A DNA stretch of 64,000 bases from NCBI GenBank assembly GCA_022710975.1, contig JAKLGA010000001.1, positions 248,001-312,000 of the forward strand, given 5' to 3'. The number at the start of each line of letters is the position of its first letter. Position 1 is the stretch's first letter. The notes beneath the pieces were generated by a model. It had not been told where the DNA came from. It was given only the letters and a program-made list of their open reading frames with translations, and made no database searches. The stretch comes from Myxococcota bacterium (GTDB lineage: Bacteria > Myxococcota > B64-G9). Position numbers and translations under genes: made by a program. Below, piece by piece: positions 1 to 64,000 of this stretch.

Positions 1-1017
1 CCGGTGCCCGTGCCGGGCTCCGAGCACACGCTGGCCTGCGACGCCATCGTGGTGGCGGTGGGCCAGCGGCCCGCGCTGGACTTCCTGGCCCGGGCCGGCG
101 CCAGCCTCACCCGCGCGGGCCTGGCGCGGGTGGACGAGGCGACCGGCGAGACCGAGTTGCCTGGCGTGTTCGCCGGCGGGGACGCGGTCAACGGCGGGGC
201 CGACATCATCCGCGCCGAGGCCGAGGCCCGCCGGGCCGTGCGCGCCATGGCCCGCCGGGAGGGGCGGGAGCTGCCGGGCGAGGCGCCGCTCGCCAAGCCG
301 GGCACTCCGCGGAGCTTCCTGGCGCGCAAGTCGCGCCGCGAGTACCCCGCGGGGCTACCCGCCGAGGAACACCTGGACTGCCCGGACTTCACCGCCCGCG
401 TTCCGCGCTGGAGCGAGGAGCAGGCCCGGCGCGAGGCCGGCAGGTGCCTGGACTGCGACGAGTTCTGTGGCCTGTGCGTGAGCGTGTGCCCCAACCGGGC
501 GAACCTGGTGTACAGCGTGCAGCCCGTGGAGGTGCGCCTGCCCGGGCTGCGCGTCGCGCTCGGCCGGATCGAGCGCGGGCCCGAGCGCGTCGTGCGGGTG
601 GAGCAGCGCTCGCAGATCGCCAACCTGGCCGACCTGTGCAACGAGTGCGGCAACTGCATGACCTTCTGCCCCACCCGGGGGGCGCCCTACCGCGACAAGC
701 CGCGGCTGTGCGCCTCGGCGGAGAGCTTCGCCGCGGAGGAGCGCGGCTACCGGCTGACCCGCACGCCAGGCGGGTTCCGCATCGAGCAGCGCTGTGAGGG
801 CGGGCTGCAGACGCTCGAGCGCGAGGGTGCGGAGCTCCGCTACGAGTCGCCCGCGCTCCGCGCCAGGCTCGGCGCGGAGGACTTCTCGGCGCGCGAGCTC
901 CTGCCCGGGCCCGCGGCCCAGGAGGGCGCGACCCCCGCGCTCGAGCCGGCCTTCGAGCTGTGGGTGCTGGCGCGCGGCCTGCTCGCCAGCGCCCGCTTCC
1001 TGCCCGGGCTCGGGTGA
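1..1017 (+). CDS. YgfK-like Fe-S oxidoreductase, C-terminal part (cut by window edge)
   Basis: The reading frame is open from the first base, so the gene starts upstream; 338 residues are visible. The first ~85 residues are the end of an FAD/NAD(P)-binding fold of the glutamate-synthase small-subunit type: an ATG-like 'VAVGQRP' segment and a 'GVFAGGDAVNGG' segment that normally contacts FAD. Two Cys clusters follow, CLDCDEFCGLCVSVCPN and CNECGNCMTFCPTRG, which look like 4Fe-4S sites. The second cluster followed by PYRDKP is characteristic of the YgfK family (putative selenate reductase subunit, linked to purine/selenium-dependent hydroxylase loci in E. coli). The role is inferred from that family: an electron-transfer flavoprotein. 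The rest of the operon is outside the window, and the next gene is convergent. Confidence 0.8.
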   Translation, partial: PVPVPGSEHTLACDAIVVAVGQRPALDFLARAGASLTRAGLARVDEATGETELPGVFAGGDAVNGGADIIRAEAEARRAVRAMARREGRELPGEAPLAKPGTPRSFLARKSRREYPAGLPAEEHLDCPDFTARVPRWSEEQARREAGRCLDCDEFCGLCVSVCPNRANLVYSVQPVEVRLPGLRVALGRIERGPERVVRVEQRSQIANLADLCNECGNCMTFCPTRGAPYRDKPRLCASAESFAAEERGYRLTRTPGGFRIEQRCEGGLQTLEREGAELRYESPALRARLGAEDFSARELLPGPAAQEGATPALEPAFELWVLARGLLASARFLPGLG

Positions 1018-1049
1018 GCTTCCGGCCACCGCCGGTCCGGGCCCCGCCG

Positions 1050-3503
1050 TCAGTCCTCGTAGTCGCAGGACAGGTCGAGCAGGGAGGCGCGGTTGTTGTC
1101 CTCGCCGCCGTCCTCGCACTCGTTCAGCCGGCTGACGCCGTCGCCGGCGTCGTCGGCCGCGACGTGCAGGCCGAAGAGCTCGCCGAGCATCTCCGCCGGC
1201 AGCGTCCAGGAGAGGCTGAAGTGCTCGAGGTGGCCGGGCAGCAGGGCGAAGGTGGTGTGCGCGGTGTGGACCGGCGTGTCGTCGATGTACACGCTGACCG
1301 CCACGCCCGGGCCCACCTGCCGGCTGCCCTGGTTCATCACGTCGAAGGTGATGTACAGCGACAGGCTGGCGAGCTCGCACACGGCGTGCAGGTTGATGAC
1401 CGTCAGGTCCGGGGCCCAGAACAGGCCCTCGCCCTGCACGTTCTGGCGGTAGTTGTTGAGCCAGGAGAGCTGCCAGTTGCGCTGCTCGGCGGCGGGCACC
1501 CTGGCGTGGAAGTTGTCGGCCGCGCTGCAGGACGGGTCGACGCCGTCGCACAGGTTGGTGACGTGGTAGCTGTGCTGGTTCCAGATCCTGCGCGTGCCCA
1601 CCCAGTTGTCGAGGGCGTCGCCGAAGACCCGCAGCCCGGTGACCCCGGGGAAGGCGTAGTTGTTGGCGGCCACCAGGATCTCCGCCCGGCCGTCGGCGTC
1701 CACGTCCACCACCAGGGGGTACTCGAGCAGGGTGCCCGACGGGTTGGCGATCTCCACCAGGATCTCGGGGTCGAGGAACCCGTCGCCGTCGGCGTCCTGG
1801 CTGGAGCCTGCGCCCTTGTACATCCGCAGGTACAGCTCGTCGTTGTAGATCACCTCGGCCTGGCCATCGCCCTCGAAGTCGAAGACCGACGAGCCGGTGA
1901 CGGCCGAGGAGAAGTCTTGGGTCTTGTGGGCCCAGAGCACCGCGCCGTCCGAGTCGTACACCAGGTAGTACCAGCGGGCGGCCAGGCCGATCTCGGGCTC
2001 ACCGTCCCCGTCGAAGTCGGCCACGGTCGGCGGTCCGCCGCCGGGCTGGCAGGCCTTCTCCGCGCTCCCCGCGCAGTCGGCGATGCCGTAGAGCTGCTCG
2101 ATGCGCGGCTGATCCAGGGGGATGGGCGCCGACCACAGCTCACCGCCGTCGTGCTCGAGCACCACCAGCTGGCCCGCGACGGGGAAGACGATCTCGGGGT
2201 AGGGGTCGGCGTCGAAGTCGGCCACGGCCACGGAGCCGCCCGCGGGCAACTCCCAGAGCGCGGGGCAGGCGCCGCCCCCGGTCGCCAGCCGGTAGGCGCC
2301 CTTGCCGCTCAGCACCTCCTGGAACCCGTCCAGATCGATGTCGGCGGCCGCCGGCACGTGGGCGCCCTCGGGGAAGGTGCAGGCCAGGCTACCGTCGCTC
2401 TGGAGCACCGCGGTCTGGGTGATGACCTCCGCCCGGCCGTCGCCGTCGAGGTCCGCGATGGCCGGACCGCCGGTGGAGCAACCCGTCCCCGGCGCCTGCC
2501 AGACGAGGGTCCCGTCCACTCGGAAGGCGTACGTGCCAGCGACCTGTCCGCCGGCCAGCGCCTGATCCACCACGATCTCCGGCACGCCGTCGGCTTCCAG
2601 ATCGCCGATCGCCGGGCAGCTGCCCGGGTGGACCGAGTAGCCTGTCAGGTTCAGGTGCTCGCTGCCGTCGGCGCCGCTGAGCACGCGCAGCACCCCGCGG
2701 CCGTTGTAGTCGCCGCCGCGGTGGAAGCTGGTGAACACCACGTCGGGCACGTCGCTCCAGGACACGGTGCCGTCACCGTTGTCGTCGGTGAGGTTGGCCA
2801 CCACCGGCGCCATCATGACCTGGTCGAACTCGGGTTCGACCTGGCTGCCCGACCAGACCCACTCGACCTCGGGCTGGAACACCCCGACCGGGGGGTGGTA
2901 CAGGCAGTCGCCGACCACCTCCTCGTCCAGGCACACATCCAGATCCACCTCGCACACCTGCCCGGGTGCGCAGTCGCTCTGGGTGGCGCAGTGGCCCAGG
3001 GGCCGGGTGCAGCCGAAGCCGTAGCACAGCTCGCCGGCGGCGCAGCAGATGTCCAGGCTGCGGCCGCAGCGGCTGTCCCCGCCGCAGTCGACCAGACAGC
3101 GTTCGTCCTCGCACAGCCAGCCCGCGCCGCAGCACTGCTCGCGGTGGTGGCCGCAGCGGCTCCCGTCGCAGGGCGCCCGGCAGACGCGCTCGACGCACTC
3201 CCAGTCCTCGGGGCAGCACGTCCCGCCGCTCTCGCAGCGCTCCCCGATCGGGCAGGCCGTGACGCAGCGGCCGGCCTGGCAGACCTCGCCGCTGGCGCAG
3301 TCCGCGGCGTGGCGGCACGCCACGCATTGCCCGGCCACGCAGAACCCCCCGCCGGAGCAGTCGCCGTCCTGGCTGCACTCGGGCGGCGTGCCCCCGTCCC
3401 CGTCTCCGGGGCCGCCGTCGCCGGGGGCGGTCGAGCCGCCGCAGCCGGTCAGTCCGAGGAGGGCGACGCACAGCCAGAGGAGAGGGGTGATCGGCCTGTC
3501 CAT
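1050..3503 (-). CDS. Cys-rich lipoprotein with FG-GAP/VCBS repeats and a CARDB-like C-terminus
   Basis: 817 residues. The N-terminus is a lipoprotein signal (hydrophobic run, lipobox LTGC, mature Cys at about residue 21), so the protein is probably exported and lipid-anchored. Residues ~40-190 hold repeated Cys-rich modules of the type C..DADC..GE.C. Residues ~210-600 contain several Ca-binding FG-GAP/VCBS-like signatures (DLDGDGRAEV, DFDGDGEPEI, DVDADGRAEI), which usually form an integrin-like beta-propeller. The last ~150 residues (APDLTVINL onward) resemble CARDB adhesion domains. A GGAGG lies 6 bases before the ATG at 3503. No enzyme signature is visible; a surface-adhesion or matrix role is inferred. 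It lies downstream of the 3541-4323 gene on the same strand with a 37-bp gap. Confidence 0.8.
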   Translation of the reverse strand: MDRPITPLLWLCVALLGLTGCGGSTAPGDGGPGDGDGGTPPECSQDGDCSGGGFCVAGQCVACRHAADCASGEVCQAGRCVTACPIGERCESGGTCCPEDWECVERVCRAPCDGSRCGHHREQCCGAGWLCEDERCLVDCGGDSRCGRSLDICCAAGELCYGFGCTRPLGHCATQSDCAPGQVCEVDLDVCLDEEVVGDCLYHPPVGVFQPEVEWVWSGSQVEPEFDQVMMAPVVANLTDDNGDGTVSWSDVPDVVFTSFHRGGDYNGRGVLRVLSGADGSEHLNLTGYSVHPGSCPAIGDLEADGVPEIVVDQALAGGQVAGTYAFRVDGTLVWQAPGTGCSTGGPAIADLDGDGRAEVITQTAVLQSDGSLACTFPEGAHVPAAADIDLDGFQEVLSGKGAYRLATGGGACPALWELPAGGSVAVADFDADPYPEIVFPVAGQLVVLEHDGGELWSAPIPLDQPRIEQLYGIADCAGSAEKACQPGGGPPTVADFDGDGEPEIGLAARWYYLVYDSDGAVLWAHKTQDFSSAVTGSSVFDFEGDGQAEVIYNDELYLRMYKGAGSSQDADGDGFLDPEILVEIANPSGTLLEYPLVVDVDADGRAEILVAANNYAFPGVTGLRVFGDALDNWVGTRRIWNQHSYHVTNLCDGVDPSCSAADNFHARVPAAEQRNWQLSWLNNYRQNVQGEGLFWAPDLTVINLHAVCELASLSLYITFDVMNQGSRQVGPGVAVSVYIDDTPVHTAHTTFALLPGHLEHFSLSWTLPAEMLGELFGLHVAADDAGDGVSRLNECEDGGEDNNRASLLDLSCDYED

Positions 3504-3540
3504 GGATCCTCCAACCTGGGCCCCCCTGGCGCGGGGCGGA

Positions 3541-4323
3541 TCAAGGCGGCGCGGGGCGGGGCGGTGCCGCGGGGCCCTCCGGGCGGGGCGCCGTCTCCAG
3601 GCGCGGCCGCTCGCTCTTGAGGATGGCCGGCACGGGCGAGGCCTGGATGCTCAGCCCGCCGTCGGCCTCGAGCACCAGCCGGTAGACCATCTCCGGCACG
3701 AACCGGGTGGCGGGCGCCTCGATCTGGGCGTTCTTCACCCCGGCCTGCTGGCGGCGCTCCTCGTCCAGCGCCAGCTCCCAGAAGGTGCGCCAGAAGCGCG
3801 CCTCGCCCTCGCTCACCTCCCGGTCGGCGCTGCGCAGCGCATAGCCGCCGGGCACCTCGTCGGGCCGGTTGATGTCGCAGGCCTCGTAGGTGTTGTCCTT
3901 AGGGCTCAGGGCGAAGGCGCGCCGGAAGAGGTGCACGCTGCGCCCCTCGCCCTCCATGACCAGGCGGTCGTCCAGGCGCACCACCAGCGCCTCGAAGTGG
4001 ATCACGTCGTTCTTGGTGAAGGTGCAGCGCCGGGGCTCGAGCGGCTTGCCCGCGGGATCCAGCTCCAGGATCTTGAGCGTGAGCTGGGCCGGGCGCCCGT
4101 CCGGCCCGGGCACGAGATCCTCGACCACCACCTCCGCCACCCGCTGCTCGGCGGTCAGCCGGGAGACGATCTGGCGCAGGATGTCCTTCTCCCGGATGCC
4201 CTGCCAGATCCACAGGCCGAGCGCGCCCAGCAGGACGAGCAGCAGCAGGGCCACGCCGCGCTTCAGCCAGCCGAAGAAACCCACCCGGGGCGGGGGAGGA
4301 CGCGGGGGGGGAGGCGCCGTCAT
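3541..4323 (-). CDS. Membrane-anchored protein of unknown function
   Basis: 260 residues. A Pro-rich cytoplasmic N-terminus is followed by one membrane segment (about residues 16-38, GVALLLLVLLGALGLWIW), then an extracytoplasmic domain rich in alternating beta-like strands and a Pro-rich tail. I do not recognise the family. The ATG at 4323 sits only 7 bases after the stop of the upstream 4331-7582 gene, so the two are very probably co-transcribed. A role tied to that secreted protein or to the envelope is plausible but not shown. Confidence 0.65.
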   Translation of the reverse strand: MTAPPPPRPPPPRVGFFGWLKRGVALLLLVLLGALGLWIWQGIREKDILRQIVSRLTAEQRVAEVVVEDLVPGPDGRPAQLTLKILELDPAGKPLEPRRCTFTKNDVIHFEALVVRLDDRLVMEGEGRSVHLFRRAFALSPKDNTYEACDINRPDEVPGGYALRSADREVSEGEARFWRTFWELALDEERRQQAGVKNAQIEAPATRFVPEMVYRLVLEADGGLSIQASPVPAILKSERPRLETAPRPEGPAAPPRPAPP

Positions 4324-4330
4324 GGCTGCC

Positions 4331-7300
4331 TCAGCGCTGCCACAGGACGCGCAGCCCGGTGAAGGCCGGGGACACGTCGTCCACCGTGGTCAGCATGACC
4401 TGCACCCGCAGCCAGCGGCTGTCGGGCAGGAGCCCGTGGATGTCGGCCCGCCAGGGCGGCGCCACGGCCGGGTCGGCCGGGAAGAACTGCGTCCAGGCGG
4501 CCGGGTTGGAGGGGCTGGCCAGCGCGCCCTGGGTGGCGGCCGAGGTGGCCCGCACCTCCAGCCCGTCGTCCGCGGCCAGGCTGCCGGTCCACTCCAGCAT
4601 GTCCCACTGGGCGTCCGCGTAGCCGCTATCGTAGTCCAGCGTCCAGGAGCCCTGCTTGAGGGTGATGGTGCGCAGCTGGTAGCCGGTCATGTCGGAGTAG
4701 GAGTAGGAGGCGCCGCCCACGGGGAAGACCGTGAGCAGGGTGCCGTCCGGGGCGAACTTGGTGGCGTGTCCGCTCGAGTAGGCCACCGCCCAGATGTTGT
4801 TGTCGAAGTCGACCGCCATGCCCAGCGGCCCGGTGGGCGAGTAACCGTTGCCCGCGATCGACCACTGGCCCAGGTGGACGCCCGCGGGCGAGAACTTGGA
4901 GACCCGGTTCTTGCTCCACTCGGACACCCACACGTTGCCGTCGAGATCGACCGCCACCCCGCGGGTCTGGCCGCCCGCGGTGTCACCCAGCGTGCGGGCC
5001 GGGCAGCCCACCGCGCCGCTGGCCGTGTCGACCGTGACCGCGCCGCACGGACAGCTCCCGTCCCAGCAGCCGTACCAGGGGTTGTTGTTCTTGTCGATGG
5101 CCACCCCGTAGGTCTGGCGGCCCGGGGCGACGCTCATCACGATCTGGCAGGTGGCGGTGTCGATCTTGCGCAGCGGGCCGTTGCCCAGGGTGGCGATCCA
5201 CATGAACCCGTTCGAGTCCACCGCCGCGCCGTAGGCCCGGCTGGTGCCATCGCCGTCCACCAGGCTCACCTGGCAGAGCTGCACGCAGCGCGCAATGCCG
5301 TCCGGGTTCGAGGTGTCCACCTGGGTGCCGGAGAACTTGGTCATGGTGGCCCCGTTCCAGTCGCCGATCCAGGCGTTGCCGTCCTTGTCGATGGTCACCG
5401 CGCGCACCGCGATGCCGCCGGCCGAGGAGGCCACCTCGGCCCGGCACAGGAAGTTGCCGTCCGCGTCCAGGTGCACGGCGTTGCCGTGGTCGGGGTTCGA
5501 GCCGTCGCAGTCCGACAGCTCGTTCTGGCAGCCGCGGTTGCCGACCCAGACCGAGTTGTCCACCGCCACGGCGGTGCGGGACGAGCTCCAGCCCCAGGAG
5601 GAGTACACCCCCACGATCTCGTTGGTGTGGGTGTCGAACTTCTTGACCGTGTCGCAGTCGTTCTGCCCGGGCCAGCAGGGCGGATCGCTCACGCAGTTGC
5701 GCAGCGGGTCCGCGTTCGGCGCGCAGTGGATGCTCGTGCCGGCGATCCAGATGAAGTGGGGCGAGAGGGTCTCGGAGTCGAGCATCAGCGCGTCCGGGTC
5801 CACCGTGTTGGACACGCCGTCGGCGCTGCCCAGCACCCAGTCGTCCTCACCGCCCCACTGGGGGTCGTAGCACGACTCGCCGCAGGTGCCGCAGGCGTTC
5901 AGCACGCCCTCGTCGGTCAGCCCGTCGCAGTCGTCGTCCAGCCCGTCGCACAGGGCCTCCTCGGGCACGGGCAGGCAGTCACCGCAGGAGTTGCGGGCGC
6001 CCTCGTCCGTCAGCCCGTCGCAGTCGTTGTCCAGCCCGTCGCACAGCTCCTCGCTCAGGCAGTAGCCGCAGGCGTTGGCACCCAGCGCCCAGCGCTCATC
6101 GATCTCGTCGTCGCAGTCGTCGTCCAGGCCGTTGCACGACTCGATGCCGGGCAGCACGTCGCCCTGACACTCGCTCCAGAACTCGCCATCGCAGGCCTGG
6201 CTGCCCCAGGCGCAGGTGCCCACGTCGACCGTGCCGGCCGGACCGCGGTAGCAGGGCCGGCTGGCGCCGCCCGAGCAGCCGCCGCAGACCTCGTCGACCG
6301 CGCCGTCGCAGTCGTTGTCTAGGCCGTCCTCGCAGGTCTCCTCGGGCGGCGCGCCGCAGCCGCCGCAGGCGTTGGTGACGCCCTCGTCGGGCACGCCGTT
6401 GCAGTTGTCGTCCCGTCCGTTGCACTCCTCCGGCGCGCCCGGGTACACGCTGGCGTCGCTGTCGTCGCAGTCCTGCGGGGGCGCGTAGCCGTCGCCGTCC
6501 TGGTCGGGCAGGCAGCTCTCGTCGGTCTCGCCGTTGCAGTCGTCGTCCTGGTTGTTGGCCGCGCCGCCCGCGCACTCCTCCAGCGGCAGCACCTCGCCCG
6601 CGCAGGCCGTCCAGGCGTAGCCCCCGCCCGGCAGCGCCTCGCAGTCGTGGTAGCCGCCCCGGCAGGCGCCGAAGCCCAGCGTGTCCGGAGGACCGGAGTA
6701 GCAGGGCTGGTGCGTGGGCGGGTGGCACTCGCAGGTCTGGCCGGAGCCGGGCTCGGTGCACTGGCAGTTGGGATCGCACGAGCAGTCCTCGTCCATCTGC
6801 CCGTCGCAGTCGTCGTCCAGGCCGTTGCCGCACAGCTCCACCAGCGCCGCGTCCGCCGGGAAGCAGGCCCCGCAGCGGTTCAGCAGGCCCTCGTCGGTCT
6901 CGCCGTCGCAGTCGTTGTCCGCCCCATCGCAGGTGGCCTCCGACGGTTCGGGAGGCGTGAGCTGGCCCTGGCATGGGCCGTAGGTGCGGTCCGACAGGCA
7001 CACGGCCACCCCCGCGTGGCACACGCCCTGGCCGTCGGTGCCGGCTGGGCCCTCGTAGCAGGCGATGCGGTCGCCCAGGTTGCAGCCGCAGCCGGCCTCG
7101 TCGGTCTCGCCGTCGCAGTCGTTGTCCTTCTGGTCGGCGCAGATCTCGGCCGCGTGCGGGTGGATGGTGCGATCGGTGTCGTCGCAGTCCTGGCCGGCCA
7201 GGCAATTCGGGCCGTAGCCGTCGCGGTCGAGATCGACGCAGGTGTCGCCGCCGTCCGCGCCGTCCGTGGCGTCGCCGCCGTCGGTGTCCGGGATCTCGGG

Positions 7301-7582
7301 CGCGCAGTGGCCCAGCTTGCACTCCTGGCCCGCCGGGCAGTCGGCCGGCTCCGCGCAGGGCTGCATGCAGGCGCCCGAGAAGCAGTCCCGGCCCGCCGGG
7401 CAGTCGGCCTCGCTGGCGCAGCTCGGCCAGCAGTAGCCCAGCAGGCAGCGCTCCTCGGCCCTGCACTGCTCGTCGGTCGCGCAGGGGACGAGCTGGTTCA
7501 CGGCGTCATCGGTGCAGGATGGCGCCCCGAGCAGCACCAGCCCGCACCACACCGACACACCTGCCATCTTCATCATCCGCAT
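4331..7582 (-). CDS. Secreted MopE-type Cys-rich protein with NHL-like beta-propeller
   Basis: 1083 residues. I chose the ATG at 7582 because a GAGAGGTGG lies just upstream; an in-frame ATG at 7618 has no such site. The signal peptide ends in GAPSC, a possible lipobox. Residues ~25-580 carry Cys-rich repeats and about nine putative metal-binding MopE-type motifs of the form CDGxDNDCDGxxDE, with DCDDxD variants before them (Pfam Cu-binding_MopE type). Residues ~590-960 contain repeated 'GVAVDxxGNVWV' blades typical of NHL/SMP-30 propellers, and the last ~100 residues are beta-rich. This architecture is common in Myxococcota surface proteins; metal or Ca2+ binding is inferred from the motif. 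It is divergent from dnaE and heads a likely three-gene run with the two genes below it. Confidence 0.8.
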   Translation of the reverse strand: MRMMKMAGVSVWCGLVLLGAPSCTDDAVNQLVPCATDEQCRAEERCLLGYCWPSCASEADCPAGRDCFSGACMQPCAEPADCPAGQECKLGHCAPEIPDTDGGDATDGADGGDTCVDLDRDGYGPNCLAGQDCDDTDRTIHPHAAEICADQKDNDCDGETDEAGCGCNLGDRIACYEGPAGTDGQGVCHAGVAVCLSDRTYGPCQGQLTPPEPSEATCDGADNDCDGETDEGLLNRCGACFPADAALVELCGNGLDDDCDGQMDEDCSCDPNCQCTEPGSGQTCECHPPTHQPCYSGPPDTLGFGACRGGYHDCEALPGGGYAWTACAGEVLPLEECAGGAANNQDDDCNGETDESCLPDQDGDGYAPPQDCDDSDASVYPGAPEECNGRDDNCNGVPDEGVTNACGGCGAPPEETCEDGLDNDCDGAVDEVCGGCSGGASRPCYRGPAGTVDVGTCAWGSQACDGEFWSECQGDVLPGIESCNGLDDDCDDEIDERWALGANACGYCLSEELCDGLDNDCDGLTDEGARNSCGDCLPVPEEALCDGLDDDCDGLTDEGVLNACGTCGESCYDPQWGGEDDWVLGSADGVSNTVDPDALMLDSETLSPHFIWIAGTSIHCAPNADPLRNCVSDPPCWPGQNDCDTVKKFDTHTNEIVGVYSSWGWSSSRTAVAVDNSVWVGNRGCQNELSDCDGSNPDHGNAVHLDADGNFLCRAEVASSAGGIAVRAVTIDKDGNAWIGDWNGATMTKFSGTQVDTSNPDGIARCVQLCQVSLVDGDGTSRAYGAAVDSNGFMWIATLGNGPLRKIDTATCQIVMSVAPGRQTYGVAIDKNNNPWYGCWDGSCPCGAVTVDTASGAVGCPARTLGDTAGGQTRGVAVDLDGNVWVSEWSKNRVSKFSPAGVHLGQWSIAGNGYSPTGPLGMAVDFDNNIWAVAYSSGHATKFAPDGTLLTVFPVGGASYSYSDMTGYQLRTITLKQGSWTLDYDSGYADAQWDMLEWTGSLAADDGLEVRATSAATQGALASPSNPAAWTQFFPADPAVAPPWRADIHGLLPDSRWLRVQVMLTTVDDVSPAFTGLRVLWQR

Positions 7583-7715
7583 GGTCCACCTCTCCCTGAA
7601 ATCTAGCACGCGCTGCACGGGGCCTCAACCAACTCCGCGAAACCGTTGGATTCTGGGGTGGCGCGCCTGGCTTCAAAACCCTTGGATTCCAGGCGGTTGC
7701 AAGTCCGGGGCGCGC

Positions 7716-7745
7716 TTGACAGGCCGGGGCGCGAGTCCGCATGAT
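7716..7745 (+). promoter_or_regulatory. Probable sigma-70 promoter of dnaE
   Basis: A perfect TTGACA (7716-7721) is followed after 18 bases by CATGAT (7740-7745, 4/6 to TATAAT). The start codon of dnaE lies 25 bases beyond. The 187-bp space to the divergent 4331-7582 gene holds no gene that I can see. Confidence 0.45.
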
Positions 7746-7769
7746 GTGGCGTCCTCCTGGGAGGGAGCC

Positions 7770-10700
7770 ATGGCTTCATTCGCGCACCTCCACCTGCACA
7801 CCCAGTACAGCCTGCTGGATGGCGCCATCCGCCTCGATCGCCTGTTCCCCCGCGTCCAGGAGCTGGGCATGCAGGCCGTGGCCATCACCGACCACGGCAA
7901 CATGTACGGCGCGGTGGACTTCTACCAGCGGGCCAAGAAGGCCGGGGTGAAGCCCATCCTGGGCTGCGAGACCTACGTGGCCGGGCCCAAGGGCCGGAAG
8001 GACCGCAGCGACCGCGAGGCCTACCACCTGGTGCTGCTGGCGCGCACGCCGGAGGGCTACGCCAACCTGGCCTACCTGGTCAGCATGGCCCACCTGGAGG
8101 GGTTCTACTACCACGCGCGGGTGGACAAGGAGCTGCTGCGCGAGCGCAGCCGCGGCCTGGTGGCCCTGTCCGCCTGCCTGGGCGGCGAGGTGGCCCAGCA
8201 CCTGCTGCACGGGCGCAAGGACGCCGCGCGCCAGGTGGCCCGCGAGTACGCGGGCATCTTCGAGCCGGGCTGGTTCTTCCTCGAGGTGCAGCACAACGGT
8301 CTGGCCGAGCAGGAGCGGGTGAACCCGCTGCTCGTCGAGGTGGCCCGCGAGGAGGGCCTGCCGCTGGTGGCCACCAACGACTGCCACTACCTCAGGCGCG
8401 AGGACGCCTTCGCGCACGACGTGCTGCTGTGCATCTCCACCGGCAAGACGCTCGACGATCCCAACCGCCTGCGCCACGACACGCAGGAGCTCTACCTGCG
8501 CACGTCCGAGGAGATGGCCGAGCTGTTCAAGGACTTGCCCGAGGCGCTGGAGAACGCCGGGCGCATCGCCGAGGCCTGCAGCGTATCGCTCGAGCTGGGC
8601 AAGAATTTTCTGCCCCAGTACCAGGTGCCCGAGGGCCACAGCCTGGCCTCCTACCTGACCCGGCAGGCCTCCGAGGGGCTGGAGCGCTACCTGTCCGCCC
8701 ACCCCGCGATCGCGGATCCCGGTCGCTACCGCGAGCGGCTCGCGTACGAGCTCGGGGTCATCGAGCGCATGGACTTCCCGGGCTACTTCCTGATCGTGTG
8801 GGACTTCATCCGCTGGGCCAAGGAGCAAGGCATTCCCGTGGGCCCGGGGCGCGGCTCGGGCGCCGGCTCGCTGGTGGCCTTCTCGCTGGGCATCACCGAT
8901 CTCGACCCGTTGCCCTACGACCTGCTGTTCGAGCGCTTCCTGAACCCCGAGCGCATCTCGATGCCCGACTTCGACATCGACTTCTGTCAGGACCGGCGGG
9001 GCGAGGTGATCCAGTACGTCACCGGGAAGTACGGGCGCGACCGGGTCGGGCAGATCGTCACCTTCAGCCAGCTGAAACCCCGCTCGGCCATCAAGGACGT
9101 GGGGCGGGTGCTGGGCCTCAGCTTCGCCGAGACCGACAGGATCTCGAAGCTGGTCCCGGCCGGGCCCAAGGTGACCCTGGAGTCGGCCCTCAAGGACGAG
9201 CCGCGCCTGACCGAGATCCAGAAGGAGAACCCCACCTTCCAGCGGGTGATCGAGGTGGCGCGCGCCCTGGAGGGGCTAAACCGCCAGATCGGCATCCACG
9301 CCGCCGGCGTGGTGATCGCCCAGAAGCCGCTGTGGGAGCACGTGCCCGTGCACTGCGGCGAGGACGGCGCGCTGGTCACCCAGTTCGCCAAGGACGAGGT
9401 GGAGCAGGCCGGGCTGGTCAAGTTCGACTTCCTGGGGTTGAAGACGCTCACGGTGATCGAGCACGCCCTGCGGCTCATCCGCGCGGGCGGCACCCCGCTC
9501 GATCTGCGCGCCATGCCCTTCGCCGATCCCGACGTGTACGCGCTGCTCACCTCGGGCGAGACCGACGGCGTGTTCCAGGTAGAGTCGGACGGCTTCAAGG
9601 AGCTGATGAAGAAGCTCCGCCCGGACTGCTTCGAGGACATCGTGGCCGCGGTCGCGCTCTACCGCCCCGGGCCGCTCGGCGCGGGCATGGTGGACGACTA
9701 CATCGACCGCAAGCACGGCCGCGCGCCGGTCTCCTACCCGAACCCCAAGCTGGAGCCCATCCTCAAGCCGACCTACGGGGTGATCATCTACCAGGAGCAG
9801 GTCATGCGCATCGCGGTGGAGCTCTCGGGCTTCACCATGGGTCAAGCCGACAGCCTGCGCAAGGCGATGGGCAAGAAGAAGGCCGATCTGCTGGCCAAGT
9901 TCAAGGCCCAGTTCGTGGACGGGGCGGTCTCGGGCAGCGCCATGCCGCGCGAGGCGGCCACCGAGCTGTTCGAGAAGATCGAGAAGTTCGCCGAGTACGC
10001 CTTCAACAAGTCCCACTCGGCGGCCTACGCGGTGGTCTCCTACCACACGGCCTACCTGAAGGCCCACCACCCAGTGGAGTTCATGGCGGCGCTCCTGTCC
10101 AGCGAGATGGGCGCCACCGACAAGCTCGTGCGGCACATCGCCAAGGTGCGCGAGATGGGCATCCAGGTGCTGCCGCCGGACGTCAACCGCTCGGTGAAGG
10201 ACTTCTCCGTGGCCGAGGGCAAGATCCTCTTCGGCCTGGGGGCGGTGAACGGCCTGGGTGACGCGGCCATCCAGTGCATCCTCGAGGCGCGCCAGGCCGG
10301 ACCCTTCTGCTCGCTGTACGACCTGGTGGCCCGGGTGGGCCGGGGGCTCAACAAGCGCCTGGTCGAGGCGATGATCAAGAGCGGCTCGCTGGACGGGTTC
10401 GGCAAGACCCGCGCCGGGCTCAGCGCGGCCGTGGACGATGCCTTCCACTGGGCGCAGGCCCGCCAGAAGGACCGCGACTCGGGCCAGCGCTCGCTGCTGG
10501 AGGTGATCGGGAACAAGTGCGAGGAGCGGGTCGAGACCGCGCCGGTCGTGCCCGATCTGCCCGAGTGGCACGAGAAGGAGCGCCTGAGCCACGAGCGCGA
10601 CGCGCTGGGCTACTACCTGACCGGCCACCCGCTCGAGCGCTACCGGCGCATGATCCCCAAGCTGTCCTCGGCCCAGATCGGGCGGCTGCTGGACGTGGCC

Positions 10701-11228
10701 TCCAGCCAGAACGGCCGGCCCCGGGACGTGACCGTGGCGGCCATCGTGATCGCCTTCCGCGAGCGACCGCTCAAGAGCGGCGGCGGCCGCATGGCCATCC
10801 TGCAGCTCGAGGATCTCACCGGGCGCTGCGAGGCGGTGGTGTTCTCCAAGGAGTACGCCGAGTGCGAGGCGGTGCTGAAGTCCGGGGAGCCGCTGCTGGT
10901 GACCGGCCAGGCGACCGTCGAGGACGAGGAGAACCCGGAGCCGCGCCTGCGGGTGCGCGCCATCGCCTCGCTGCAGGACGCGACGCTGAAGCAGACCAAG
11001 CGGGTGCACATCCGCCTGGCGGCCGAGGACCTCACCTCCGAGCGGCTGCAGACGCTGAAGACCATCCTGCGCCGCTACCAGGGCTCCTGCTCGACCTTCC
11101 TGCACATCCGCGTCACGGCCGACCGGGCCGAGACCGTGCTCAAGCTGCCCGAGGCCGTGGGCTGCTCGGAGAGCATGGAGCACGAGGTGGACAGCCTGTT
11201 CCGCTGCAAGGTGACTGATTTTTCGTGA
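7770..11228 (+). CDS. dnaE: DNA polymerase III subunit alpha
   Basis: 1152 residues, close to the usual ~1160 for DnaE1. This is the replicative 5'-3' polymerase of the Pol III core. The PHP domain is at the N-terminus (HLHLHTQYSLLDGA, ITDHGNMYG). The polymerase catalytic aspartates are in PDFDIDF (D400 and D402, matching E. coli D401/D403), with a third candidate, D553, in KFDFLGLKT. The fingers and beta-clamp-binding regions follow, then tandem helix-hairpin-helix and an OB fold (about residues 990-1070). I chose the ATG at 7770 because a GGGAGG lies 6 bases upstream and the protein begins exactly at the PHP domain; the longer frame from 7512 runs through the promoter region. It is a single gene with a promoter upstream. 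Confidence 0.97.
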   Translation: MASFAHLHLHTQYSLLDGAIRLDRLFPRVQELGMQAVAITDHGNMYGAVDFYQRAKKAGVKPILGCETYVAGPKGRKDRSDREAYHLVLLARTPEGYANLAYLVSMAHLEGFYYHARVDKELLRERSRGLVALSACLGGEVAQHLLHGRKDAARQVAREYAGIFEPGWFFLEVQHNGLAEQERVNPLLVEVAREEGLPLVATNDCHYLRREDAFAHDVLLCISTGKTLDDPNRLRHDTQELYLRTSEEMAELFKDLPEALENAGRIAEACSVSLELGKNFLPQYQVPEGHSLASYLTRQASEGLERYLSAHPAIADPGRYRERLAYELGVIERMDFPGYFLIVWDFIRWAKEQGIPVGPGRGSGAGSLVAFSLGITDLDPLPYDLLFERFLNPERISMPDFDIDFCQDRRGEVIQYVTGKYGRDRVGQIVTFSQLKPRSAIKDVGRVLGLSFAETDRISKLVPAGPKVTLESALKDEPRLTEIQKENPTFQRVIEVARALEGLNRQIGIHAAGVVIAQKPLWEHVPVHCGEDGALVTQFAKDEVEQAGLVKFDFLGLKTLTVIEHALRLIRAGGTPLDLRAMPFADPDVYALLTSGETDGVFQVESDGFKELMKKLRPDCFEDIVAAVALYRPGPLGAGMVDDYIDRKHGRAPVSYPNPKLEPILKPTYGVIIYQEQVMRIAVELSGFTMGQADSLRKAMGKKKADLLAKFKAQFVDGAVSGSAMPREAATELFEKIEKFAEYAFNKSHSAAYAVVSYHTAYLKAHHPVEFMAALLSSEMGATDKLVRHIAKVREMGIQVLPPDVNRSVKDFSVAEGKILFGLGAVNGLGDAAIQCILEARQAGPFCSLYDLVARVGRGLNKRLVEAMIKSGSLDGFGKTRAGLSAAVDDAFHWAQARQKDRDSGQRSLLEVIGNKCEERVETAPVVPDLPEWHEKERLSHERDALGYYLTGHPLERYRRMIPKLSSAQIGRLLDVASSQNGRPRDVTVAAIVIAFRERPLKSGGGRMAILQLEDLTGRCEAVVFSKEYAECEAVLKSGEPLLVTGQATVEDEENPEPRLRVRAIASLQDATLKQTKRVHIRLAAEDLTSERLQTLKTILRRYQGSCSTFLHIRVTADRAETVLKLPEAVGCSESMEHEVDSLFRCKVTDFS

Positions 11229-11233
11229 GGAGC

Positions 11234-11282
11234 GTGCCTGGTGCATCGTGCATCGAAGCACGAAGCACGAAGCACCAGGCAC
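11234..11282. repeat. Inverted repeat after dnaE, touching the stop of the convergent gene
   Basis: Perfect 11-bp arms GTGCCTGGTGC (11234-11244) and GCACCAGGCAC (11272-11282) flank a 27-base loop that itself contains GAAGCAC repeated. The right arm reaches the stop codon (TAG) of the minus-strand 11282-12154 gene. It could be a bidirectional transcription stop for the two convergent genes or a REP-type element. There is no T-run, so a classical intrinsic terminator is not supported. Confidence 0.55.
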
Positions 11283-12154
11283 TAGGCACGACGGCGGAGC
11301 GCGACCAGCGCCAGGCCGACCAGCAGCGCGCTGAGCAGGGCGAAGGCCGCGCCCGAGGAGCTCCGGCCCGGGGCCAGGCTGCAGCCCGAGCCGCCCTCGC
11401 CGCAGTCGGCCACGTCCTCGTCGTCCGAGGCCCCGTCGCAGTCGTTGTCCAGCCCGTCCTCGCAGGACAGCTCCCGGTCCGGCTCGGGCGCCGCGGCCGG
11501 GCTGCAGGTCTGGGGCACCCCGTCCAGGCAGGCCGCCACGCGGGTCTGGCACTCGCCCAGGCCGCACACGAAGTCGCCGAAGTCCTCGTCGGTCTGGCCG
11601 TCGCAGTCGTCGTCGAGGGCGTTGCAGAGCTCCTCGTCGTCCGCGCTCACGGTCTCCTGGCACTCGGTGGCCTGGCCGCCCGGGGCGCACACCACGCTGC
11701 CCGTCGCGCACTGGTCGGGGTCCGGCCCGTCGCAGACCTGGCCGAGGTCGAGCCAGTCCTCGTCGGTCGCCCCGTCGCAGTCGTCGTCCAGCGTGTTGCA
11801 CAGCTCCGTCAGCCCGGAGCCCTCCTCCAGGCACTCGACCCCGGTCTGGTCGGCCAGGCAGGCCCAGGCGCCGTTCGTGCACAGGTCCACGTCGGCGCCG
11901 TCGCAGGCCTGGCCCAGCTCGGGCCAGGTCTGGTCGATGACCGTGTCGCAGTCGTTGTCCGCCCCGTCGCACAGCTCGGCCGCGCCGGGGTAGGCCAGGG
12001 GATCGAGATCGTCGCAGTCGTCCCCGCCGCAGCCCGCGTCCTCGTGCCCGTCGAGATCCGCGTCCGCGCACTGGGCCTGCGCGGAGGCGGGCAGGGCGAC
12101 CACGAGCACCAGGGCGGCCAGCGCGACGAGCAGCGGTTGGGCGAGGGCTTTCAT
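11282..12154 (-). CDS. MopE-type Cys-rich secreted protein with MYXO-CTERM tail
   Basis: 290 residues. The ATG at 12154 has AGGAGT 8 bases upstream and begins a clean signal peptide ending near ASAQAQ; the frame extends to 12214 without a better start. The mature part has about six D/C repeats (DCDDLDPLAYPGAAELC, then CNTLDDDCDGATDE type) that match putative metal-binding MopE motifs. The C-terminus is a Cys (GGSGCS), then a hydrophobic run and RRR, i.e. a MYXO-CTERM sorting signal. The protein is expected to be exported, processed at the tail and surface-anchored. No catalytic domain is visible. Confidence 0.8.
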   Translation of the reverse strand: MKALAQPLLVALAALVLVVALPASAQAQCADADLDGHEDAGCGGDDCDDLDPLAYPGAAELCDGADNDCDTVIDQTWPELGQACDGADVDLCTNGAWACLADQTGVECLEEGSGLTELCNTLDDDCDGATDEDWLDLGQVCDGPDPDQCATGSVVCAPGGQATECQETVSADDEELCNALDDDCDGQTDEDFGDFVCGLGECQTRVAACLDGVPQTCSPAAAPEPDRELSCEDGLDNDCDGASDDEDVADCGEGGSGCSLAPGRSSSGAAFALLSALLVGLALVALRRRA

Positions 12155-12238
12155 CGAGAGACTCCTGGGAGCGAGGGGACCTGTCGACAGGAGCGGAGCT
12201 GCTCCGGGCGGCATGTTAGGGGGGGCGGTGGCCTGGAG

Positions 12239-12667
12239 TCAAGGCGCCAGGCCGTCCACCGCCTCGAGCAGCGCCCGGGCGTAGGCCTCGAGCTGGTCGA
12301 GGTCGGACTGCAGCACGCCCCACAGGATCTGGTGGTCGATGGTCAGGTAGAGGTGGGCCAGCACGTTGCGCAGCCCGGCCCAGGCCTGCATCTTCGCCGC
12401 GAGGGCCTCGTCCAGCACATCCTGCTCGAGCAGCACGTCGAAGGTCTCGCGGTAGGTGGCCGGCGTGCGCCAGCCGCGATCCGAGATGAGGTGGTTGGCC
12501 AGATCCAGGCAGCACTCGGATGCGAGGTGCAGCCAGCGTTCAGCCTGGGCCTGCAGCCCCGCGTCCATCAGGTAGGCGGCCCGATCCCCCGCGGCCAGAC
12601 GTCGCAGGTGCGACAGCAGCAGCTCCAGGCGCGACAGGCGCCTGTCGAAGACCTCACGGTCGACCAT
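12239..12667 (-). CDS. hepT: HepT-like HEPN toxin (DUF86 family ribonuclease)
   Basis: 142 residues, all-helical, the usual size for HepT. The signature RX4HXY is present (RNVLAHLY), which in this family is both the RNase active site and, at the Tyr, the site of AMP addition by the antitoxin. The ATG at 12667 follows a GAGAGGG and overlaps the 3' end of the upstream mntA-like gene by 14 bp, the coupling expected of the two-gene toxin-antitoxin module. The family is established as a HEPN toxin neutralised by MNT-catalysed polyadenylylation; activity here is inferred. Confidence 0.85.
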   Translation of the reverse strand: MVDREVFDRRLSRLELLLSHLRRLAAGDRAAYLMDAGLQAQAERWLHLASECCLDLANHLISDRGWRTPATYRETFDVLLEQDVLDEALAAKMQAWAGLRNVLAHLYLTIDHQILWGVLQSDLDQLEAYARALLEAVDGLAP

Positions 12668-13073
12668 AGGTGCCCTCTCGGAGCCGTTGTTCCCTGGCGC
12701 GGCGGTGGATGGCATTGAAGTGCCGCTCGTCGTCCGCGTCCCGGAGCGTGCGCACGAAGTAGCGCACGTACTCCTCGCGATCGCGCACCAGCACCTGCCG
12801 CCCCAGCAGGGCCTGGTGGCCGAGCAGCGCCGGGGCATCATTCAGCACGACCACATCGGGCTCGCCGAGGTCGCCGAGCTGGCCCACCAGCCGGAGACGG
12901 AGGTCGAAGCGCTGGCGCGCGAGGAGCCCGGGATCGAGGTACACGCCCAGGTCGAGATCGGACTGCGGGTGGGTTCGGCCCCTGGCCTGCGAGCCGAACA
13001 GCAGGGCGAAGCGCACCTCGGGGACGAGTACGAGGCGCGCGTGCAGCGTCTGCTCTAGCTCCCGAAGCTCCAT
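12654..13073 (-). CDS. mntA: MntA-like minimal nucleotidyltransferase antitoxin
   Basis: 139 residues. It carries the nucleotidyltransferase signature GSX10DXD exactly (GSQARGRTHPQSDLD), with the two aspartates that bind Mg-ATP. In the HepT/MntA module this enzyme adds AMP to the toxin tyrosine and silences it. The ATG at 13073 has GGGAGGAAG upstream. It is the first gene of the pair and overlaps hepT by 14 bp. The pair sits between a MopE-type gene and an NtrC-type regulator and shows no adjoining mobile element. Confidence 0.87.
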   Translation of the reverse strand: MELRELEQTLHARLVLVPEVRFALLFGSQARGRTHPQSDLDLGVYLDPGLLARQRFDLRLRLVGQLGDLGEPDVVVLNDAPALLGHQALLGRQVLVRDREEYVRYFVRTLRDADDERHFNAIHRRAREQRLREGTYGRP

Positions 13074-13140
13074 GGGCCGGCTTCCTCCCAGCTTCGAGGA
13101 TACCTTTCCCTTCGGATCCTGTCGAACTCCCGGGGTGCGC

Positions 13141-14514
<1,374 letters not shown>

Positions 14515-14589
14515 GCGACCCTCCCCGGGGCAACCTATCGGACTGGTTCGGGAATGGCAATTCATTTCCCGGCCCCGGGAGGATTTTCG

Positions 14590-14618
14590 TTGACATACAA
14601 AACGCCTTGGGGTTTCAT
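14590..14618 (+). promoter_or_regulatory. Possible promoter of the Pal-like/cpoB genes
   Basis: TTGACA (14590-14595), a 17-base spacer, then TTTCAT (14613-14618, 4/6). It lies about 70 bases before the start of the 14689-15543 gene in the space shared with the divergent regulator. No clear sigma-54 (GG-N10-GC) element was found here. Confidence 0.35.
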
Positions 14619-14688
14619 GCGGCCGAGGCTGTAGCACCCCAACCCAAGCATGGCAGATTCGGCGGGCCGTGCGATGAGGTGAGTTCCT

Positions 14689-15543
14689 ATGAGCATGATT
14701 CGCAAGCTGAACCTCGGTTACCTGCTGGCCTTGGCCGGGCTCCTCCCCCTGGCCCTCCTGGTGGCTGGTTGCCCGCCGCCGTTCCCCCAGTGCGACAAGA
14801 ACGAGCACTGCGTGGACAATGGCCCCGAGGGCAACACCCTCATGGTGTGCTGCAACAACCAGTGCCAGGAGTGCTGCACGGACCCGGACTGCAAGTCCGC
14901 CGACCGCCCGCGCTGCAAGGAGAACCGCTGCGTGGAGTGCATGGAGGACAAGGACTGCAAGCCCGAGAAGCCGGTGTGCGAGAGCGAGAAGTGCGTGTTC
15001 GAGTGCGAGATCGACGCGGACTGCACCCGCCGCGGCAAGGACGGGATGATCTGCAAGGAGCACAAGTGCCAGTGGGAGTGCGAGTCCGACGCCGACTGCC
15101 AGGAAGGCTACGAGTGCAAGGAGCACCACTGCGTGGTGAAGTGCAAGTGCCAGTCCGACGCCGACTGCCCCGAGGGCAAGATGTGCCGGGACTGTGAGTG
15201 CGTGGACAAGCCGCTGTGCGAGCTCCAGGTGATCAACTTCGACTTCAACCGCTACGAGCTGCGCTCCGGCGACCAGGAGATCCTCGACCGCAACGTCGAG
15301 TGCCTGAAGAGCCGGACCGACCTGGTGGTCACCATCGAGGGGCACTGCGACGACCGCGGCACCACCGACTACAACATCCAGCTCGGCAACAAGCGCGCCA
15401 ACGCGGCCCTGAAGTACATCCAGAAGCTGGGCATCGACAAGAAGCGGCTGAAGTCCATCTCCTACGGCGAGGAGCGCCCGGTGTGCAACGAGGAGACCGA
15501 GGACTGCTGGGCCCAGAACCGCCGCTGCGAGTTCAAGTACTGA
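14689..15543 (+). CDS. Pal-like lipoprotein: Cys-rich spacer plus OmpA peptidoglycan-binding domain
   Basis: 284 residues. The signal peptide has lipobox LVAGC. Residues ~35-180 form a Cys-rich region of repeated C..D.DC..G..C modules. Residues ~185-284 are an OmpA/Pal domain (INFDFNRYELRSGD, then IEGHCDDRGTTDYNIQLGNKRA with the Asp and Arg that bind diaminopimelate). Position directly before cpoB supports a Tol-Pal type role linking outer membrane and cell wall. The odd point is the Cys-rich insert in place of the short linker of normal Pal. A strong terminator follows at 15569, so cpoB is probably transcribed separately. Confidence 0.85.
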   Translation: MSMIRKLNLGYLLALAGLLPLALLVAGCPPPFPQCDKNEHCVDNGPEGNTLMVCCNNQCQECCTDPDCKSADRPRCKENRCVECMEDKDCKPEKPVCESEKCVFECEIDADCTRRGKDGMICKEHKCQWECESDADCQEGYECKEHHCVVKCKCQSDADCPEGKMCRDCECVDKPLCELQVINFDFNRYELRSGDQEILDRNVECLKSRTDLVVTIEGHCDDRGTTDYNIQLGNKRANAALKYIQKLGIDKKRLKSISYGEERPVCNEETEDCWAQNRRCEFKY

Positions 15544-15568
15544 GCCTGGCGCAGAGCAAGACCTGAGA

Positions 15569-15599
15569 GCGGGGTCCCGACCGGGACCCCGCTTTTTTT
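15569..15599 (+). terminator. Intrinsic terminator after the Pal-like gene
   Basis: A perfect 10-bp stem GCGGGGTCCC / GGGACCCCGC with a 4-base loop is followed by a run of seven T. It is the clearest rho-independent terminator in the window. Confidence 0.92.
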
Positions 15600-15661
15600 G
15601 TGGATCCAGCGCTGGGCCGGGTGCATCGTATCTGGGTGCTTCGAGCGCGGAGGTGCGAGAC

Positions 15662-16573
15662 ATGAAACGGCCGTGCCTGGCCTGGCTGGGAACCGCGCTG
15701 GCGCTTTCCCTCGCGCTGGCCGGCTGCTGGGTCAAGAAGGACGTCGGCGAGCGCATGCGGGCCGACATCCTGGCGCTGCAGGCCGAGCTGCAGGCCATCA
15801 AGGCCGCCCAGGCCGAGCAGCAGGCGGCCCTGGGCGCGCGCCTCGAGGCCGGGGACAAGAAGCTGGCCGAGCTCGATCTGGCGCACGGCGAGACCCGCCG
15901 CAGCGCGGGGCGCAACGCGGCGGACGCCGAGGTGGTCATCGAGCAGCTCAAGTCGCTGCTCATGGAGCTGCGGGGCCAGTTCGAGGTGACGGCCTTCCGC
16001 GTGGACAAGATCGAGAGGAAGCTGAACATCATCCACGGCGATCTCAGCGATCAGCGGGCCGAGGCCAAGCGGCGCGAGGACGAGGCCCGGCTCAAGGCCG
16101 AGCTGGACTCGCGCAAGCGAGAGGCCGACGCCAAGAAGGATCCGCTCTCGGCCATCCAGCGTCCGGACAAGCAGGAGGACTTCTACAAGCTGGCCTACGG
16201 GCTGCTGGAGGGGGGCCAGACCCAGGCGGCGCGGCTGCTGTTCGAGGAGTTCCTCTCCAAGTGGCCCAAGGACGGCTACGCAGACAACGCCATGTACTGG
16301 ATCGCCGAGAGCTTCTACGCCGAGGGGAAGTTCCGCGAGGCCGCGCTCGCCTTCCAGCGCGTGCGCCAAGAGTTCCCCAAGGGGGACAAGAACTCGGACG
16401 CCCTGCTCAAGCTGGGGTTCTGCTTCATCGAGCTCAAGCTGGATCGCGAGGCCCTCCCGTTCCTGAAGGAGTTCGTGGCCTCCTACCCCGGCCACCCGCT
16501 GGCGGGCAAGGCCAAGCAGCGGCTCAAGGAAGCCGAGAAGCGACTCAAGGCCAGGCCGGCCAAGGGCGGCTGA
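15662..16573 (+). CDS. cpoB: CpoB/YbgF-like tol-pal system protein
   Basis: 303 residues. The signal peptide ends in the lipobox LAGC. A coiled-coil N-terminal half (about residues 30-150, rich in Q/E/K heptads) is followed by tetratricopeptide-like repeats (residues ~170-295: FYKLAYGLLEGG, YADNAMYWIAESFYAEGKF, ALLKLGFCFIEL). This is the layout of CpoB, which in E. coli coordinates peptidoglycan synthesis with Tol-Pal during division. E. coli CpoB is periplasmic; this one looks lipidated. The ATG at 15662 has GGAGG 8 bases upstream; a GTG nine bases earlier is less likely. The next gene starts 11 bases after the stop, so the two form an operon. Confidence 0.88.
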   Translation: MKRPCLAWLGTALALSLALAGCWVKKDVGERMRADILALQAELQAIKAAQAEQQAALGARLEAGDKKLAELDLAHGETRRSAGRNAADAEVVIEQLKSLLMELRGQFEVTAFRVDKIERKLNIIHGDLSDQRAEAKRREDEARLKAELDSRKREADAKKDPLSAIQRPDKQEDFYKLAYGLLEGGQTQAARLLFEEFLSKWPKDGYADNAMYWIAESFYAEGKFREAALAFQRVRQEFPKGDKNSDALLKLGFCFIELKLDREALPFLKEFVASYPGHPLAGKAKQRLKEAEKRLKARPAKGG

Positions 16574-16584
16574 GGAGGTCTGCG

Positions 16585-17175
16585 GTGATCGACGCGCGCC
16601 GAAGAGTCGGCTGGGGGCTGATGCTGGGGTCGCTGGTGATGGCCTGCCTGCCCGCCGCCGCCCGCGAAGAGCCGCCGGCCATGGACGACCCCTGCGTGAA
16701 CGATCACGGGGGGCTGCTCGGGCCCAAGGATCTGGCGGCGGTGCGGGCCGTTTGCGAGAAGGCCCGCAAGCAGAAGATCGCCATCACGGTGGTCACCGTG
16801 GAGAGCCTGGAGCTCCACAAGTCGCGCCTGCAGGGCATGGAGCGTTTCGTCGACGATCTGTTCGACGAGATGGACGTGGAGTACGAGGAGCAGGCCAACG
16901 CCATCCTGCTGTTCGTGGCGCGCAAGGAGCGCGAGATCCGCGTGCGGGTGGGGGACGGGTACGCGGAGCGCAGCCACAAGACGGTGGCCGGGATCATCCG
17001 CGGCACGGTCGGCCCGCTGCTGCGCCGCAGCCCGTCGGCCGCCGTGCGCAAGGGGGTCGACCGGCTGTGGGACGAGGTGGGCCGGTCCCGGGTGCGCGAG
17101 CTGGAGAAGGAGCGCCAGGCCCGGGAGCGCAAGCGGGGCATCGTCAACTTCGAGGACGAGGACGCGGACGACTGA
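16585..17175 (+). CDS. TPM-domain (TLP18.3/Psb32/MOLO-1) exported protein
   Basis: 196 residues from a GTG start with GGAGG 7 bases upstream. An N-terminal hydrophobic segment (LMLGSLVMACLPAAA) is a signal peptide, possibly with a lipobox VMAC. The body (residues ~30-165) matches the TPM fold: VNDHGGLL near the start, ITVVTVESL, ANAILLFVARKEREIRVRVGDGY in the core. Most bacterial TPM proteins also have C-terminal membrane helices; this one ends in a charged tail. Function in bacteria is poorly known, and an envelope role is suggested by the operon with cpoB. Confidence 0.8.
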   Translation: MIDARRRVGWGLMLGSLVMACLPAAAREEPPAMDDPCVNDHGGLLGPKDLAAVRAVCEKARKQKIAITVVTVESLELHKSRLQGMERFVDDLFDEMDVEYEEQANAILLFVARKEREIRVRVGDGYAERSHKTVAGIIRGTVGPLLRRSPSAAVRKGVDRLWDEVGRSRVRELEKERQARERKRGIVNFEDEDADD

Positions 17176-17292
17176 GCCCCGAGACCGGCTCCCCGGTGGT
17201 GCGCGTCCAACCGGGGCAGGTCGTTGACTTCCTGGGGCGGCCCGGGGTAAGACCTGAAAAGCTGAGTCTTTCTCGCGAGAAGGGCGGACACC

Positions 17293-20200
17293 GTGTCTCG
17301 ACAGAGCCTGCTGCTGATCGACGGTGATGCCAAGTCGCTGCGGGTGATGGAGGTCAGCCTGCGCAAGGCGGGCTACTCGGTCACCACCGCCATCCACGGG
17401 GCGGACGCCCTGGAGAAGGTGGTCATCTCCCCCCCGGATCTGATCATCTCCGACACCAAGATGCCGGTGATGGACGGCTTCGAGTTCTGCCAGAAGATCA
17501 AGGGCAACCCCAAGCTGGCCGACATCCCCTTCGTGTTCCTGACCAACCAGAAGACCGTCGAGGACAAGGTCAAGGGGCTCGAGCTGGGCGTCGACGACTA
17601 CCTGACCAAGCCCATCTACATCAAGGAGATCATCACCCGGGTCAAGATCCTGCTGCAGAAGAAGACCCGCGAGAGCATCGAGCGCAAGGACGTCAAGACC
17701 CGCTTCGCCGGCTCGCTGAACGACATGGGCGTGGTGGATCTCATCCAGACCATCGAGATCGGCCGCAAGACGGGCCTCGCCCACTTCGAATCGGAGTCCA
17801 AGCCGCCCCGGCGCGGCGTGGTGTACTTCCGCAACGGCAAGGTGATCGACGCCGAGCTGGGCAAGCTGAAGGGCGAGAAGGCCATCTACCGCCTGCTGCT
17901 GTGGAACAGCGGCTCGTTCGAGATCGACTTCAAGAACGCCCTCTCGCACCCGGACGAGATCTCGCTGTCCATCCAGGCGCTGCTGATGGAGGGCATGCGC
18001 CGGGTCGACGAGTGGGGGCGGATGCTCGAGCAGCTCCCCGCCCTCGACTCGGTCTTCGAGGTGGACTACCGCGAGCTGGCCGAGCGGCTGACCGAGATCC
18101 CCGACGAGGTCAACGGGGTGCTGAAGCTGTTCGACGGGCGCCGCTCGCTCGTGGACGTCGTGGACGACGGCGACTTCGACGACCTCGAGGCCCTGGGCAT
18201 CATCTCCAAGCTGTACTTCGAGGGCCTGATCTTCGAGCCGGCCCGGCGGGCGCCCGAGGAGAAGCAGGGCAACAAGCCCTCCTTCCAGGAGTGGATCTCG
18301 CAGCCGCCGAGCCCTGGGCCGGCCGAGGCGGAGCCGGCAGGCGCCGAGGGGGCAGGGGAGGGGCAGGTGGCGGCGCCGGAGGCCGCCGAGCCCGTGGCCG
18401 CCGAGCCCACGCCTCCGGAGCCGCGGGCCGCTGAGCCGGACCCCGTGAAGCCGGGCACCGCAGAGCCCGCCCTTGGAGGACCGAGGGCCGCAGAGCCCGC
18501 CCTTGGAGGACCGAGGGCCGCAGAGCCCGCCCTTGGAGGACCGAGGGCCGCAGAGCCGGCACCCGGAGGACCGGGCACGGCAGAGCCCGAAGTCGTGCTG
18601 GCCTCCGTGGTGGTGCAGCCCAGCCCGCCGGCCCCGCCCGAGCTCCCCGCGCTCCCGCCGCAGCCGGCGGAGGTCCTGGCCCCCGAGCCGCCCAGGCCCG
18701 TCGAGCAGCGCGTGCAGATCGAGGAGCTCCCCGAGCGGCCCATCACCAGCACCCGCCTGCGCGCGGCGGCCGCAGTCCCTGCTCCTCCAGCGGCGGCGCC
18801 AGCGGCCCCTGCTTCCCAGGGGCCGGCAGGCGCGGTGCCCGAACCGCCCTGCCTGGCCCCCATGCCGCCAGCGGACGAGTCCATGGCAGGGCTGCCGGTG
18901 GTCGAGGCGCAGCGCATCGAGCCGCTGCCGAGCGTGGCCGAGGCGACCGTCCCGCTCGAGCCGCCGCCGCCGCGGCCCATCGCCCCCGAGAAGATCAAGG
19001 TGGAGCCCTTGCCTCCACCGCCCGTGCTGGTCGGGCTCGGTCCGTCCACCCCGCCCGCGGTGCTGGAAGACATCACCGGCAACGTGATCTCGGCCGGGCC
19101 GAAGGGGCCCGACCAGGACCCGGGCCACGAGGACACGTGGGTCGTGCTGGAGCGGCGAAAGAAGACCCAGGAGCCAGCGCCTGGCGCCGTGGAGGTCCCC
19201 CCCGCTCCGGCCGCTTCCACCCCCGGGACCGTGCAGCTCGCGCCCCCCGAGGACCAGGGAAAACCGAGCCCGCCCCCGGACGCGGCGGCCTCCGAGATCA
19301 TCGAGGACATGTTGACACTCATGCGGCCGCGGCCCGCGGAGTCCGGCTCGGAGCCGGTCGTCCTGACGCGGCCCTCCAGGCCCTCGAGCCCGGGCCAGGA
19401 TCCCGAGGCGGGCTTCTTCGCCGCCAAGGCTCCGCCCGCGGCCGAGGACGATCTGGACTACCCGGCCCGCCGCTCCGGTTTCCGCTACGGCTGGCTGGTG
19501 ATCGCGCTGGTCGGCGTCGGCCTCGGCGTGGGCGGGTGGTTCGGCTACAACAAGTACCTGGCCGGGAAGCCCGAGGAGCCGGTGGTGGCCCAGCCCCAGC
19601 CGGTCCCCGAGCCCGTGAAGCCCGTGCCGCCCCCGGTCGAACCCACCCCCCTGGACGCCGGCCTGCAAGCCGAGCCCGTCCCGGAGGAGGGCATCCCGGT
19701 GGCGCCGCTCGTGCCGCCCGGGCCGGAAGCTGCGGTCGGCGCCGACGCGGGCGCGGCCCCGCAGGCCGCGGACGCAGGCGTGGTTGCTGCCGCACCTGGC
19801 AAGCCTGAGCCCGTCAAGCCGGAACCCGTCAAGCCGGAGCCCGTGAAACCTGCGCCCGTCAAGCCGGAGCCCGTGAAGCCTGTGCCCGTGACCCCCGGAG
19901 GGCCGGGGGCGGCCAAGCCCGAGCCCTCGCCCGTGAAACCGGCCCCGGTGAAACCCGCGCCGCCTCCTGGCGGCTCGGCCGCCTACCAGGGGCTGCTGGC
20001 CAAGGGGCAGGCGCGCTACAAGGCCGGCGACCTCAAGGGCGCCTCCCAGTTCTTCAACCAGGCCGTGGAGGCCAACCCCCAGGGCGTGGACGCCATGGTG
20101 GCGCTGGCCAATGCGTACTACGAGCTGGACAAGAACCAGGAGGCGCTGGCGGTGGCCAAGCGGGCGGTGGAGCTCCGGCCGGGACACGCCCGGGCCCACC

Positions 20201-20334
20201 TGACCCTCGGCACCATCTACCAGACCCTGGGGCAGAACCAGGCCGCCCGCCAGGCGTACTCCACCTACCTGAAGCTGGAGCCCCGCGGCCAGTTCGCCGC
20301 CGACGTGCGCTCCATCCTGAAGAACCTGCGCTGA
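17293..20334 (+). CDS. Receiver-PATAN (DUF4388)-transmembrane-TPR signalling protein
   Basis: 1013 residues from a GTG start. Residues 1-125 are a CheY-like receiver (D10, D12, phospho-acceptor D54, TKP). Residues ~135-300 match the PATAN/DUF4388 domain common in Myxococcota and cyanobacterial regulators. A very long Pro/Ala/Glu-rich linker (about 340-725) contains an exact 30-bp repeat. A membrane helix at ~731-755 ([19 protein letters not shown]) follows, then a KPEPV repeat segment and C-terminal TPRs (~895-1010). So phosphorylation in the cytoplasm would be tied to a TPR domain on the other side of the membrane. No kinase is adjacent. A weak TTGACT element lies at 17224. The next gene, tsaD, starts 20 bases after its stop. 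Confidence 0.85.
18461..18580 (+). repeat. 30-bp tandem repeat inside the PATAN/TPR gene
   Basis: Three perfect copies (18461-18490, 18491-18520, 18521-18550) and a fourth degenerate copy (18551-18580) encode the ten-residue unit [10 protein letters not shown]. The period is a multiple of three, so copy-number change keeps the frame. There are no spacers, so it is not a CRISPR. Confidence 0.9.
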
Positions 20335-20354
20335 GCCGCAGGGAGTCTCTGCGC

Positions 20355-21347
20355 GTGCGGGTCCTGGGCATCGAGTCTTCGTGCGACGAATGCGCCGCCG
20401 CCGTCGTGGTCGATGGGGCGCTCCGCGGCCAGCGCGTGGCCTCCCAGATCGCCATCCACGCGCGCTACGGCGGGGTGGTCCCGGAGCTGGCCTCGCGGGA
20501 TCACATCCGCAAGGTGGTGGCGGTGGTGCAGGCGGCCCTGGCCGAGTCCGGCCTGCGGCTTGAGGACCTCGACGGGCTCGGCGTGACCGCGGGGCCAGGC
20601 CTGATCGGCTCCTTGCTGGTGGGGGTGTGCGCGGCCAAGACGCTGGCCTGGACGCTGCGGAAACCCCTGGTGGGCGTCCACCACCTGGAGGCCCATCTGC
20701 GGGCCGTCTATCTGGAGGCGCCGTCCTTCGCCTACCCGCACCTGGGTCTGGTGGTCTCGGGCGGACACACCAGCCTGGTGCGTGTGGAGGGCGTGGGCCG
20801 GGTCAGGTTGCTCGGCCGCACCCTGGACGACGCGGCCGGCGAGGCCCTCGACAAGGTGGCCAAGCTGCTGGGGCTCGGCTACCCGGGTGGGGTGAGCATC
20901 CAGCGGACGGCCGAGGGCGGAGATCCCCAGGCCCTGCGCTTCCCGCGGCCGCTCCCCGGCAAGCGCCTGGACTTCTCCTTCTCCGGGCTGAAGACCTCGG
21001 CGGCGGTGCGCCTGAAACGCGAGGGCCGGCCCACGGGGCAGGCGCTCAGGGACTTCGCCGCCTCGTTCCAGGAGGCGGTGGTGGACAGCCTGGTGAAGAA
21101 GACGCTGCTGGCCGCGAGGGTGGAGGGGCTGGAACGCGTGCTGGTGGCCGGCGGCGTGGCCGCCAACTCACGGCTCCGGGAGAAGCTCGGCGCCGCGGCG
21201 GCGCGCCAGGGTGTCGAGGTCGTCTTCCCGTCGGTCGCCCTGTGCGGGGACAACGCGGCCATGGTGGCGGCGCTGGCCGAGGTGTACCTGGCCGCGGGCC
21301 GGGACGATGGGCCAGGCCTCGACGCAGACGCCGGGCTGGCGTGGTGA
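20355..21347 (+). CDS. tsaD: tRNA N6-adenosine threonylcarbamoyltransferase
   Basis: 330 residues (E. coli 337). It transfers the threonylcarbamoyl group to A37 of ANN-decoding tRNAs as part of the TsaB-D-E complex. Family marks: GIESSCDE near the N-terminus, the metal-binding HHLEAH, GGHTSLV, DDAAGEALDKVAKLLGLGYPGG, GGVAANSRLR, and the C-terminal metal ligand in LCGDNAAM. Small deviations are CDEC for the usual CDET and HLEAH for HxEGH. The start is GTG at 20355, 20 bases after the preceding gene; rsmA begins 10 bases after the stop, so this is one operon. Confidence 0.96.
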   Translation: MRVLGIESSCDECAAAVVVDGALRGQRVASQIAIHARYGGVVPELASRDHIRKVVAVVQAALAESGLRLEDLDGLGVTAGPGLIGSLLVGVCAAKTLAWTLRKPLVGVHHLEAHLRAVYLEAPSFAYPHLGLVVSGGHTSLVRVEGVGRVRLLGRTLDDAAGEALDKVAKLLGLGYPGGVSIQRTAEGGDPQALRFPRPLPGKRLDFSFSGLKTSAAVRLKREGRPTGQALRDFAASFQEAVVDSLVKKTLLAARVEGLERVLVAGGVAANSRLREKLGAAAARQGVEVVFPSVALCGDNAAMVAALAEVYLAAGRDDGPGLDADAGLAW

Positions 21348-21357
21348 AGGAGCGGCC

Positions 21358-22212
21358 ATGGGCGAGCGGCTGAACGTCAAGGCCTTGCTCCGCCGCCATG
21401 GCCTGCGGCCCAAGCGCTCCTGGAGCCAGAACTTCCTGGTGGATGTGGACGTGCTCACGGCCATCGCCGCGGCCTGCGAGGCAGGGCCCGAGGACGCGGT
21501 GGTGGAGCTCGGGGCCGGGCTGGGGGCGCTGACCGCGCTCCTGGCGCGCCGGGCGGGCAGGGTGGTGGCCGTGGAGCGGGATCGGGACATGGCGTGTGTG
21601 CTGCGCAGCGAGTTCGCCGGGGATGGGCGGGTCGAGGTGGTGGAGGCCAACGCCGCGACCCTGGACTGGCCGGGGCTGGTCGCGCGGCTGGGCCACCCGC
21701 CGCGGGTGGTGGGGAACCTGCCCTACCACATGGCCTCGCAGATCCTGTTCCACCTCCTGGAGGCCGGGGCCGGGTTGCGCTCGTGGGTGCTCATGGTCCA
21801 GCGCGAGATGGCCGAGCGGGTGGCCTCGCGGCCGGGCAGCAAGGCGTGGGGCGTCCTGGGCGCCCTGGTGCAGCAGCGCGCGGACGTCCAGCGGGTGCTC
21901 GAGGTGCCGCCCTCGGCCTTCCACCCCAAGCCCGAGGTGCACTCCACGGTGCTGCGATTCAGCCCGCTCCAGGGGCTGCGGGTGCCGGTGCGGGACGAGC
22001 GACTGTTCGAGCGCCTGGTCAAGGGGCTGTTCCAGCAGCGCCGCAAGACCCTGCGCAATGGCCTGAAGGCGGCTTTCGGCGCCCAGCTCGATCCGCCGGC
22101 GCTCGACAGGGTCCTGGACCGGGCAGGGCTGGAAGCCGGCGTGCGGGCCGAGCAGCTCGGACTCGTCCAGCTCGGTGCCCTGGCAGATGCCCTGGCAGAA
22201 GCCATCGCCTGA
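21358..22212 (+). CDS. rsmA: 16S rRNA (A1518/A1519) dimethyltransferase
   Basis: 284 residues. This is the KsgA family, which dimethylates two adjacent adenines in the 3' hairpin of 16S rRNA during 30S assembly. Visible: QNFLVDVDVL at the N-terminus, SAM-binding VVELGAGLGALT, acidic VAVERD, and the catalytic NLPY motif in VVGNLPYHMASQ, then FHPKPEVHS and the C-terminal helical domain. AAGGAG precedes the ATG at 21358 by 7 bases. It is co-transcribed with tsaD. Confidence 0.95.
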   Translation: MGERLNVKALLRRHGLRPKRSWSQNFLVDVDVLTAIAAACEAGPEDAVVELGAGLGALTALLARRAGRVVAVERDRDMACVLRSEFAGDGRVEVVEANAATLDWPGLVARLGHPPRVVGNLPYHMASQILFHLLEAGAGLRSWVLMVQREMAERVASRPGSKAWGVLGALVQQRADVQRVLEVPPSAFHPKPEVHSTVLRFSPLQGLRVPVRDERLFERLVKGLFQQRRKTLRNGLKAAFGAQLDPPALDRVLDRAGLEAGVRAEQLGLVQLGALADALAEAIA

Positions 22213-22270
22213 CAAACTCTCTAATTCGTTTTCTTTTCTTATTGTTACAGGAGAAACATGAACAAGAAAT

Positions 22271-22299
22271 TTGACAGCTCCCGTATGGCAGTGTATGGT
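22271..22299 (+). promoter_or_regulatory. Strong-looking sigma-70 promoter in an AT-rich patch
   Basis: TTGACA (22271-22276), 17-base spacer, TATGGT (22294-22299). It lies in an AT-rich stretch (about 22213-22310) that stands out from the surrounding ~70% GC and could act as an UP element. It would drive the 69-residue gene at 22344. The same bases can also be read as a small ORF (see findings). Confidence 0.5.
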
Positions 22300-22343
22300 A
22301 ACGCCATTCGCGGCCAGAACCTTGCCGCGGGAGGAACGGTCGC

Positions 22344-22553
22344 ATGCCCGAACCCGAATCCAAGCAGGAGCGCATGTACCAGGCGGCGCTGCTGCGCATC
22401 GCGATGAAGATGCGCAAGGAAGAGCTGCGCGGCTTCGAGGACATCTTCCGGGAGATCCTCAAGGACATGGAGCTCGAGGAGACCGAGTTCCGCCACTACC
22501 TCAACGCCCACATGCAGTCGCTGATGGCCACGGTGAAGGCGCGCGGCTACTGA
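22344..22553 (+). CDS. Small helical protein of unknown function
   Basis: 69 residues, charged and predicted all-helical (KQERMYQAALLRIAMKMRKEELRGFEDIFREIL). No family is recognised. GGGAGGA lies 9 bases before the ATG and a good promoter lies 45-73 bases upstream, so it is likely expressed on its own after the tsaD-rsmA operon. There are no Cys or membrane segments; a small cytoplasmic protein-binding role is only a guess. Confidence 0.65.
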   Translation: MPEPESKQERMYQAALLRIAMKMRKEELRGFEDIFREILKDMELEETEFRHYLNAHMQSLMATVKARGY

Positions 22554-22572
22554 GCCCGCGGAAGGCTGGTCC

Positions 22573-23025
22573 TCAGCGCGAGGCGCGCGCCGTCTCCAGG
22601 GCCTGGCGCCACTTCTCCACGTCGGGCACCGCCCAGCCGATCTCGTCCTCGCCCTCGGGCGCCTCGAAGCGCACCGCCAGCAGCGGGCGGAAGATGGTCT
22701 TGCCCAGGAAGGAGCGCGGCGTGGTCACCGAGCGGATGCTGGCCACCGGGATCTCGAGGTCCCGCGCCGGCACGGCCTGGGCGAACCACAGCAGATCCCT
22801 GGTCAGCACCAGGGCGCCGTTGCCGCGCAGCTGCGCCAGGCCGGCCGAGCGCCGGCCGAAGAAGTTGGCGCCCCCGGCCAGCAGGATGGACTCGCGCGGG
22901 AAGCGAGCCTGCACACGCCGGCGCAGGCTGGCGCGCACCCGGTGCAGGATCAGCAGGAGGAGCGCCCCGAGCACCGCCAGCGCGCCGAGGATCCCCAGGC
23001 CGATCCACAGGGTTGGAGTCGCCAT
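22573..23025 (-). CDS. Membrane-anchored PH/GRAM-like protein
   Basis: 150 residues. An N-terminal membrane helix (residues ~7-28) and basic patch (RVRASLRRRVQARF) are followed by a ~110-residue beta-rich domain with GALVLTRDLLWF and IPVASIRSV, the pattern of bacterial PH/GRAM-like domains. Specific function unknown. The ATG is at 23025; it is convergent to the 69-residue gene and divergent from terC. Confidence 0.6.
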   Translation of the reverse strand: MATPTLWIGLGILGALAVLGALLLLILHRVRASLRRRVQARFPRESILLAGGANFFGRRSAGLAQLRGNGALVLTRDLLWFAQAVPARDLEIPVASIRSVTTPRSFLGKTIFRPLLAVRFEAPEGEDEIGWAVPDVEKWRQALETARASR

Positions 23026-23118
23026 GGCCTCATCCTAGCGGACCGGCCCGGGCCGCTCAAGCCAATTGCCAGGGCTGGTTCCGTCTGCTAGATAGGGCTT
23101 CCTAGCCGAGGAGGATCG

Positions 23119-24102
23119 ATGTTCGACGTGGTGCACTTGGAGCTGTGGGCCGGCTTCTGGGCGATCATCATCGCCCTGCTGGCCCTCGACCTGGCGGTGT
23201 TCAACCGCCATGCGCACAAGGTCAGCATCCGGGCCGCGGCCATCTGGAGTGCGGTGTGGATCGGGATCTCGCTCCTGTTCTGCGGCGGGGTGTGGTGGCT
23301 GCTGGGGGCCGAGCCGGCCATGCAGTTCCTGGCCGGCTACCTGGTGGAGAAGTCCCTGTCGGTGGACAACCTGTTCGTGTTCCTGGTGATCTTCACCTAC
23401 TTCGGGGTGGAGGCGAAGTACCAGCACCGGGTGCTGTACTGGGGGGTGCTGGGCGCCATCATCCTGCGCACGCTGATGATCGTGGCCGGGGCCGCCCTGG
23501 TGGCCCGCTTCAACTGGTTGCTGTACATCTTCGGCGCCTTCCTGATCTACACCGGCGTCAAGCTGGCCGTGTCCAAGGGCGAGGCCGTCGACCCCGGCAA
23601 GAACCTGGCGGTGCGCGTGGCGCGCAAGCTGTTCTCGGTCACCCCCCAGTTCCACGGCGAGCACTTCTTCGTGAAGCTGGACGGCAAGCGCCTGGCCACG
23701 CCGATGTTCGTGGTGCTGGTGACCGTCGAGCTGTCGGACGTGATGTTCGCGGTCGACTCCATCCCGGCCATCTTCGGCATCACCCAGGACGCCTTCATCC
23801 TGCTCACCTCGAACATCTTCGCCATCATGGGGCTGCGCGCCCTGTACTTCCTGCTGGCCGGCATCATGGACCGCTTCCACTACCTGAAGCTCGGCCTGTC
23901 CGTGGTCCTGGCCTTCATCGGGGTGAAGATGCTCATCGCCGAGTGGGTGCACATCCCCACGCCGGTCTCGCTGGGCATCGTGTTCGGCATCTTGACGGGC
24001 GCGGTGCTGATCTCCTTCCTGCGGAAACCGCCCCACCTGGAGCCCGTGCCCGGCAAGGACGGCGAACCCCCGGCCACCAGCGACGGCGGAGGCGCGGACT
24101 GA
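23119..24102 (+). CDS. TerC/Alx family integral membrane protein
   Basis: 327 residues, about nine membrane helices. TerC-family acidic membrane motifs are visible: EKSLSVDNLFVF and ELSDVMFAVDSIPAIFGIT. The family is linked to manganese export or metal homeostasis (Alx, TerC) and to loading of metalloenzymes. GGAGG lies 7 bases before the ATG. The 93-base leader shows no convincing yybP-ykoY Mn riboswitch. The gene is convergent with slyD (9-bp gap). Confidence 0.93.
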   Translation: MFDVVHLELWAGFWAIIIALLALDLAVFNRHAHKVSIRAAAIWSAVWIGISLLFCGGVWWLLGAEPAMQFLAGYLVEKSLSVDNLFVFLVIFTYFGVEAKYQHRVLYWGVLGAIILRTLMIVAGAALVARFNWLLYIFGAFLIYTGVKLAVSKGEAVDPGKNLAVRVARKLFSVTPQFHGEHFFVKLDGKRLATPMFVVLVTVELSDVMFAVDSIPAIFGITQDAFILLTSNIFAIMGLRALYFLLAGIMDRFHYLKLGLSVVLAFIGVKMLIAEWVHIPTPVSLGIVFGILTGAVLISFLRKPPHLEPVPGKDGEPPATSDGGGAD

Positions 24103-24111
24103 AGCGCGGGC

Positions 24112-24624
24112 TCAGCCGCAGCTCGAGCAGCCCGAATCGCAGCAGCCGCCGTGGCCGCAGGTCTGCGCGGCCTCGTGCTCGGCCAGCTCCTCGGCGGTCG
24201 GCGCGCGCACCTCGAGCACGGTGGCCCGGACGCGCAGGCGCTGGCCGGCCAGGGGGTGGTTGAAGTCCACGCGCACCTCGTCGGCGGACAGCGACACGAC
24301 CCGGCAGCGCATGGGGCCGTGCGGCCCCTGGGCGGCGAACTGCATGCCCGGCTCGAGCCTGGCGTCCGCGGGGAAGCGGTCCCGGGGCAGGTCCAGGCAC
24401 ATGTCGGGCTGCGCCGGCCCGAAACCCTCCTCGGGCCCGAGCTCGAGGGAGAGCTCCGCGCCCTGCTCCAGGCCGAGCAGGCCGCGCTCCAGGCCAGGCA
24501 GGATGGCGCCGGGGGCGAACACGAACCCCATCGGCTCCCCGGGCTCGGTGCGGTCGACCTCCTCGCCGCCCTCGGTCGAGAGCGCGTACTCCAGCGACAC
24601 CCACACTCCTGCGGCGATCTTCAT
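24112..24624 (-). CDS. slyD: SlyD-like FKBP peptidyl-prolyl isomerase
   Basis: 170 residues. The FKBP core is split by an IF (insert-in-flap) chaperone domain, as in SlyD: MGFVFAPGAILPGLERGL, then the flap, then VDFNHPLAGQRLRV near the end of the core. The C-terminal tail is Cys/His-rich (CGHGGCCDSGCSSCG), the metal (Ni) binding tail of SlyD. I chose the ATG at 24624 because GGAGGAG lies 7 bases upstream and the family begins MKIAAGxxV. It is on the same strand as, and 106 bp downstream of, the large 24731-28432 gene, so it could be the last gene of that operon. Confidence 0.92.
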   Translation of the reverse strand: MKIAAGVWVSLEYALSTEGGEEVDRTEPGEPMGFVFAPGAILPGLERGLLGLEQGAELSLELGPEEGFGPAQPDMCLDLPRDRFPADARLEPGMQFAAQGPHGPMRCRVVSLSADEVRVDFNHPLAGQRLRVRATVLEVRAPTAEELAEHEAAQTCGHGGCCDSGCSSCG

Positions 24625-24730
24625 GCGCGGCTCCTCCAGCGGCACGGCCGGAGAATCCGCACCGCGCGAACTCCCGAGGCGTGACGGACGTTCGGCGCAG
24701 CCTACCCGGCCCCGGTCGGGACCGCAAGGC

Positions 24731-27700
24731 TCACGCCTCCTGGCCGAGCTGGCCGGCGGCCAGGGCGTGGCACAGCCCCCGCTGGAAGGCGAGCTCGTCC
24801 TCCGGGATCACCACGTGCAGCTGCTCCTGGAGCAGGCAGGCCGAGGCCAGCAGCAGCAGGCACAGCGCCTCCGGGTCGCCGGGCCGCGCCAGCGCGGCGC
24901 GGGTGAGGGCGTGCTCGCGGTTGAGCACGAGCCGAAGCCCGGACGGAGCGCCTTGCGCATCCAGCAGGCAGGTGGCGGCGCCCAGGCGCCAGGGCGCGAA
25001 GGACAGGGGATCCTGGGAGGCGAGCGCCCGGGGCGGACGCTGCAGCTCGACCTGGAGCGGCAGCTCCAGGCGCCCCCCGCCGTCCGCGCCCAGGGCGTGC
25101 AGCCAGCGCGCCAGGGCGCGGGTCAGGCCGGCCTGCCCCGTCGCCGGCGTGTCCTCTACCCCGGAAGGCGCAGGCGAGCGGCCGAGCCGCGCCAGGCGGC
25201 CGGGCGCCCGCAGGCCGTCCAGCCAGGCCGCCAGGTGGGCCGGCGACGCGGCGCGGGCAGCGGACCAGGCGCTCGCGCGCCTGGGATCGTCCAGGGCCTC
25301 GGGCCCGAAGGCGCACAGCTCCAGGAGGAGCCGCCGCCCGCTGGCGCGGTGGACCGGGCGCGCGCCGTCCGGCGCGCCGAGCGGGAACAGCGGCAGATCG
25401 AGCACCCGCCCGACCAGCGGCCGGGACACCTCGAGCAGGCGCGCGCCGCTGGCGTCCTCGACCAGCCGGAGGCGTCGGCCGGCGTAGGCCAGCAGGACCG
25501 CCTCGACACGGGCCGTGTCGCCCGCCGGCAGCGGGTCCGCGGCGCCGCCCAGGCGCAGCAGCAGGCGCTCGCCCAGGCGCTCGAGCGCCGCCTCCAGGGC
25601 GTCCTCGGCCGCGACCAGGGCCTCCTCGGGCGGCAGGGGCGCGAGCAGCCGGAGCGCGCCTACCAGGCCGCGCACCGGCACCCGCGCGGACAGGCGCGCC
25701 CGGAGGCGCAGGCGCTCGTCCAGGAGCACCAGCGCGCCGCGCACGCCGGCCTCGGCCGGGATGCCCACCCGGCCGGCCACGCTCTCCCCTACCACCTCGG
25801 CCGACTCGAGGAAGGCGCGCACGGGCGGGGCCGGATCGGCCTCGGCCTCGGCGTCCGAGAGGTCGAAGTCGAAGTCCAGCCGGAAGTCTCCCAGCCGGGC
25901 GAGCAGCTGCGCCGCGAACGGGCTCGCCGCCACGGAGCCCACCGGACGGCGACCGGGGCGGCGGGCGGAGGCGGCCGCGCGGAGCGCGGCGAGCTCGGCC
26001 TGCCCCAGCTCGCCGGCCAGGGTCAGGCGGAGCGGCCGGCCTTCGGCCAGGGCCCCTGCCAGTCGGCGCGGGCTGAGCGCCTGCCCATCCTCCTCCAGCA
26101 GCAGCGGCAGGTCGGCCAGCCCGAGCTCGTCGAGCTGCTCGAGCTCTCCGCGCCGGAGCCCGCCGAGCGCGAGCCACTGGAGGTGACGCAGCGCCTGGCG
26201 CCGGTCCTCCTCGTCCGCGCCGACGTCCAGGCAGCGGGCGCGGAGCTGGGCGGCCAGGCTGCGGAGCGCCTCCGCCCGCGCGCCGGCGGCCAGGCCGGCG
26301 GGGTCCGCGCCCTCCACCTGCAGGGGGAAGTCGGCGAAGGTCCGCAGGCCCACGGCCATGTCCCGGACCCGCAGGCCGGCGGCCTCGGCCAGCACCTCGC
26401 GCCGATCCACCCGGCACAGGCAGCCCGATCCCAGCAGGGCGGCCAGGCGCGCTTCGCCCTCGGCCTCGAGGGCCAGGATGCGGCCTCGCTCCAGCCCGTC
26501 CAGGTCGGCGGGCACGACCTCGACGGTGGTGTAGACCAGGCCGCCGGTCGCGGGCAGGCTCGCCAGCAGCTCGCGCAGGGAGAGCCGCGCCCCCGACAGG
26601 GTGGCGAAGGCCGGCACGTCCAGCAGGGCCTCCTCGCCGTGGAGCAGCGACGCGGCCAGGCGGGGGGGGGCGCCCGGGCCGAGGCCGGCGCGGAAGCGCA
26701 CGGCTGCGCCCCGGGACAGCGCCTGGAGCAGGAGCCGCTGGGGCGCGGGCTGGCTGCAGTCGAGCCCCCCGTGGGCCGACAGACCGCGCACCACGCGGGC
26801 GGCCAGCGTGGCCTGGGCCTCGCGCGCCAGGCCGAGCACGTGGGCGGCCAGCCGCTCGGCCAGGCAGGGCCGCGGGCCGCCGGCCCGGTGCAGCCGGTCC
26901 GGGAGTGTGTCCGGGAGCCGCACGACCAGCCACTGGCCGGCGAAGTCGCTCGCCAGCCGCCCCTCCCAGACCACGCGCCCGCTGGTCAGCACCTGGGCCC
27001 ACACGCCCGGGCCCGCCGGGCCCGGCGCGGCCGGGGCGTACAGGCTGGCCTCGAGCCCGGTCTCCGCGCCGCCCTCGGCCAGGGCGCCCTCCAGCCCCGC
27101 GGGCAACGCCGCCCTGCCGAGCGGCGGCAGGGCCAGCGGGGCGGCCAGCCAGGGCTCGGGGGGAGGCGGGGCGGGCGGCCGGGCGAAGAAGCGCAGCTCC
27201 TCGGGCCGCGAGAGGTCGGGGCACACCAGGGACACGTCGGGCCCGGCCAGGCTGCGCAGGCCCGGGAGCTCGGCCGGCGGGCAGACGATCACCGGCGCCT
27301 GCAGGGCCTGGCCCACGCCTTCGGCCCGGCCGCGGGCCTCGCCGTCCTCGGCCGTGGCCGGGGGCACGACGACCACCCTGCCCTGGGCCCGCAGCCAGGG
27401 TCCGAGCGCGCCGGGCGCGAAGGCCGCGCCCGCGAGCTGGCGCACGGCGTGCAGCCCTGGGGCGGGCCCGCCCTGGCAGAGCCGGAGCGCGTAGGGCCGC
27501 AGGCGCACCAGCAGCTCCGCGAAGACCTCGTCCCTCACGACGGCGGAGTGGTCCGCGGTCTTGCGCAGGCGATCGAAGCTGACCGCTCCGCCGATCGGGG
27601 CGCCGGGGACCAGGGTCAGGGACACGGACTGCACCCACACGCCGTAGGTGATCAGGCGCACGCTGGGCTGGAAGCGCAGCAGGCGGGCCTCCTGGGGCTC

Positions 27701-28432
27701 GAGCCCCTCGGGCGCGGGCAGGCCCGTGCGCGGGGCCAGCCCCAGCGTGCCGGTGAGGTCGCCCTCGTCGAAGGCCACGCTCGGGTGGTAGCCCCAGGCG
27801 CGCGGGATGCGCTGCCGGCCCGGGCCGAAGGGCGCCCGCAGGCCCACCAGGATCGGCACCGGCGTGCACAGACAGCGCGTCTCGATGGCCTCGACCTCAT
27901 CGGCCGTGCGGGCCCCGGACGGGACCAGGGGGCGCTGCAGGCCCGTGGCGTGGACGTAGCTCCAGTCCAGGGCCTGATCGGCCTCGCCGACCTCGAGGCT
28001 GAGGCCCTCCGGGCCCCGCGGCTGGAGCGCCAGCCGGTGGGCCCGCCGCCCGTCGCCGGACTCCAGCGCGATCTCGCGCGGGTGGAAGTGGCGCAGCGCG
28101 TTCAGCCCGAGCGCCAGGTGGCGCAGGCGCGCGACCGCGAGCTGGTCCTGGGAGGCGAACAGGTAGTCGAGCAGGTGCTGCAGCTCATCCCGGGACAGGC
28201 TCCAGCCCTGCCAGGCGAACAGGCTGTGCTCCGGGCCGACGTCGACGTGGATCACCCGCGCGCCGCCGGCCACCGCCGCCTGCACCAGCTCGAGCACATA
28301 GAAGTGGGGATCCGCCAGGGCGAAGTCGCGCAGCTTCCGCAGGGCCTCGTCGCGGGCCAGGCTGAAGCGCCGCCGCTCGGAGAAGCCGGCGCCCCGCCGC
28401 GAGCGCGCGATGACCTCCTCGATGCCTGCCAC
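24731..28432 (-). CDS. Giant protein with a degenerate GHKL (Hsp90-like) N-terminus
   Basis: 1233 residues from a GTG that directly follows the stop of the upstream Hsp90-like gene. The first ~125 residues align by eye with the partner's ATP-binding domain. ELVQAAVAGGA matches ELVQNSIDAGS, and LDYLFAS matches LTRLFAS. But the Mg-binding Asn is Ala (residue 52), the DxGxG loop is replaced by AWQGW, and the glycine-rich lid GKFGIG is replaced by LRHLALG. Glu48 is kept. It is therefore probably a pseudo-ATPase partner. The remaining ~1100 residues are Leu/Ala/Arg/Pro-rich with no family I recognise. Translational coupling argues for a fixed complex with the ATPase. Function unknown. Confidence 0.75.
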   Translation of the reverse strand: MAGIEEVIARSRRGAGFSERRRFSLARDEALRKLRDFALADPHFYVLELVQAAVAGGARVIHVDVGPEHSLFAWQGWSLSRDELQHLLDYLFASQDQLAVARLRHLALGLNALRHFHPREIALESGDGRRAHRLALQPRGPEGLSLEVGEADQALDWSYVHATGLQRPLVPSGARTADEVEAIETRCLCTPVPILVGLRAPFGPGRQRIPRAWGYHPSVAFDEGDLTGTLGLAPRTGLPAPEGLEPQEARLLRFQPSVRLITYGVWVQSVSLTLVPGAPIGGAVSFDRLRKTADHSAVVRDEVFAELLVRLRPYALRLCQGGPAPGLHAVRQLAGAAFAPGALGPWLRAQGRVVVVPPATAEDGEARGRAEGVGQALQAPVIVCPPAELPGLRSLAGPDVSLVCPDLSRPEELRFFARPPAPPPPEPWLAAPLALPPLGRAALPAGLEGALAEGGAETGLEASLYAPAAPGPAGPGVWAQVLTSGRVVWEGRLASDFAGQWLVVRLPDTLPDRLHRAGGPRPCLAERLAAHVLGLAREAQATLAARVVRGLSAHGGLDCSQPAPQRLLLQALSRGAAVRFRAGLGPGAPPRLAASLLHGEEALLDVPAFATLSGARLSLRELLASLPATGGLVYTTVEVVPADLDGLERGRILALEAEGEARLAALLGSGCLCRVDRREVLAEAAGLRVRDMAVGLRTFADFPLQVEGADPAGLAAGARAEALRSLAAQLRARCLDVGADEEDRRQALRHLQWLALGGLRRGELEQLDELGLADLPLLLEEDGQALSPRRLAGALAEGRPLRLTLAGELGQAELAALRAAASARRPGRRPVGSVAASPFAAQLLARLGDFRLDFDFDLSDAEAEADPAPPVRAFLESAEVVGESVAGRVGIPAEAGVRGALVLLDERLRLRARLSARVPVRGLVGALRLLAPLPPEEALVAAEDALEAALERLGERLLLRLGGAADPLPAGDTARVEAVLLAYAGRRLRLVEDASGARLLEVSRPLVGRVLDLPLFPLGAPDGARPVHRASGRRLLLELCAFGPEALDDPRRASAWSAARAASPAHLAAWLDGLRAPGRLARLGRSPAPSGVEDTPATGQAGLTRALARWLHALGADGGGRLELPLQVELQRPPRALASQDPLSFAPWRLGAATCLLDAQGAPSGLRLVLNREHALTRAALARPGDPEALCLLLLASACLLQEQLHVVIPEDELAFQRGLCHALAAGQLGQEA

Positions 28433-30193
28433 CTAGCCTGCCCCCCCGCCGCGCCTGTCCGCGGCCGCCCCGAGCAGCGCCTCGACGGAGAGCGGCGCCT
28501 CGGCCGAGGCCAGGGCCAGCGCCCGCGCCAGCGCGCAGGCCGCCACACGCGGCTGGACCGGCTGGGCGGCCAGGCAGGCCCGCGCCTGGGGATGCTCGAG
28601 GTTGACCGCGGCCACCGGCCAGGCCTGCTCCGGGCCCCGCGGGCGGAGCCAGGCGCGCGGCATGAGCGGCGTGAGCCTCGGGCCCTGCAGCAGCAGGGGC
28701 GGCTCGGGCAGCGGATCGCGCAGCCGGCAGGCGCCGAGCTCGCGAAAGCCCACCCCGGCGCCGGCCAGCAGGGCCTGGGCCGCCGCGAGCAGCGCCAGCG
28801 CGTCCGGGCCGGGCGCCGGCAGGAGCTCGACCGCCAGGTAGCCATCCTCCGGTGCCACCAGCCGGGCGCCCAGGCGCTCCTCGGGGTGGTAGCCGAGCCA
28901 GTCCCGGGGCCGGCCTGCGTCCGCGCGCAGGTCGAGGCCGAACAGGGTGCTCAGCACCCCCAGCGCGCTGCGGCGCTCGCGCTCCAGCAGGTAGCGCAGC
29001 AAAAGCCGCCGCACCTGGCCCTCGGGGCCCTCCCGCAGGCAGAAGCCGCCCTGGGCGTGGAGCGCCTCCGCCACGGCGGTGCGCTCGGCGCCGAGCGCCA
29101 CCGGACCCTGCCGGGCGGTCGCCCACACGTCTGCCAGGCTGCGCGGCGGCCCGTCGTGGGCGGCGAGCAGCGGCCGGTCCTCGAGCCGGCGGAGCACCTC
29201 GAAGGGCGCCGCCGAGAGGAAGGCGAGCAGCCGCAGGCCGCGCCCGAGCTCGAGCGGTCCGGGGGCCGGGAGCGCGGCCAGGCGCTCGAGCTCGTCGGCC
29301 AGGGCGTCGGCCAGCGGGCCGCAAACGGCCGCCTCCAGCGCCTCCAGCACCCGGGCCAGGTTCTCGTCGCGGTAGACCGTCTCCCGGCTGAGGGTGTGCT
29401 CGAGCTTGTCCGCCCGGGCGCGGAAGCTCACCCGGCGGAAGAGCGCGGCCCGCGCGCCCACGGCCTCGTCCGTGTCCGCCGTCTCCAGCAGGGTCAGGCC
29501 GCGGTTGTAGAAGCCATGGGTGGGGCACTCCGACCACGCCAGCGCGAGCTCCATGCCCTCCGCCTCCACCCGCACGGGGCACTCGCCCTCCACCGCGAAC
29601 GGCGCGCGGATGAGCTCCGCCGGCCGGCCGGAGGCGCGATCCTCGAACCACAGCGCCACCGGCGTGAAGCGGCACCAGCGCCACAGCGCCTCGCGGGCGC
29701 CCGCGGCGAGCTCGGCGTGGCGCGCGGCGTCGCCCGGCACGAACAGGGTGATGCGGGTGCCCTCGCAGGCCGTCGGCAGGGGCAGGCGGTCGTAGCTGCG
29801 ATCCTCGTGGAACAGGACCTCCCAGGCCTCGCCCTGGCGGCCGGTGTGCACCAGCACCGCCCTGGGCGCCAGGGCGAAGATGGACACGAACCCGATGCCG
29901 AACTTGCCGATCTTGGTGAGGTCGTCCTCCTTGCTGGAGGCGAACAGGCGGGTGAGCTCCTGATCGATGATGGCCGCGGTCATGCCCTCGCCGTCGTCCC
30001 ACACGTGGATGGCGCTGGTGCCCTGGCCGCCCGCGCCGGGCTCCCACTCCAGCCGCACGTCGATCCGCCGGCTGCCGGCGTCGATGGAGTTCTGCACCAG
30101 CTCGCGGAAGCAGTCCAGGCGCGAGCTGAACTGGGAGACCAGGCTCGCCAGGGCGCCCTCGGCCGCCAGGGTGTAGCCGGCCTCCGGGCTCAT
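28433..30193 (-). CDS. Hsp90-like GHKL ATPase
   Basis: 586 residues. The N-terminal domain has all GHKL ATP-binding elements in Hsp90 order: E31-x3-N35 (ELVQNSIDAG), D66-x-G68-x-G70 (DDGEGM) and the lid G96KFGIG101. Resemblance to HtpG holds through the N and probable middle domain (VSFRARADKLEHTLSRETVYRD), while the last ~250 residues are not HtpG-like. The ATG overlaps the preceding stop (ATGA, 30190-30193) and the next gene starts at its own stop, so the three genes are tightly coupled. A chaperone-like or DNA-processing switch is possible. The neighbouring divergent nuclease and helicase genes suggest the latter. Confidence 0.82.
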   Translation of the reverse strand: MSPEAGYTLAAEGALASLVSQFSSRLDCFRELVQNSIDAGSRRIDVRLEWEPGAGGQGTSAIHVWDDGEGMTAAIIDQELTRLFASSKEDDLTKIGKFGIGFVSIFALAPRAVLVHTGRQGEAWEVLFHEDRSYDRLPLPTACEGTRITLFVPGDAARHAELAAGAREALWRWCRFTPVALWFEDRASGRPAELIRAPFAVEGECPVRVEAEGMELALAWSECPTHGFYNRGLTLLETADTDEAVGARAALFRRVSFRARADKLEHTLSRETVYRDENLARVLEALEAAVCGPLADALADELERLAALPAPGPLELGRGLRLLAFLSAAPFEVLRRLEDRPLLAAHDGPPRSLADVWATARQGPVALGAERTAVAEALHAQGGFCLREGPEGQVRRLLLRYLLERERRSALGVLSTLFGLDLRADAGRPRDWLGYHPEERLGARLVAPEDGYLAVELLPAPGPDALALLAAAQALLAGAGVGFRELGACRLRDPLPEPPLLLQGPRLTPLMPRAWLRPRGPEQAWPVAAVNLEHPQARACLAAQPVQPRVAACALARALALASAEAPLSVEALLGAAADRRGGGAG

Positions 30194-31191
30194 GGCGCCT
30201 CCAGGCCGTAGACCACGTTGCGCGTGCCGCGGCCCTGGCACCAGGCCTGCACCGCCGGCACCAGCGCGGCGGGCACCACCAGCTTGCGATCGCGGAAGAC
30301 CCTGAACCCCAGCCGCGCGCGTGCCCCGGCGCAGGCGCGCGCCTCCTCGCCGGTGCGCTCCACGGGCGCGCTGGCGGACAGCGGGTCGTTGTCGCCCTCG
30401 GCGCCCTCGGTCCCCGCGCGCTCCAGGCCGAACGTGCCCACGAACGGCGCGCCGGCCTCGGCGGCCGGCCCCTCGCTGCGCAACCCGCCCACGAACACCG
30501 GCCCCAGGCTGCCGCGCAGCAGCTCGAGCGGAGTGAGCCCGGGCTCCTCGGCCAGCCGGGTGAAGGCCAGCTCCGCGTCCAGGCCGGCCAGCGCGCGCAG
30601 CCGGGCGGCGAACTCCGCCGAGGGCAGCACGGCCTCGCCCCGCAGGGCCAGCGGCGGGCAGCGCTTGACCGGCGCCACCCGCACGTGGAGCCCGAGCCGG
30701 ACGGGCAGGCCGTCGGCGCCGAGGGTGTCGAGGGTGAGCTGGTAGGAGGCGGCCTGGCCCGCGCCGGCCTCGCGCCGGGGGGCGGCCGCGAGCGCCTCGC
30801 AGGGGTAGGGCGGCAGCCCGCCGAGGGCGGTGTAGTGCGCGTGCCGGCGCAGGTGATCCTGGTAGGGCCCGCGCGGGTAGCGGCGGGCGCGCTGCTCGAG
30901 CTCGGGCAGCGGCCGGAGCACCGCCAGCGAGGCCGGGGCCAGGGCCGCGTCCGCGCGCAGCCGCTCCCACATGCCGCGGGCCGGGAGGCCGGAGCGCAGA
31001 TCGACCTCCAGGCCGGGCAGCAACCCGAGCCGCACGGCCTGGGCCATGCAGGCCGTCCAGGCCGCCACCGCGGCGGCGTCCGGGTACTGCTGGTTCAGGC
31101 GCGCGCCGGCCAGGACCTGCGCCAGGTCCCGGGCGTAGGTCGCGGCCGCCTCGTCCTGCAGGCGGCGCATGCGCGCGGGCTCGGCTCCCAT
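30190..31191 (-). CDS. First gene of the GHKL operon, unknown function
   Basis: 333 residues from the ATG at 31191; a GTG at 31200 with a weak purine-rich site is an alternative. It is soluble, Ala/Arg/Leu-rich, with no signal peptide or membrane helix. It contains a segment with the look of a beta domain (GLHVRVAPVKRCPPLALRGEAVLPS) and a Cys-poor C-terminus. I do not recognise a domain. It overlaps the Hsp90-like gene by 4 bp. The 83-bp space to the divergent nuclease gene must hold both promoters, though none is obvious. Confidence 0.65.
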   Translation of the reverse strand: MGAEPARMRRLQDEAAATYARDLAQVLAGARLNQQYPDAAAVAAWTACMAQAVRLGLLPGLEVDLRSGLPARGMWERLRADAALAPASLAVLRPLPELEQRARRYPRGPYQDHLRRHAHYTALGGLPPYPCEALAAAPRREAGAGQAASYQLTLDTLGADGLPVRLGLHVRVAPVKRCPPLALRGEAVLPSAEFAARLRALAGLDAELAFTRLAEEPGLTPLELLRGSLGPVFVGGLRSEGPAAEAGAPFVGTFGLERAGTEGAEGDNDPLSASAPVERTGEEARACAGARARLGFRVFRDRKLVVPAALVPAVQAWCQGRGTRNVVYGLEAP

Positions 31192-31274
31192 GTCGCCCAC
31201 GTTGTCCCGCCACCCGCCGGGGTGTCAAGCCGGCGCGCTTGCCAGGCGCGCGGGACAGGCGTATCCACCAGCGC

Positions 31275-32273
31275 ATGGCCCTGGGACCCCACCCCGAGTT
31301 CGCCTGGAGCGCCTCCCGCGCGAGCCTGTTCGAGTTCTGCCCGCGCAAGTACTTCCACCGCTACCACGGCATGTGGCGGGGCTGGGAGGACGGCGCCCCG
31401 GCCAGGGCGCGCCTGACCTACCTGCTCACCAAGCGCACCTCGCTGGCCGAGTGGGCCGGGCGCGAGGCGCACCGGGGCATGGCCGCCTACCTCCAGGGCG
31501 GCGCGCCCATGGAGCACATCCTCCCGGAGCTGCGCCAGCGCATGCGCGAGCAGTTCCGCCTCTCGCGCGCGCGGGAGTTCCTGAAGCCCGGCCGGGCCAA
31601 GCTGTTCGGGCTGCTGGAGCACTACTACCAGGAGGGCGGGGAGCTGGCCGACGGGGAGGTGCGCGCCTGCTGGCAGCACGTGGAGGCCTGCCTGCAGGCC
31701 TTCGCCCGCGCCGGCTACCGCGAGGACGCCCGCCGGGCGCGGGCCGCGGGCCGGGCGCTGCACGTCGAGGATCCGGACAGCCCCGATCTCGGGCGCATGC
31801 GTTTCTGCGATCCGGCCCTGCCCGGCGTGACGATCTACGCCATGCCCGACCACCTGCTGGCGGGCGAGGGTGGCCGCGTACTGATCCTCGACTGGAAGAC
31901 CGGCCGCCCGCCCGAGGAGGCCTCCGATCGGGCCAGCCTGCAGCTCGCGCTGTACGCGCTCTGGGCCCGGCACCGCCTCGGGCTCGATCCGCTGGCCCGG
32001 GGGGCCGGACTCGAGGCCTACGAGGTGTACTGGCCGGGCCAGGCCTGCCGGGGTGGCGAGCTGGGCCCGGACGATCTGCAGGCCGCGCTCGGCCGCGCCC
32101 GGGAGAGCGTGCAGGCCATCCGCGCCTGCCTGGCGGACGTGGACGCCAACGCCGCCCGGGAGGAGGACTTCCCAGCCCAGGCCAGCCCGGCGCGCTGCGC
32201 GGCCTGCGAGTTCCGCGCGGTGTGCGAGGCGCGCGCGCTGCCCGCGCCCGCGCCCGCGCCGGGAGGGGACTGA
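31275..32273 (+). CDS. PD-(D/E)XK nuclease of the RecB/Cas4/AddB type with Fe-S cysteines
   Basis: 332 residues. Typical of the family are SRASLFEFCPRKYFHRY at the N-terminus, an Asp in MPDHLL, then ILDWKTG (the D-x-K catalytic core) and SLQLALYALW (the RecB motif with Gln and Tyr). One Cys at position 22 plus CxxCx5C near the C-terminus (CAACEFRAVC) match the four cysteines that hold a 4Fe-4S cluster in AddB and Cas4. I chose the ATG at 31275; a TTG at 31239 is less likely. The helicase gene starts 1 base after the stop, so the two make an operon: a nuclease-helicase pair acting on DNA ends is inferred. Confidence 0.88.
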   Translation: MALGPHPEFAWSASRASLFEFCPRKYFHRYHGMWRGWEDGAPARARLTYLLTKRTSLAEWAGREAHRGMAAYLQGGAPMEHILPELRQRMREQFRLSRAREFLKPGRAKLFGLLEHYYQEGGELADGEVRACWQHVEACLQAFARAGYREDARRARAAGRALHVEDPDSPDLGRMRFCDPALPGVTIYAMPDHLLAGEGGRVLILDWKTGRPPEEASDRASLQLALYALWARHRLGLDPLARGAGLEAYEVYWPGQACRGGELGPDDLQAALGRARESVQAIRACLADVDANAAREEDFPAQASPARCAACEFRAVCEARALPAPAPAPGGD

Positions 32274-32274
32274 G

Positions 32275-34122
32275 GTGGAGCCCACGCGCCCGGAGCCCGC
32301 CGAGGCCTCCCCCGGAGCCCGGCGTGAGGCGGAGCAGCGGGCGGTGGTGGCCGCCCCGCCCGGGCAGCACCTGTGCGTGCTGGCCGGCCCGGGCGCTGGC
32401 AAGACCCACGTGCTGGTGGACCGCGTGGCCGCGCTGGCGGCGTCCGGCGTGCCGGCCGAGCGGCTGGCCCTGGTCACCTACACGAACTCGGCCCGCGACG
32501 AGCTGCGCGCCAGGCTGCGCCTGGCCCTGGGCGCGGAGGCCGGCGCGCGGCCGTTCGTCGGCACGCTCCACCAGCTCTGCGCGGAGCTGCTGCGCCGGGC
32601 CGAGCCGGCGGGGCTGCAGGCCCTGGGGCTGCCCGCGCGCCCGCGCATCCTGGAGCCCGACAGCGCCGCGCGCCTGTTCGCGCTGTGCTGCGACGAGGCC
32701 GACCCGCAGACCGCGGACCGGCGCTTCGAGGCCCTGTCGCTGGCCTGGTGCCGGTGGGACGGCCTCGGGCCCCGGCCGCCGGCCCTGCTGGAGGGCGGGC
32801 GGGCCTGGGAGACCTACGCGCAGGCCATGCGCCGGGACGGGCTGGCCTGCTTCGGTCTGCTGCAGCTCTGGGCGCTCGAGGCGGTGGAGGCCGGGCTGGC
32901 CCCCACGCCGCACACGCTGTGGGTGGACGAGTACCAGGACACCTCCGGGCTGCAGGCCCGCCTGCTCTCGGCCCTGGCGCGGCGCGGCGCGTGGGTCGGG
33001 GTGGTGGGCGATCCTGACCAGGCCGTGTTCGCCTTCGCCGGCGCGGACGCGAGCCAGCTGCCCCGCTTCGCCGAGCGCTTCGCCGGCGCGGAGCTCCTGC
33101 GGCTGTCGGCCAACGCCCGCGCCCTGCCCGCGCTGGTGGCGCTGGCCGGCCGGCTGCGGCGGGGCCCGCCCCAGTTCGCGGTGCGCCAGGGGTCCGCCCG
33201 TCCCCGGCTGGTGCGCCTGGCCGGGGAGGAGCAGCAGGCCCGGGCGGTGGCCGGGGAGATCGAGCGCCTGATCCGGGAGCAGGGGCTGGCCCCGGGCGAC
33301 GTGGCCGCGCTCTGCCGCGAGGGCCTGCCGGTCGCCCTGGCGCGGGAGCTCGGGCGCCGCGGCCTGCCGTTCTGGGCGCCGCGCGAGGAGCGGCCGGAGG
33401 CGCGCCCGCACCTGCGGGCTTTGGTGCTCGCGCTGGAGGCCCTCGGGCTGCCCGAGGACCCCCGCGTCCAGTTCCTGTTCTTCGACCAGGTGGTGCGCGG
33501 CTCGGCCCGCACCTGGGCCGCGGTGCTGGCCGAGCTGGACGGGGCGGGCGGGCTCGAGGCCGCCGTGGAGCGCGCCCTGGGGAAGCTCGCCCGCCCGCGG
33601 CAGGCGTCGCTGCGCGCCTACCTCGAGGCGCGCGCGCAGCTCGCGCGGCTGGCCGCCCAGCCCGACCCGGCCGAGCGGGTGCGCGAGCTCCACCGGGCGG
33701 TCCTCGCCCCGCGGCTCGGCCTCGCCCCGGCCGAGCGCGCGGACGAGGTGGCCCGGGACGTCGAGCGCGCGGCCGGGCTGGCCGCGGAGCTCGCGCCCGA
33801 GGAGCTGGGCGCCAGGCTGCGCGCGGGCGCGCTCGCGCCCGAGCAGGCCGGCGGGCGCGTCACGCTCGCCAGCCTGCACCACGCCAAGGGCCGGGAGTGG
33901 GCGGCCGTGTTCCTGCTGGATCTCACCCAGGGGGTGCTGCCCCACCGGCGCGCCGAGGACGAGCAGGAGGAGCGCCGCCTGCTGTTCGTGGGCCTGAGCC
34001 GGGCCCGCGATCACCTGTGGCTGTGCGCGCCCGAGCGCCTGCCCGGGCGGGGCGAGGGGCCCAGCCGGTTCCTGGAGGAGCTGGCGGACGGCTGCGAGCT
34101 CGTGGATCTGCGCGCGCGCTGA
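32275..34122 (+). CDS. UvrD/Rep-like superfamily 1 DNA helicase
   Basis: 615 residues from a GTG one base after the nuclease stop. SF1A motifs in order: Walker A AGPGAGKTH, motif Ia TYTNSARDELRARL, motif II VDEYQDTS, motif III VGDPDQAVFAFAGAD, motif IV region LSANARALPALV, motif V ASLHHAKGREWAAVFL, motif VI LLFVGLSRARDHLWL. It is shorter than UvrD (~720) and lacks the UvrD C-terminal extension. With the Fe-S nuclease it resembles a reduced AddAB/RecB-type system or a defence helicase-nuclease pair. The gene is convergent with the AgmX-like gene. Confidence 0.92.
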   Translation: MEPTRPEPAEASPGARREAEQRAVVAAPPGQHLCVLAGPGAGKTHVLVDRVAALAASGVPAERLALVTYTNSARDELRARLRLALGAEAGARPFVGTLHQLCAELLRRAEPAGLQALGLPARPRILEPDSAARLFALCCDEADPQTADRRFEALSLAWCRWDGLGPRPPALLEGGRAWETYAQAMRRDGLACFGLLQLWALEAVEAGLAPTPHTLWVDEYQDTSGLQARLLSALARRGAWVGVVGDPDQAVFAFAGADASQLPRFAERFAGAELLRLSANARALPALVALAGRLRRGPPQFAVRQGSARPRLVRLAGEEQQARAVAGEIERLIREQGLAPGDVAALCREGLPVALARELGRRGLPFWAPREERPEARPHLRALVLALEALGLPEDPRVQFLFFDQVVRGSARTWAAVLAELDGAGGLEAAVERALGKLARPRQASLRAYLEARAQLARLAAQPDPAERVRELHRAVLAPRLGLAPAERADEVARDVERAAGLAAELAPEELGARLRAGALAPEQAGGRVTLASLHHAKGREWAAVFLLDLTQGVLPHRRAEDEQEERRLLFVGLSRARDHLWLCAPERLPGRGEGPSRFLEELADGCELVDLRAR

Positions 34123-34124
34123 GC

Positions 34125-35438
34125 CTACTTCGACCGGTGGAAGACGAACGGGTAGGTCACGTGGACCTCGCCGCCGCCCCGCGGCATGGGGAAGCGCCAG
34201 GTGCCCACCCGGCCCTGGACGCAGGCGGCCAGGCCGGGATCCCCGGTGTCGTTGCCCACGGCCGCGGAGTGGGACACGTAGCCGCGCTCGTCGATCACGA
34301 AGCGCAGGGTGACCTTGCCCCTCAGGTCGGGGTGGCCGAGCAGGGCCTGGTTGTAGCAGTAGCGCACCTGGTCGCGGTGACCGTGGACCACCGCGCGGAT
34401 GGCGTCCATGCTCAGCGGACCGTGGACCCGCAGGTCGCCGACGGCGATGTGCACCGCAGACTCCGTGGACTTGCGCGTGCGGCTCGGGCCGGCGGGCCGA
34501 TCGTGGAGCCAGTCGCCGCCGATGGGCAGCCGCCCGATGAAGATCTCGTCGTCCTGGCCGCCGCCGCCGGGGCCGGGCCCGCGCAGCGCCAGCCCGCCCT
34601 GACCTCCGCTCGGGCCGGGCAGGGGGGAGCGCATGTCGCCGATGGCGTCCTCCAGATCTGCGCCCAGTCTGCGGCCGTCGATCAGGTCGTTCAGGCCCGG
34701 CGCGGCCCCGCTCCCGAGGAGGAAGGTGCCCTGGCCGGCCAGGCGCGCCTGGTCGGGCCGGGCCCGGCCGCGGATGGCCGTGCGGCGCGGGCGGCGCACC
34801 TGGTCCCGCGCACCCGCCTCGCCCTCGGTCCCCTTCAACCTGGGCCCGCGCGGGGTCGCCTCGGCCGGGCCGAGCTCGGCCCGCAGCGGAGGCGGCGGCC
34901 TGGGCTTGACGTGGGACACCAGGAACTCGACCGCGCGCGGCGGTACCCGGTGGAGCTCGGCCTCCGCCCGCACCAGACCCGCGGGCCGCAGGTGGAAGGT
35001 GGCCACCAGGGCGGCGGCCGAGAACACCGCCAGGAGCAGCACGTTGAGGAAGGCCGTGTCCAGGCGCTCCTGGAAGGGCGTGCGCAGGCCGTGCACCCGG
35101 GGCACCCAGCGGAAGCGGAGGGCCGCCCCGTGCAGTCTCCAGGTCAGGCTCCCGTCCGCGGGCAGCTCGCAGGGATCCTCGTCCCCGGGCGGCAGCGCCC
35201 GCCGGCCGGCGGGCGTCTCCAGCACGCCCTCGGCGCCCGGGGGCCGCGGGAGGTGGGCGGCGCCCGAGGCGAAGCGTGCCAGGCAGGCGCCAGGCTCCCG
35301 CAGGGCGAGCGCGGCCGGGGTGCCTGCGCCGGCCCGGGCCGGCCCGGCCTCGGGCAGGAAGGAGCGCACGTCCAGGACCACCTCGCCCCACAGGACCGCG
35401 AGCTCGAGGCAAGGATCGGCCGGACCGGGGTTCGACAT
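34125..35438 (-). CDS. AgmX/PglI C-terminal domain protein (TonB-like)
   Basis: 437 residues. The N-terminal ~115 residues are cytoplasmic and unrecognised. One membrane helix follows at ~130-150 (NVLLLAVFSAAALVATF), then a Pro/Gly-rich periplasmic span. The C-terminal ~95 residues (HRDQVRYCYNQALLGHPDLRGKV, then VIDERGYVS and GTWRFPMP) match the AgmX/PglI C-terminal, TonB-like domain found in Myxococcus motility and envelope machines (AgmX/GltJ). No partner ExbB/ExbD or Glt gene is adjacent, so the machine it serves is unknown. Confidence 0.82.
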   Translation of the reverse strand: MSNPGPADPCLELAVLWGEVVLDVRSFLPEAGPARAGAGTPAALALREPGACLARFASGAAHLPRPPGAEGVLETPAGRRALPPGDEDPCELPADGSLTWRLHGAALRFRWVPRVHGLRTPFQERLDTAFLNVLLLAVFSAAALVATFHLRPAGLVRAEAELHRVPPRAVEFLVSHVKPRPPPPLRAELGPAEATPRGPRLKGTEGEAGARDQVRRPRRTAIRGRARPDQARLAGQGTFLLGSGAAPGLNDLIDGRRLGADLEDAIGDMRSPLPGPSGGQGGLALRGPGPGGGGQDDEIFIGRLPIGGDWLHDRPAGPSRTRKSTESAVHIAVGDLRVHGPLSMDAIRAVVHGHRDQVRYCYNQALLGHPDLRGKVTLRFVIDERGYVSHSAAVGNDTGDPGLAACVQGRVGTWRFPMPRGGGEVHVTYPFVFHRSK

Positions 35439-35543
35439 GGGTCACCTCCGGGCGGGGAGCGCCGCTGTGCCGCGTGTGGCGCCCAGGCGTCCGGGCGCTC
35501 GGGAGCTACGACAGCCCCGGGGCGGACGGGTTCCGTCCCGGGC

Positions 35544-35981
35544 TCAGGCGGCCAGGGCGGGCGCCTCGGCCGGGCCGAGCGCCAGCAGGGGGGCGTCCAC
35601 CCAGTCCTCGTCCACCAGGCCGGGCAGGCCGCCGAGGGCCCGGGCGGCCCGCTCCAGGGCCGCCTCCAGGGCCGCGGCCCGCAGCTCCTCCCCGGGGCCG
35701 CGCGGGGTTCGCAGGGCCTCGGCCCGGGCGGCCAGGCGCCGGGCGTGGGCCAGCGCCTCGAGCGCCAGCCCCAGGGCGGCCGGGCTGGCCTCGGCCTCCT
35801 GACCGAGCCGGGCCTGGACCAGCGCGGCGGCAGCCATGTGGACCGGGCCGAGCGGGCCCGCGGGCGTACCCGCGAGGATCTCCAGCTCGCGCAGGCAGTC
35901 GGGCTCGGCCAGCGGGATGGTGGCGCCGGGCGCGGCGCCCAGCCGGGCGGCCAGGGCTTCCAGGTTCCTCGGGGCGCGCAT
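35544..35981 (-). CDS. Hypothetical Ala/Leu-rich protein
   Basis: 145 residues from the ATG at 35981, which has AGAGGAGG upstream; the frame extends to 36035 but without a site there. It is Ala/Leu/Glu/Arg-rich and probably all-helical, with no signal peptide and no recognised family. It is divergent from galT and 105 bp upstream of the AgmX-like gene on the same strand, so the two may be co-transcribed. Confidence 0.5.
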   Translation of the reverse strand: MRAPRNLEALAARLGAAPGATIPLAEPDCLRELEILAGTPAGPLGPVHMAAAALVQARLGQEAEASPAALGLALEALAHARRLAARAEALRTPRGPGEELRAAALEAALERAARALGGLPGLVDEDWVDAPLLALGPAEAPALAA

Positions 35982-36115
35982 GGCGGTCCTCCTCTCGTCC
36001 AGGCCCGACTCCAGGCTAGCGCACGCCCCTGACACCTTTATTTCCTTCCCCGGGCCGCGCGTTTTTGCTACGAATGTGCCACCCGGACGGGGGATCGGGA
36101 AACGAGGTCTCGCGG

Positions 36116-37117
36116 GTGTCGGAGATCCGTCAGAACATCGCCACGAAGGAGTGGGTGATCATCGCCACCGAGCGGGCCCAGCGGCCCGAGGACTTCGCCG
36201 AGCCGGCCCGGGAGCCGACCCACACCCGCCCGGCCCACCTGGACACCTGTCCGCTGTGCGCGGGCAACGAGCACCAGTCCCAGGGCGAGGTCCTCAGGCT
36301 GGACGGACCCGACGGCCTGTGGCGTGTGCGGGTGGTGAGCAACAAGTTCCCGGCCCTGGCCCCGCAAGGGGGGGCGAAGTGGCTCGAGGAGGGCTTCCTG
36401 CGCCGGGTGCACGGGTTCGGCTTCCACGAGGTGCTGGTGGAGAGCCCGCACCACAACGACACCCTGGCGCTGCTGTCCATCGCGGAGGTGGCCCGCGTGC
36501 TGGCGGCCTTCCGCGAGGTGGGCAGGCTGCACGCCGCCCACCCGGCCATCCGCCAGATCGTGCCCTTCAAGAACCACGGCGCCCCGGCCGGCTCCTCCCT
36601 CGAGCACCCCCACGGCCAGCTCATGAGCCTGCCCATCGTGCCGGCGGCCATCCGCACCCGGCTGGAGACGGCCCAGCGCTACTACGACGAGTCCGGCCGC
36701 TGCGTGTACTGCGACATGGTGCGCGAGGAGACGCGCTCCGGGCTGCGCATGCTGGCCGAGAACGAGCACTTCGCGGCCTTCATCCCCTTCGCCGCCTTCT
36801 CCCCCTTCCACACCTGGATCGTGCCCAAGATCCACCGGCCCCAGTTCCTGCAGGTGACCGATCAGGAGCTGGACTCCCTGGCCGAGGTGCTGCGCGACGT
36901 CCTGGCGCGCATGTACCGCGGCCTGGGCGACCCGCCCTACAACGCCATCATCCGCATGGCGCCGCAGACCTACGAGCGGGTCCACTGGTTCCACTGGTAC
37001 CTGAGCCTGGTGCCCCGCACCAGCAAGCAGGCCGGCTTCGAGCTCGGCTCCGGGATGTACATCAACACCACGTTGCCCGAGGACAGCGCCGCGTTCCTGC
37101 GCGCGGTGGCCCTGTGA
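36116..37117 (+). CDS. galT: Galactose-1-phosphate uridylyltransferase
   Basis: 333 residues. It swaps UMP between UDP-glucose and galactose-1-phosphate (Leloir pathway). The HIT-type active site H164-P-H166-G-Q168 is present, with H166 the nucleophile. CPLC near the N-terminus with a following His pair can bind zinc. I chose the GTG at 36116 (GAGG 8 bases upstream), which begins VSEIRQNIATKEW as in the family; an ATG at 36074 and a TTG at 36065 give longer N-termini. It overlaps the next gene by 4 bp. Confidence 0.93.
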   Translation: MSEIRQNIATKEWVIIATERAQRPEDFAEPAREPTHTRPAHLDTCPLCAGNEHQSQGEVLRLDGPDGLWRVRVVSNKFPALAPQGGAKWLEEGFLRRVHGFGFHEVLVESPHHNDTLALLSIAEVARVLAAFREVGRLHAAHPAIRQIVPFKNHGAPAGSSLEHPHGQLMSLPIVPAAIRTRLETAQRYYDESGRCVYCDMVREETRSGLRMLAENEHFAAFIPFAAFSPFHTWIVPKIHRPQFLQVTDQELDSLAEVLRDVLARMYRGLGDPPYNAIIRMAPQTYERVHWFHWYLSLVPRTSKQAGFELGSGMYINTTLPEDSAAFLRAVAL

Positions 37118-38022
37118 CGGGCGCCGCCGTGGCGAGCCTGGGCGAGCTGGCCGCGCTGGGCACGGCCACCTGCTGGACGGTGACCGCGTTGGCGTTCGAG
37201 GCGGCCGGCCGCCGGGTGGGCTCGCTGGCGGTCAACCTGCTGCGCCTGGCGCTGGCCGCGGGCATCTACAGCCTGTTCGGCCTGGCCAACCGCGGGCTGG
37301 CCCTGCCCACCGACGCCTCGGCCCACGCCTGGCTGTGGCTGTCGCTGTCGGGCCTGGTGGGTTTCACCCTGGGCGACCTGTGCCTGTTCCGGGCCTTGGT
37401 GCTCGTGGGCGCGCGCCTGTCGATGTTGATCATGGCGCTGGTGCCCCCCCTCACCGCGCTCCTCGGCTGGGTGTTCCTGGGGGAGGCGCTCACCTGGCTG
37501 GACGGGCTGGGCATGCTGCTGACCCTGGTCGGGGTGGGCTGGGTGGTGCTCGAGCGCCGGCCGCCGGATCCCCGGGGCGCCGACCCCCGCGCGCGCTGGA
37601 GCGGGCTCGCGCTGGCGCTGGGTGGGGCCGCGGGCCAGGCGGTGGGGCTGGTGCTCAGCAAGCACGGCATGGGGGAGTACGACGCCTTCGCCGCCAGCCA
37701 CATCCGGGTGCTGGCCGGCCTGGGCGGTTTCGTCCTGCTGTTCACCGCCTGCGGGCTCTGGGGCCGGCTGCGGCCGGCGTTCAAGGACCGGCGGGCCATG
37801 GCCCAGCTCGGCCTGGGGGCGCTGTTCGGGCCCTTCCTGGGGGTGAGCCTGTCGCTGCTGGCGGTGCAGCACACCCAGGCCGGGGTGGCCGCCACCCTGA
37901 TGGCCCTGGTGCCGGTGCTGGTCATCCCGGCCGCCTGGCTGCTGCGCCGCGAGCCGGTGACCCTGCGCGCGCTGGCGGGGGCTTGCATCGCGGTGGCCGG
38001 ATCGGCTTTCCTGTTCCTGTAG
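37114..38022 (+). CDS. EamA/DMT family transporter
   Basis: 302 residues from a GTG that overlaps the galT stop (GTGA). Ten membrane helices in two repeats of five (residues ~5-145 and ~160-302), the EamA layout. Each repeat ends in an EAL/EPVT-type loop (FLGEALTWLDGLG; RREPVTLRALAG). Substrate cannot be read from the sequence; metabolite or nucleotide-sugar export is possible given the coupling with galT. It lies 24 bp upstream of the hybrid kinase gene. Confidence 0.88.
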   Translation: MTGAAVASLGELAALGTATCWTVTALAFEAAGRRVGSLAVNLLRLALAAGIYSLFGLANRGLALPTDASAHAWLWLSLSGLVGFTLGDLCLFRALVLVGARLSMLIMALVPPLTALLGWVFLGEALTWLDGLGMLLTLVGVGWVVLERRPPDPRGADPRARWSGLALALGGAAGQAVGLVLSKHGMGEYDAFAASHIRVLAGLGGFVLLFTACGLWGRLRPAFKDRRAMAQLGLGALFGPFLGVSLSLLAVQHTQAGVAATLMALVPVLVIPAAWLLRREPVTLRALAGACIAVAGSAFLFL

Positions 38023-38046
38023 GCGGTTCCGCCGCTGGAGGGAGCC

Positions 38047-39978
38047 ATGGGCACCGAGCGCGAGGGTGAGGCCGACGGGCCGGGGGGCGTGGGCCTGGAC
38101 GCGCGGCTGCAGACGGTGCTCACCAACCCCATGGTGGTGGTCTACTCGCTGGACGAGGCCGGCCGGTTCGTCTACGCCAGCCAGTCCGTCCGGGCGCTGA
38201 TCGGCCGCCCACCCGAGGAGCTCCTCGGCCGGCCCTTCCAGGAGCTCATCCACCCCGACGACCTGCCGCACATCCAGCGCCGCTTCGAGGCCCTGGGGCG
38301 CGGCCAGCTGACCTCCGACGAGTACCGGGTGCTGCACGGCTCCGGCGAGCCCCGCTGGGTGCTGAGCTACAGCCAGCCGGTGCTCGAGGGCGGGCGCTTC
38401 AGCGGCATCACCGGGGTGGCGCTCGACATCCACGCCCGCAAGCTGGCCGAGGAGGCGCGCCGGCGGAGCGAGGAGCGCTTCCGCAACCTGGCCGAGCTGC
38501 TGCCCGAGGCCATCTACGAGGCCGATCCGCGCGGGCGCCTGCTGTACGCCAACCGGGCCGCCTTCGAGACGTTCGGCTACGCGCCCGAGGACCTCGGCCG
38601 GGGCCTGACCGTCCTCGACATGCTCGTGCCCGCGGACCGCGACCGGGCGCTCGAGCGCTTCGCCGAGGTGCTGGCGGGCCGGCGCGCCGTGGGCAGCGAG
38701 TACGTGGCCAGGCGCAAGGACGGGAGCACCTTCCCGGTCATGCTGCGCTCGGTGGCCATCGTGGACGACGGGCGCCTGGTGGGGGTGCGCGGCCTGGTGA
38801 TCGACCTGTCCGAGAAGGCGCGCCTCGAGGCGCAGCTGCGGCAGGCGCAGAAGATGGAGGCGCTGGGCCAGCTCGCCGGCGGGGTGGCGCACGACGTGAA
38901 CAACCTGCTCACCCCCATCCTGGGCTACGCCGATCTGCTGCTCATGGACCCGCCCGCGGACCCGGCCCGGCGCGACTGGCTGGAGGAGATCCGCCGGGCG
39001 GCGGTGCGGGCCCGGGATCTGGTCGTGCGGCTCCTGGCCTTCAGCCGCAAGCAGGTGCTGGAGATGCAGCCGGTGGAGCTGGGCGGGCTGGTGGCCGGGC
39101 TGGAGGGCATGCTGCGCCGCACCATCCGCGAGGACGTGGAGCTGCGCTTCGAGCGCCCGGAGGCGCCGCTGTGGGTGCTGGCCGATCCGACCCAGCTCGA
39201 GCTGGCGCTGCTGAGCCTGGTGGTCAACGCCCAGGACGCCATGCCCCGGGGAGGCACGGTGGGCGTGACGCTGTCCGCGCCGCCGCAGGTCGCGGGGTTC
39301 GCGGGGCCGGCCGTCCGGCTCCAGGTCAGCGACACCGGCGTGGGCATGGACGCCGAGGTCCGCAACCACCTGTTCGAGCCCTTCTTCACCACCAAGCCCC
39401 TGGGCAAGGGCACGGGCCTGGGGCTGGCCTCGGTGTACGGCATCGTGCAGAAGCACGGCGGGGCGATCTCGGTGGAGAGCGCGGTCGGGGCGGGCGCGCG
39501 CCTGACCCTCGATCTGCCGCGCATCGCCGCGCCCGCGCCGCCGGTCGACGGCGCTCCGGAGGAGGGCGGCGGACCGGCGCTGACCGGCCGGGTGCTGGTG
39601 GTGGAGGACGAGGCCACCGTGCGGTCGCTGGCCCGCGAGATCCTCGAGCAGCTCGGGTTCCAGGTGCTGGTCGCCGCCAGCGGCGAGGAGGCGGTCGCCC
39701 TGGTGAGCGGCCTCGACGGTCCGCTCGCCCTGGTGCTGACCGACATGGTCATGCCCGAGATGAGCGGACGGGAGCTGCTGGGCCGGCTGCGGGAGCTGCG
39801 GCCCGGGCTGGCCGCCGTGTTCATGTCCGGCTACTCCGCCGAAGAAGAGGTCCAGCCGGGCGAGCCAGGGAAGACAATCCCCTTTCTTTCCAAGCCGTTC
39901 ACTGCTCGAATGCTCGAGCAACGCGTGCGCCTGGCCCTCGCGGACGGCGTGGCCCCGACCCCGCCCGACAAGCGTTGA
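38047..39978 (+). CDS. PAS-PAS hybrid sensor histidine kinase with receiver
   Basis: 643 residues, no membrane helix, so a cytoplasmic sensor. Two PAS domains (~20-145 and ~150-265), then HisKA with H282 in GGVAHDVNNLL, an HATPase_c domain (N box VVNAQDAMP, DTGVGM, GTGLGLASVYG) and a C-terminal receiver with phospho-acceptor D566 (LTDMVMPEM) and K in [13 protein letters not shown] precedes the ATG. The ligand is unknown. The output is probably phosphotransfer to another protein, because no effector domain is present. Confidence 0.93.
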   Translation: MGTEREGEADGPGGVGLDARLQTVLTNPMVVVYSLDEAGRFVYASQSVRALIGRPPEELLGRPFQELIHPDDLPHIQRRFEALGRGQLTSDEYRVLHGSGEPRWVLSYSQPVLEGGRFSGITGVALDIHARKLAEEARRRSEERFRNLAELLPEAIYEADPRGRLLYANRAAFETFGYAPEDLGRGLTVLDMLVPADRDRALERFAEVLAGRRAVGSEYVARRKDGSTFPVMLRSVAIVDDGRLVGVRGLVIDLSEKARLEAQLRQAQKMEALGQLAGGVAHDVNNLLTPILGYADLLLMDPPADPARRDWLEEIRRAAVRARDLVVRLLAFSRKQVLEMQPVELGGLVAGLEGMLRRTIREDVELRFERPEAPLWVLADPTQLELALLSLVVNAQDAMPRGGTVGVTLSAPPQVAGFAGPAVRLQVSDTGVGMDAEVRNHLFEPFFTTKPLGKGTGLGLASVYGIVQKHGGAISVESAVGAGARLTLDLPRIAAPAPPVDGAPEEGGGPALTGRVLVVEDEATVRSLAREILEQLGFQVLVAASGEEAVALVSGLDGPLALVLTDMVMPEMSGRELLGRLRELRPGLAAVFMSGYSAEEEVQPGEPGKTIPFLSKPFTARMLEQRVRLALADGVAPTPPDKR

Positions 39979-39993
39979 ACCTGCGGATTTCCA

Positions 39994-40023
39994 TTGACTT
40001 TCCGTTCCGCTCTGCGGTATGGC
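39994..40023 (+). promoter_or_regulatory. Possible promoter of panC
   Basis: TTGACT (39994-39999), 18-base spacer, TATGGC (40018-40023). Transcription from it would begin near 40030, which rules out the earlier in-frame ATG at 40019 and supports the start at 40076. Confidence 0.35.
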
Positions 40024-40075
40024 CTCGGTACATTCGCGGGGCGCGCACGCGCCGGTGTTCCCGCAGGGGGTCTCC

Positions 40076-41173
40076 ATGGCTGGCAAGATGGCTCGCGACA
40101 AGGCCAAGCGGAAGTCCGTCCACCAGGCCCGGCCTTCGGCAAGGAAGGCCCCGGCCAAGGCCAAGAAGGCCCCGGCCAAGGCCAGGAAGGCTCCGGCCAA
40201 GACCAAGAAGGCTCCGGCCAAGGCCAAGAAGGCTCCGGCCAAGGTCAAGAAGGCTCCGGCCAAGGCCAAGAAGGCCCCGGCCAAGGCCTCCCTCCGGCTC
40301 CCCAAGCCCAAGGGACCCCTCAAGGTCATCCGCAAGATCGCGGACATGAAGAAGTTCATTCGCGAGGCGCGCTCCCGCGGGAGGCGCATCGCGCTGGTCC
40401 CGACCATGGGCTTCCTCCACGACGGACACGTCTCGCTCATCCACGAGGCGCGGCGGCAGGCCTCCCTGGTGGTGGTCAGCGTGTTCGTCAACCCCATGCA
40501 GTTCGGCCCCCAGGAGGACCTCGATCGCTACCCGCGCGACTTCTCCGGCGATCGGCGCAAGATCGCCTCGGCCGGCGCCAGCGTCCTGTTCTGCCCGGAC
40601 GTGGCCGAGATGTACCCCGAGGGCTTCCAGACCGCGGTGGAGGTCACCGACGTGTCCCGCGACCTGTGCGGCGCCAGCCGCCCGGGCCACTTCCGGGGGG
40701 TGACCACGGTGGTCGCCAAGCTGTGCCTGCTGGTGCAGCCCGACGTGGCCCTGTTCGGCGAGAAGGACTACCAGCAGCTCATCATCATCCGCCGCATGGT
40801 GCGCGACCTCGGGCTGGACATCCAGGTGGTGGGCATGCCGACCGTCCGCGAGGAGGACGGCCTGGCGATGAGCTCGCGCAACACCTACCTGTCACCGTCC
40901 CAGCGGCAGCAGGCCCTGGCCCTCTCGCGCGGCCTGCGCAAGGCCAGGAAGCTGTGCGAGAGCGGCGAGCGCGACGCGGCCGAGCTGGCCGCGGTGGTGG
41001 TGGACATCCTGCGCGAGCAGCGCGATCTCGAGATCGAGTACGTGGCCGTCTGCCACCCCGAGACCCTCGAGCGGGTGCAGGAGGTGGAGCGGGAGGCCGT
41101 GCTGCTGGTGGCCTGCCGCGTCGGCGAGACGCGGCTGATCGACAACATCCGCCTCACCACCCGCAAGAAGTAG
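40076..41173 (+). CDS. panC: Pantothenate synthetase with histone-H1-like Lys/Ala/Pro tail
   Basis: 365 residues; the family norm is ~280. From about residue 83 (PLKVIRKI) the protein is a full-length PanC, which joins pantoate and beta-alanine with ATP: PTMGFLHDGH (HIGH-type), FVNPMQFGPQEDL, FGEKDYQQL, and SSRN in the KMSKS position. Residues ~1-82 form a basic extension with seven copies of a seven-residue K-A-P-A-K-x-K unit (residues 24-72), like the tails of histone H1 and bacterial nucleoid proteins. An AGGGGG lies before the ATG at 40076. The only internal Met near the core would remove part of the first strand. The tail therefore appears to be truly fused. Confidence 0.9.
   Translation: MAGKMARDKAKRKSVHQARPSARKAPAKAKKAPAKARKAPAKTKKAPAKAKKAPAKVKKAPAKAKKAPAKASLRLPKPKGPLKVIRKIADMKKFIREARSRGRRIALVPTMGFLHDGHVSLIHEARRQASLVVVSVFVNPMQFGPQEDLDRYPRDFSGDRRKIASAGASVLFCPDVAEMYPEGFQTAVEVTDVSRDLCGASRPGHFRGVTTVVAKLCLLVQPDVALFGEKDYQQLIIIRRMVRDLGLDIQVVGMPTVREEDGLAMSSRNTYLSPSQRQQALALSRGLRKARKLCESGERDAAELAAVVVDILREQRDLEIEYVAVCHPETLERVQEVEREAVLLVACRVGETRLIDNIRLTTRKK
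40145..40291 (+). repeat. 21-bp tandem repeat encoding the KAPAKxK tail of PanC
   Basis: Seven consecutive 21-bp units based on AAGGCCCCGGCCAAGGCCAA, with substitutions mostly at third positions and the sixth/seventh codon. In frame, no spacers. Confidence 0.92.
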
Positions 41174-41183
41174 GCGCCCAGCC

Positions 41184-42095
41184 ATGAGACTCTCCGTGCC
41201 GGTCGTCGCGCTGCTGGCCGGGTTGCTGGCAGGAGCCGGCTGCGCGGGTGGGGAGCGGGCCGGGCGGCCCGCGGGCGAGGGGCAGGCCGCGCCCCGGGAG
41301 GGCCCGGCCGGGGCGGAGCCGCCGGCCATGTCGGCCGAGGATCTGCTGCGGGTGGGCAAGGCCTACAACGCCCGGGCCGAGAGCGACAAGGCGGTGAGCG
41401 TGCTCCAGCAGGCGGTGGCCAGGGCGCCCGGGCTGGCCGAGGCGCACTTCGAGCTGGGGCTGGCCCTGTCCCGCCTCGAGCGGGTGCCCGAGGCGACCTC
41501 CGCCCTGGAGAAGGCCCATGCCCTCGAGCCCGGCCGGGCCGAGGCGGCCCTGCTGCTGGGCATGGCCTACGACCTCCAGGGCCGGGCGGCCGACGCGGTC
41601 CGGGTGTACCGGACCGCCCTGGCGCAGAACCCGGACCACGCCGAGCTGCTGCACGAGCTGGGCCTGAGCCTGATGCTGCTGGGCGAGCCGGCCGAGGGGC
41701 TGGCCAGCCTGGAGAAGGCCCGCGCCCTGCAGCCCGCCGACGCCGCGCTGCTGGGGGATCTGGGCTACGCCTACCTGGTCTCGGGCCGGGCCGGGGAGGC
41801 CCGCGCCGCGCTCCAGGAGGCGGTGGACCGCGATCCCTCCCAGCCCGAGGTGATCTTCCACCTGGCCAAGGCCTGCGTGGCGACCGGCGATCTGGGCGCC
41901 GCGGCCGGTGCCCTCGAGGCGCTGGCCCGCCTGGTGCCGGACCGGGGCGCCCCGCTGCTGCAGCTCGGCGAGGTGCTGGAGAAGCAGGGTAAGCGCGCCG
42001 AGGCTCGCCAGGCCGTGGAGCGCGCGCTGGCCCTCGAGCCCGGCCTGGAGGCCGCCCGCAGGTGGCTGGCCGCCCACCCCGCCAGGAAGAAGTGA
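41184..42095 (+). CDS. TPR lipoprotein
   Basis: 303 residues. Signal peptide with lipobox AGAGC (Cys at ~20), a short Gly/Ala/Pro spacer, then about seven tetratricopeptide repeats (residues ~50-295, e.g. AEAHFELGLALSRLERVPEATSALEKA). Such lipoproteins act as assembly or scaffold factors at the outer membrane; no specific homologue (PilF, BamD) is evident. It starts 10 bases after panC and is probably co-transcribed with it. Confidence 0.82.
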   Translation: MRLSVPVVALLAGLLAGAGCAGGERAGRPAGEGQAAPREGPAGAEPPAMSAEDLLRVGKAYNARAESDKAVSVLQQAVARAPGLAEAHFELGLALSRLERVPEATSALEKAHALEPGRAEAALLLGMAYDLQGRAADAVRVYRTALAQNPDHAELLHELGLSLMLLGEPAEGLASLEKARALQPADAALLGDLGYAYLVSGRAGEARAALQEAVDRDPSQPEVIFHLAKACVATGDLGAAAGALEALARLVPDRGAPLLQLGEVLEKQGKRAEARQAVERALALEPGLEAARRWLAAHPARKK

Positions 42096-42113
42096 CCCGC
42101 CGGGGGGCCGGCC

Positions 42114-44750
42114 TCAGCTCTCGACGCAGCCGAAGAAGTTGTCGCAGGTCTGGTCCGCGCTGCAGCACTGGATCCCGTAGAGCAGGGCCAGGCACTGGAA
42201 GCCGGGGGAGGGGCAGGTGCAGGTGTCGTCCGCGGCGCAGGTCGCGCCCGGCCCGTAGGTCTGGCTGCAGGCGGGGCAGGTGCCGCCGCAGCCGTCGTCC
42301 CCGCAGGTCCAGCCGGCCGACCAGTCGCCGCAGGCCTGGGTGCAGCACGCGCCCCCGTGGCAGGTTTGGTCGCTGCCGCAGCACACCCCGCCGCACAGCG
42401 GGTCGAGGCAGGCGCAGGTGTCGCCCGCGCAGGTCTCGTTGTCCCCGCAGCTCCCGCACGAGCCGCCGCAGCCGTCGTCGCCGCACTCCCGCCCGCCGCA
42501 GCTCGGCAGGCAGCACCAGCCCTGATCGCACACCTCGCCACCGGCGCAGCTCCCGCACGAGCCGCCGCAGCCGTCGCCGCCGCACTCGACCCCGGAGCAG
42601 TCGGGCACGCACTCGCACACATCGCCGTAGCAGGCGTAGCCCGAGGGGCAGGTGCCGCAGGTGTGGCCGCAGCCGTCCGGCCCGCACTCGGCGCCGTCGC
42701 AGGCCGGATCGCAGCAGGCGCCCGTGCTGGTGCTGCACACCTGGCCCGACGCGCAGCACGCGCCCAGGCAGGTGGCGTAGTCGCACACGCACTGGTTGTC
42801 CTCGCAGTGCTCGATGGCGGCGCAGGTGTCGGCGCAGGCGCCGCCGCAGCCGTTGTCGCCGCACTCCTTGCCGGCGCAGCTCGGGCTGCACACGCACACG
42901 CCCTGCACGCAGGCGTCGTTGGGCTGGTCGCAGGCGCAGGCGCCGCCGCAGCCGTCCGCGCCGCAGGTGCGCGCCGGGCAGGTGGGCGTGCAGCAGTCCG
43001 CGCCGTCGCACACCTGGCCCTCGGCGCAGCAGGCGCCGCCGCACTCGGCGAAGCTGCACGCGCACACGTTGGAGATGAAGTCGCACCAGCTCTGGGGCGG
43101 GCAGGTCTCGCTGACCCACTCGGTGCACACGTCCTGATCGGCGTTGCCGCACACGCTGATGTGATCGGGATCCCAGAAGCTGCAGTCGCTCGAGCCCGGG
43201 GCGCACTCGTTGGCGCAGTCGCCGGCCGGGACGCAGTCGCCGGCCAGGCACTGGTAGCCCGCGCCGCAGTCGAGCTGCAGCCCGTCGTCGCCCAGCCCGT
43301 CGCAGTCGCTGTCCAGCCCGTCGCAGCTCTCCTGGCCGAAGTCCGGGCCGTACTCCGCGGCGCCGCAGGCCAGCCACCCGCCGTCCTGGCACTGGGCCGC
43401 GCCGTGCAGGGCGCCCGCGCACACCCCGGCGGTGAGCTCGCAGGCGCCGGGCTCGAGCTGCGGATCGAGGGCGTCGGTGCGCCCGTCGCAGTCGTTGTCC
43501 TGCCCGTCGCACAGCTCGGCCCCGCTCGGCACGCAGGCGGCCTGGCACTGCCCGGCGGTGCACTCCTGGCCCGCGGGGCAGTCGCGCGCGGTCTCGCAGC
43601 CCGGCACGCACAGCGCGTCGCGGCACAGCTCACCGAGCTCGCAGTCGTCCTTCTGCAGGCAGCCCACGCAGGCGCCGGCCGCGAGATCGCAGACCGGGGT
43701 GGGCGGGGCGCACTGGGCGTCGCCCTGGCAGATCGCCAGGCACTGGTGCTCCAGGCAGGTCTGGCCGGCCGCGCAGTGGGTGTCGTCCAGGCAGGCCACG
43801 CACAGGCCGTGCTCGCCCGCGTCGCTCGCGCAGCGCAGCCCGCCCGGGCAGTCGCGATCGGAGGCGCAGCCGGCCACGCAGTCCGTGGCCAGGCACAGGT
43901 GGCCGAGCGGGCAGTCCCCGTTCTGCAGGCAGTCGACGCACACCTGGGCGGCCGGATCGCAGCGCCCGGCGGGGCAGTCCGCGTCGTCGCGGCAGCCGCT
44001 CACGCAGGCGTGCGCCTGGCACAGGCTGCCGCCCGGGCAGTCGCCGTCCTGGTTGCAGTCCACGCACACGCCCTGGGCGAGGTCGCACACCCGCGGCGCG
44101 CAGTGGGCGTCCGCGGAGCAGGCGAACTGGCAGCGGTGCTCGACGCAGCGGTACGCCTCCGCGCAGTCGCCGTCCGCCTGGCACTGGGCGCAGGTGCCCA
44201 GCGGGCCCACCTCGGTCAGGCAGGTCCAGCCCGTCAGGCAGTCGCGGTCGCTGCGGCAGCCGGGCTGGCACGCGTCCGCCTCGCACAAGAAGCCGCGCGG
44301 GCAGTCGCTGTCCGACACGCACACGGGCAGCGCCTCGCACTGGCCCTGCTCGCAGGTCTGGCCCAGGGCGCAGTCGGCCGGCGACACGCAGGCCACGCAC
44401 TCGCCCGTCCCGGCCTGGCAGCGGGGCGTGGGCGCCTCGCAGTCGGCGTCGCTCTGGCAGGTGGTCACCGTCAGGCAGTCGTGGTCCTGGCAGCGCATGT
44501 CCGCCGGGCAGTCGGCGTCGGCCAGGCAGGCCACGCAGACGCCGAGCCCGGGCTCGCAGCGCGCCAGCGGCGCCGCGCAGTCCGCGTCGCTCGCGCAGAC
44601 GGCCGCCTGCGTGCAGCGGCCCGCGGCGCAGAGCTGGCCCGCGGGGCAGTCGGCGTCGAGCAGGCAGCCGTCGCGGTCGGCCGGCGTGCAGGCCCCGGCC
44701 AGCAGGGCGCACAGGGCGAGCCCGAGGAAGCGAAGGGTCTGGGTAGGCAT
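42114..44750 (-). CDS. Large Cys-rich lipoprotein
   Basis: 878 residues. Lipobox LAGAC at the end of the signal peptide. Residues ~25-405 are about fifteen Cys-rich modules of the form CxSDxDCPxGxxC. Residues ~408-480 include two MopE-type motifs (LCDGQDNDCDGRTD; SCDGLDSDCDGLGDDG). The rest is a second set of short modules (CGGDGCGGSCGSCAGGEVC). With dozens of cysteines it is probably extracellular and disulfide-bonded. No enzyme domain is seen. GGGAGGG precedes the ATG. It is the last gene of a likely cstA-(44778)-(42114) run. Confidence 0.82.
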   Translation of the reverse strand: MPTQTLRFLGLALCALLAGACTPADRDGCLLDADCPAGQLCAAGRCTQAAVCASDADCAAPLARCEPGLGVCVACLADADCPADMRCQDHDCLTVTTCQSDADCEAPTPRCQAGTGECVACVSPADCALGQTCEQGQCEALPVCVSDSDCPRGFLCEADACQPGCRSDRDCLTGWTCLTEVGPLGTCAQCQADGDCAEAYRCVEHRCQFACSADAHCAPRVCDLAQGVCVDCNQDGDCPGGSLCQAHACVSGCRDDADCPAGRCDPAAQVCVDCLQNGDCPLGHLCLATDCVAGCASDRDCPGGLRCASDAGEHGLCVACLDDTHCAAGQTCLEHQCLAICQGDAQCAPPTPVCDLAAGACVGCLQKDDCELGELCRDALCVPGCETARDCPAGQECTAGQCQAACVPSGAELCDGQDNDCDGRTDALDPQLEPGACELTAGVCAGALHGAAQCQDGGWLACGAAEYGPDFGQESCDGLDSDCDGLGDDGLQLDCGAGYQCLAGDCVPAGDCANECAPGSSDCSFWDPDHISVCGNADQDVCTEWVSETCPPQSWCDFISNVCACSFAECGGACCAEGQVCDGADCCTPTCPARTCGADGCGGACACDQPNDACVQGVCVCSPSCAGKECGDNGCGGACADTCAAIEHCEDNQCVCDYATCLGACCASGQVCSTSTGACCDPACDGAECGPDGCGHTCGTCPSGYACYGDVCECVPDCSGVECGGDGCGGSCGSCAGGEVCDQGWCCLPSCGGRECGDDGCGGSCGSCGDNETCAGDTCACLDPLCGGVCCGSDQTCHGGACCTQACGDWSAGWTCGDDGCGGTCPACSQTYGPGATCAADDTCTCPSPGFQCLALLYGIQCCSADQTCDNFFGCVES

Positions 44751-44777
44751 GGTTCCCTCCCGGTCCAGCCCCCCCGG

Positions 44778-46055
44778 TCACTCCGGGGGACGGAACGATC
44801 TCGTTCGTTTCAGCGCGCTCCGGCCCCTGTGGGTGCGCAGCGCCAGCAGCGCGAGCAGCGCCAGCACCAGCCCCAGGCGCGTCCGCCGGCCGGGTGGGGC
44901 GCCGCAGCCCAGCTCGCCGTCCCTGGCGCCAGGGCCGAAGTCGTAGCCCGGGTCGCGCTGGAGCTCGAAGTCGAGGCCCCGGTCCGCCGCGAGGTCGAAG
45001 GCCTCCTGGAGCTGCTCCAGGTAGCCCTCGCGCGCCGCCCCGGCCCGGTAGCGGCCCGGCGGCACGCCCTGGAGGGCGTAGGCGCCGTCCGCGCCGGTCT
45101 GGGCCACCTGGCGGTAGGGCACCGGCCGGTCGTCGTCCGACCACAGGCTGACCCGGCAGCCCGCGGCCGTGGTGGGGTCGGGCGCGTCGGGCTCCCGCAG
45201 GCGGACCAGGCCGGACACCCGGTAGGTCGGATCGGTGCTCCCGCCCGGCTTGGAAAGCGCCAGGTCGAGCGCGCGATCGGCGCGCACCAGCACGTCGATC
45301 TGGTCGCGCGGGTCGTAGCCCGGGTGGCGCACCGCCACCGACAGCAGGCCGGGCGGCGCGCCCGGGAGCAGGTAGGCCCCGCCCGCGTCCGTGCCGGCGG
45401 TGCCCGGCCCGGGCTGGCCGTGCAGGCTCACCTGGCTGCCGCTCTTGTCGAGCGGGTTGTCCGACAGGCCGACCACGCCCGACAGCGTGTACCCGCCCGG
45501 CCGGGCCACCAGGGTGAAGTCCAGGGTGGCCGGCAGCGCGGCGGTCACCTGCAGCCCGGGCACGTCCAGCACCTCGTGGCCGAGCTGGATGGCGCGCAGG
45601 TCGTAGCTCCCGTCCGCCAGCCCGGGGATGACGTAGGCCCCGGCCGCGTTCGACAGCCCGAAGGCCACGGCGCGGTCCTCCTGGCGGGCGATCACCAGCA
45701 CCCCGCCGCAGGCCGCCCCGCCGCAGCTCGACGTGCCCTGGATCTGCCCGCCCGCGGCCGGGTCCAGGCCGAAGTCGCGGGCGGTGTCCGCGCCGAGGTC
45801 GAGCGCGCCGGTCGAGGCCCCGACCAGCCCGGGCGCGGCGCAGGACACGCCGAACACACCGGCCGGGGCCGCGATCGAGAACTGCCCGTCGGCCTGGGTC
45901 TGGTCGAAGAGGTTCGTGCCGCGCACCACCACCACCGCGCCCGCCACGGGCTCCCCGGTGTCCGTGCGGGTGACCGTCCCGCTGAGGGTCCCGGCCTCGG
46001 CCGGGGCCGTGAGCAGGCCGAGCAGGGCGCAGGTCGTCAGGGCGGTCAGGCGCAT
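44778..46055 (-). CDS. Secreted carboxypeptidase-regulatory-like repeat protein with MYXO-CTERM-like tail
   Basis: 425 residues. Signal peptide (cleavage near PAEAGT), then three or four ~90-residue beta-sandwich modules of the carboxypeptidase regulatory-like type (LSGTVTRTDTGEPVAGAVVVVRG; YTLSGVVGLSDN; YRVSGLVRLREP). The tail is GCGAPPG, a hydrophobic helix (LGLVLALLALLAL) and an Arg-rich end, close to MYXO-CTERM. Such modules are used as stalks or adhesins. GGGAGGGGAG precedes the ATG at 46055, and 23 bp separate it from cstA. Confidence 0.8.
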   Translation of the reverse strand: MRLTALTTCALLGLLTAPAEAGTLSGTVTRTDTGEPVAGAVVVVRGTNLFDQTQADGQFSIAAPAGVFGVSCAAPGLVGASTGALDLGADTARDFGLDPAAGGQIQGTSSCGGAACGGVLVIARQEDRAVAFGLSNAAGAYVIPGLADGSYDLRAIQLGHEVLDVPGLQVTAALPATLDFTLVARPGGYTLSGVVGLSDNPLDKSGSQVSLHGQPGPGTAGTDAGGAYLLPGAPPGLLSVAVRHPGYDPRDQIDVLVRADRALDLALSKPGGSTDPTYRVSGLVRLREPDAPDPTTAAGCRVSLWSDDDRPVPYRQVAQTGADGAYALQGVPPGRYRAGAAREGYLEQLQEAFDLAADRGLDFELQRDPGYDFGPGARDGELGCGAPPGRRTRLGLVLALLALLALRTHRGRSALKRTRSFRPPE

Positions 46056-46078
46056 GCGGGCTCCCCTCCCGGCCCGGG

Positions 46079-47623
46079 TCAGCAGGCCGGGTCCTTCGCC
46101 ACGGGCGGCGGCTCCACCTCGAGGGCCAGCCTGCCGTCCTCGGGCGGCAGGCGCCGGAGCTTCCAGAAGAACCAGCCGCAGGCGGCCGCCGCCACGGCCG
46201 CGCCGAGGGCGGTGCCCAGCCACATGTCCAGCCCCAGGCAGCCGTTGGCCCGGCTCTCGACCAGGATGTAGGTGAGGGTCATGGCGGTCATGAAGGCGGC
46301 CGGCGGCAGGGTCAGCCACCAGCGGCTGCGGCGCCGCGCCAGGTACACCGTGGCCGCCCACAGGCTGAAGGCGGCCAGGGTCTGGTTGGCCCAGCCGAAG
46401 TAGCGCCAGATGATCCCGAAGGGGACGAACATGAGCACCAGCGAGAGCGCGAACATGGGCAGGGCGATCAGGTAGCGGTTGCGCACCCGCTTCTGGGGCA
46501 GCCGGAGGTAGTCCGCGGCGATCAGCCTGCCCGCGCGGAAGGCCGTGTCCCCGGAGGTGATGGGCAGCACGATCACCCCCAGGATGGCCAGCGCGCCGCC
46601 GAAGGCGCCCATGGTGCCGGTGCAGATGGTGTGCACCACCTCGTTGGTCTTGTTGAGCCCGGGCCCCAGCGCCGCGGCCAGCCCCTCCACCCCGCCGTAG
46701 TAGCCCTGGGCCGCGTAGGCCCAGATGAGCGCGATCACCCCCTCGACGATCATGGCCCCGTAGAAGACCGCCTTCATGCGGCGCTCGCTCTTGAGGCAGC
46801 GGGCCATGAGCGGGCTCTGGGTGGCGTGGAAGCCGCTGATCGCGCCGCAGGACACGGTGATGAAGATGAGCGGCCAGGCCGGGAGCTCGCTGGGGTGCAG
46901 GTTCGCCAGGGTGAAGTCGACCGCCGGGATGCGGCCGAACAGGATGCTCACCCCCAGGCCGGCCACCATGACCAGCAGCGCGGCCGCGAATACCGGGTAG
47001 ATGCGGCCGATCAGCTTGTCGATGGGCAGCAGGGTCGCCAGCACGTAGTACAGGAACACGAAGATCATCACGATCCACAGCCAGGCCGAGCTGCCCTGGA
47101 AGGTGCCCTGCAGCCAGGCCGTGGCGCCAGGGCCGAACCAGCCGCCGACCGTCTCGGCCGGCAGCAGCCCCGCGATGAGCAGCGAGGGGCCCTTCACGAA
47201 CACCGTGCCGACCAGCACCATCAGGACCAGGATGAAGACGGTGGCCGCGTGCCGGGCGGGCCTGCCCAGGTAGTGGCCGATGAGGTCGGGCAGCCCCGCC
47301 CCGTTGTTGCGCAGCGACATGGCGCCCAGCACCAGATCGTGCACCGCCCCGCCCAGGATGCAGCCGAGCACCACCCACAGGAAGACCTGGGGTCCCCACA
47401 GGGCGCCCATGATGGGGCCGAACACGGGCCCCAGGCCGGCGATGTTCAGGAGCTGGATCAGGTAGATGCGCCAGGTGGACATGGGCACGTAGTCCATGCC
47501 GTCCTGGAGCCGGTAGGCCGGCGTGGGGCGGTCGGGCTCGGGCTTCAGGCTCCGGGTGACCAGCCCGCCGTACAGGAAGTACCCACCCACGAGCAGCGCG
47601 AGCCCCAGCAGGAAGATCCACAT
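46079..47623 (-). CDS. cstA: CstA family transporter (carbon starvation protein)
   Basis: 514 residues, about 13-14 membrane helices; this is the short form of the family (E. coli CstA is ~700). Family segments include PVFGPIMGALWGPQVFLW, LRNNGAGLPDLIG, CGAISGFHATQSPLMARC and VIVLPITSGDTAFRAGR. The family imports pyruvate or peptides under starvation. It is divergent from the first subtilase gene and is probably the first gene of a three-gene run. Confidence 0.92.
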   Translation of the reverse strand: MWIFLLGLALLVGGYFLYGGLVTRSLKPEPDRPTPAYRLQDGMDYVPMSTWRIYLIQLLNIAGLGPVFGPIMGALWGPQVFLWVVLGCILGGAVHDLVLGAMSLRNNGAGLPDLIGHYLGRPARHAATVFILVLMVLVGTVFVKGPSLLIAGLLPAETVGGWFGPGATAWLQGTFQGSSAWLWIVMIFVFLYYVLATLLPIDKLIGRIYPVFAAALLVMVAGLGVSILFGRIPAVDFTLANLHPSELPAWPLIFITVSCGAISGFHATQSPLMARCLKSERRMKAVFYGAMIVEGVIALIWAYAAQGYYGGVEGLAAALGPGLNKTNEVVHTICTGTMGAFGGALAILGVIVLPITSGDTAFRAGRLIAADYLRLPQKRVRNRYLIALPMFALSLVLMFVPFGIIWRYFGWANQTLAAFSLWAATVYLARRRSRWWLTLPPAAFMTAMTLTYILVESRANGCLGLDMWLGTALGAAVAAAACGWFFWKLRRLPPEDGRLALEVEPPPVAKDPAC

Positions 47624-47707
47624 GGCGCCTGGCGACCTCCGCGGGGCAGTCTAGCGCCGTCCTGGCCCGGCCTCAAGCGTCGGCCGCGGTGGTTGCGGTC
47701 GGGCTGG

Positions 47708-48383
47708 TTCCGGGCTAGTCTGCCCCGGGTTCGAACCCCCAGGAGGAGTATCCGATGAACAGGATGATCGCGAGACTCGTGGGCCTGGCCCTGAGCTTGG
47801 CCCTGATGGGCGCGCTGGCCGCCTGCCAGCAGTCCGAGCCGGCCAAGGACGGCCCGGCGCTGTCCTCGGCCCAGGCGGCCGTCCAGGCCGCCCCGGCGAA
47901 GCCGGCCCCGGCCAAGGCCGCGCCCCCCAGGGACCCCTGGGAGCCCGGGGTGGTGCTGGTGAAGTTCAAGCCCGGCGTCACCGCCGCGAGCGCCGACCAG
48001 ATCGCCGATTCGCTGGGCCTGCGGCGGGGCAAGCCCCGGCGCGCGACCGGCGTCGACCACATGAAGATCACCACGGGCGAGAGCGTGCCGGCCGCGGCGG
48101 CCCGGGTGTCCAAGGACCCGCGCGTGGTCTACGCGGAGCCCAACCACCGCATCGCGCTGCTGAACACCCCGAACGATCCGCGCTTCACCGAGTGCTGGGG
48201 GCTGGACAACACCGGCCAGACCGGCGGCACGGCCGGCGCGGACATCGGCGCGGTCGAGGCCTGGGACATCTCGATCGGCTCGGCCAACGTCATCGTGGCC
48301 GTGGTGGACACGGGCGTGGACTACACCCACCCGGACCTGGCCCCGAACATCTGGGTGAACGAGGACGAGATCGCCGGGAACGG
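47708..48383 (+). repeat. Duplicated 5' segment, copy 1
   Basis: The leader (CTAGTCTGCCCCGGGTTCGA to AGGAGGAG) and the first ~210 codons of the first subtilase gene recur at 52041-52716. From 47802 to 48383 I find no base difference (582 bp), after which the two genes diverge at many third positions. Confidence 0.88.
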
Positions 48384-51300
48384 CATCGACGACGACAACA
48401 ACGGCTACGTGGACGACGTGCGCGGGTACGACTTCAGCTACGCCAACGACAACGATCCCATGGACGAGATGGGGCACGGCACCCACTGCGCGGGCACCAT
48501 CGGCGCGTACGGCAACGACGGGCTGGGGGTGGCAGGCGTGAACTGGCGGGTGAGCATCATGCCGGTGCGGGTGATCGGCAACCCCGAGCAGCCGGATCTC
48601 AACGACTTCTGCCTGGACGCGGCCGAGGGCATCCGCTACGCGGTGGACAACGGCGCCCGGGTGCTGTCGAACTCCTGGTGGACCGTGCGCCAGTACAACC
48701 AGACGCTGCACGACACGGTGATGTGGACCGAGGGCACGGGCGCCATCCTGGTGTTCGCGGCCGGCAACTACGGCGAGGACGTGGACAATCCGGCCAACAA
48801 CATCTACCCAGCCTCCTGGCACCCCTCCAACATGATCGGGGTGGCCGCCACGGTGCACACCGACGAGCTGGTGACCTACGAGAACACCGAGGGCTGGTGG
48901 GCCTCGAACTTCGGCGCCACCACCATCGACGTGGGCGCCCCGGGCCACAACATCCTGTCCACGGTCCTGGGCGGCGCCTACGAGCTCTACTCCGGCACCT
49001 CCATGGCCTGCCCGCACGTGTCGGGCGCGGTGGCGCTGATGCTCAGCATCCGGCCCGACCTGGATCCGGCCGGGGTCAAGGCGGCGCTGTTCGGCTCGGT
49101 GGACCCGCTGCCCTCGCTGCAGGGGGTGACCACCACCGGCGGCCGGATCAACCTCTACCGGGCCATGGCGGTGATCAGCGGCATGCCGCTACCGCCCGTG
49201 GCGCTGGCCGGCGGCAACCACACGGTCATGACCGGCACCGAGGTGGTGCTGGACGGCTCGCGCTCGTTCGACCCGAACCAGGATCCCATCACCTACGCGT
49301 GGGCGTTCTACCCGCCCGCGTGGTCCGCGGCCAGCCTGGACAGCCTGACCATCGCGAGCCCGCGCTTCACCGCGGACGTGTGCGGCCTGTACCAGGGGGT
49401 GCTCACGGTGACCGACGACGGCGGGCTGGTGTCCCAGCCCGACCGGGGGCGCATCCAGGCCATGAACCTGAACGCGCTCGACCCGGTGGTGGAGTCGCCG
49501 CACCCGTACCCCGCGGGCATCAACCAGGACTGGGTCATCCAGCGACCCGGCGCCGTGGTCATGGCGGCGCACTTCTCCCTGTTCGAGACCTACAGCGGCT
49601 GGGAGTACGTCACCATCCTGGACGGCGCCGGGAACGAGGTGGCCCGCTACAGCGGCGCGCTCCCGCCCTTCGACACCGCCACGGTGACCGGCGACACCAT
49701 GATCGTGCGCCTGGTCTCGGATCCCTGGGGGGGCGGCCTGCAGGGCTTCATCGTCGACCAGGTGTGGTGGTGCGACGCGGGCGCCTGCCCGGCCGGCCAG
49801 GGCGACTGCAACGACGACCCGGCCGACGGCTGCGAGACCGACACCTCGGACGACGACCTCAACTGCGGCTGGTGCGATCACAGCTGCGCCAAGCCCCACG
49901 CGCAGTTCGACTGCGTGAACGCCATCTGCCAGTTCCTGGCCTGCGACCCGGGCTGGTCCGACTGCGACGCCTCGCTGCTGAACGGCTGCGAGTCCGATCC
50001 GCTGAACGATCCCCTGAACTGCGGGGGCTGCGGCGCCCCGTGCGAGGCCATGCCCCACGCGCTGCCCGGCTGCGCCGACGGCCAGTGCGCCATCGTCGAG
50101 TGCGAGTTCGGCTGGGACGACTGCAACGGCGTCATGGCCGACGGCTGCGAGACCGACGTGACCGCCGACCCGGTGAACTGCGGCGGCTGCGGCGTCGATT
50201 GCATGGCGCTGCCGGGTGTGGAGAGCGCCTACTGCGACGCGGCCCAGTGCTGGCTGGGGAACTGCACGGCCGAGCCCGACCTGGTCGAGAGCCCGCACCC
50301 CTACAGCGACGGGTACGATCACACCTGGACCGTCCAGCGCGCCGGCGCCACCCGCATGCGGGTGCACTTCGCCTACGTGGACACCGAGCCTTGCTGCGAC
50401 GCGGTCCAGGTGATCGACGGCCTGGGCACGGTCGTCGGCGAGTACCGCGGCTACGCCTTGCCGGCCTTCTGGTCCGAGTGGGTGGTCGGTGACACGCTCC
50501 AGATCCGCCTGTTCACCGACTATTCGGTGACGGCCGACGGCTTCGTCGTGGATCAGGTCATGCCCTGCGGCGAGGGCGCCTGCCTGGACGGGTTCGACGA
50601 CTGCGACGGGCTGGCGGAGACCGGCTGCGAGTCCGAGGTGGCGGACGACCCGCTGAACTGCGGCGGCTGCGGGCTCGTGTGCCCGACCCCGGATCACGCG
50701 GAGGCCGGCTGCCTGGCCAGCGAGTGCCAGCCCGGCACCTGCCTGGCGGGCTGGGGCGACTGCAACCTGGACATGGCCGACGGCTGCGAGCTGGACGTCA
50801 CCGCCGACGAGCAGAACTGCGGAGCCTGCGGCGCGCTGTGCACCCCGGCGCACGGCACGGGCGAGTGCGTGGCCAGCCTGTGCACGCTGGCCGCCTGCGA
50901 GGCCGGCTACGACAACTGCGACGGGGACGTGCCCAACGGCTGCGAGGCCGAGCTGGCGACTGACCCGCTGAACTGCAACGGGTGCGGGACGGCGTGCCCG
51001 GCCCCGGCCCACGCGGCCCCCGCCTGCCTGACCGGCGCGTGCGGCCTGGGCGCGTGCGACGCGGGCTTCGCCGATTGCGACCTGGATCCGGCCACCGGCT
51101 GCGAGATCGACACCAGCACGGACGCGCAGAATTGCGCGACCTGCGGCACGCAGTGCGCCTTCGCTCAGGCCGGGGCGAGCTGCGTGGCCAGCGCCTGCGT
51201 GATGGGCGCGTGCGACGCGGGTTTCGCCGACTGCAACGTGGATCCGGCCGACGGCTGCGAGGTGGACACCCGCGCGGACGCGCAGAACTGCAGCGCCTGC

Positions 51301-51942
51301 GGCGCGGTGTGCGCCTTCCCGCACGCGGCCGCGGGCTGCGCCGGGAGCGCCTGCGCGCTGGGCGCCTGCGAGGCGGGCTTCGGCGACTGCAACCAGTACC
51401 CGGTCGACGGCTGCGAGGCGGAGCTCGCGGCGGACGCGGAGAACTGCGGGGCGTGCGGCACGGTCTGCAGCTTCCCGCACGCGGCCGCGAGCTGCGCGGC
51501 GAACGCCTGCCTGCTGGGCGCCTGCGAGGCTGGCTACGACGACTGCGACGCGGACGCGGCCAGCGGCTGCGAGGCGACCCTGGCCACCGATGCGGCGAAC
51601 TGCGGCGAGTGCGGCCACGCCTGCGAGGCGGACGAGAGCTGCCAGGCCGGCGAGTGCGTGGGCTGCCCGGACGCGGACCAGGACGGCTTCACCGACGCGG
51701 CCTGCGGCGGCGAGGACTGCGTGGACAACAACGCCGACGTGAACCCGGACGCCGACGAGGTGTGCGACAACCTGCTCGACGACGACTGCGACGGGGCGAC
51801 CGACGCCGACGACGCCGACTGCGGCGAGGACGACGACGGCGGCGGCTGCGGCTGCGCGAGCTCCGGCTCCGACACCCCGGCCTGGCTCGGCCTGGCCCTC
51901 GCGCTCGGGCTGATCGCCTCCCGCCGCCGGGCGCGCAGGTAG
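47755..51942 (+). CDS. Subtilisin-like serine protease, lipoprotein with Cys-rich repeats and MYXO-CTERM (copy 1)
   Basis: 1395 residues. Signal peptide with lipobox ALAAC (Cys 24), Ala/Pro/Lys-rich linker, an I9-like propeptide, then an S8 peptidase domain. The catalytic triad is D185 (VVDTGVDYTHPD), H241 (HGTHCAGT) and S416 (SGTSMACPH), with oxyanion N338 (FAAGNYGED). A PKD-like segment (VLDGSRSFDPNQD) follows, then two CUB-like beta domains (VESPHPY...GFIVDQV), many C..GxxDCNxxxADGCE repeats, a MopE-type Ca/metal motif, and a tail with GCGCASSGSD, a hydrophobic run and RRRARR (MYXO-CTERM). It is predicted to be exported and surface-held. AGGAGGAG precedes the ATG. Confidence 0.93.
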   Translation: MNRMIARLVGLALSLALMGALAACQQSEPAKDGPALSSAQAAVQAAPAKPAPAKAAPPRDPWEPGVVLVKFKPGVTAASADQIADSLGLRRGKPRRATGVDHMKITTGESVPAAAARVSKDPRVVYAEPNHRIALLNTPNDPRFTECWGLDNTGQTGGTAGADIGAVEAWDISIGSANVIVAVVDTGVDYTHPDLAPNIWVNEDEIAGNGIDDDNNGYVDDVRGYDFSYANDNDPMDEMGHGTHCAGTIGAYGNDGLGVAGVNWRVSIMPVRVIGNPEQPDLNDFCLDAAEGIRYAVDNGARVLSNSWWTVRQYNQTLHDTVMWTEGTGAILVFAAGNYGEDVDNPANNIYPASWHPSNMIGVAATVHTDELVTYENTEGWWASNFGATTIDVGAPGHNILSTVLGGAYELYSGTSMACPHVSGAVALMLSIRPDLDPAGVKAALFGSVDPLPSLQGVTTTGGRINLYRAMAVISGMPLPPVALAGGNHTVMTGTEVVLDGSRSFDPNQDPITYAWAFYPPAWSAASLDSLTIASPRFTADVCGLYQGVLTVTDDGGLVSQPDRGRIQAMNLNALDPVVESPHPYPAGINQDWVIQRPGAVVMAAHFSLFETYSGWEYVTILDGAGNEVARYSGALPPFDTATVTGDTMIVRLVSDPWGGGLQGFIVDQVWWCDAGACPAGQGDCNDDPADGCETDTSDDDLNCGWCDHSCAKPHAQFDCVNAICQFLACDPGWSDCDASLLNGCESDPLNDPLNCGGCGAPCEAMPHALPGCADGQCAIVECEFGWDDCNGVMADGCETDVTADPVNCGGCGVDCMALPGVESAYCDAAQCWLGNCTAEPDLVESPHPYSDGYDHTWTVQRAGATRMRVHFAYVDTEPCCDAVQVIDGLGTVVGEYRGYALPAFWSEWVVGDTLQIRLFTDYSVTADGFVVDQVMPCGEGACLDGFDDCDGLAETGCESEVADDPLNCGGCGLVCPTPDHAEAGCLASECQPGTCLAGWGDCNLDMADGCELDVTADEQNCGACGALCTPAHGTGECVASLCTLAACEAGYDNCDGDVPNGCEAELATDPLNCNGCGTACPAPAHAAPACLTGACGLGACDAGFADCDLDPATGCEIDTSTDAQNCATCGTQCAFAQAGASCVASACVMGACDAGFADCNVDPADGCEVDTRADAQNCSACGAVCAFPHAAAGCAGSACALGACEAGFGDCNQYPVDGCEAELAADAENCGACGTVCSFPHAAASCAANACLLGACEAGYDDCDADAASGCEATLATDAANCGECGHACEADESCQAGECVGCPDADQDGFTDAACGGEDCVDNNADVNPDADEVCDNLLDDDCDGATDADDADCGEDDDGGGCGCASSGSDTPAWLGLALALGLIASRRRARR

Positions 51943-52040
51943 CGGCTCGAAGAATCGCCTGCCTCCGCCCCGCCCGCTCGTCCCTCCAGCCCCTCCTGGC
52001 CACACGCCCGCGGCGCCTCCCGGGATTGCCCCGGGCGCCG

Positions 52041-52716
52041 TTCCGGGTTAGTCTGCCCCGGGTTCGAACCCCCAGGAGGAGAAGGCGATGAACAGGCTGA
52101 CCGAGAGACTCGTGGGCCTGGCCCTGAGCTTGGTCCTGATGGGCGCGCTGGCCGCCTGCCAGCAGTCCGAGCCGGCCAAGGACGGCCCGGCGCTGTCCTC
52201 GGCCCAGGCGGCCGTCCAGGCCGCCCCGGCGAAGCCGGCCCCGGCCAAGGCCGCGCCCCCCAGGGACCCCTGGGAGCCCGGGGTGGTGCTGGTGAAGTTC
52301 AAGCCCGGCGTCACCGCCGCGAGCGCCGACCAGATCGCCGATTCGCTGGGCCTGCGGCGGGGCAAGCCCCGGCGCGCGACCGGCGTCGACCACATGAAGA
52401 TCACCACGGGCGAGAGCGTGCCGGCCGCGGCGGCCCGGGTGTCCAAGGACCCGCGCGTGGTCTACGCGGAGCCCAACCACCGCATCGCGCTGCTGAACAC
52501 CCCGAACGATCCGCGCTTCACCGAGTGCTGGGGGCTGGACAACACCGGCCAGACCGGCGGCACGGCCGGCGCGGACATCGGCGCGGTCGAGGCCTGGGAC
52601 ATCTCGATCGGCTCGGCCAACGTCATCGTGGCCGTGGTGGACACGGGCGTGGACTACACCCACCCGGACCTGGCCCCGAACATCTGGGTGAACGAGGACG
52701 AGATCGCCGGGAACGG
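52041..52716 (+). repeat. Duplicated 5' segment, copy 2
   Basis: Copy of 47708-48383 in direct orientation, 4333 bp away. It includes the ribosome-binding site and the N-terminal coding region. Confidence 0.88.
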
Positions 52717-55700
52717 CCTCGACGACGACAACAACGGTTACGTGGACGACGTGCGCGGCTACGACTTCGTGGACGCGGGCGACAACGACCCCATGGACGA
52801 GGACAGCCACGGCACCCACTGCTCGGGCACCATCGGCGCGTACGGCAACGACGGGCTGGGGGTGGCAGGCGTGAACTGGCGGGTGAGCATCATGCCGGTG
52901 CGCATCATCGGCAACCAGGAGCTGGATGCGTTCTGCCTGGACGCGGCCGAGGGCATCCGGTACGCCTGCGACAACGGCGCCCGGGTGCTGTCGAACTCCT
53001 GGTGGACCGTGCGCCAGTACAACCAGACCCTGCACGACACGGTCCTGTGGACCGAGAGCACGGGCGCCGTCCTGGTGTTCGCGGCCGGCAACTACGGCGA
53101 GGACGTGGACGACCCGGCCATGAACATCTACCCGGCCTCCTGGCACCCGGCCAACATGATCGGGGTGGCCGCCACCGAGCACAACGACGAGCTAGTGACC
53201 TACGAGAACACCGAGAACTGGTGGGCCTCGAACTTCGGGGCCACCACCATCGACGTGGGCGCCCCGGGGCACAACATCCTGTCCTCGGTCCTGGGCGGCG
53301 GCTACGAGCTCTACTCGGGCACCTCCATGGCCTGCCCGCACGTGGCCGGCGCGGTGGCGCTGATGCTCAGCATCCGGCCCGACCTGGATCCGGCCGGGGT
53401 CAAGGCGGCGCTGTTCGGCTCGGTGGATCCGCTGCCCAGCCTGCAGGGCATCACCACCACCGGCGGGCGCATCAACCTCTACCGGGCCATGGCGGTGATC
53501 AGCGGCATGCCGCTGCCGCCCGTGGCGCTGGCCGGCGGCAATCACACGGTCATGACCGGCACCGAGGTGGTGCTGGACGGCTCGCGCTCCTTCGATCCGA
53601 ACCAGGATCCCATCACCTTCGCGTGGGCGTTCTACCCGCCCGCGTGGTCCGCGGCCGCCCTGGATAGCCTGACCCTCGCGAGCCCGCGCTTCACCGCGGA
53701 CGTGTGCGGCCTGTACCAGGGCGTGCTCACGGTGACCGACGACGGCGGGCTGGTGTCGCAGCCCGACCGGGGGCGCATCCAGGCGCTGAACCTGAGCGTG
53801 CTCACCCCGGCGGTCGAGTCCCCGCACCCCTACGACAGCGACTACACGAACGAGTGGGTGATCACCCAGCCGGGCGCGGTCACCCTGGCCGCGCACTTCT
53901 CCCTGTTCGACACCGAGAGCGGCTGGGACTTCGTCACCATCCTGGACGGCGCCGGCACCGAGGTGGCCAGCTACAGCGGCCAGCGTGGGGCCTTCGACAC
54001 CCCCACGATCACCGGCGACACCATGATCGTCCGCTTCACCACGGACAGCAGCGTGACCTACCAGGGCTTCACCATCGACCAGGTGTGGTGGTGCGACGCG
54101 GGCAACTGCCCGGCCGGCCAGGGCGACTGCAACGACGACCCGGCCGACGGCTGCGAGACCGACACCTCGGACGACGACCTCAACTGCGGCTGGTGCGCGC
54201 ACAGCTGCGCCAAGCCCCACGCGCAGTTCGACTGCCAGAGCGCCATCTGCCAGTTCCTGGCCTGCGACCCGGGCTGGTCCGACTGCGACGCCTCGCTGCT
54301 GAACGGCTGTGAGTCCGATCCGCTGAACGATCCCCTGAACTGCGGGGGCTGCGGCGCCCCGTGCGCGGCCATGCCACACGCGCTGCCCGGCTGCGCCGGC
54401 GGCCAGTGCGCCATCGTCGAGTGCGAGGCGGGCTGGGACGATTGCAACGGTGTCCTGGCCGACGGCTGCGAGACCGACGTGACCGCCGACCCGGTGAACT
54501 GCGGCGGCTGCGGCGTGGACTGCATGGCGCTGCCGGGCGTGGAGAACGCCTACTGCGACGCGGCCCAGTGCTGGCTGGGGAACTGCGCGGCCGAGCCCGA
54601 CCTGGTCGAGTCGCTCCACCCCTACGAAAACCAACCCTACGGGGATCCAGATCTCACCTGGACCATCACCCGCGCCGGCGCCACCCGCCTGCGGGTGCAC
54701 TTCGCTTACGTGGATGTGGAGGTCGGTTACGACTTCCTCTACCTCGAGGACAGCGCGGGCCAGGTCATCGAGACCTACAACCAGCGGGAGATGCCCGCGT
54801 TCTGGTCCGCCTGGGTGACGGGCGACTCCATCCGGATCAGGTTCCACGCGGACGGCTCGGTCACCTACCAGGGTTTCGTGATCGACCAGGTCATGCCCTG
54901 CGGCGAGGGCGCCTGCCTGGACGGGTTCGCCGACTGCGACGGCCTGGGCAACACCGGCTGCGAGTCCGAGGTGGCGGAGGACCCGCTGAACTGCGGCGGC
55001 TGCGGGCTGGTCTGCACTGCCCCGGATCACGCTTCGGCCGACTGCCAGGCCAGCGAGTGCCTGCCCGGCGCCTGCCTGGCGGGCTGGGGCGACTGCAACC
55101 AGGACATGGCCGACGGCTGCGAGCTGGACATCGCCAGCGACGAGCAGAACTGCGGCGGGTGCGGCGTCCTGTGCGCCATGGTGCACGGCACGGGCGAGTG
55201 CCTGGCGAGCCTGTGCACCCTGGCCGCCTGCGAGGCCGGCTATGACAACTGCGACGGGGACGTGCTGAACGGCTGCGAGGCCGAGCTGGCGACGGATCCG
55301 CTGAACTGCAACGCCTGCGGCACGGTGTGCGAGGCGCTGCCCCACGCGGCCACGGGCTGCCTGGCCGGCGCGTGCGCCATGGGCGCCTGCGAGGCGGGCT
55401 GGGCCGACTGCGACCAGGACCCGGCCACCGGCTGCGAGGTGGACACCGGCGCGGACGCCCAGAACTGCAGCGCCTGCGGCGCAGCCTGCGCCTTCGCCAA
55501 CGCCGGGGCGAGCTGCGTGGCCAGCGCCTGTGTCATGGGCGCCTGCGACGCGGGCTTCGGGGACTGTGACCAGGACCCGGCCACCGGCTGCGAGGTGGAC
55601 ACCACCCTGGACGCGCAGCACTGCAGCGCCTGCGGCGCGGTGTGCGCCTTCGCCAACGCCGGGGCGAGCTGCGTGGCGAGCGCCTGCGTCATGGGCGCCT

Positions 55701-56566
55701 GCGACGCGGGCTTCGGCGACTGCGACCAGGATCCGGCCACCGGCTGCGAGGCGGAGCTCGCGCTGGACGCGCAGAACTGCGGGGCGTGCGGCACGGTGTG
55801 CAGCTTCGCGCACGCGGCCGCGAGCTGCGCGGCGAACGCCTGCGTGCTGGGCGCCTGCGAGGCGGGCTTTGGCGACTGCGACGGGGACGCGGCCAGCGGC
55901 TGCGAGGCCACCCTGGCCACCGACGCGGCGAACTGCGGCGAGTGCGGGCACGCCTGCGAGGCGGACGAGAGCTGCCAGGCGGGCGGGTGCGTGGCGGGCG
56001 GCTGCGACGCCGGCCTGGCCGACTGCAACCAGGACCCGGCCGACGGCTGCGAGGTCACCCTGGCCACCGACGCGGCGAACTGCGGAGAGTGCGGCCACGC
56101 CTGCGAGGCGGACGAGAGCTGCCAGGCGGGCGAGTGCGTGACGGGCGGCTGCGACGCCGGCCTGGCCGACTGCAACCAGGACCCGGCCGACGGCTGCGAG
56201 GTGACCCTGGCGACCGACGAGGCGAACTGCGGCGAGTGCGGCCACGCCTGCGAGGCGGGCCAGGCCTGCGCGGCGGGTGACTGCCAGGTGTGCGCGGACG
56301 CGGACCAGGACGGCTTCCTGGACGCGGCCTGCGGCGGCGACGACTGCCTGGACACCAACGCGGACGTGAACCCGGACGCCGACGAGGTGTGCGACAACCT
56401 GATCGACGACGACTGTGACGGGGACACGGACGACGCCGACACGGACTGTGGCACGGAGGAGGGCGGCGGCTGCGGCTGCGCCAGCTCCGGCTCCGACACC
56501 CCGGCCTGGGCCGGCCTGGCCCTCGTGCTCGGCCTGATCGTGTCCCGCCGCCGCGCGCGCAAGTAG
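52088..56566 (+). CDS. Subtilisin-like serine protease, lipoprotein with Cys-rich repeats and MYXO-CTERM (copy 2)
   Basis: 1492 residues, paralogue of the preceding gene in the same orientation with a 145-bp gap. Same order: lipobox, propeptide, S8 domain (D185, H241, S413; three residues fewer between H and S), PKD-like, two CUB-like domains, then a longer array of Cys repeats, a MopE motif and the MYXO-CTERM tail. The extra length comes from added C..GxxDCxxDPATGCE repeats near the C-terminus. The second CUB-like domain is clearly diverged from copy 1 (DFLYLEDSAGQVIETY), which may give a different binding specificity. Confidence 0.93.
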   Translation: MNRLTERLVGLALSLVLMGALAACQQSEPAKDGPALSSAQAAVQAAPAKPAPAKAAPPRDPWEPGVVLVKFKPGVTAASADQIADSLGLRRGKPRRATGVDHMKITTGESVPAAAARVSKDPRVVYAEPNHRIALLNTPNDPRFTECWGLDNTGQTGGTAGADIGAVEAWDISIGSANVIVAVVDTGVDYTHPDLAPNIWVNEDEIAGNGLDDDNNGYVDDVRGYDFVDAGDNDPMDEDSHGTHCSGTIGAYGNDGLGVAGVNWRVSIMPVRIIGNQELDAFCLDAAEGIRYACDNGARVLSNSWWTVRQYNQTLHDTVLWTESTGAVLVFAAGNYGEDVDDPAMNIYPASWHPANMIGVAATEHNDELVTYENTENWWASNFGATTIDVGAPGHNILSSVLGGGYELYSGTSMACPHVAGAVALMLSIRPDLDPAGVKAALFGSVDPLPSLQGITTTGGRINLYRAMAVISGMPLPPVALAGGNHTVMTGTEVVLDGSRSFDPNQDPITFAWAFYPPAWSAAALDSLTLASPRFTADVCGLYQGVLTVTDDGGLVSQPDRGRIQALNLSVLTPAVESPHPYDSDYTNEWVITQPGAVTLAAHFSLFDTESGWDFVTILDGAGTEVASYSGQRGAFDTPTITGDTMIVRFTTDSSVTYQGFTIDQVWWCDAGNCPAGQGDCNDDPADGCETDTSDDDLNCGWCAHSCAKPHAQFDCQSAICQFLACDPGWSDCDASLLNGCESDPLNDPLNCGGCGAPCAAMPHALPGCAGGQCAIVECEAGWDDCNGVLADGCETDVTADPVNCGGCGVDCMALPGVENAYCDAAQCWLGNCAAEPDLVESLHPYENQPYGDPDLTWTITRAGATRLRVHFAYVDVEVGYDFLYLEDSAGQVIETYNQREMPAFWSAWVTGDSIRIRFHADGSVTYQGFVIDQVMPCGEGACLDGFADCDGLGNTGCESEVAEDPLNCGGCGLVCTAPDHASADCQASECLPGACLAGWGDCNQDMADGCELDIASDEQNCGGCGVLCAMVHGTGECLASLCTLAACEAGYDNCDGDVLNGCEAELATDPLNCNACGTVCEALPHAATGCLAGACAMGACEAGWADCDQDPATGCEVDTGADAQNCSACGAACAFANAGASCVASACVMGACDAGFGDCDQDPATGCEVDTTLDAQHCSACGAVCAFANAGASCVASACVMGACDAGFGDCDQDPATGCEAELALDAQNCGACGTVCSFAHAAASCAANACVLGACEAGFGDCDGDAASGCEATLATDAANCGECGHACEADESCQAGGCVAGGCDAGLADCNQDPADGCEVTLATDAANCGECGHACEADESCQAGECVTGGCDAGLADCNQDPADGCEVTLATDEANCGECGHACEAGQACAAGDCQVCADADQDGFLDAACGGDDCLDTNADVNPDADEVCDNLIDDDCDGDTDDADTDCGTEEGGGCGCASSGSDTPAWAGLALVLGLIVSRRRARK

Positions 56567-56613
56567 GACCCGCTCCGCGCTCGTCCCGTCAACCGACAAC
56601 CTGAGAAGCAGGA

Positions 56614-56638
56614 GGGCCCGGGGTCAGCCCCCAGGCCC
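56614..56638. terminator. GC-rich hairpin after the second subtilase
   Basis: GGGCCCGGGG and CCCCCAGGCCC form an imperfect stem (one bulged base) with a 4-base loop. No T-run follows, so it may be a rho-independent stop of weak type or simply structured DNA. Confidence 0.35.
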
Positions 56639-56810
56639 ACCCTTGTCCACGACCTTCATGTCCATATCGGCTGTGGAACAGGGGGACTTCCTCGAGGTTG
56701 GAGGAGAAGATCGGAGCCTCTCGTCCCGGTGCCAGGATATTCCTTGAAGAGCTGGTTGATCTCGCGTGCGCATCCGCTCGGACAGGCAGCGAGGGAGAGG
56801 CCCGAGCCGC

Positions 56811-56925
56811 ACCCGTTCCTGGTTCCTTGTTTCTGGTCCCTCGTTCCACTCCATGAGTGTCCGGAGCGATCCACACACGCTGGGTCTGCCGACGTCTCGG
56901 CATCGCCTTGGGCGTCACTTTCTCG
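56811..56925 (+). repeat. Diverged direct repeat, left end of the TPR island
   Basis: From CGTTCCTGGTTCC through CCACTCCATGAGTGTCCGGA to GCCTTGGGCGTCACT, this matches 63657-63761 in the same orientation at roughly 80% by eye. The two copies bracket the three low-GC TPR genes. Confidence 0.7.
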
Positions 56926-56955
56926 CCGCAGGCGGGTGGCGCCCGCGTAGTGGCT

Positions 56956-57179
56956 TTGACTTGGACGCGGCCGTGGGCTGACAATCGTGGCATGCCGATG
57001 GGTTGCGAGGATCGGGGACACGAGGATCAAGCGGCGGATCGCCCTCAGGGGACGCTCCCCGCAGCACCTGGCGTGACCGGAATCCGGTCACCGTGGATGA
57101 AAAGACCGGACACGCTCCGGGCGGAGGCAGAACATTGAGAGCTGGCGCTGAAAATAGGTTGGCACCTGGAGGCACCTGG
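56956..57179 (+). repeat. ~230-bp repeat module, copy 1
   Basis: Shares TGACTTGGACGCGG, GTGGGCTGACAATCG, GGTTGCGAGGATCGGGGACA, CCGTGGATGAAAAGACCGGA and CACGCTCCGGGCGGAGGCAG with copies 2 and 3. It contains the palindrome GTGACCGG-AAT-CCGGTCAC (57073-57091). It ends about 50 bases before the first TPR gene. Confidence 0.88.
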
Positions 57180-57230
57180 AGTTGGGCACCTGGAGTTGGA
57201 GCGTCCATTTTCAAGCTTCAGGAAGACCCG

Positions 57231-58721
57231 ATGAGTAAAATCGGACGCGTGGATCGCCCTGTTCGCGAATACGCGCTTCTGTGGCTTGTCGCTTGCCTGG
57301 TGGCGAGCTGTGCATCTACCCGCGGTGCTGTCGAGACAGAATCTTGGTCGACGATGGTTTCTCATTTTGAAGCCGGCTACTTCGTCGATCTCAAGAGCGG
57401 CTTCGAGGCCCTGGCATCCGAACGGCTGGAGGACGACAGGCAGCCGGTTCTGCAGAAGCTTCATACGCGCTACTGGGTTGCTCGGGTCCGAGCGCTTCAA
57501 GGGCGCCTCGAAGAAGCGCGGAGTCTGGAGAGGGAAATCGAGATGCTGCTCAGGGGTGAAGCAGGTGTCAGTGCTGCCTCCAGGGCGACTTGGTATGTCA
57601 GTCTGGCTTCTCTGGCAAACGCTCAGGATGACTTTGATGAGGCGGAAAGGTACCTTCTTGTCGCGCTGGACCTGCTGGATGCACCAACATCCGATTTTGA
57701 GAAAGAGGTGAAAGCTGTTTGTCTCAGCAATTTGGCCGCGAACATGATCCTCCATGGAAAGTTCCAGGAAGCGAATGGGCTACTAGGCCGTGCTGAAGAA
57801 CTCTCCACGGATAGTCAGCCGCTCGTGAGGAGTGCGCTGACCAGGCACGTCGCCATCGCCTCACGCAATGGAGACATTGGAGAGATAGGGAAACTGCTTG
57901 AAGCCCTAGACCGACAAGACAAACACAGAGATAGAAGGGTTGGGGAAAAGCCCTGCCATCAGGAGTTGCTTGAGGCAGACGCCATTTCCTCAGGAAGCAC
58001 ACGGGCGGGCTGCGAACGGCCAGAAAAGGCCGTGGTTTGCGTCGTGAAATCCTCGGGCCCCTGGAGTTACTCTATCGTCGAGCCGCTCATGATTCTCGGC
58101 GCCTGTGAATTCAATGCAGGACGATTCATGGAATCCAGGGAGGCCTATCGCAGGGCACTGACCCTTGTCACGGATGCATTCGGGGATGGAGCGCTTGATG
58201 GGGCCAGAATCATGCTGAGGCTGGTCCTGATTGAAAGCGAGCTCGGCAACAAGGCTGGCGCCCACGAGTTGCTGCAGAAGGTTAGTGCATTGGTCTTGGA
58301 AAGAACCGGCGAGAAATCCAGGCTCATGGCTGAGGTATTCAGGACTGTGGCTACGTTGGCGCAGTGGGAGGGGAGGATCGATGACTCCCTTGCAGCCAAC
58401 AGAAAGAGCGCCTCGATCTGTCTCCCGATCGGCGGGGAGGCGGGAAAGGTGTCCGTTGAGTGGGCCCGAGGTTTGGCAGCCTACCTGGCACGGCAAGGCA
58501 GGCTCCAGGATGGTCTGGCGGTTGTCGAAGAGGCCATAGGTTGGCTCAGGCTTCTCACCGGGGATCCAGTCCCGCAGATGGAGTACTGCCTGCACGACAC
58601 CCATGCGAGCATCCTGAACAAGCTCGATCGCCCAGAACACGCCAAGGTTGCTGTGGAAAGGAAAGATGCGATTGCGAAGATGATCATCGAACGAGGCCAA
58701 CCTTTGAACGGTTGCGAGTGA
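57231..58721 (+). CDS. Low-GC TPR-like lipoprotein 1
   Basis: 496 residues from the ATG at 57231 (AGGAAG upstream). A signal peptide with a lipobox-like VASC (ACLVASCAS) gives an exported lipoprotein. The body is helical with TPR-type repeats (ASLANAQDDFDEAERYLLVALDLL; CLSNLAANMILHGKFQEANGLL; GACEFNAGRFMESREAYRRAL; AYLARQGRLQDGLAVVEEAI). Base composition (~55% GC) and codon use differ from the flanking ~70% GC genes. The upstream extension of the frame to 57003 is repeat DNA and was not used. Function unknown. Confidence 0.78.
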   Translation: MSKIGRVDRPVREYALLWLVACLVASCASTRGAVETESWSTMVSHFEAGYFVDLKSGFEALASERLEDDRQPVLQKLHTRYWVARVRALQGRLEEARSLEREIEMLLRGEAGVSAASRATWYVSLASLANAQDDFDEAERYLLVALDLLDAPTSDFEKEVKAVCLSNLAANMILHGKFQEANGLLGRAEELSTDSQPLVRSALTRHVAIASRNGDIGEIGKLLEALDRQDKHRDRRVGEKPCHQELLEADAISSGSTRAGCERPEKAVVCVVKSSGPWSYSIVEPLMILGACEFNAGRFMESREAYRRALTLVTDAFGDGALDGARIMLRLVLIESELGNKAGAHELLQKVSALVLERTGEKSRLMAEVFRTVATLAQWEGRIDDSLAANRKSASICLPIGGEAGKVSVEWARGLAAYLARQGRLQDGLAVVEEAIGWLRLLTGDPVPQMEYCLHDTHASILNKLDRPEHAKVAVERKDAIAKMIIERGQPLNGCE

Positions 58722-58772
58722 TTCGCTTTGGCTTGACTGCTGGGCAAGCTCATCTCCATCACTACACTCACT

Positions 58773-58801
58773 GGGCCTCTCATTTTTCAGGCCCCCTTTT
58801 T
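58773..58801 (+). terminator. Intrinsic terminator after TPR gene 1
   Basis: GGGCCT (58773-58778) and AGGCCC (58789-58794) form a 6-bp stem with a 10-base loop, followed by two C and a run of five T. The stop codon of the minus-strand transposase remnant falls inside it. Confidence 0.75.
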
Positions 58802-59253
58802 GGTGCCGGGGACTTTCTTGAAAGCGGGCAGGCAGCTGACCCCGGGCCAGTCCCCGGGCATCATCACCAGGCCCTCCTTGCAGCCGTGGGAGAGGATGTA
58901 GCGCAAGCGGGCGACCAGCGCCTCGTCGTCGCGGATGGGGATGGCGCGGTAGCGCCTCTCCCAGAAGGGCCCGTGCCAGCCGTGGAGCTTGTTCACCTTG
59001 CGGGCGATGTTGGACTCGAGATAGCCCATGAAGGCGGAGATGGCCTGGGAGCTCAGGGCCCTGAGGATCAGGTGGAAGTGGTTGGAGGCCCAGAAGAAGG
59101 CGAACAGGCTGATCTCGGGGAATTGGTGAATTGGTCCAGGGCCCGGCCGAGGCAACCGAGGATGATGGCGTTGAGCTCCTCGGAGGGGCGGAGCAGGAGC
59201 CTGCCCATGGCGGTGCGGTTGGTGATCTCGAACAGGGTGCCCGGCTCGGGCAT
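58787..59253 (-). pseudogene. RAYT-type (REP-associated, IS200/Y1-like) transposase, frameshifted
   Basis: Two overlapping frames together give one protein: MPEPGTLFEITNRTAMGRLLL to CLGRALDQF (from 59253), then ISLFAFFWASNHFHLILRA through FWERRYRAIPIRDDEALVARLRYIL to KEGLVMMPGDWPGV. HFH is the HuH metal-binding motif of this family. The frame change lies at 59118-59138, where an 8-base tandem duplication (AATTCACC next to AATTCCCC, minus strand) can be seen. Removing 8 bases restores a 153-codon ORF exactly. The C-terminus also stops soon after DWPGV, where relatives usually continue, so a 3' truncation is likely. It is probably inactive. Confidence 0.82.
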
Positions 59254-59570
59254 GAAGCGTAGCGGTCATGGCAAGGAGCGTCTCCCCCCGTGCATGACCT
59301 CTAGCAAACCGCTTGCCAGCGCGAGCCGGATGAGGACGAAAGCGTTGACTTGGACGCGGTCGTGGGCTGACAATCGAGGCAAGGCGAAGGGTTGTGAGGA
59401 TCGGGGACGGAGGAATCTTGCGGGGTATCGCCATCAGCGGGCCCTCCCCGTGGTTCCTGGCGTGACCAGAATCCGGTCACCGTGGATGAAAATACCGGAC
59501 ACGCTCCGGGCTGGGCCGGGACCTCGAGAGCTGGCGCTGAAAATGGGCTGGCACCTGGATCGGGGGGCAA
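59254..59570. other. Non-coding segment carrying repeat module copy 2
   Basis: 317 bp between the transposase remnant and TPR gene 2. It contains module copy 2 and no credible gene. Confidence 0.65.
59301..59560 (+). repeat. ~230-bp repeat module, copy 2 (long form)
   Basis: Begins CTAGCAAACCGCTTGCCAGC like copy 3 and continues through the shared module. The palindrome has one arm mismatch (GTGACCAG, 59462-59480). It ends 11 bases before TPR gene 2. A TGA interrupts the frame that is open in copies 1 and 3. Confidence 0.88.
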
Positions 59571-61379
59571 GTGAGGTTTAAACTGAAACTTCTCGGGCGC
59601 AATGCTCGGCCGGCATTGCTCGCAGTCTGCCTCGCCATGGTAATCCATTGGGGGTCAGATGCTCGGGCCTCTGATTCGAGAGCCTTCTCTGAAGTCACCC
59701 GATTCACCAAGGACATTGAGAGCTGTCGTGGTCTCGACACTCTAGTCGAACCCATGTCCATCCGGTGCCTCGAGGAGGTGCTTCCACGGGCTCTTGATGC
59801 ATATAGGCATGCAGTCATGGGTGACAAACTTGACATCGACCAATTGGAGGTTGGCATACGGGAGTCTCTTGCTCGATGCAATTCGCGGGCTGCACGTTTT
59901 GTGTTGAGCATGGTGTTCGTGGACACCGCGGAGTTCGCGGGCGAGTTCAATATCGCACTTAAATGGCTCCAACAGATCGCTGATGAGTCGCGGGAGACCC
60001 CCGAGTTCGGTAGGCTCGAACCTGCCTGGGCGCTAGAGCAGAGGATTTTGGATGCGATGCTGTTGGGTGGCCAGTTTGGTGCTCTGGCTAAGAGGGTGAA
60101 GGATGATCCCGCCGATGGGGACCAAGATACCCGTTGCGATCGATTGCTGGCTCGAATTCGCAACACTGAATACCTTGCCGAGATAAGTGCAATCGCTGGA
60201 GACTACTCCACTTGGACCAATGCTGCGGTCCGTGCCCGCGAACTTGCTGCTGGGGATGCCGGGTGGTGCGCAGGCGAAGGTACTGCGCCCGATGAGACTG
60301 GAAGGTCAGTGCTTTGTGCGATTGATTTGCTCGAAGTTTCGATGAAATGGACCGACCGCGACCTCCGCGATTGGATGCGCCTGGCAGGTCGTATGGAGTT
60401 CCATAGGCGCAGCTATACCCGGTTGCGACTTCTTGGCGAAATCAAGTCTGCATTGATTTCTTCAGGAAGAGCTCTGGCGCTTGCAGAAGCACTGTCAGTT
60501 CGTCCGAACGCGTTCTCGTTGCTGGTCGCAGCGCAGTACGCGAAGGCCGAGTATCTGCTCGGTAGGAAGCACCAGGCCACAGATCGAATTCAGTATGTTC
60601 TAGGTCAAGTGCAGGAATCTGGCTTCGCTGGGACATGGCTGGAGGAGCTACTTCTGTCTTCTGCGCTGGAGGTGATGCGAGAGACCAGGGGCCCCGCTAC
60701 GGCCCTGGGCTTTGCTGAGCGTCTGGTCGATGTGGCAGGGCAGAGCACAGGTAGAGGATCGAATATACTGCGTTACGGCCTGGCATCGTCCGCAAGCTTG
60801 GCTCTCGAGGCAGGAGAATACTTGCGCGCCACGAATTTCGCGGGAAGGTGGAAAGAGTTCGCCAGGCGCTGCGAGGACTGTGATAAAGCGGCTATTGCGA
60901 GAGCTTCCGAAATCGAAGGTCGCGCGCTACTTGCACTCGATAGAGCGGACGCGGCTGCTGCGTCCTTCATCGAGGCGATTGACACCATGTCAAAGCCGCC
61001 TGTTGGCGAGCTCGATGGCCATATCATGGCAACATACTTCGGATTATTGGCGAATGCCTATGCGGAGTCGGGAGATGACTACAATACAGAAAGGTCTGCA
61101 CGGATGTGCTTAGAAATTGCATCTAGGAGTGCGCCTGAGGTCGCCTTGAAAGACTCGGCCCGCTGTGCGACCTGGCTAATATCGTCGCTAGTCAAGCGCG
61201 ATCAGAAAGAAGAGGCCGTCGAGACGGCTACAGGGTGGATCACGAAGTTAGGAGGAGGATTCCATGAAGAGAAGGGAGAGCTTCTAAGGGCTCGTGCATT
61301 GGTTTACGAAAAGATGGGCAAGCCGGACGACGCCAGGAATGACCGACAGGCAGCTGAGGAACTGCGCTCAGAAAGGTGA
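59571..61379 (+). CDS. Low-GC exported TPR-like protein 2
   Basis: 602 residues from a GTG at 59571 with GGGGGG upstream. An N-terminal signal peptide (ALLAVCLAMVIHWGSDARA) has no clear lipobox. The body is helical with TPR/SEL-like stretches (ALKWLQQIADESRET; AAQYAKAEYLLGRKH; GRALLALDRADAAAASFIEAI; GLLANAYAESGDDYNTERSARMCLEIA; ARALVYEKMGKPDDARND). Many scattered Cys are present (RCEDCDK). It has low GC like its two neighbours and looks paralogous to them in layout, though sequence identity is low by eye. Function unknown. Confidence 0.76.
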   Translation: MRFKLKLLGRNARPALLAVCLAMVIHWGSDARASDSRAFSEVTRFTKDIESCRGLDTLVEPMSIRCLEEVLPRALDAYRHAVMGDKLDIDQLEVGIRESLARCNSRAARFVLSMVFVDTAEFAGEFNIALKWLQQIADESRETPEFGRLEPAWALEQRILDAMLLGGQFGALAKRVKDDPADGDQDTRCDRLLARIRNTEYLAEISAIAGDYSTWTNAAVRARELAAGDAGWCAGEGTAPDETGRSVLCAIDLLEVSMKWTDRDLRDWMRLAGRMEFHRRSYTRLRLLGEIKSALISSGRALALAEALSVRPNAFSLLVAAQYAKAEYLLGRKHQATDRIQYVLGQVQESGFAGTWLEELLLSSALEVMRETRGPATALGFAERLVDVAGQSTGRGSNILRYGLASSASLALEAGEYLRATNFAGRWKEFARRCEDCDKAAIARASEIEGRALLALDRADAAAASFIEAIDTMSKPPVGELDGHIMATYFGLLANAYAESGDDYNTERSARMCLEIASRSAPEVALKDSARCATWLISSLVKRDQKEEAVETATGWITKLGGGFHEEKGELLRARALVYEKMGKPDDARNDRQAAEELRSER

Positions 61380-61440
61380 AATTGGAGGCTTCGATAACCC
61401 CTCCAGCAAGGGCCAACCTCCTGCAGGAGTTCCTTCCTCC

Positions 61441-61516
61441 ACACACGCTCCGGGCGGAGGCAGGACGCGGAGGCAGGAGATTGAGAGCTGGCACTGAAAA
61501 TAGGTTGGTACCTGGA
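61441..61516 (+). repeat. Partial repeat module
   Basis: CACACGCTCCGGGCGGAGGC, GAGGCAGGAGATTGAGAGCT and ACTGAAAATAGGTTGG match the right end of the module, with a short internal GGAGGCAGGA duplication. It lies directly upstream of copy 3. Confidence 0.75.
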
Positions 61517-61530
61517 GTTTGGGCATTCGC

Positions 61531-61790
61531 CTAGCAAACCCCTTGCCAGCGCGAGCCGGACAAGGACGAAAGCGCTGACTTGGACGCGGTCGTGGGCTGA
61601 CAATCGAGGCATGGCGAAGGGTTGCGAGGATCGGGGACGGAGGAATCTTGCGGGGTATCGCCTTCAGCGGGTCCTCCCCGTGGTTCCTGCCGTGACCGGA
61701 ATCCGGTCACCGTGGATGAAAAGACCGGACACGCTCCGGGCGGAGGCAGAACATTGAGAGCTGGCGCTGAAAATGGGCTGGCACCTGGAT
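61531..61790 (+). repeat. ~230-bp repeat module, copy 3 (long form)
   Basis: Nearly the same as copy 2 over 260 bp, with palindrome GTGACCGG-AAT-CCGGTCAC at 61692-61710. It ends 15 bases before the third TPR gene. Confidence 0.9.
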
Positions 61791-61804
61791 CGGGGTGGCG
61801 AAGA

Positions 61805-63571
61805 ATGCATGGAATGACTATGAATATCAAACAGCTCGGATGTCATCATTGGTTAATGCAGGTTGTGGCAGTCGTGGCTCTTCTGTGCATGAGGGTTGCG
61901 GCGCTGAAGGCATCTGCGGCCGAGGGAGAGAAGCCGGATAGCACAGCACGAGGCTGCAACCAAGATTCACCTGACGACTGCGTGGATCCTTCCATGGTCC
62001 GAGAGGGTATCCAAGCTGAGATGGAGTTGGATCGCAACCGAAGCCGGCTCATGATGCTCACGTTCACGTTCCGTTGGAGCGAGGCAGGGGCTCTGTGCGA
62101 CCACCTCTTGGGGATTGCCAGCGAGGAACCGGATGCACGGGTACGGGCTCGTATCCAGTGGGAACTTGCCGTTTATTTGAAGAACATGGAGAGATTTGAT
62201 CAGGCAATTAAAATCCTCAGGTGTCTGCTCGATCAGGCACTCGCAGGAAGCGAACTGGATGAAACACTCTCCACGGATTCTCTCGAGGTACTTCTGTCGG
62301 TGGGTCTGATGAAAGTCGGCAGGTACGAGGAAGCGCTCGCGCTAGTCGCTGCTGGCCTCGAGAGATCCTATGACCGGGAATGCTGCAAGTGCTTGAGGTG
62401 GCGAACCAAACTTCTTCGTGTTGCTAGACTCGTGCATGAGAGCAATGGCGATCTCGGACTCGTTCGCAGGGATGAGGGCGAGCTCGAAAGCCTGAGTGAG
62501 CAGATGGTGAGGGTCGATTGCGAACCCGGCTTGACACACATGTGCCCAAGGCATGAAAGATCAAGCAAGGTGGGTGATAAAGACATCTTCGTCACGGCTG
62601 GGAAATACGTGTGTGGTGGCGGCGTCCAGGGTGATCTTTGCGGATGGATGGGCAGACTTGAAAAGGGGTTGACCCACGAGAGGGCAGCCGAGCTGTATAG
62701 AATGAAGGGGGACTACGAGAATGCGCTGCTCTCCTATGGGCGAGCTTTGGCTCTCTTCGAGTCTCTTTCTCCTGAGCCGAACAAACGATCTCTGACCGGG
62801 GAGTACGAGTATGCATTCGTCGAATGCCCACTTGGGCGCCATGTTCAGGCGCTCGAAAGGTTGAAGCGGGCCGCTTTGTCGATACGTGGCACGAGAGCGG
62901 AGAAGACCTGGCATGAGGCCTTCATCAGTGAACAGATCCTGGGTCTGTCCCTGAAGATGGGGGACAAGGCCACGGCGATCGAGGCAGCGGAGGTGCTCGC
63001 GAAGATGATTGAGACCCTTGGGTATCGGGATCATCCCCTGCGACGCTGGGCGATCGGCACCTTGTGTGAGACGCTAGCAGAGGAGCGACGAGTGCAGCAT
63101 CTCTTGAAGTGGGTCGGGGAGTGGGTACGCCTCGCAGAGGCTTGCAGGGGATGCCACAAGTCTGTCCCCGCGAGGGCGTTGTCCATCCATGCGAAGGCCG
63201 CATGTGCAGACGGCAGACCTGAGCTAGCGCGAGAACTATTTGACAGGGCCAACGAATGGCTTGCCCGAGAGCCCCGCGCGCCGACCGACTCTGGAGAGAT
63301 CAAGGCCAACTACATGGTGCTCTTCGAGTACTTCAGGTGTGCCAAGGAGTACAACCAGGGCGAAGAGGTTGCGCTGAAATGCCTCGACGACCCGCGGATC
63401 GCCTTTCCTGAGAACGTCACTTGTGGAGGCGCAGTGATCGAGGCATTGCTTGATCAGAAGAAGGGGCCGGAAGCGGCGAGATTGATGACAATGCTCGAGA
63501 GCAGATTCCTGGGGAAGGATGCTTCTGTGGATGCATCTCTGACCGAGTTGAGGAAGGCACTGGGACCCTAG
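61805..63571 (+). CDS. Low-GC exported TPR-like protein 3
   Basis: 588 residues from the ATG at 61805, which has GGGGTGG upstream; ATGs at 61814 and 61820 are equally in frame and cannot be excluded. Signal peptide HHWLMQVVAVVALLCMRVAALKASA, then a helical body with TPR-like repeats (LAVYLKNMERFDQAIKILRCLLD; LYRMKGDYENALLSYGRALALF; ECPLGRHVQALERLKRAAL; ALSIHAKAACADGRPELARELFDRA). Numerous Cys (CCKCLRW). Low GC. The frame upstream to 61622 is repeat module. Function unknown; the genomic arrangement matches the two preceding genes. Confidence 0.75.
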   Translation: MHGMTMNIKQLGCHHWLMQVVAVVALLCMRVAALKASAAEGEKPDSTARGCNQDSPDDCVDPSMVREGIQAEMELDRNRSRLMMLTFTFRWSEAGALCDHLLGIASEEPDARVRARIQWELAVYLKNMERFDQAIKILRCLLDQALAGSELDETLSTDSLEVLLSVGLMKVGRYEEALALVAAGLERSYDRECCKCLRWRTKLLRVARLVHESNGDLGLVRRDEGELESLSEQMVRVDCEPGLTHMCPRHERSSKVGDKDIFVTAGKYVCGGGVQGDLCGWMGRLEKGLTHERAAELYRMKGDYENALLSYGRALALFESLSPEPNKRSLTGEYEYAFVECPLGRHVQALERLKRAALSIRGTRAEKTWHEAFISEQILGLSLKMGDKATAIEAAEVLAKMIETLGYRDHPLRRWAIGTLCETLAEERRVQHLLKWVGEWVRLAEACRGCHKSVPARALSIHAKAACADGRPELARELFDRANEWLAREPRAPTDSGEIKANYMVLFEYFRCAKEYNQGEEVALKCLDDPRIAFPENVTCGGAVIEALLDQKKGPEAARLMTMLESRFLGKDASVDASLTELRKALGP

Positions 63572-64000
63572 GTGCCGGGCGGAACGAGCGACCCCACACG
63601 GCGGTGCTCCTAGCCCGGTGCTATGGTCCTTCTTGAGGTGGACCTTACCCGTGTCGCACACGTTCCTGGTTCCTCATTCATTCCTCCACTCCATGAATGC
63701 CCGGAGCGATTCACACACACAGGGTCCGCCAACGTCTTCGCGCCGCCTCGGGCGCCGACTGAGTTTCCTCTAGCCTTCGGCGGTGTCTCCCTTCCGGCCC
63801 TCGGAACTCCCGGCGTGGTCCCGCGCAGGCTTCGGCGTCACTCGGGGCAAGGCTGCTCGCTCCCTCACCCGCGGGGGGCTGCTGTGGGTCGGACACCTCG
63901 GGCCGTCAGGGAGACACCCCCTCGGGCTCTTCTCGCGCCCCAGGAGGAAGGTGTTCCCCCTTCATCGCGGGAGGGTGGCACCCACGCGAGGGGGCATTCG
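63572..64000. other. Right-end non-coding segment
   Basis: 429 bp to the window edge with no gene that I can support. It contains the right copy of the ~105-bp direct repeat. Beyond 63770 the sequence returns to high GC. Confidence 0.6.
63657..63761 (+). repeat. Diverged direct repeat, right end of the TPR island
   Basis: Matches 56811-56925: CACGTTCCTGGTTCC, CCACTCCATGAATGCCCGGA, GCGCCGCCTCGGGCGCCGAC. Same orientation as the left copy. Confidence 0.7.

Follow-up and report, generated by a model that had tools for sequence, protein, structure and literature searches.

An Hsp90-like ATPase encoded beside a giant, apparently ATP-dead relative: a candidate asymmetric chaperone in bacteria

Encoded side by side in the window, by which we mean the whole 64,000-nucleotide stretch of Myxococcota DNA analysed here (GenBank assembly GCA_022710975.1, contig JAKLGA010000001.1, positions 248,001 to 312,000), are an Hsp90-like GHKL ATPase, A, and a giant homologous protein, G, whose ATP site appears to have been erased. 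We put at roughly 50% the probability that A and G are two unlike halves of one Hsp90-type chaperone that works as an asymmetric clamp. Computation revealed homology between A and G, catalytic loss in G, coupling, fusion and co-divergence of the two genes, internal repeats, and conserved partners, among them the product of the adjacent gene P3. The features of the locus, all on the minus strand, are as follows.

30190 to 31200, minus strand: P3, 336 amino acids, a conserved component; an in-frame ATG at 31191 is an alternative start.
30190 to 30193, minus strand: ATGA overlap of the P3 stop and the A start, read from the sequence.
28433 to 30193, minus strand: A, the Hsp90-like GHKL ATPase, 586 amino acids from an ATG.
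29735 to 30112, minus strand: ATP-binding domain of A, residues 28-153, with all GHKL motifs (Pfam match and motif alignment).
29366 to 29404, minus strand: middle-domain loop of A, L-E-H-T-L-S/T-R270, residues 264-276; R270 is a candidate catalytic arginine.
28430 to 28435, minus strand: stop codon of A (TAG) directly abutting the start codon of G (GTG), read from the sequence.
24731 to 28432, minus strand: G, the giant putative pseudo-ATPase, 1233 amino acids.
27467 to 28348, minus strand: residues 29-322 of G, a degenerate Hsp90 N-terminal plus middle region homologous to residues 13-302 of A (hhalign, AlphaFold/Foldseek and motif census).
27437 to 27787, minus strand: residues 216-332 of G, an S5/Hsp90-middle-like module (module profile search).
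24112 to 24645, minus strand, co-directional: SlyD-like FKBP peptidyl-prolyl isomerase (PF00254, 1.8e-6), a candidate associated gene 85 bp downstream of G.

The initial annotation described three genes that overlap or abut, and that is what we see, with gene starts set by our own simple gene caller: P3 and A share an ATGA, and the TAG of A runs directly into the GTG of G. Divergent from this locus, at 31275-34122, lie genes that we identified by reading the sequence as a PD-(D/E)XK-like nuclease and a UvrD-like helicase. A search for homologues of this pair at other A loci returned nothing apart from one weak UvrD match, and because the pair is not conserved at those loci a role for it was rejected.

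A is an Hsp90-like GHKL ATPase. As first annotated, it carries the complete residue set of the family (R30/E31/N35/D38, D66-x-G68-x-G70 and G96-K-F-G99-I-G101), and in a joint alignment R30, E31, N35, D38, D66, G68, G70, G96, F98, G99 and G101 were invariant in 84/84 A proteins. The Pfam family HATPase_c_3 matched A at 3e-11, and a profile search of the PDB with A returned TRAP1, HtpG and Hsp90. The middle-domain loop LEHTL(S/T)R ends in R270, which is arginine in all 84 A proteins and in 2/74 G proteins; the resemblance of this motif to the Arg380 loop, whose role in yeast Hsp90 has been described (PMC9880540), suggests that R270 may be equivalent to catalytic Arg380. A search of A for PF00183, the Hsp90 middle/C-terminal family, gave no match, and the HtpG equivalog scored 26.7 bits, below its cut-off of 371, so A was not filed as HtpG. 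The MutL equivalog TIGR00585 likewise stayed below its threshold on A (44.8 bits against 180).

G is homologous to A. Profiles built from 74 G and 84 A relatives aligned residues 29-322 of G with residues 13-302 of A in hhalign as one colinear stretch of 267 columns (probability 98.8%, E 9.5e-17, the E-value referring to a single pair); because two control comparisons of unrelated segments from A and G gave probabilities of 0.05-0.1%, the likeness lies beyond chance. Landmarks such as ELVQAAVAGGA and LFAS align directly in the window proteins, and a short C-terminal motif, N..HP, is common to A and G (hhalign 77%, E 2e-5). An AlphaFold model of G covering 1200 residues and based on 43 relatives had a mean pLDDT of 84.6, with values of about 90 across the greater part of the 41-320 region, and the best PDB matches of this model in Foldseek were TRAP1 and other Hsp90 proteins (E 1.9e-11, probability 1.00). 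The initial annotation would have fallen if the giant lacked a GHKL fold; the predicted structure instead gives G the N-terminal and middle fold of Hsp90. Sequence comparison of G with Pfam, NCBIfam and PADLOC families returned no match, nor did a PDB sequence-profile search, in contrast to Foldseek.

What G has lost is consistent across its family. In the window protein N35 has become Ala, D66 has become Trp and the lid GKFGIG reads RHLALG, in line with the loss of Asn, DxGxG loop and glycine lid that the initial annotation had noted. Among the 74 G proteins none has Asn at the N35 position (Ala in 55), none has Asp at the D66 position (mostly Phe, Trp and Tyr), and one has Gly at the G99 position of the lid (Ala in 68). 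G68 and E31 are often kept (66/74 and 53/74, respectively), as would be expected of a fold remnant. With the Mg-binding Asn, the adenine-binding Asp, the lid glycine and the middle-domain Arg gone, G is predicted to be a pseudo-ATPase, and the loss of the first three makes it look like a natural lid-less partner.

Since the fold of A and G is common to MutL and MORC, the pair might also be read as an ATP-gated DNA-processing complex with a MutL/MORC/TopoVI-like clamp. The divergent nuclease and helicase genes beside the window locus would suit this reading, as would the degenerate GHKL subunits of meiotic Topo VI-like complexes (PMC11077084): MTOPVIB/TOPOVIBL resembles G in having a GHKL fold that no longer binds ATP yet retains a role in a complex, but it is eukaryotic, acts in a transducer/SPO11 context and has no active GHKL sibling encoded alongside. 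We consider the DNA-processing reading quite improbable, as the search for the nuclease/helicase pair at the other loci gave only the weak UvrD match, no DNA-binding or nuclease domain was found when A, G and P3 were searched, MORC ranks below TRAP1/Hsp90 in the Foldseek list for G, and A has an Hsp90-like middle-domain arginine motif.

Beyond its head, G appears to be modular. A profile of residues 216-332 of G, the S5/Hsp90-middle-like module, found more copies along related giants at spacings of about 215-270 residues, reaching seven copies in two proteins (L076 and L113), and after iteration 86 downstream matches below E 1e-3 were counted in 35 proteins. The first copy alone is recognisable from sequence in the G protein of the window, with weak extra copies in its close relatives L041, L044 and L054. 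With these repeats the giant looks like a string of middle-domain-like modules behind a dead Hsp90 head, and the string may be a client arm. Residues 21-40 of G are highly conserved (0.67 against a mean of 0.35), yet their pLDDT in the monomer model is 50-68, a combination that would be expected if this segment packed on A like a swapped Hsp90 strand.

With the A alignment as sole query, 80 A loci were found in named genomes (a single-sequence G query against the genome contigs gave no match). Going by record titles, from which all taxonomy was taken, these loci span Myxococcales/Deltaproteobacteria/Polyangia, Elusimicrobia, Eremiobacterota, UBP9 and others; many come from metagenome-assembled genomes with short contigs, and cultured Nannocystis, Plesiocystis, Enhygromyxa and Paraliomyxa are included. 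G lies immediately after A in 70 of the 80 cases, with a 4-base (ATGA) overlap in 38 of them, and at one locus (L101) the two are fused in a single protein of 1889 amino acids, with an A domain at 2-281 followed by a G domain at 473-743. The initial annotation raised the question of co-occurrence in Myxococcota: among 195 genomes of the window's phylum, A was present in 16, all of which had G, and a clear G was present in 17, the one without A (G003) having a truncated orphan G. Two A-G pairs from different subfamilies occur in both the window genome and genome G007. Distance matrices for 65 A proteins and for the G partner of each correlated at r 0.86, a value reached by 0 of 2000 permutations, none of which exceeded 0.18; such a correlation is expected for long-linked genes inherited together and alone is no proof of contact.

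The dependence is one-sided. In the Eremiobacterota-type genomes G196-G199 the G profile matched 55-85 places per genome, of which a minority are A genes and the rest solo G-type proteins; in those that we read (L161-L165 and L167-L169) the motifs QN..DA and DxGxG are missing. Seven A genes have no adjoining G (L065, L072, L073, L075, L086, L093 and L098), and in two further loci (L084 and L115) G lies elsewhere within the locus rather than next to A; all genomes of A genes without an adjacent G, G196-G199 among them, do hold G-type proteins elsewhere. The abundance of solo G-type proteins indicates that the link from A to G is much stricter than the reverse, and together with the A genes lacking an adjacent G it implies that neither half always needs the other as a neighbour. 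The initial annotation made regular separation of the two genes a point against itself: A is hardly ever found without an adjacent G, but G-type proteins do stand alone in G003 and G196-G199. Its proposal of a fixed-ratio complex survives in part, a complex being probable but a fixed ratio unsupported, as several loci have two G genes for each A.

These same observations could be explained if A and G were co-expressed without forming one clamp, A working as an Hsp90-like ATPase homodimer and G, having only borrowed the fold as many pseudoenzymes do, serving separately as a scaffold, adaptor or regulator, either in transient contact with A or for other proteins. In favour of such a separate G are the solo G-type proteins that G196-G199 each carry by the dozen, the loci where one A is accompanied by two G genes, and those A genes that lack an adjacent G, some of which sit inside an operon of the partner genes described below (L072, L073 and L075). 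The A-G fusion, the near-universal adjacency and order of the genes, and the way that the presence or absence of A follows G across the phylum speak against it, and we regard it as rather unlikely.

The phylum-wide data also bear on the idea that A-G simply replaces HtpG, serving as the Hsp90 of lineages that lack the standard protein. The window genome and genomes G007 and G054 gave no PF00183 match, and HtpG is missing in 12/16 A carriers of the window's phylum. HtpG is also missing, however, in about 98/179 genomes without A, and carriers G103, G104, G105 and G137, likewise G196 and G202, have both HtpG and A, which leaves replacement very improbable.

The conserved surroundings of the pair suggest a larger cassette. 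P3 homologues were found in 28 loci, and a coiled-coil gene, c2, is directly upstream of P3 in 21/23 visible cases, the exceptions being the window and L030. Fuller operons with the order c2 - P3 - c4 - A - G occur in L041, L066, L085, L094, L099 and L104, where c4 encodes an AAA+ ATPase (PF00004, 2.6e-6) with conserved Walker motifs. By eye we had guessed that c2 was TelA and c4 MoxR; the former was rejected as c2 has no convincing Pfam match, and the latter as c4 is an AAA+ ATPase of the PF00004 type. P3 had no family match in Pfam, NCBIfam or PADLOC and no match in a PDB sequence-profile search, and its confident AlphaFold model (pLDDT 90) had no fold match in the PDB by Foldseek (best E 0.34). 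A search for c2 and c4 across the window genome found neither, so that genome holds a reduced set, P3-A-G plus a second A-G pair. The initial annotation, correct in seeing three coupled genes, had overlooked the conservation of P3, the two further genes of the fuller loci and the middle-domain repeats of G.

Multi-gene loci with an AAA+ ATPase are also what might be expected of a sacsin-like GHKL system for conflict or defence that senses invaders. A matches the sacsin N-terminal ATP-binding domain NF047352 (NCBIfam P_loop_sacsin) at 53.3 bits, above the cut-off of 50, and the PADLOC models TmtA and MzaB over the ATPase domain. Sacsin and bacterial sacsin-like ATPases are further reminiscent of this system in giant size, internal repeats and a short lid (PMC9880540), but sacsin is one giant chain rather than the product of two genes, its repeats keep Glu/Asn/Asp (PMC9880540) where G lacks the Asn and Asp, and UBL, DnaJ and HEPN domains were not found by Pfam in A, G or P3. 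TmtA and MzaB differ in length and architecture and have no dead giant partner; a full-length match to A was lacking, the likeness being confined to the shared ATPase domain (about 80-100 residues, or about 100 of 1486 positions in TmtA). No effector domain was found, no strong PADLOC match was obtained for c2, P3, c4 or G, and the surroundings are conserved at the Nannocystis loci (L106, L109, L110, L114 and L116) and at L072/L073/L075, unlike those of mobile defence islands. A defence role is thus improbable in our view.

Several A loci lie beside genes for folding helpers. A cyclophilin gene is found 3-100 bp upstream of A in L101, L102, L108 and L112. In L086, L093 and L098 A is preceded, at a distance of 11 bp, by a divergent GroES-like gene, the third of its kind there, as each of these genomes also has two ordinary Cpn10 genes. 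The FKBP/SlyD gene that follows G by 85 bp is an adjacency local to the window. Such neighbours thus occur in three separate lineages, each helper type being confined to one of them; about 0.1 cases would be expected by a rough estimate of our own that is no formal test (about ten helper genes, a genome of several thousand genes and about fifty slots). FKBP and cyclophilin co-chaperones are partners of eukaryotic Hsp90. Support for a chaperone role from these neighbours is suggestive only, and together with the Hsp90-type catalytic motifs of A they point to a role in proteostasis. Between the two functions first proposed for the genes, chaperone or DNA processing, the cyclophilin, GroES-like, FKBP/SlyD and AAA+ neighbours favour the former and the latter is disfavoured.

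For the asymmetric clamp we infer a physical complex of A and G with a clamp cycle, client binding and chaperone activity. A would bind and hydrolyse ATP, and G, as a natural ATP-dead, lid-less Hsp90-like subunit, would join it through the N-terminal/middle clamp and probably the C-termini, with the clamp closing against G when A binds ATP and the long arm of repeated middle-domain (S5-like) modules holding clients. G would stay outside hydrolysis itself; it would shape the hydrolysis by A, perhaps with a stimulating effect like that of engineered Hsp90 subunits without a lid. In many genomes P3, the AAA+ ATPase c4 and the coiled-coil protein c2 would be further parts, and some lineages may have added PPIase or GroES-like helpers. 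Engineered yeast Hsp90 provides precedents on both sides: a lid-less subunit stimulates its wild-type partner, and WT:E33A Hsp82 heterodimers support viability, showing that in vivo a single subunit able to hydrolyse ATP can be enough, but yeast with WT:D79N heterodimers, in which one subunit is deficient in ATP binding, is not viable (PMC5018835). D79N is the closest engineered mimic of G, and its failure to support viability counts against the asymmetric clamp. A broader proposal, which we offer tentatively and with the odds somewhat against it, is an obligately asymmetric five-part proteostasis machine of several bacterial phyla (A, G with its multi-module client arm, the AAA+ c4, c2 and P3), the founder of a large pseudo-GHKL family with dozens of copies in some genomes.

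The cassette is widespread in bacteria and apparently undescribed; a search of the open-licence literature returned no description of an active/dead A-G pair, an absence that in itself is no proof. Its novelty lies in joining GHKL chemistry of the Hsp90 type to a dead giant partner, along with a component set of its own. Hsp90, HtpG and TRAP1 share with A the N-domain motifs and the middle-domain arginine loop, are its closest solved structures by profile, and share with G the N-terminal and middle fold. They differ in that A lacks PF00183 and has its DxGxG loop and GxxGxG motif only a short distance apart, and in that the natural partner here is an unlike, ATP-dead giant, whereas those Hsp90 heterodimers known to contain a dead subunit are products of engineering (PMC5018835, PMC11687934). 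The cassette also exposes the families G, P3 and c2, which have no confident Pfam or NCBIfam match; for P3 the PDB offered no matching fold either. The question whether both Hsp90 subunits work alike or unequally has so far been approached through engineered live/dead heterodimers (PMC5018835; PMC11687934). Evolution appears to have fixed a live/dead Hsp90 design in these bacteria and to have enlarged the dead half to a giant, and if A and G do form a complex, Hsp90 asymmetry would be directly testable in a natural system.

Standard HtpG (PF00183) was not found in the window genome or in genomes G007 and G054, and across the window's phylum it was missing from 12 of the 16 genomes that carry A, the active Hsp90-like ATPase, versus roughly 98 of the 179 others. 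At three loci a third, divergent GroES-like gene, in which the Cpn10 match is restricted to the first half, lies 11 bp before A, with a DUF6941 gene next on the far side of A:

L086:9564-9953, L093:9564-9953 and L098:6535-6924, GroES-like gene.

The window itself encodes the following, the first two entries identified by eye from the sequence:

31275-34122, divergent from the P3-A-G cassette, PD-(D/E)XK-like nuclease and UvrD-like helicase genes, a pairing beside the cassette not found at other loci.
23119-24102, strand opposite to the adjoining SlyD-like gene, TerC-like membrane protein gene.
47779-51942 (1387 aa) and 52088-56566 (1492 aa), neighbouring, mutually paralogous giant-protein genes, both with lipoprotein-like N-termini.

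Genomes G196-G199 each carry an expanded set of dozens of solo pseudo-GHKL proteins of the G type (for example L161-L166). The G profile gave 55-85 matches in each genome, and a minority of these matches are A genes. At the few solo loci inspected, the neighbours were unremarkable. At L042:9950-21674, two A-G pairs from different subfamilies form one A-G-A-G run.

A distinct pair of adjoining GHKL genes occurs in the window's phylum (L035:5932-9436 in genome G019; L036:6044-10259 in G010), with similar pairs in G025 and G031. Both proteins of the L035/L036 type appear to be active, judging from sequence, because each retains GHKL motifs: ELVQNAADA and DDGRGM in the first, and the E..AN.LDA helix, DNGxG and GRFGIGF in the second.
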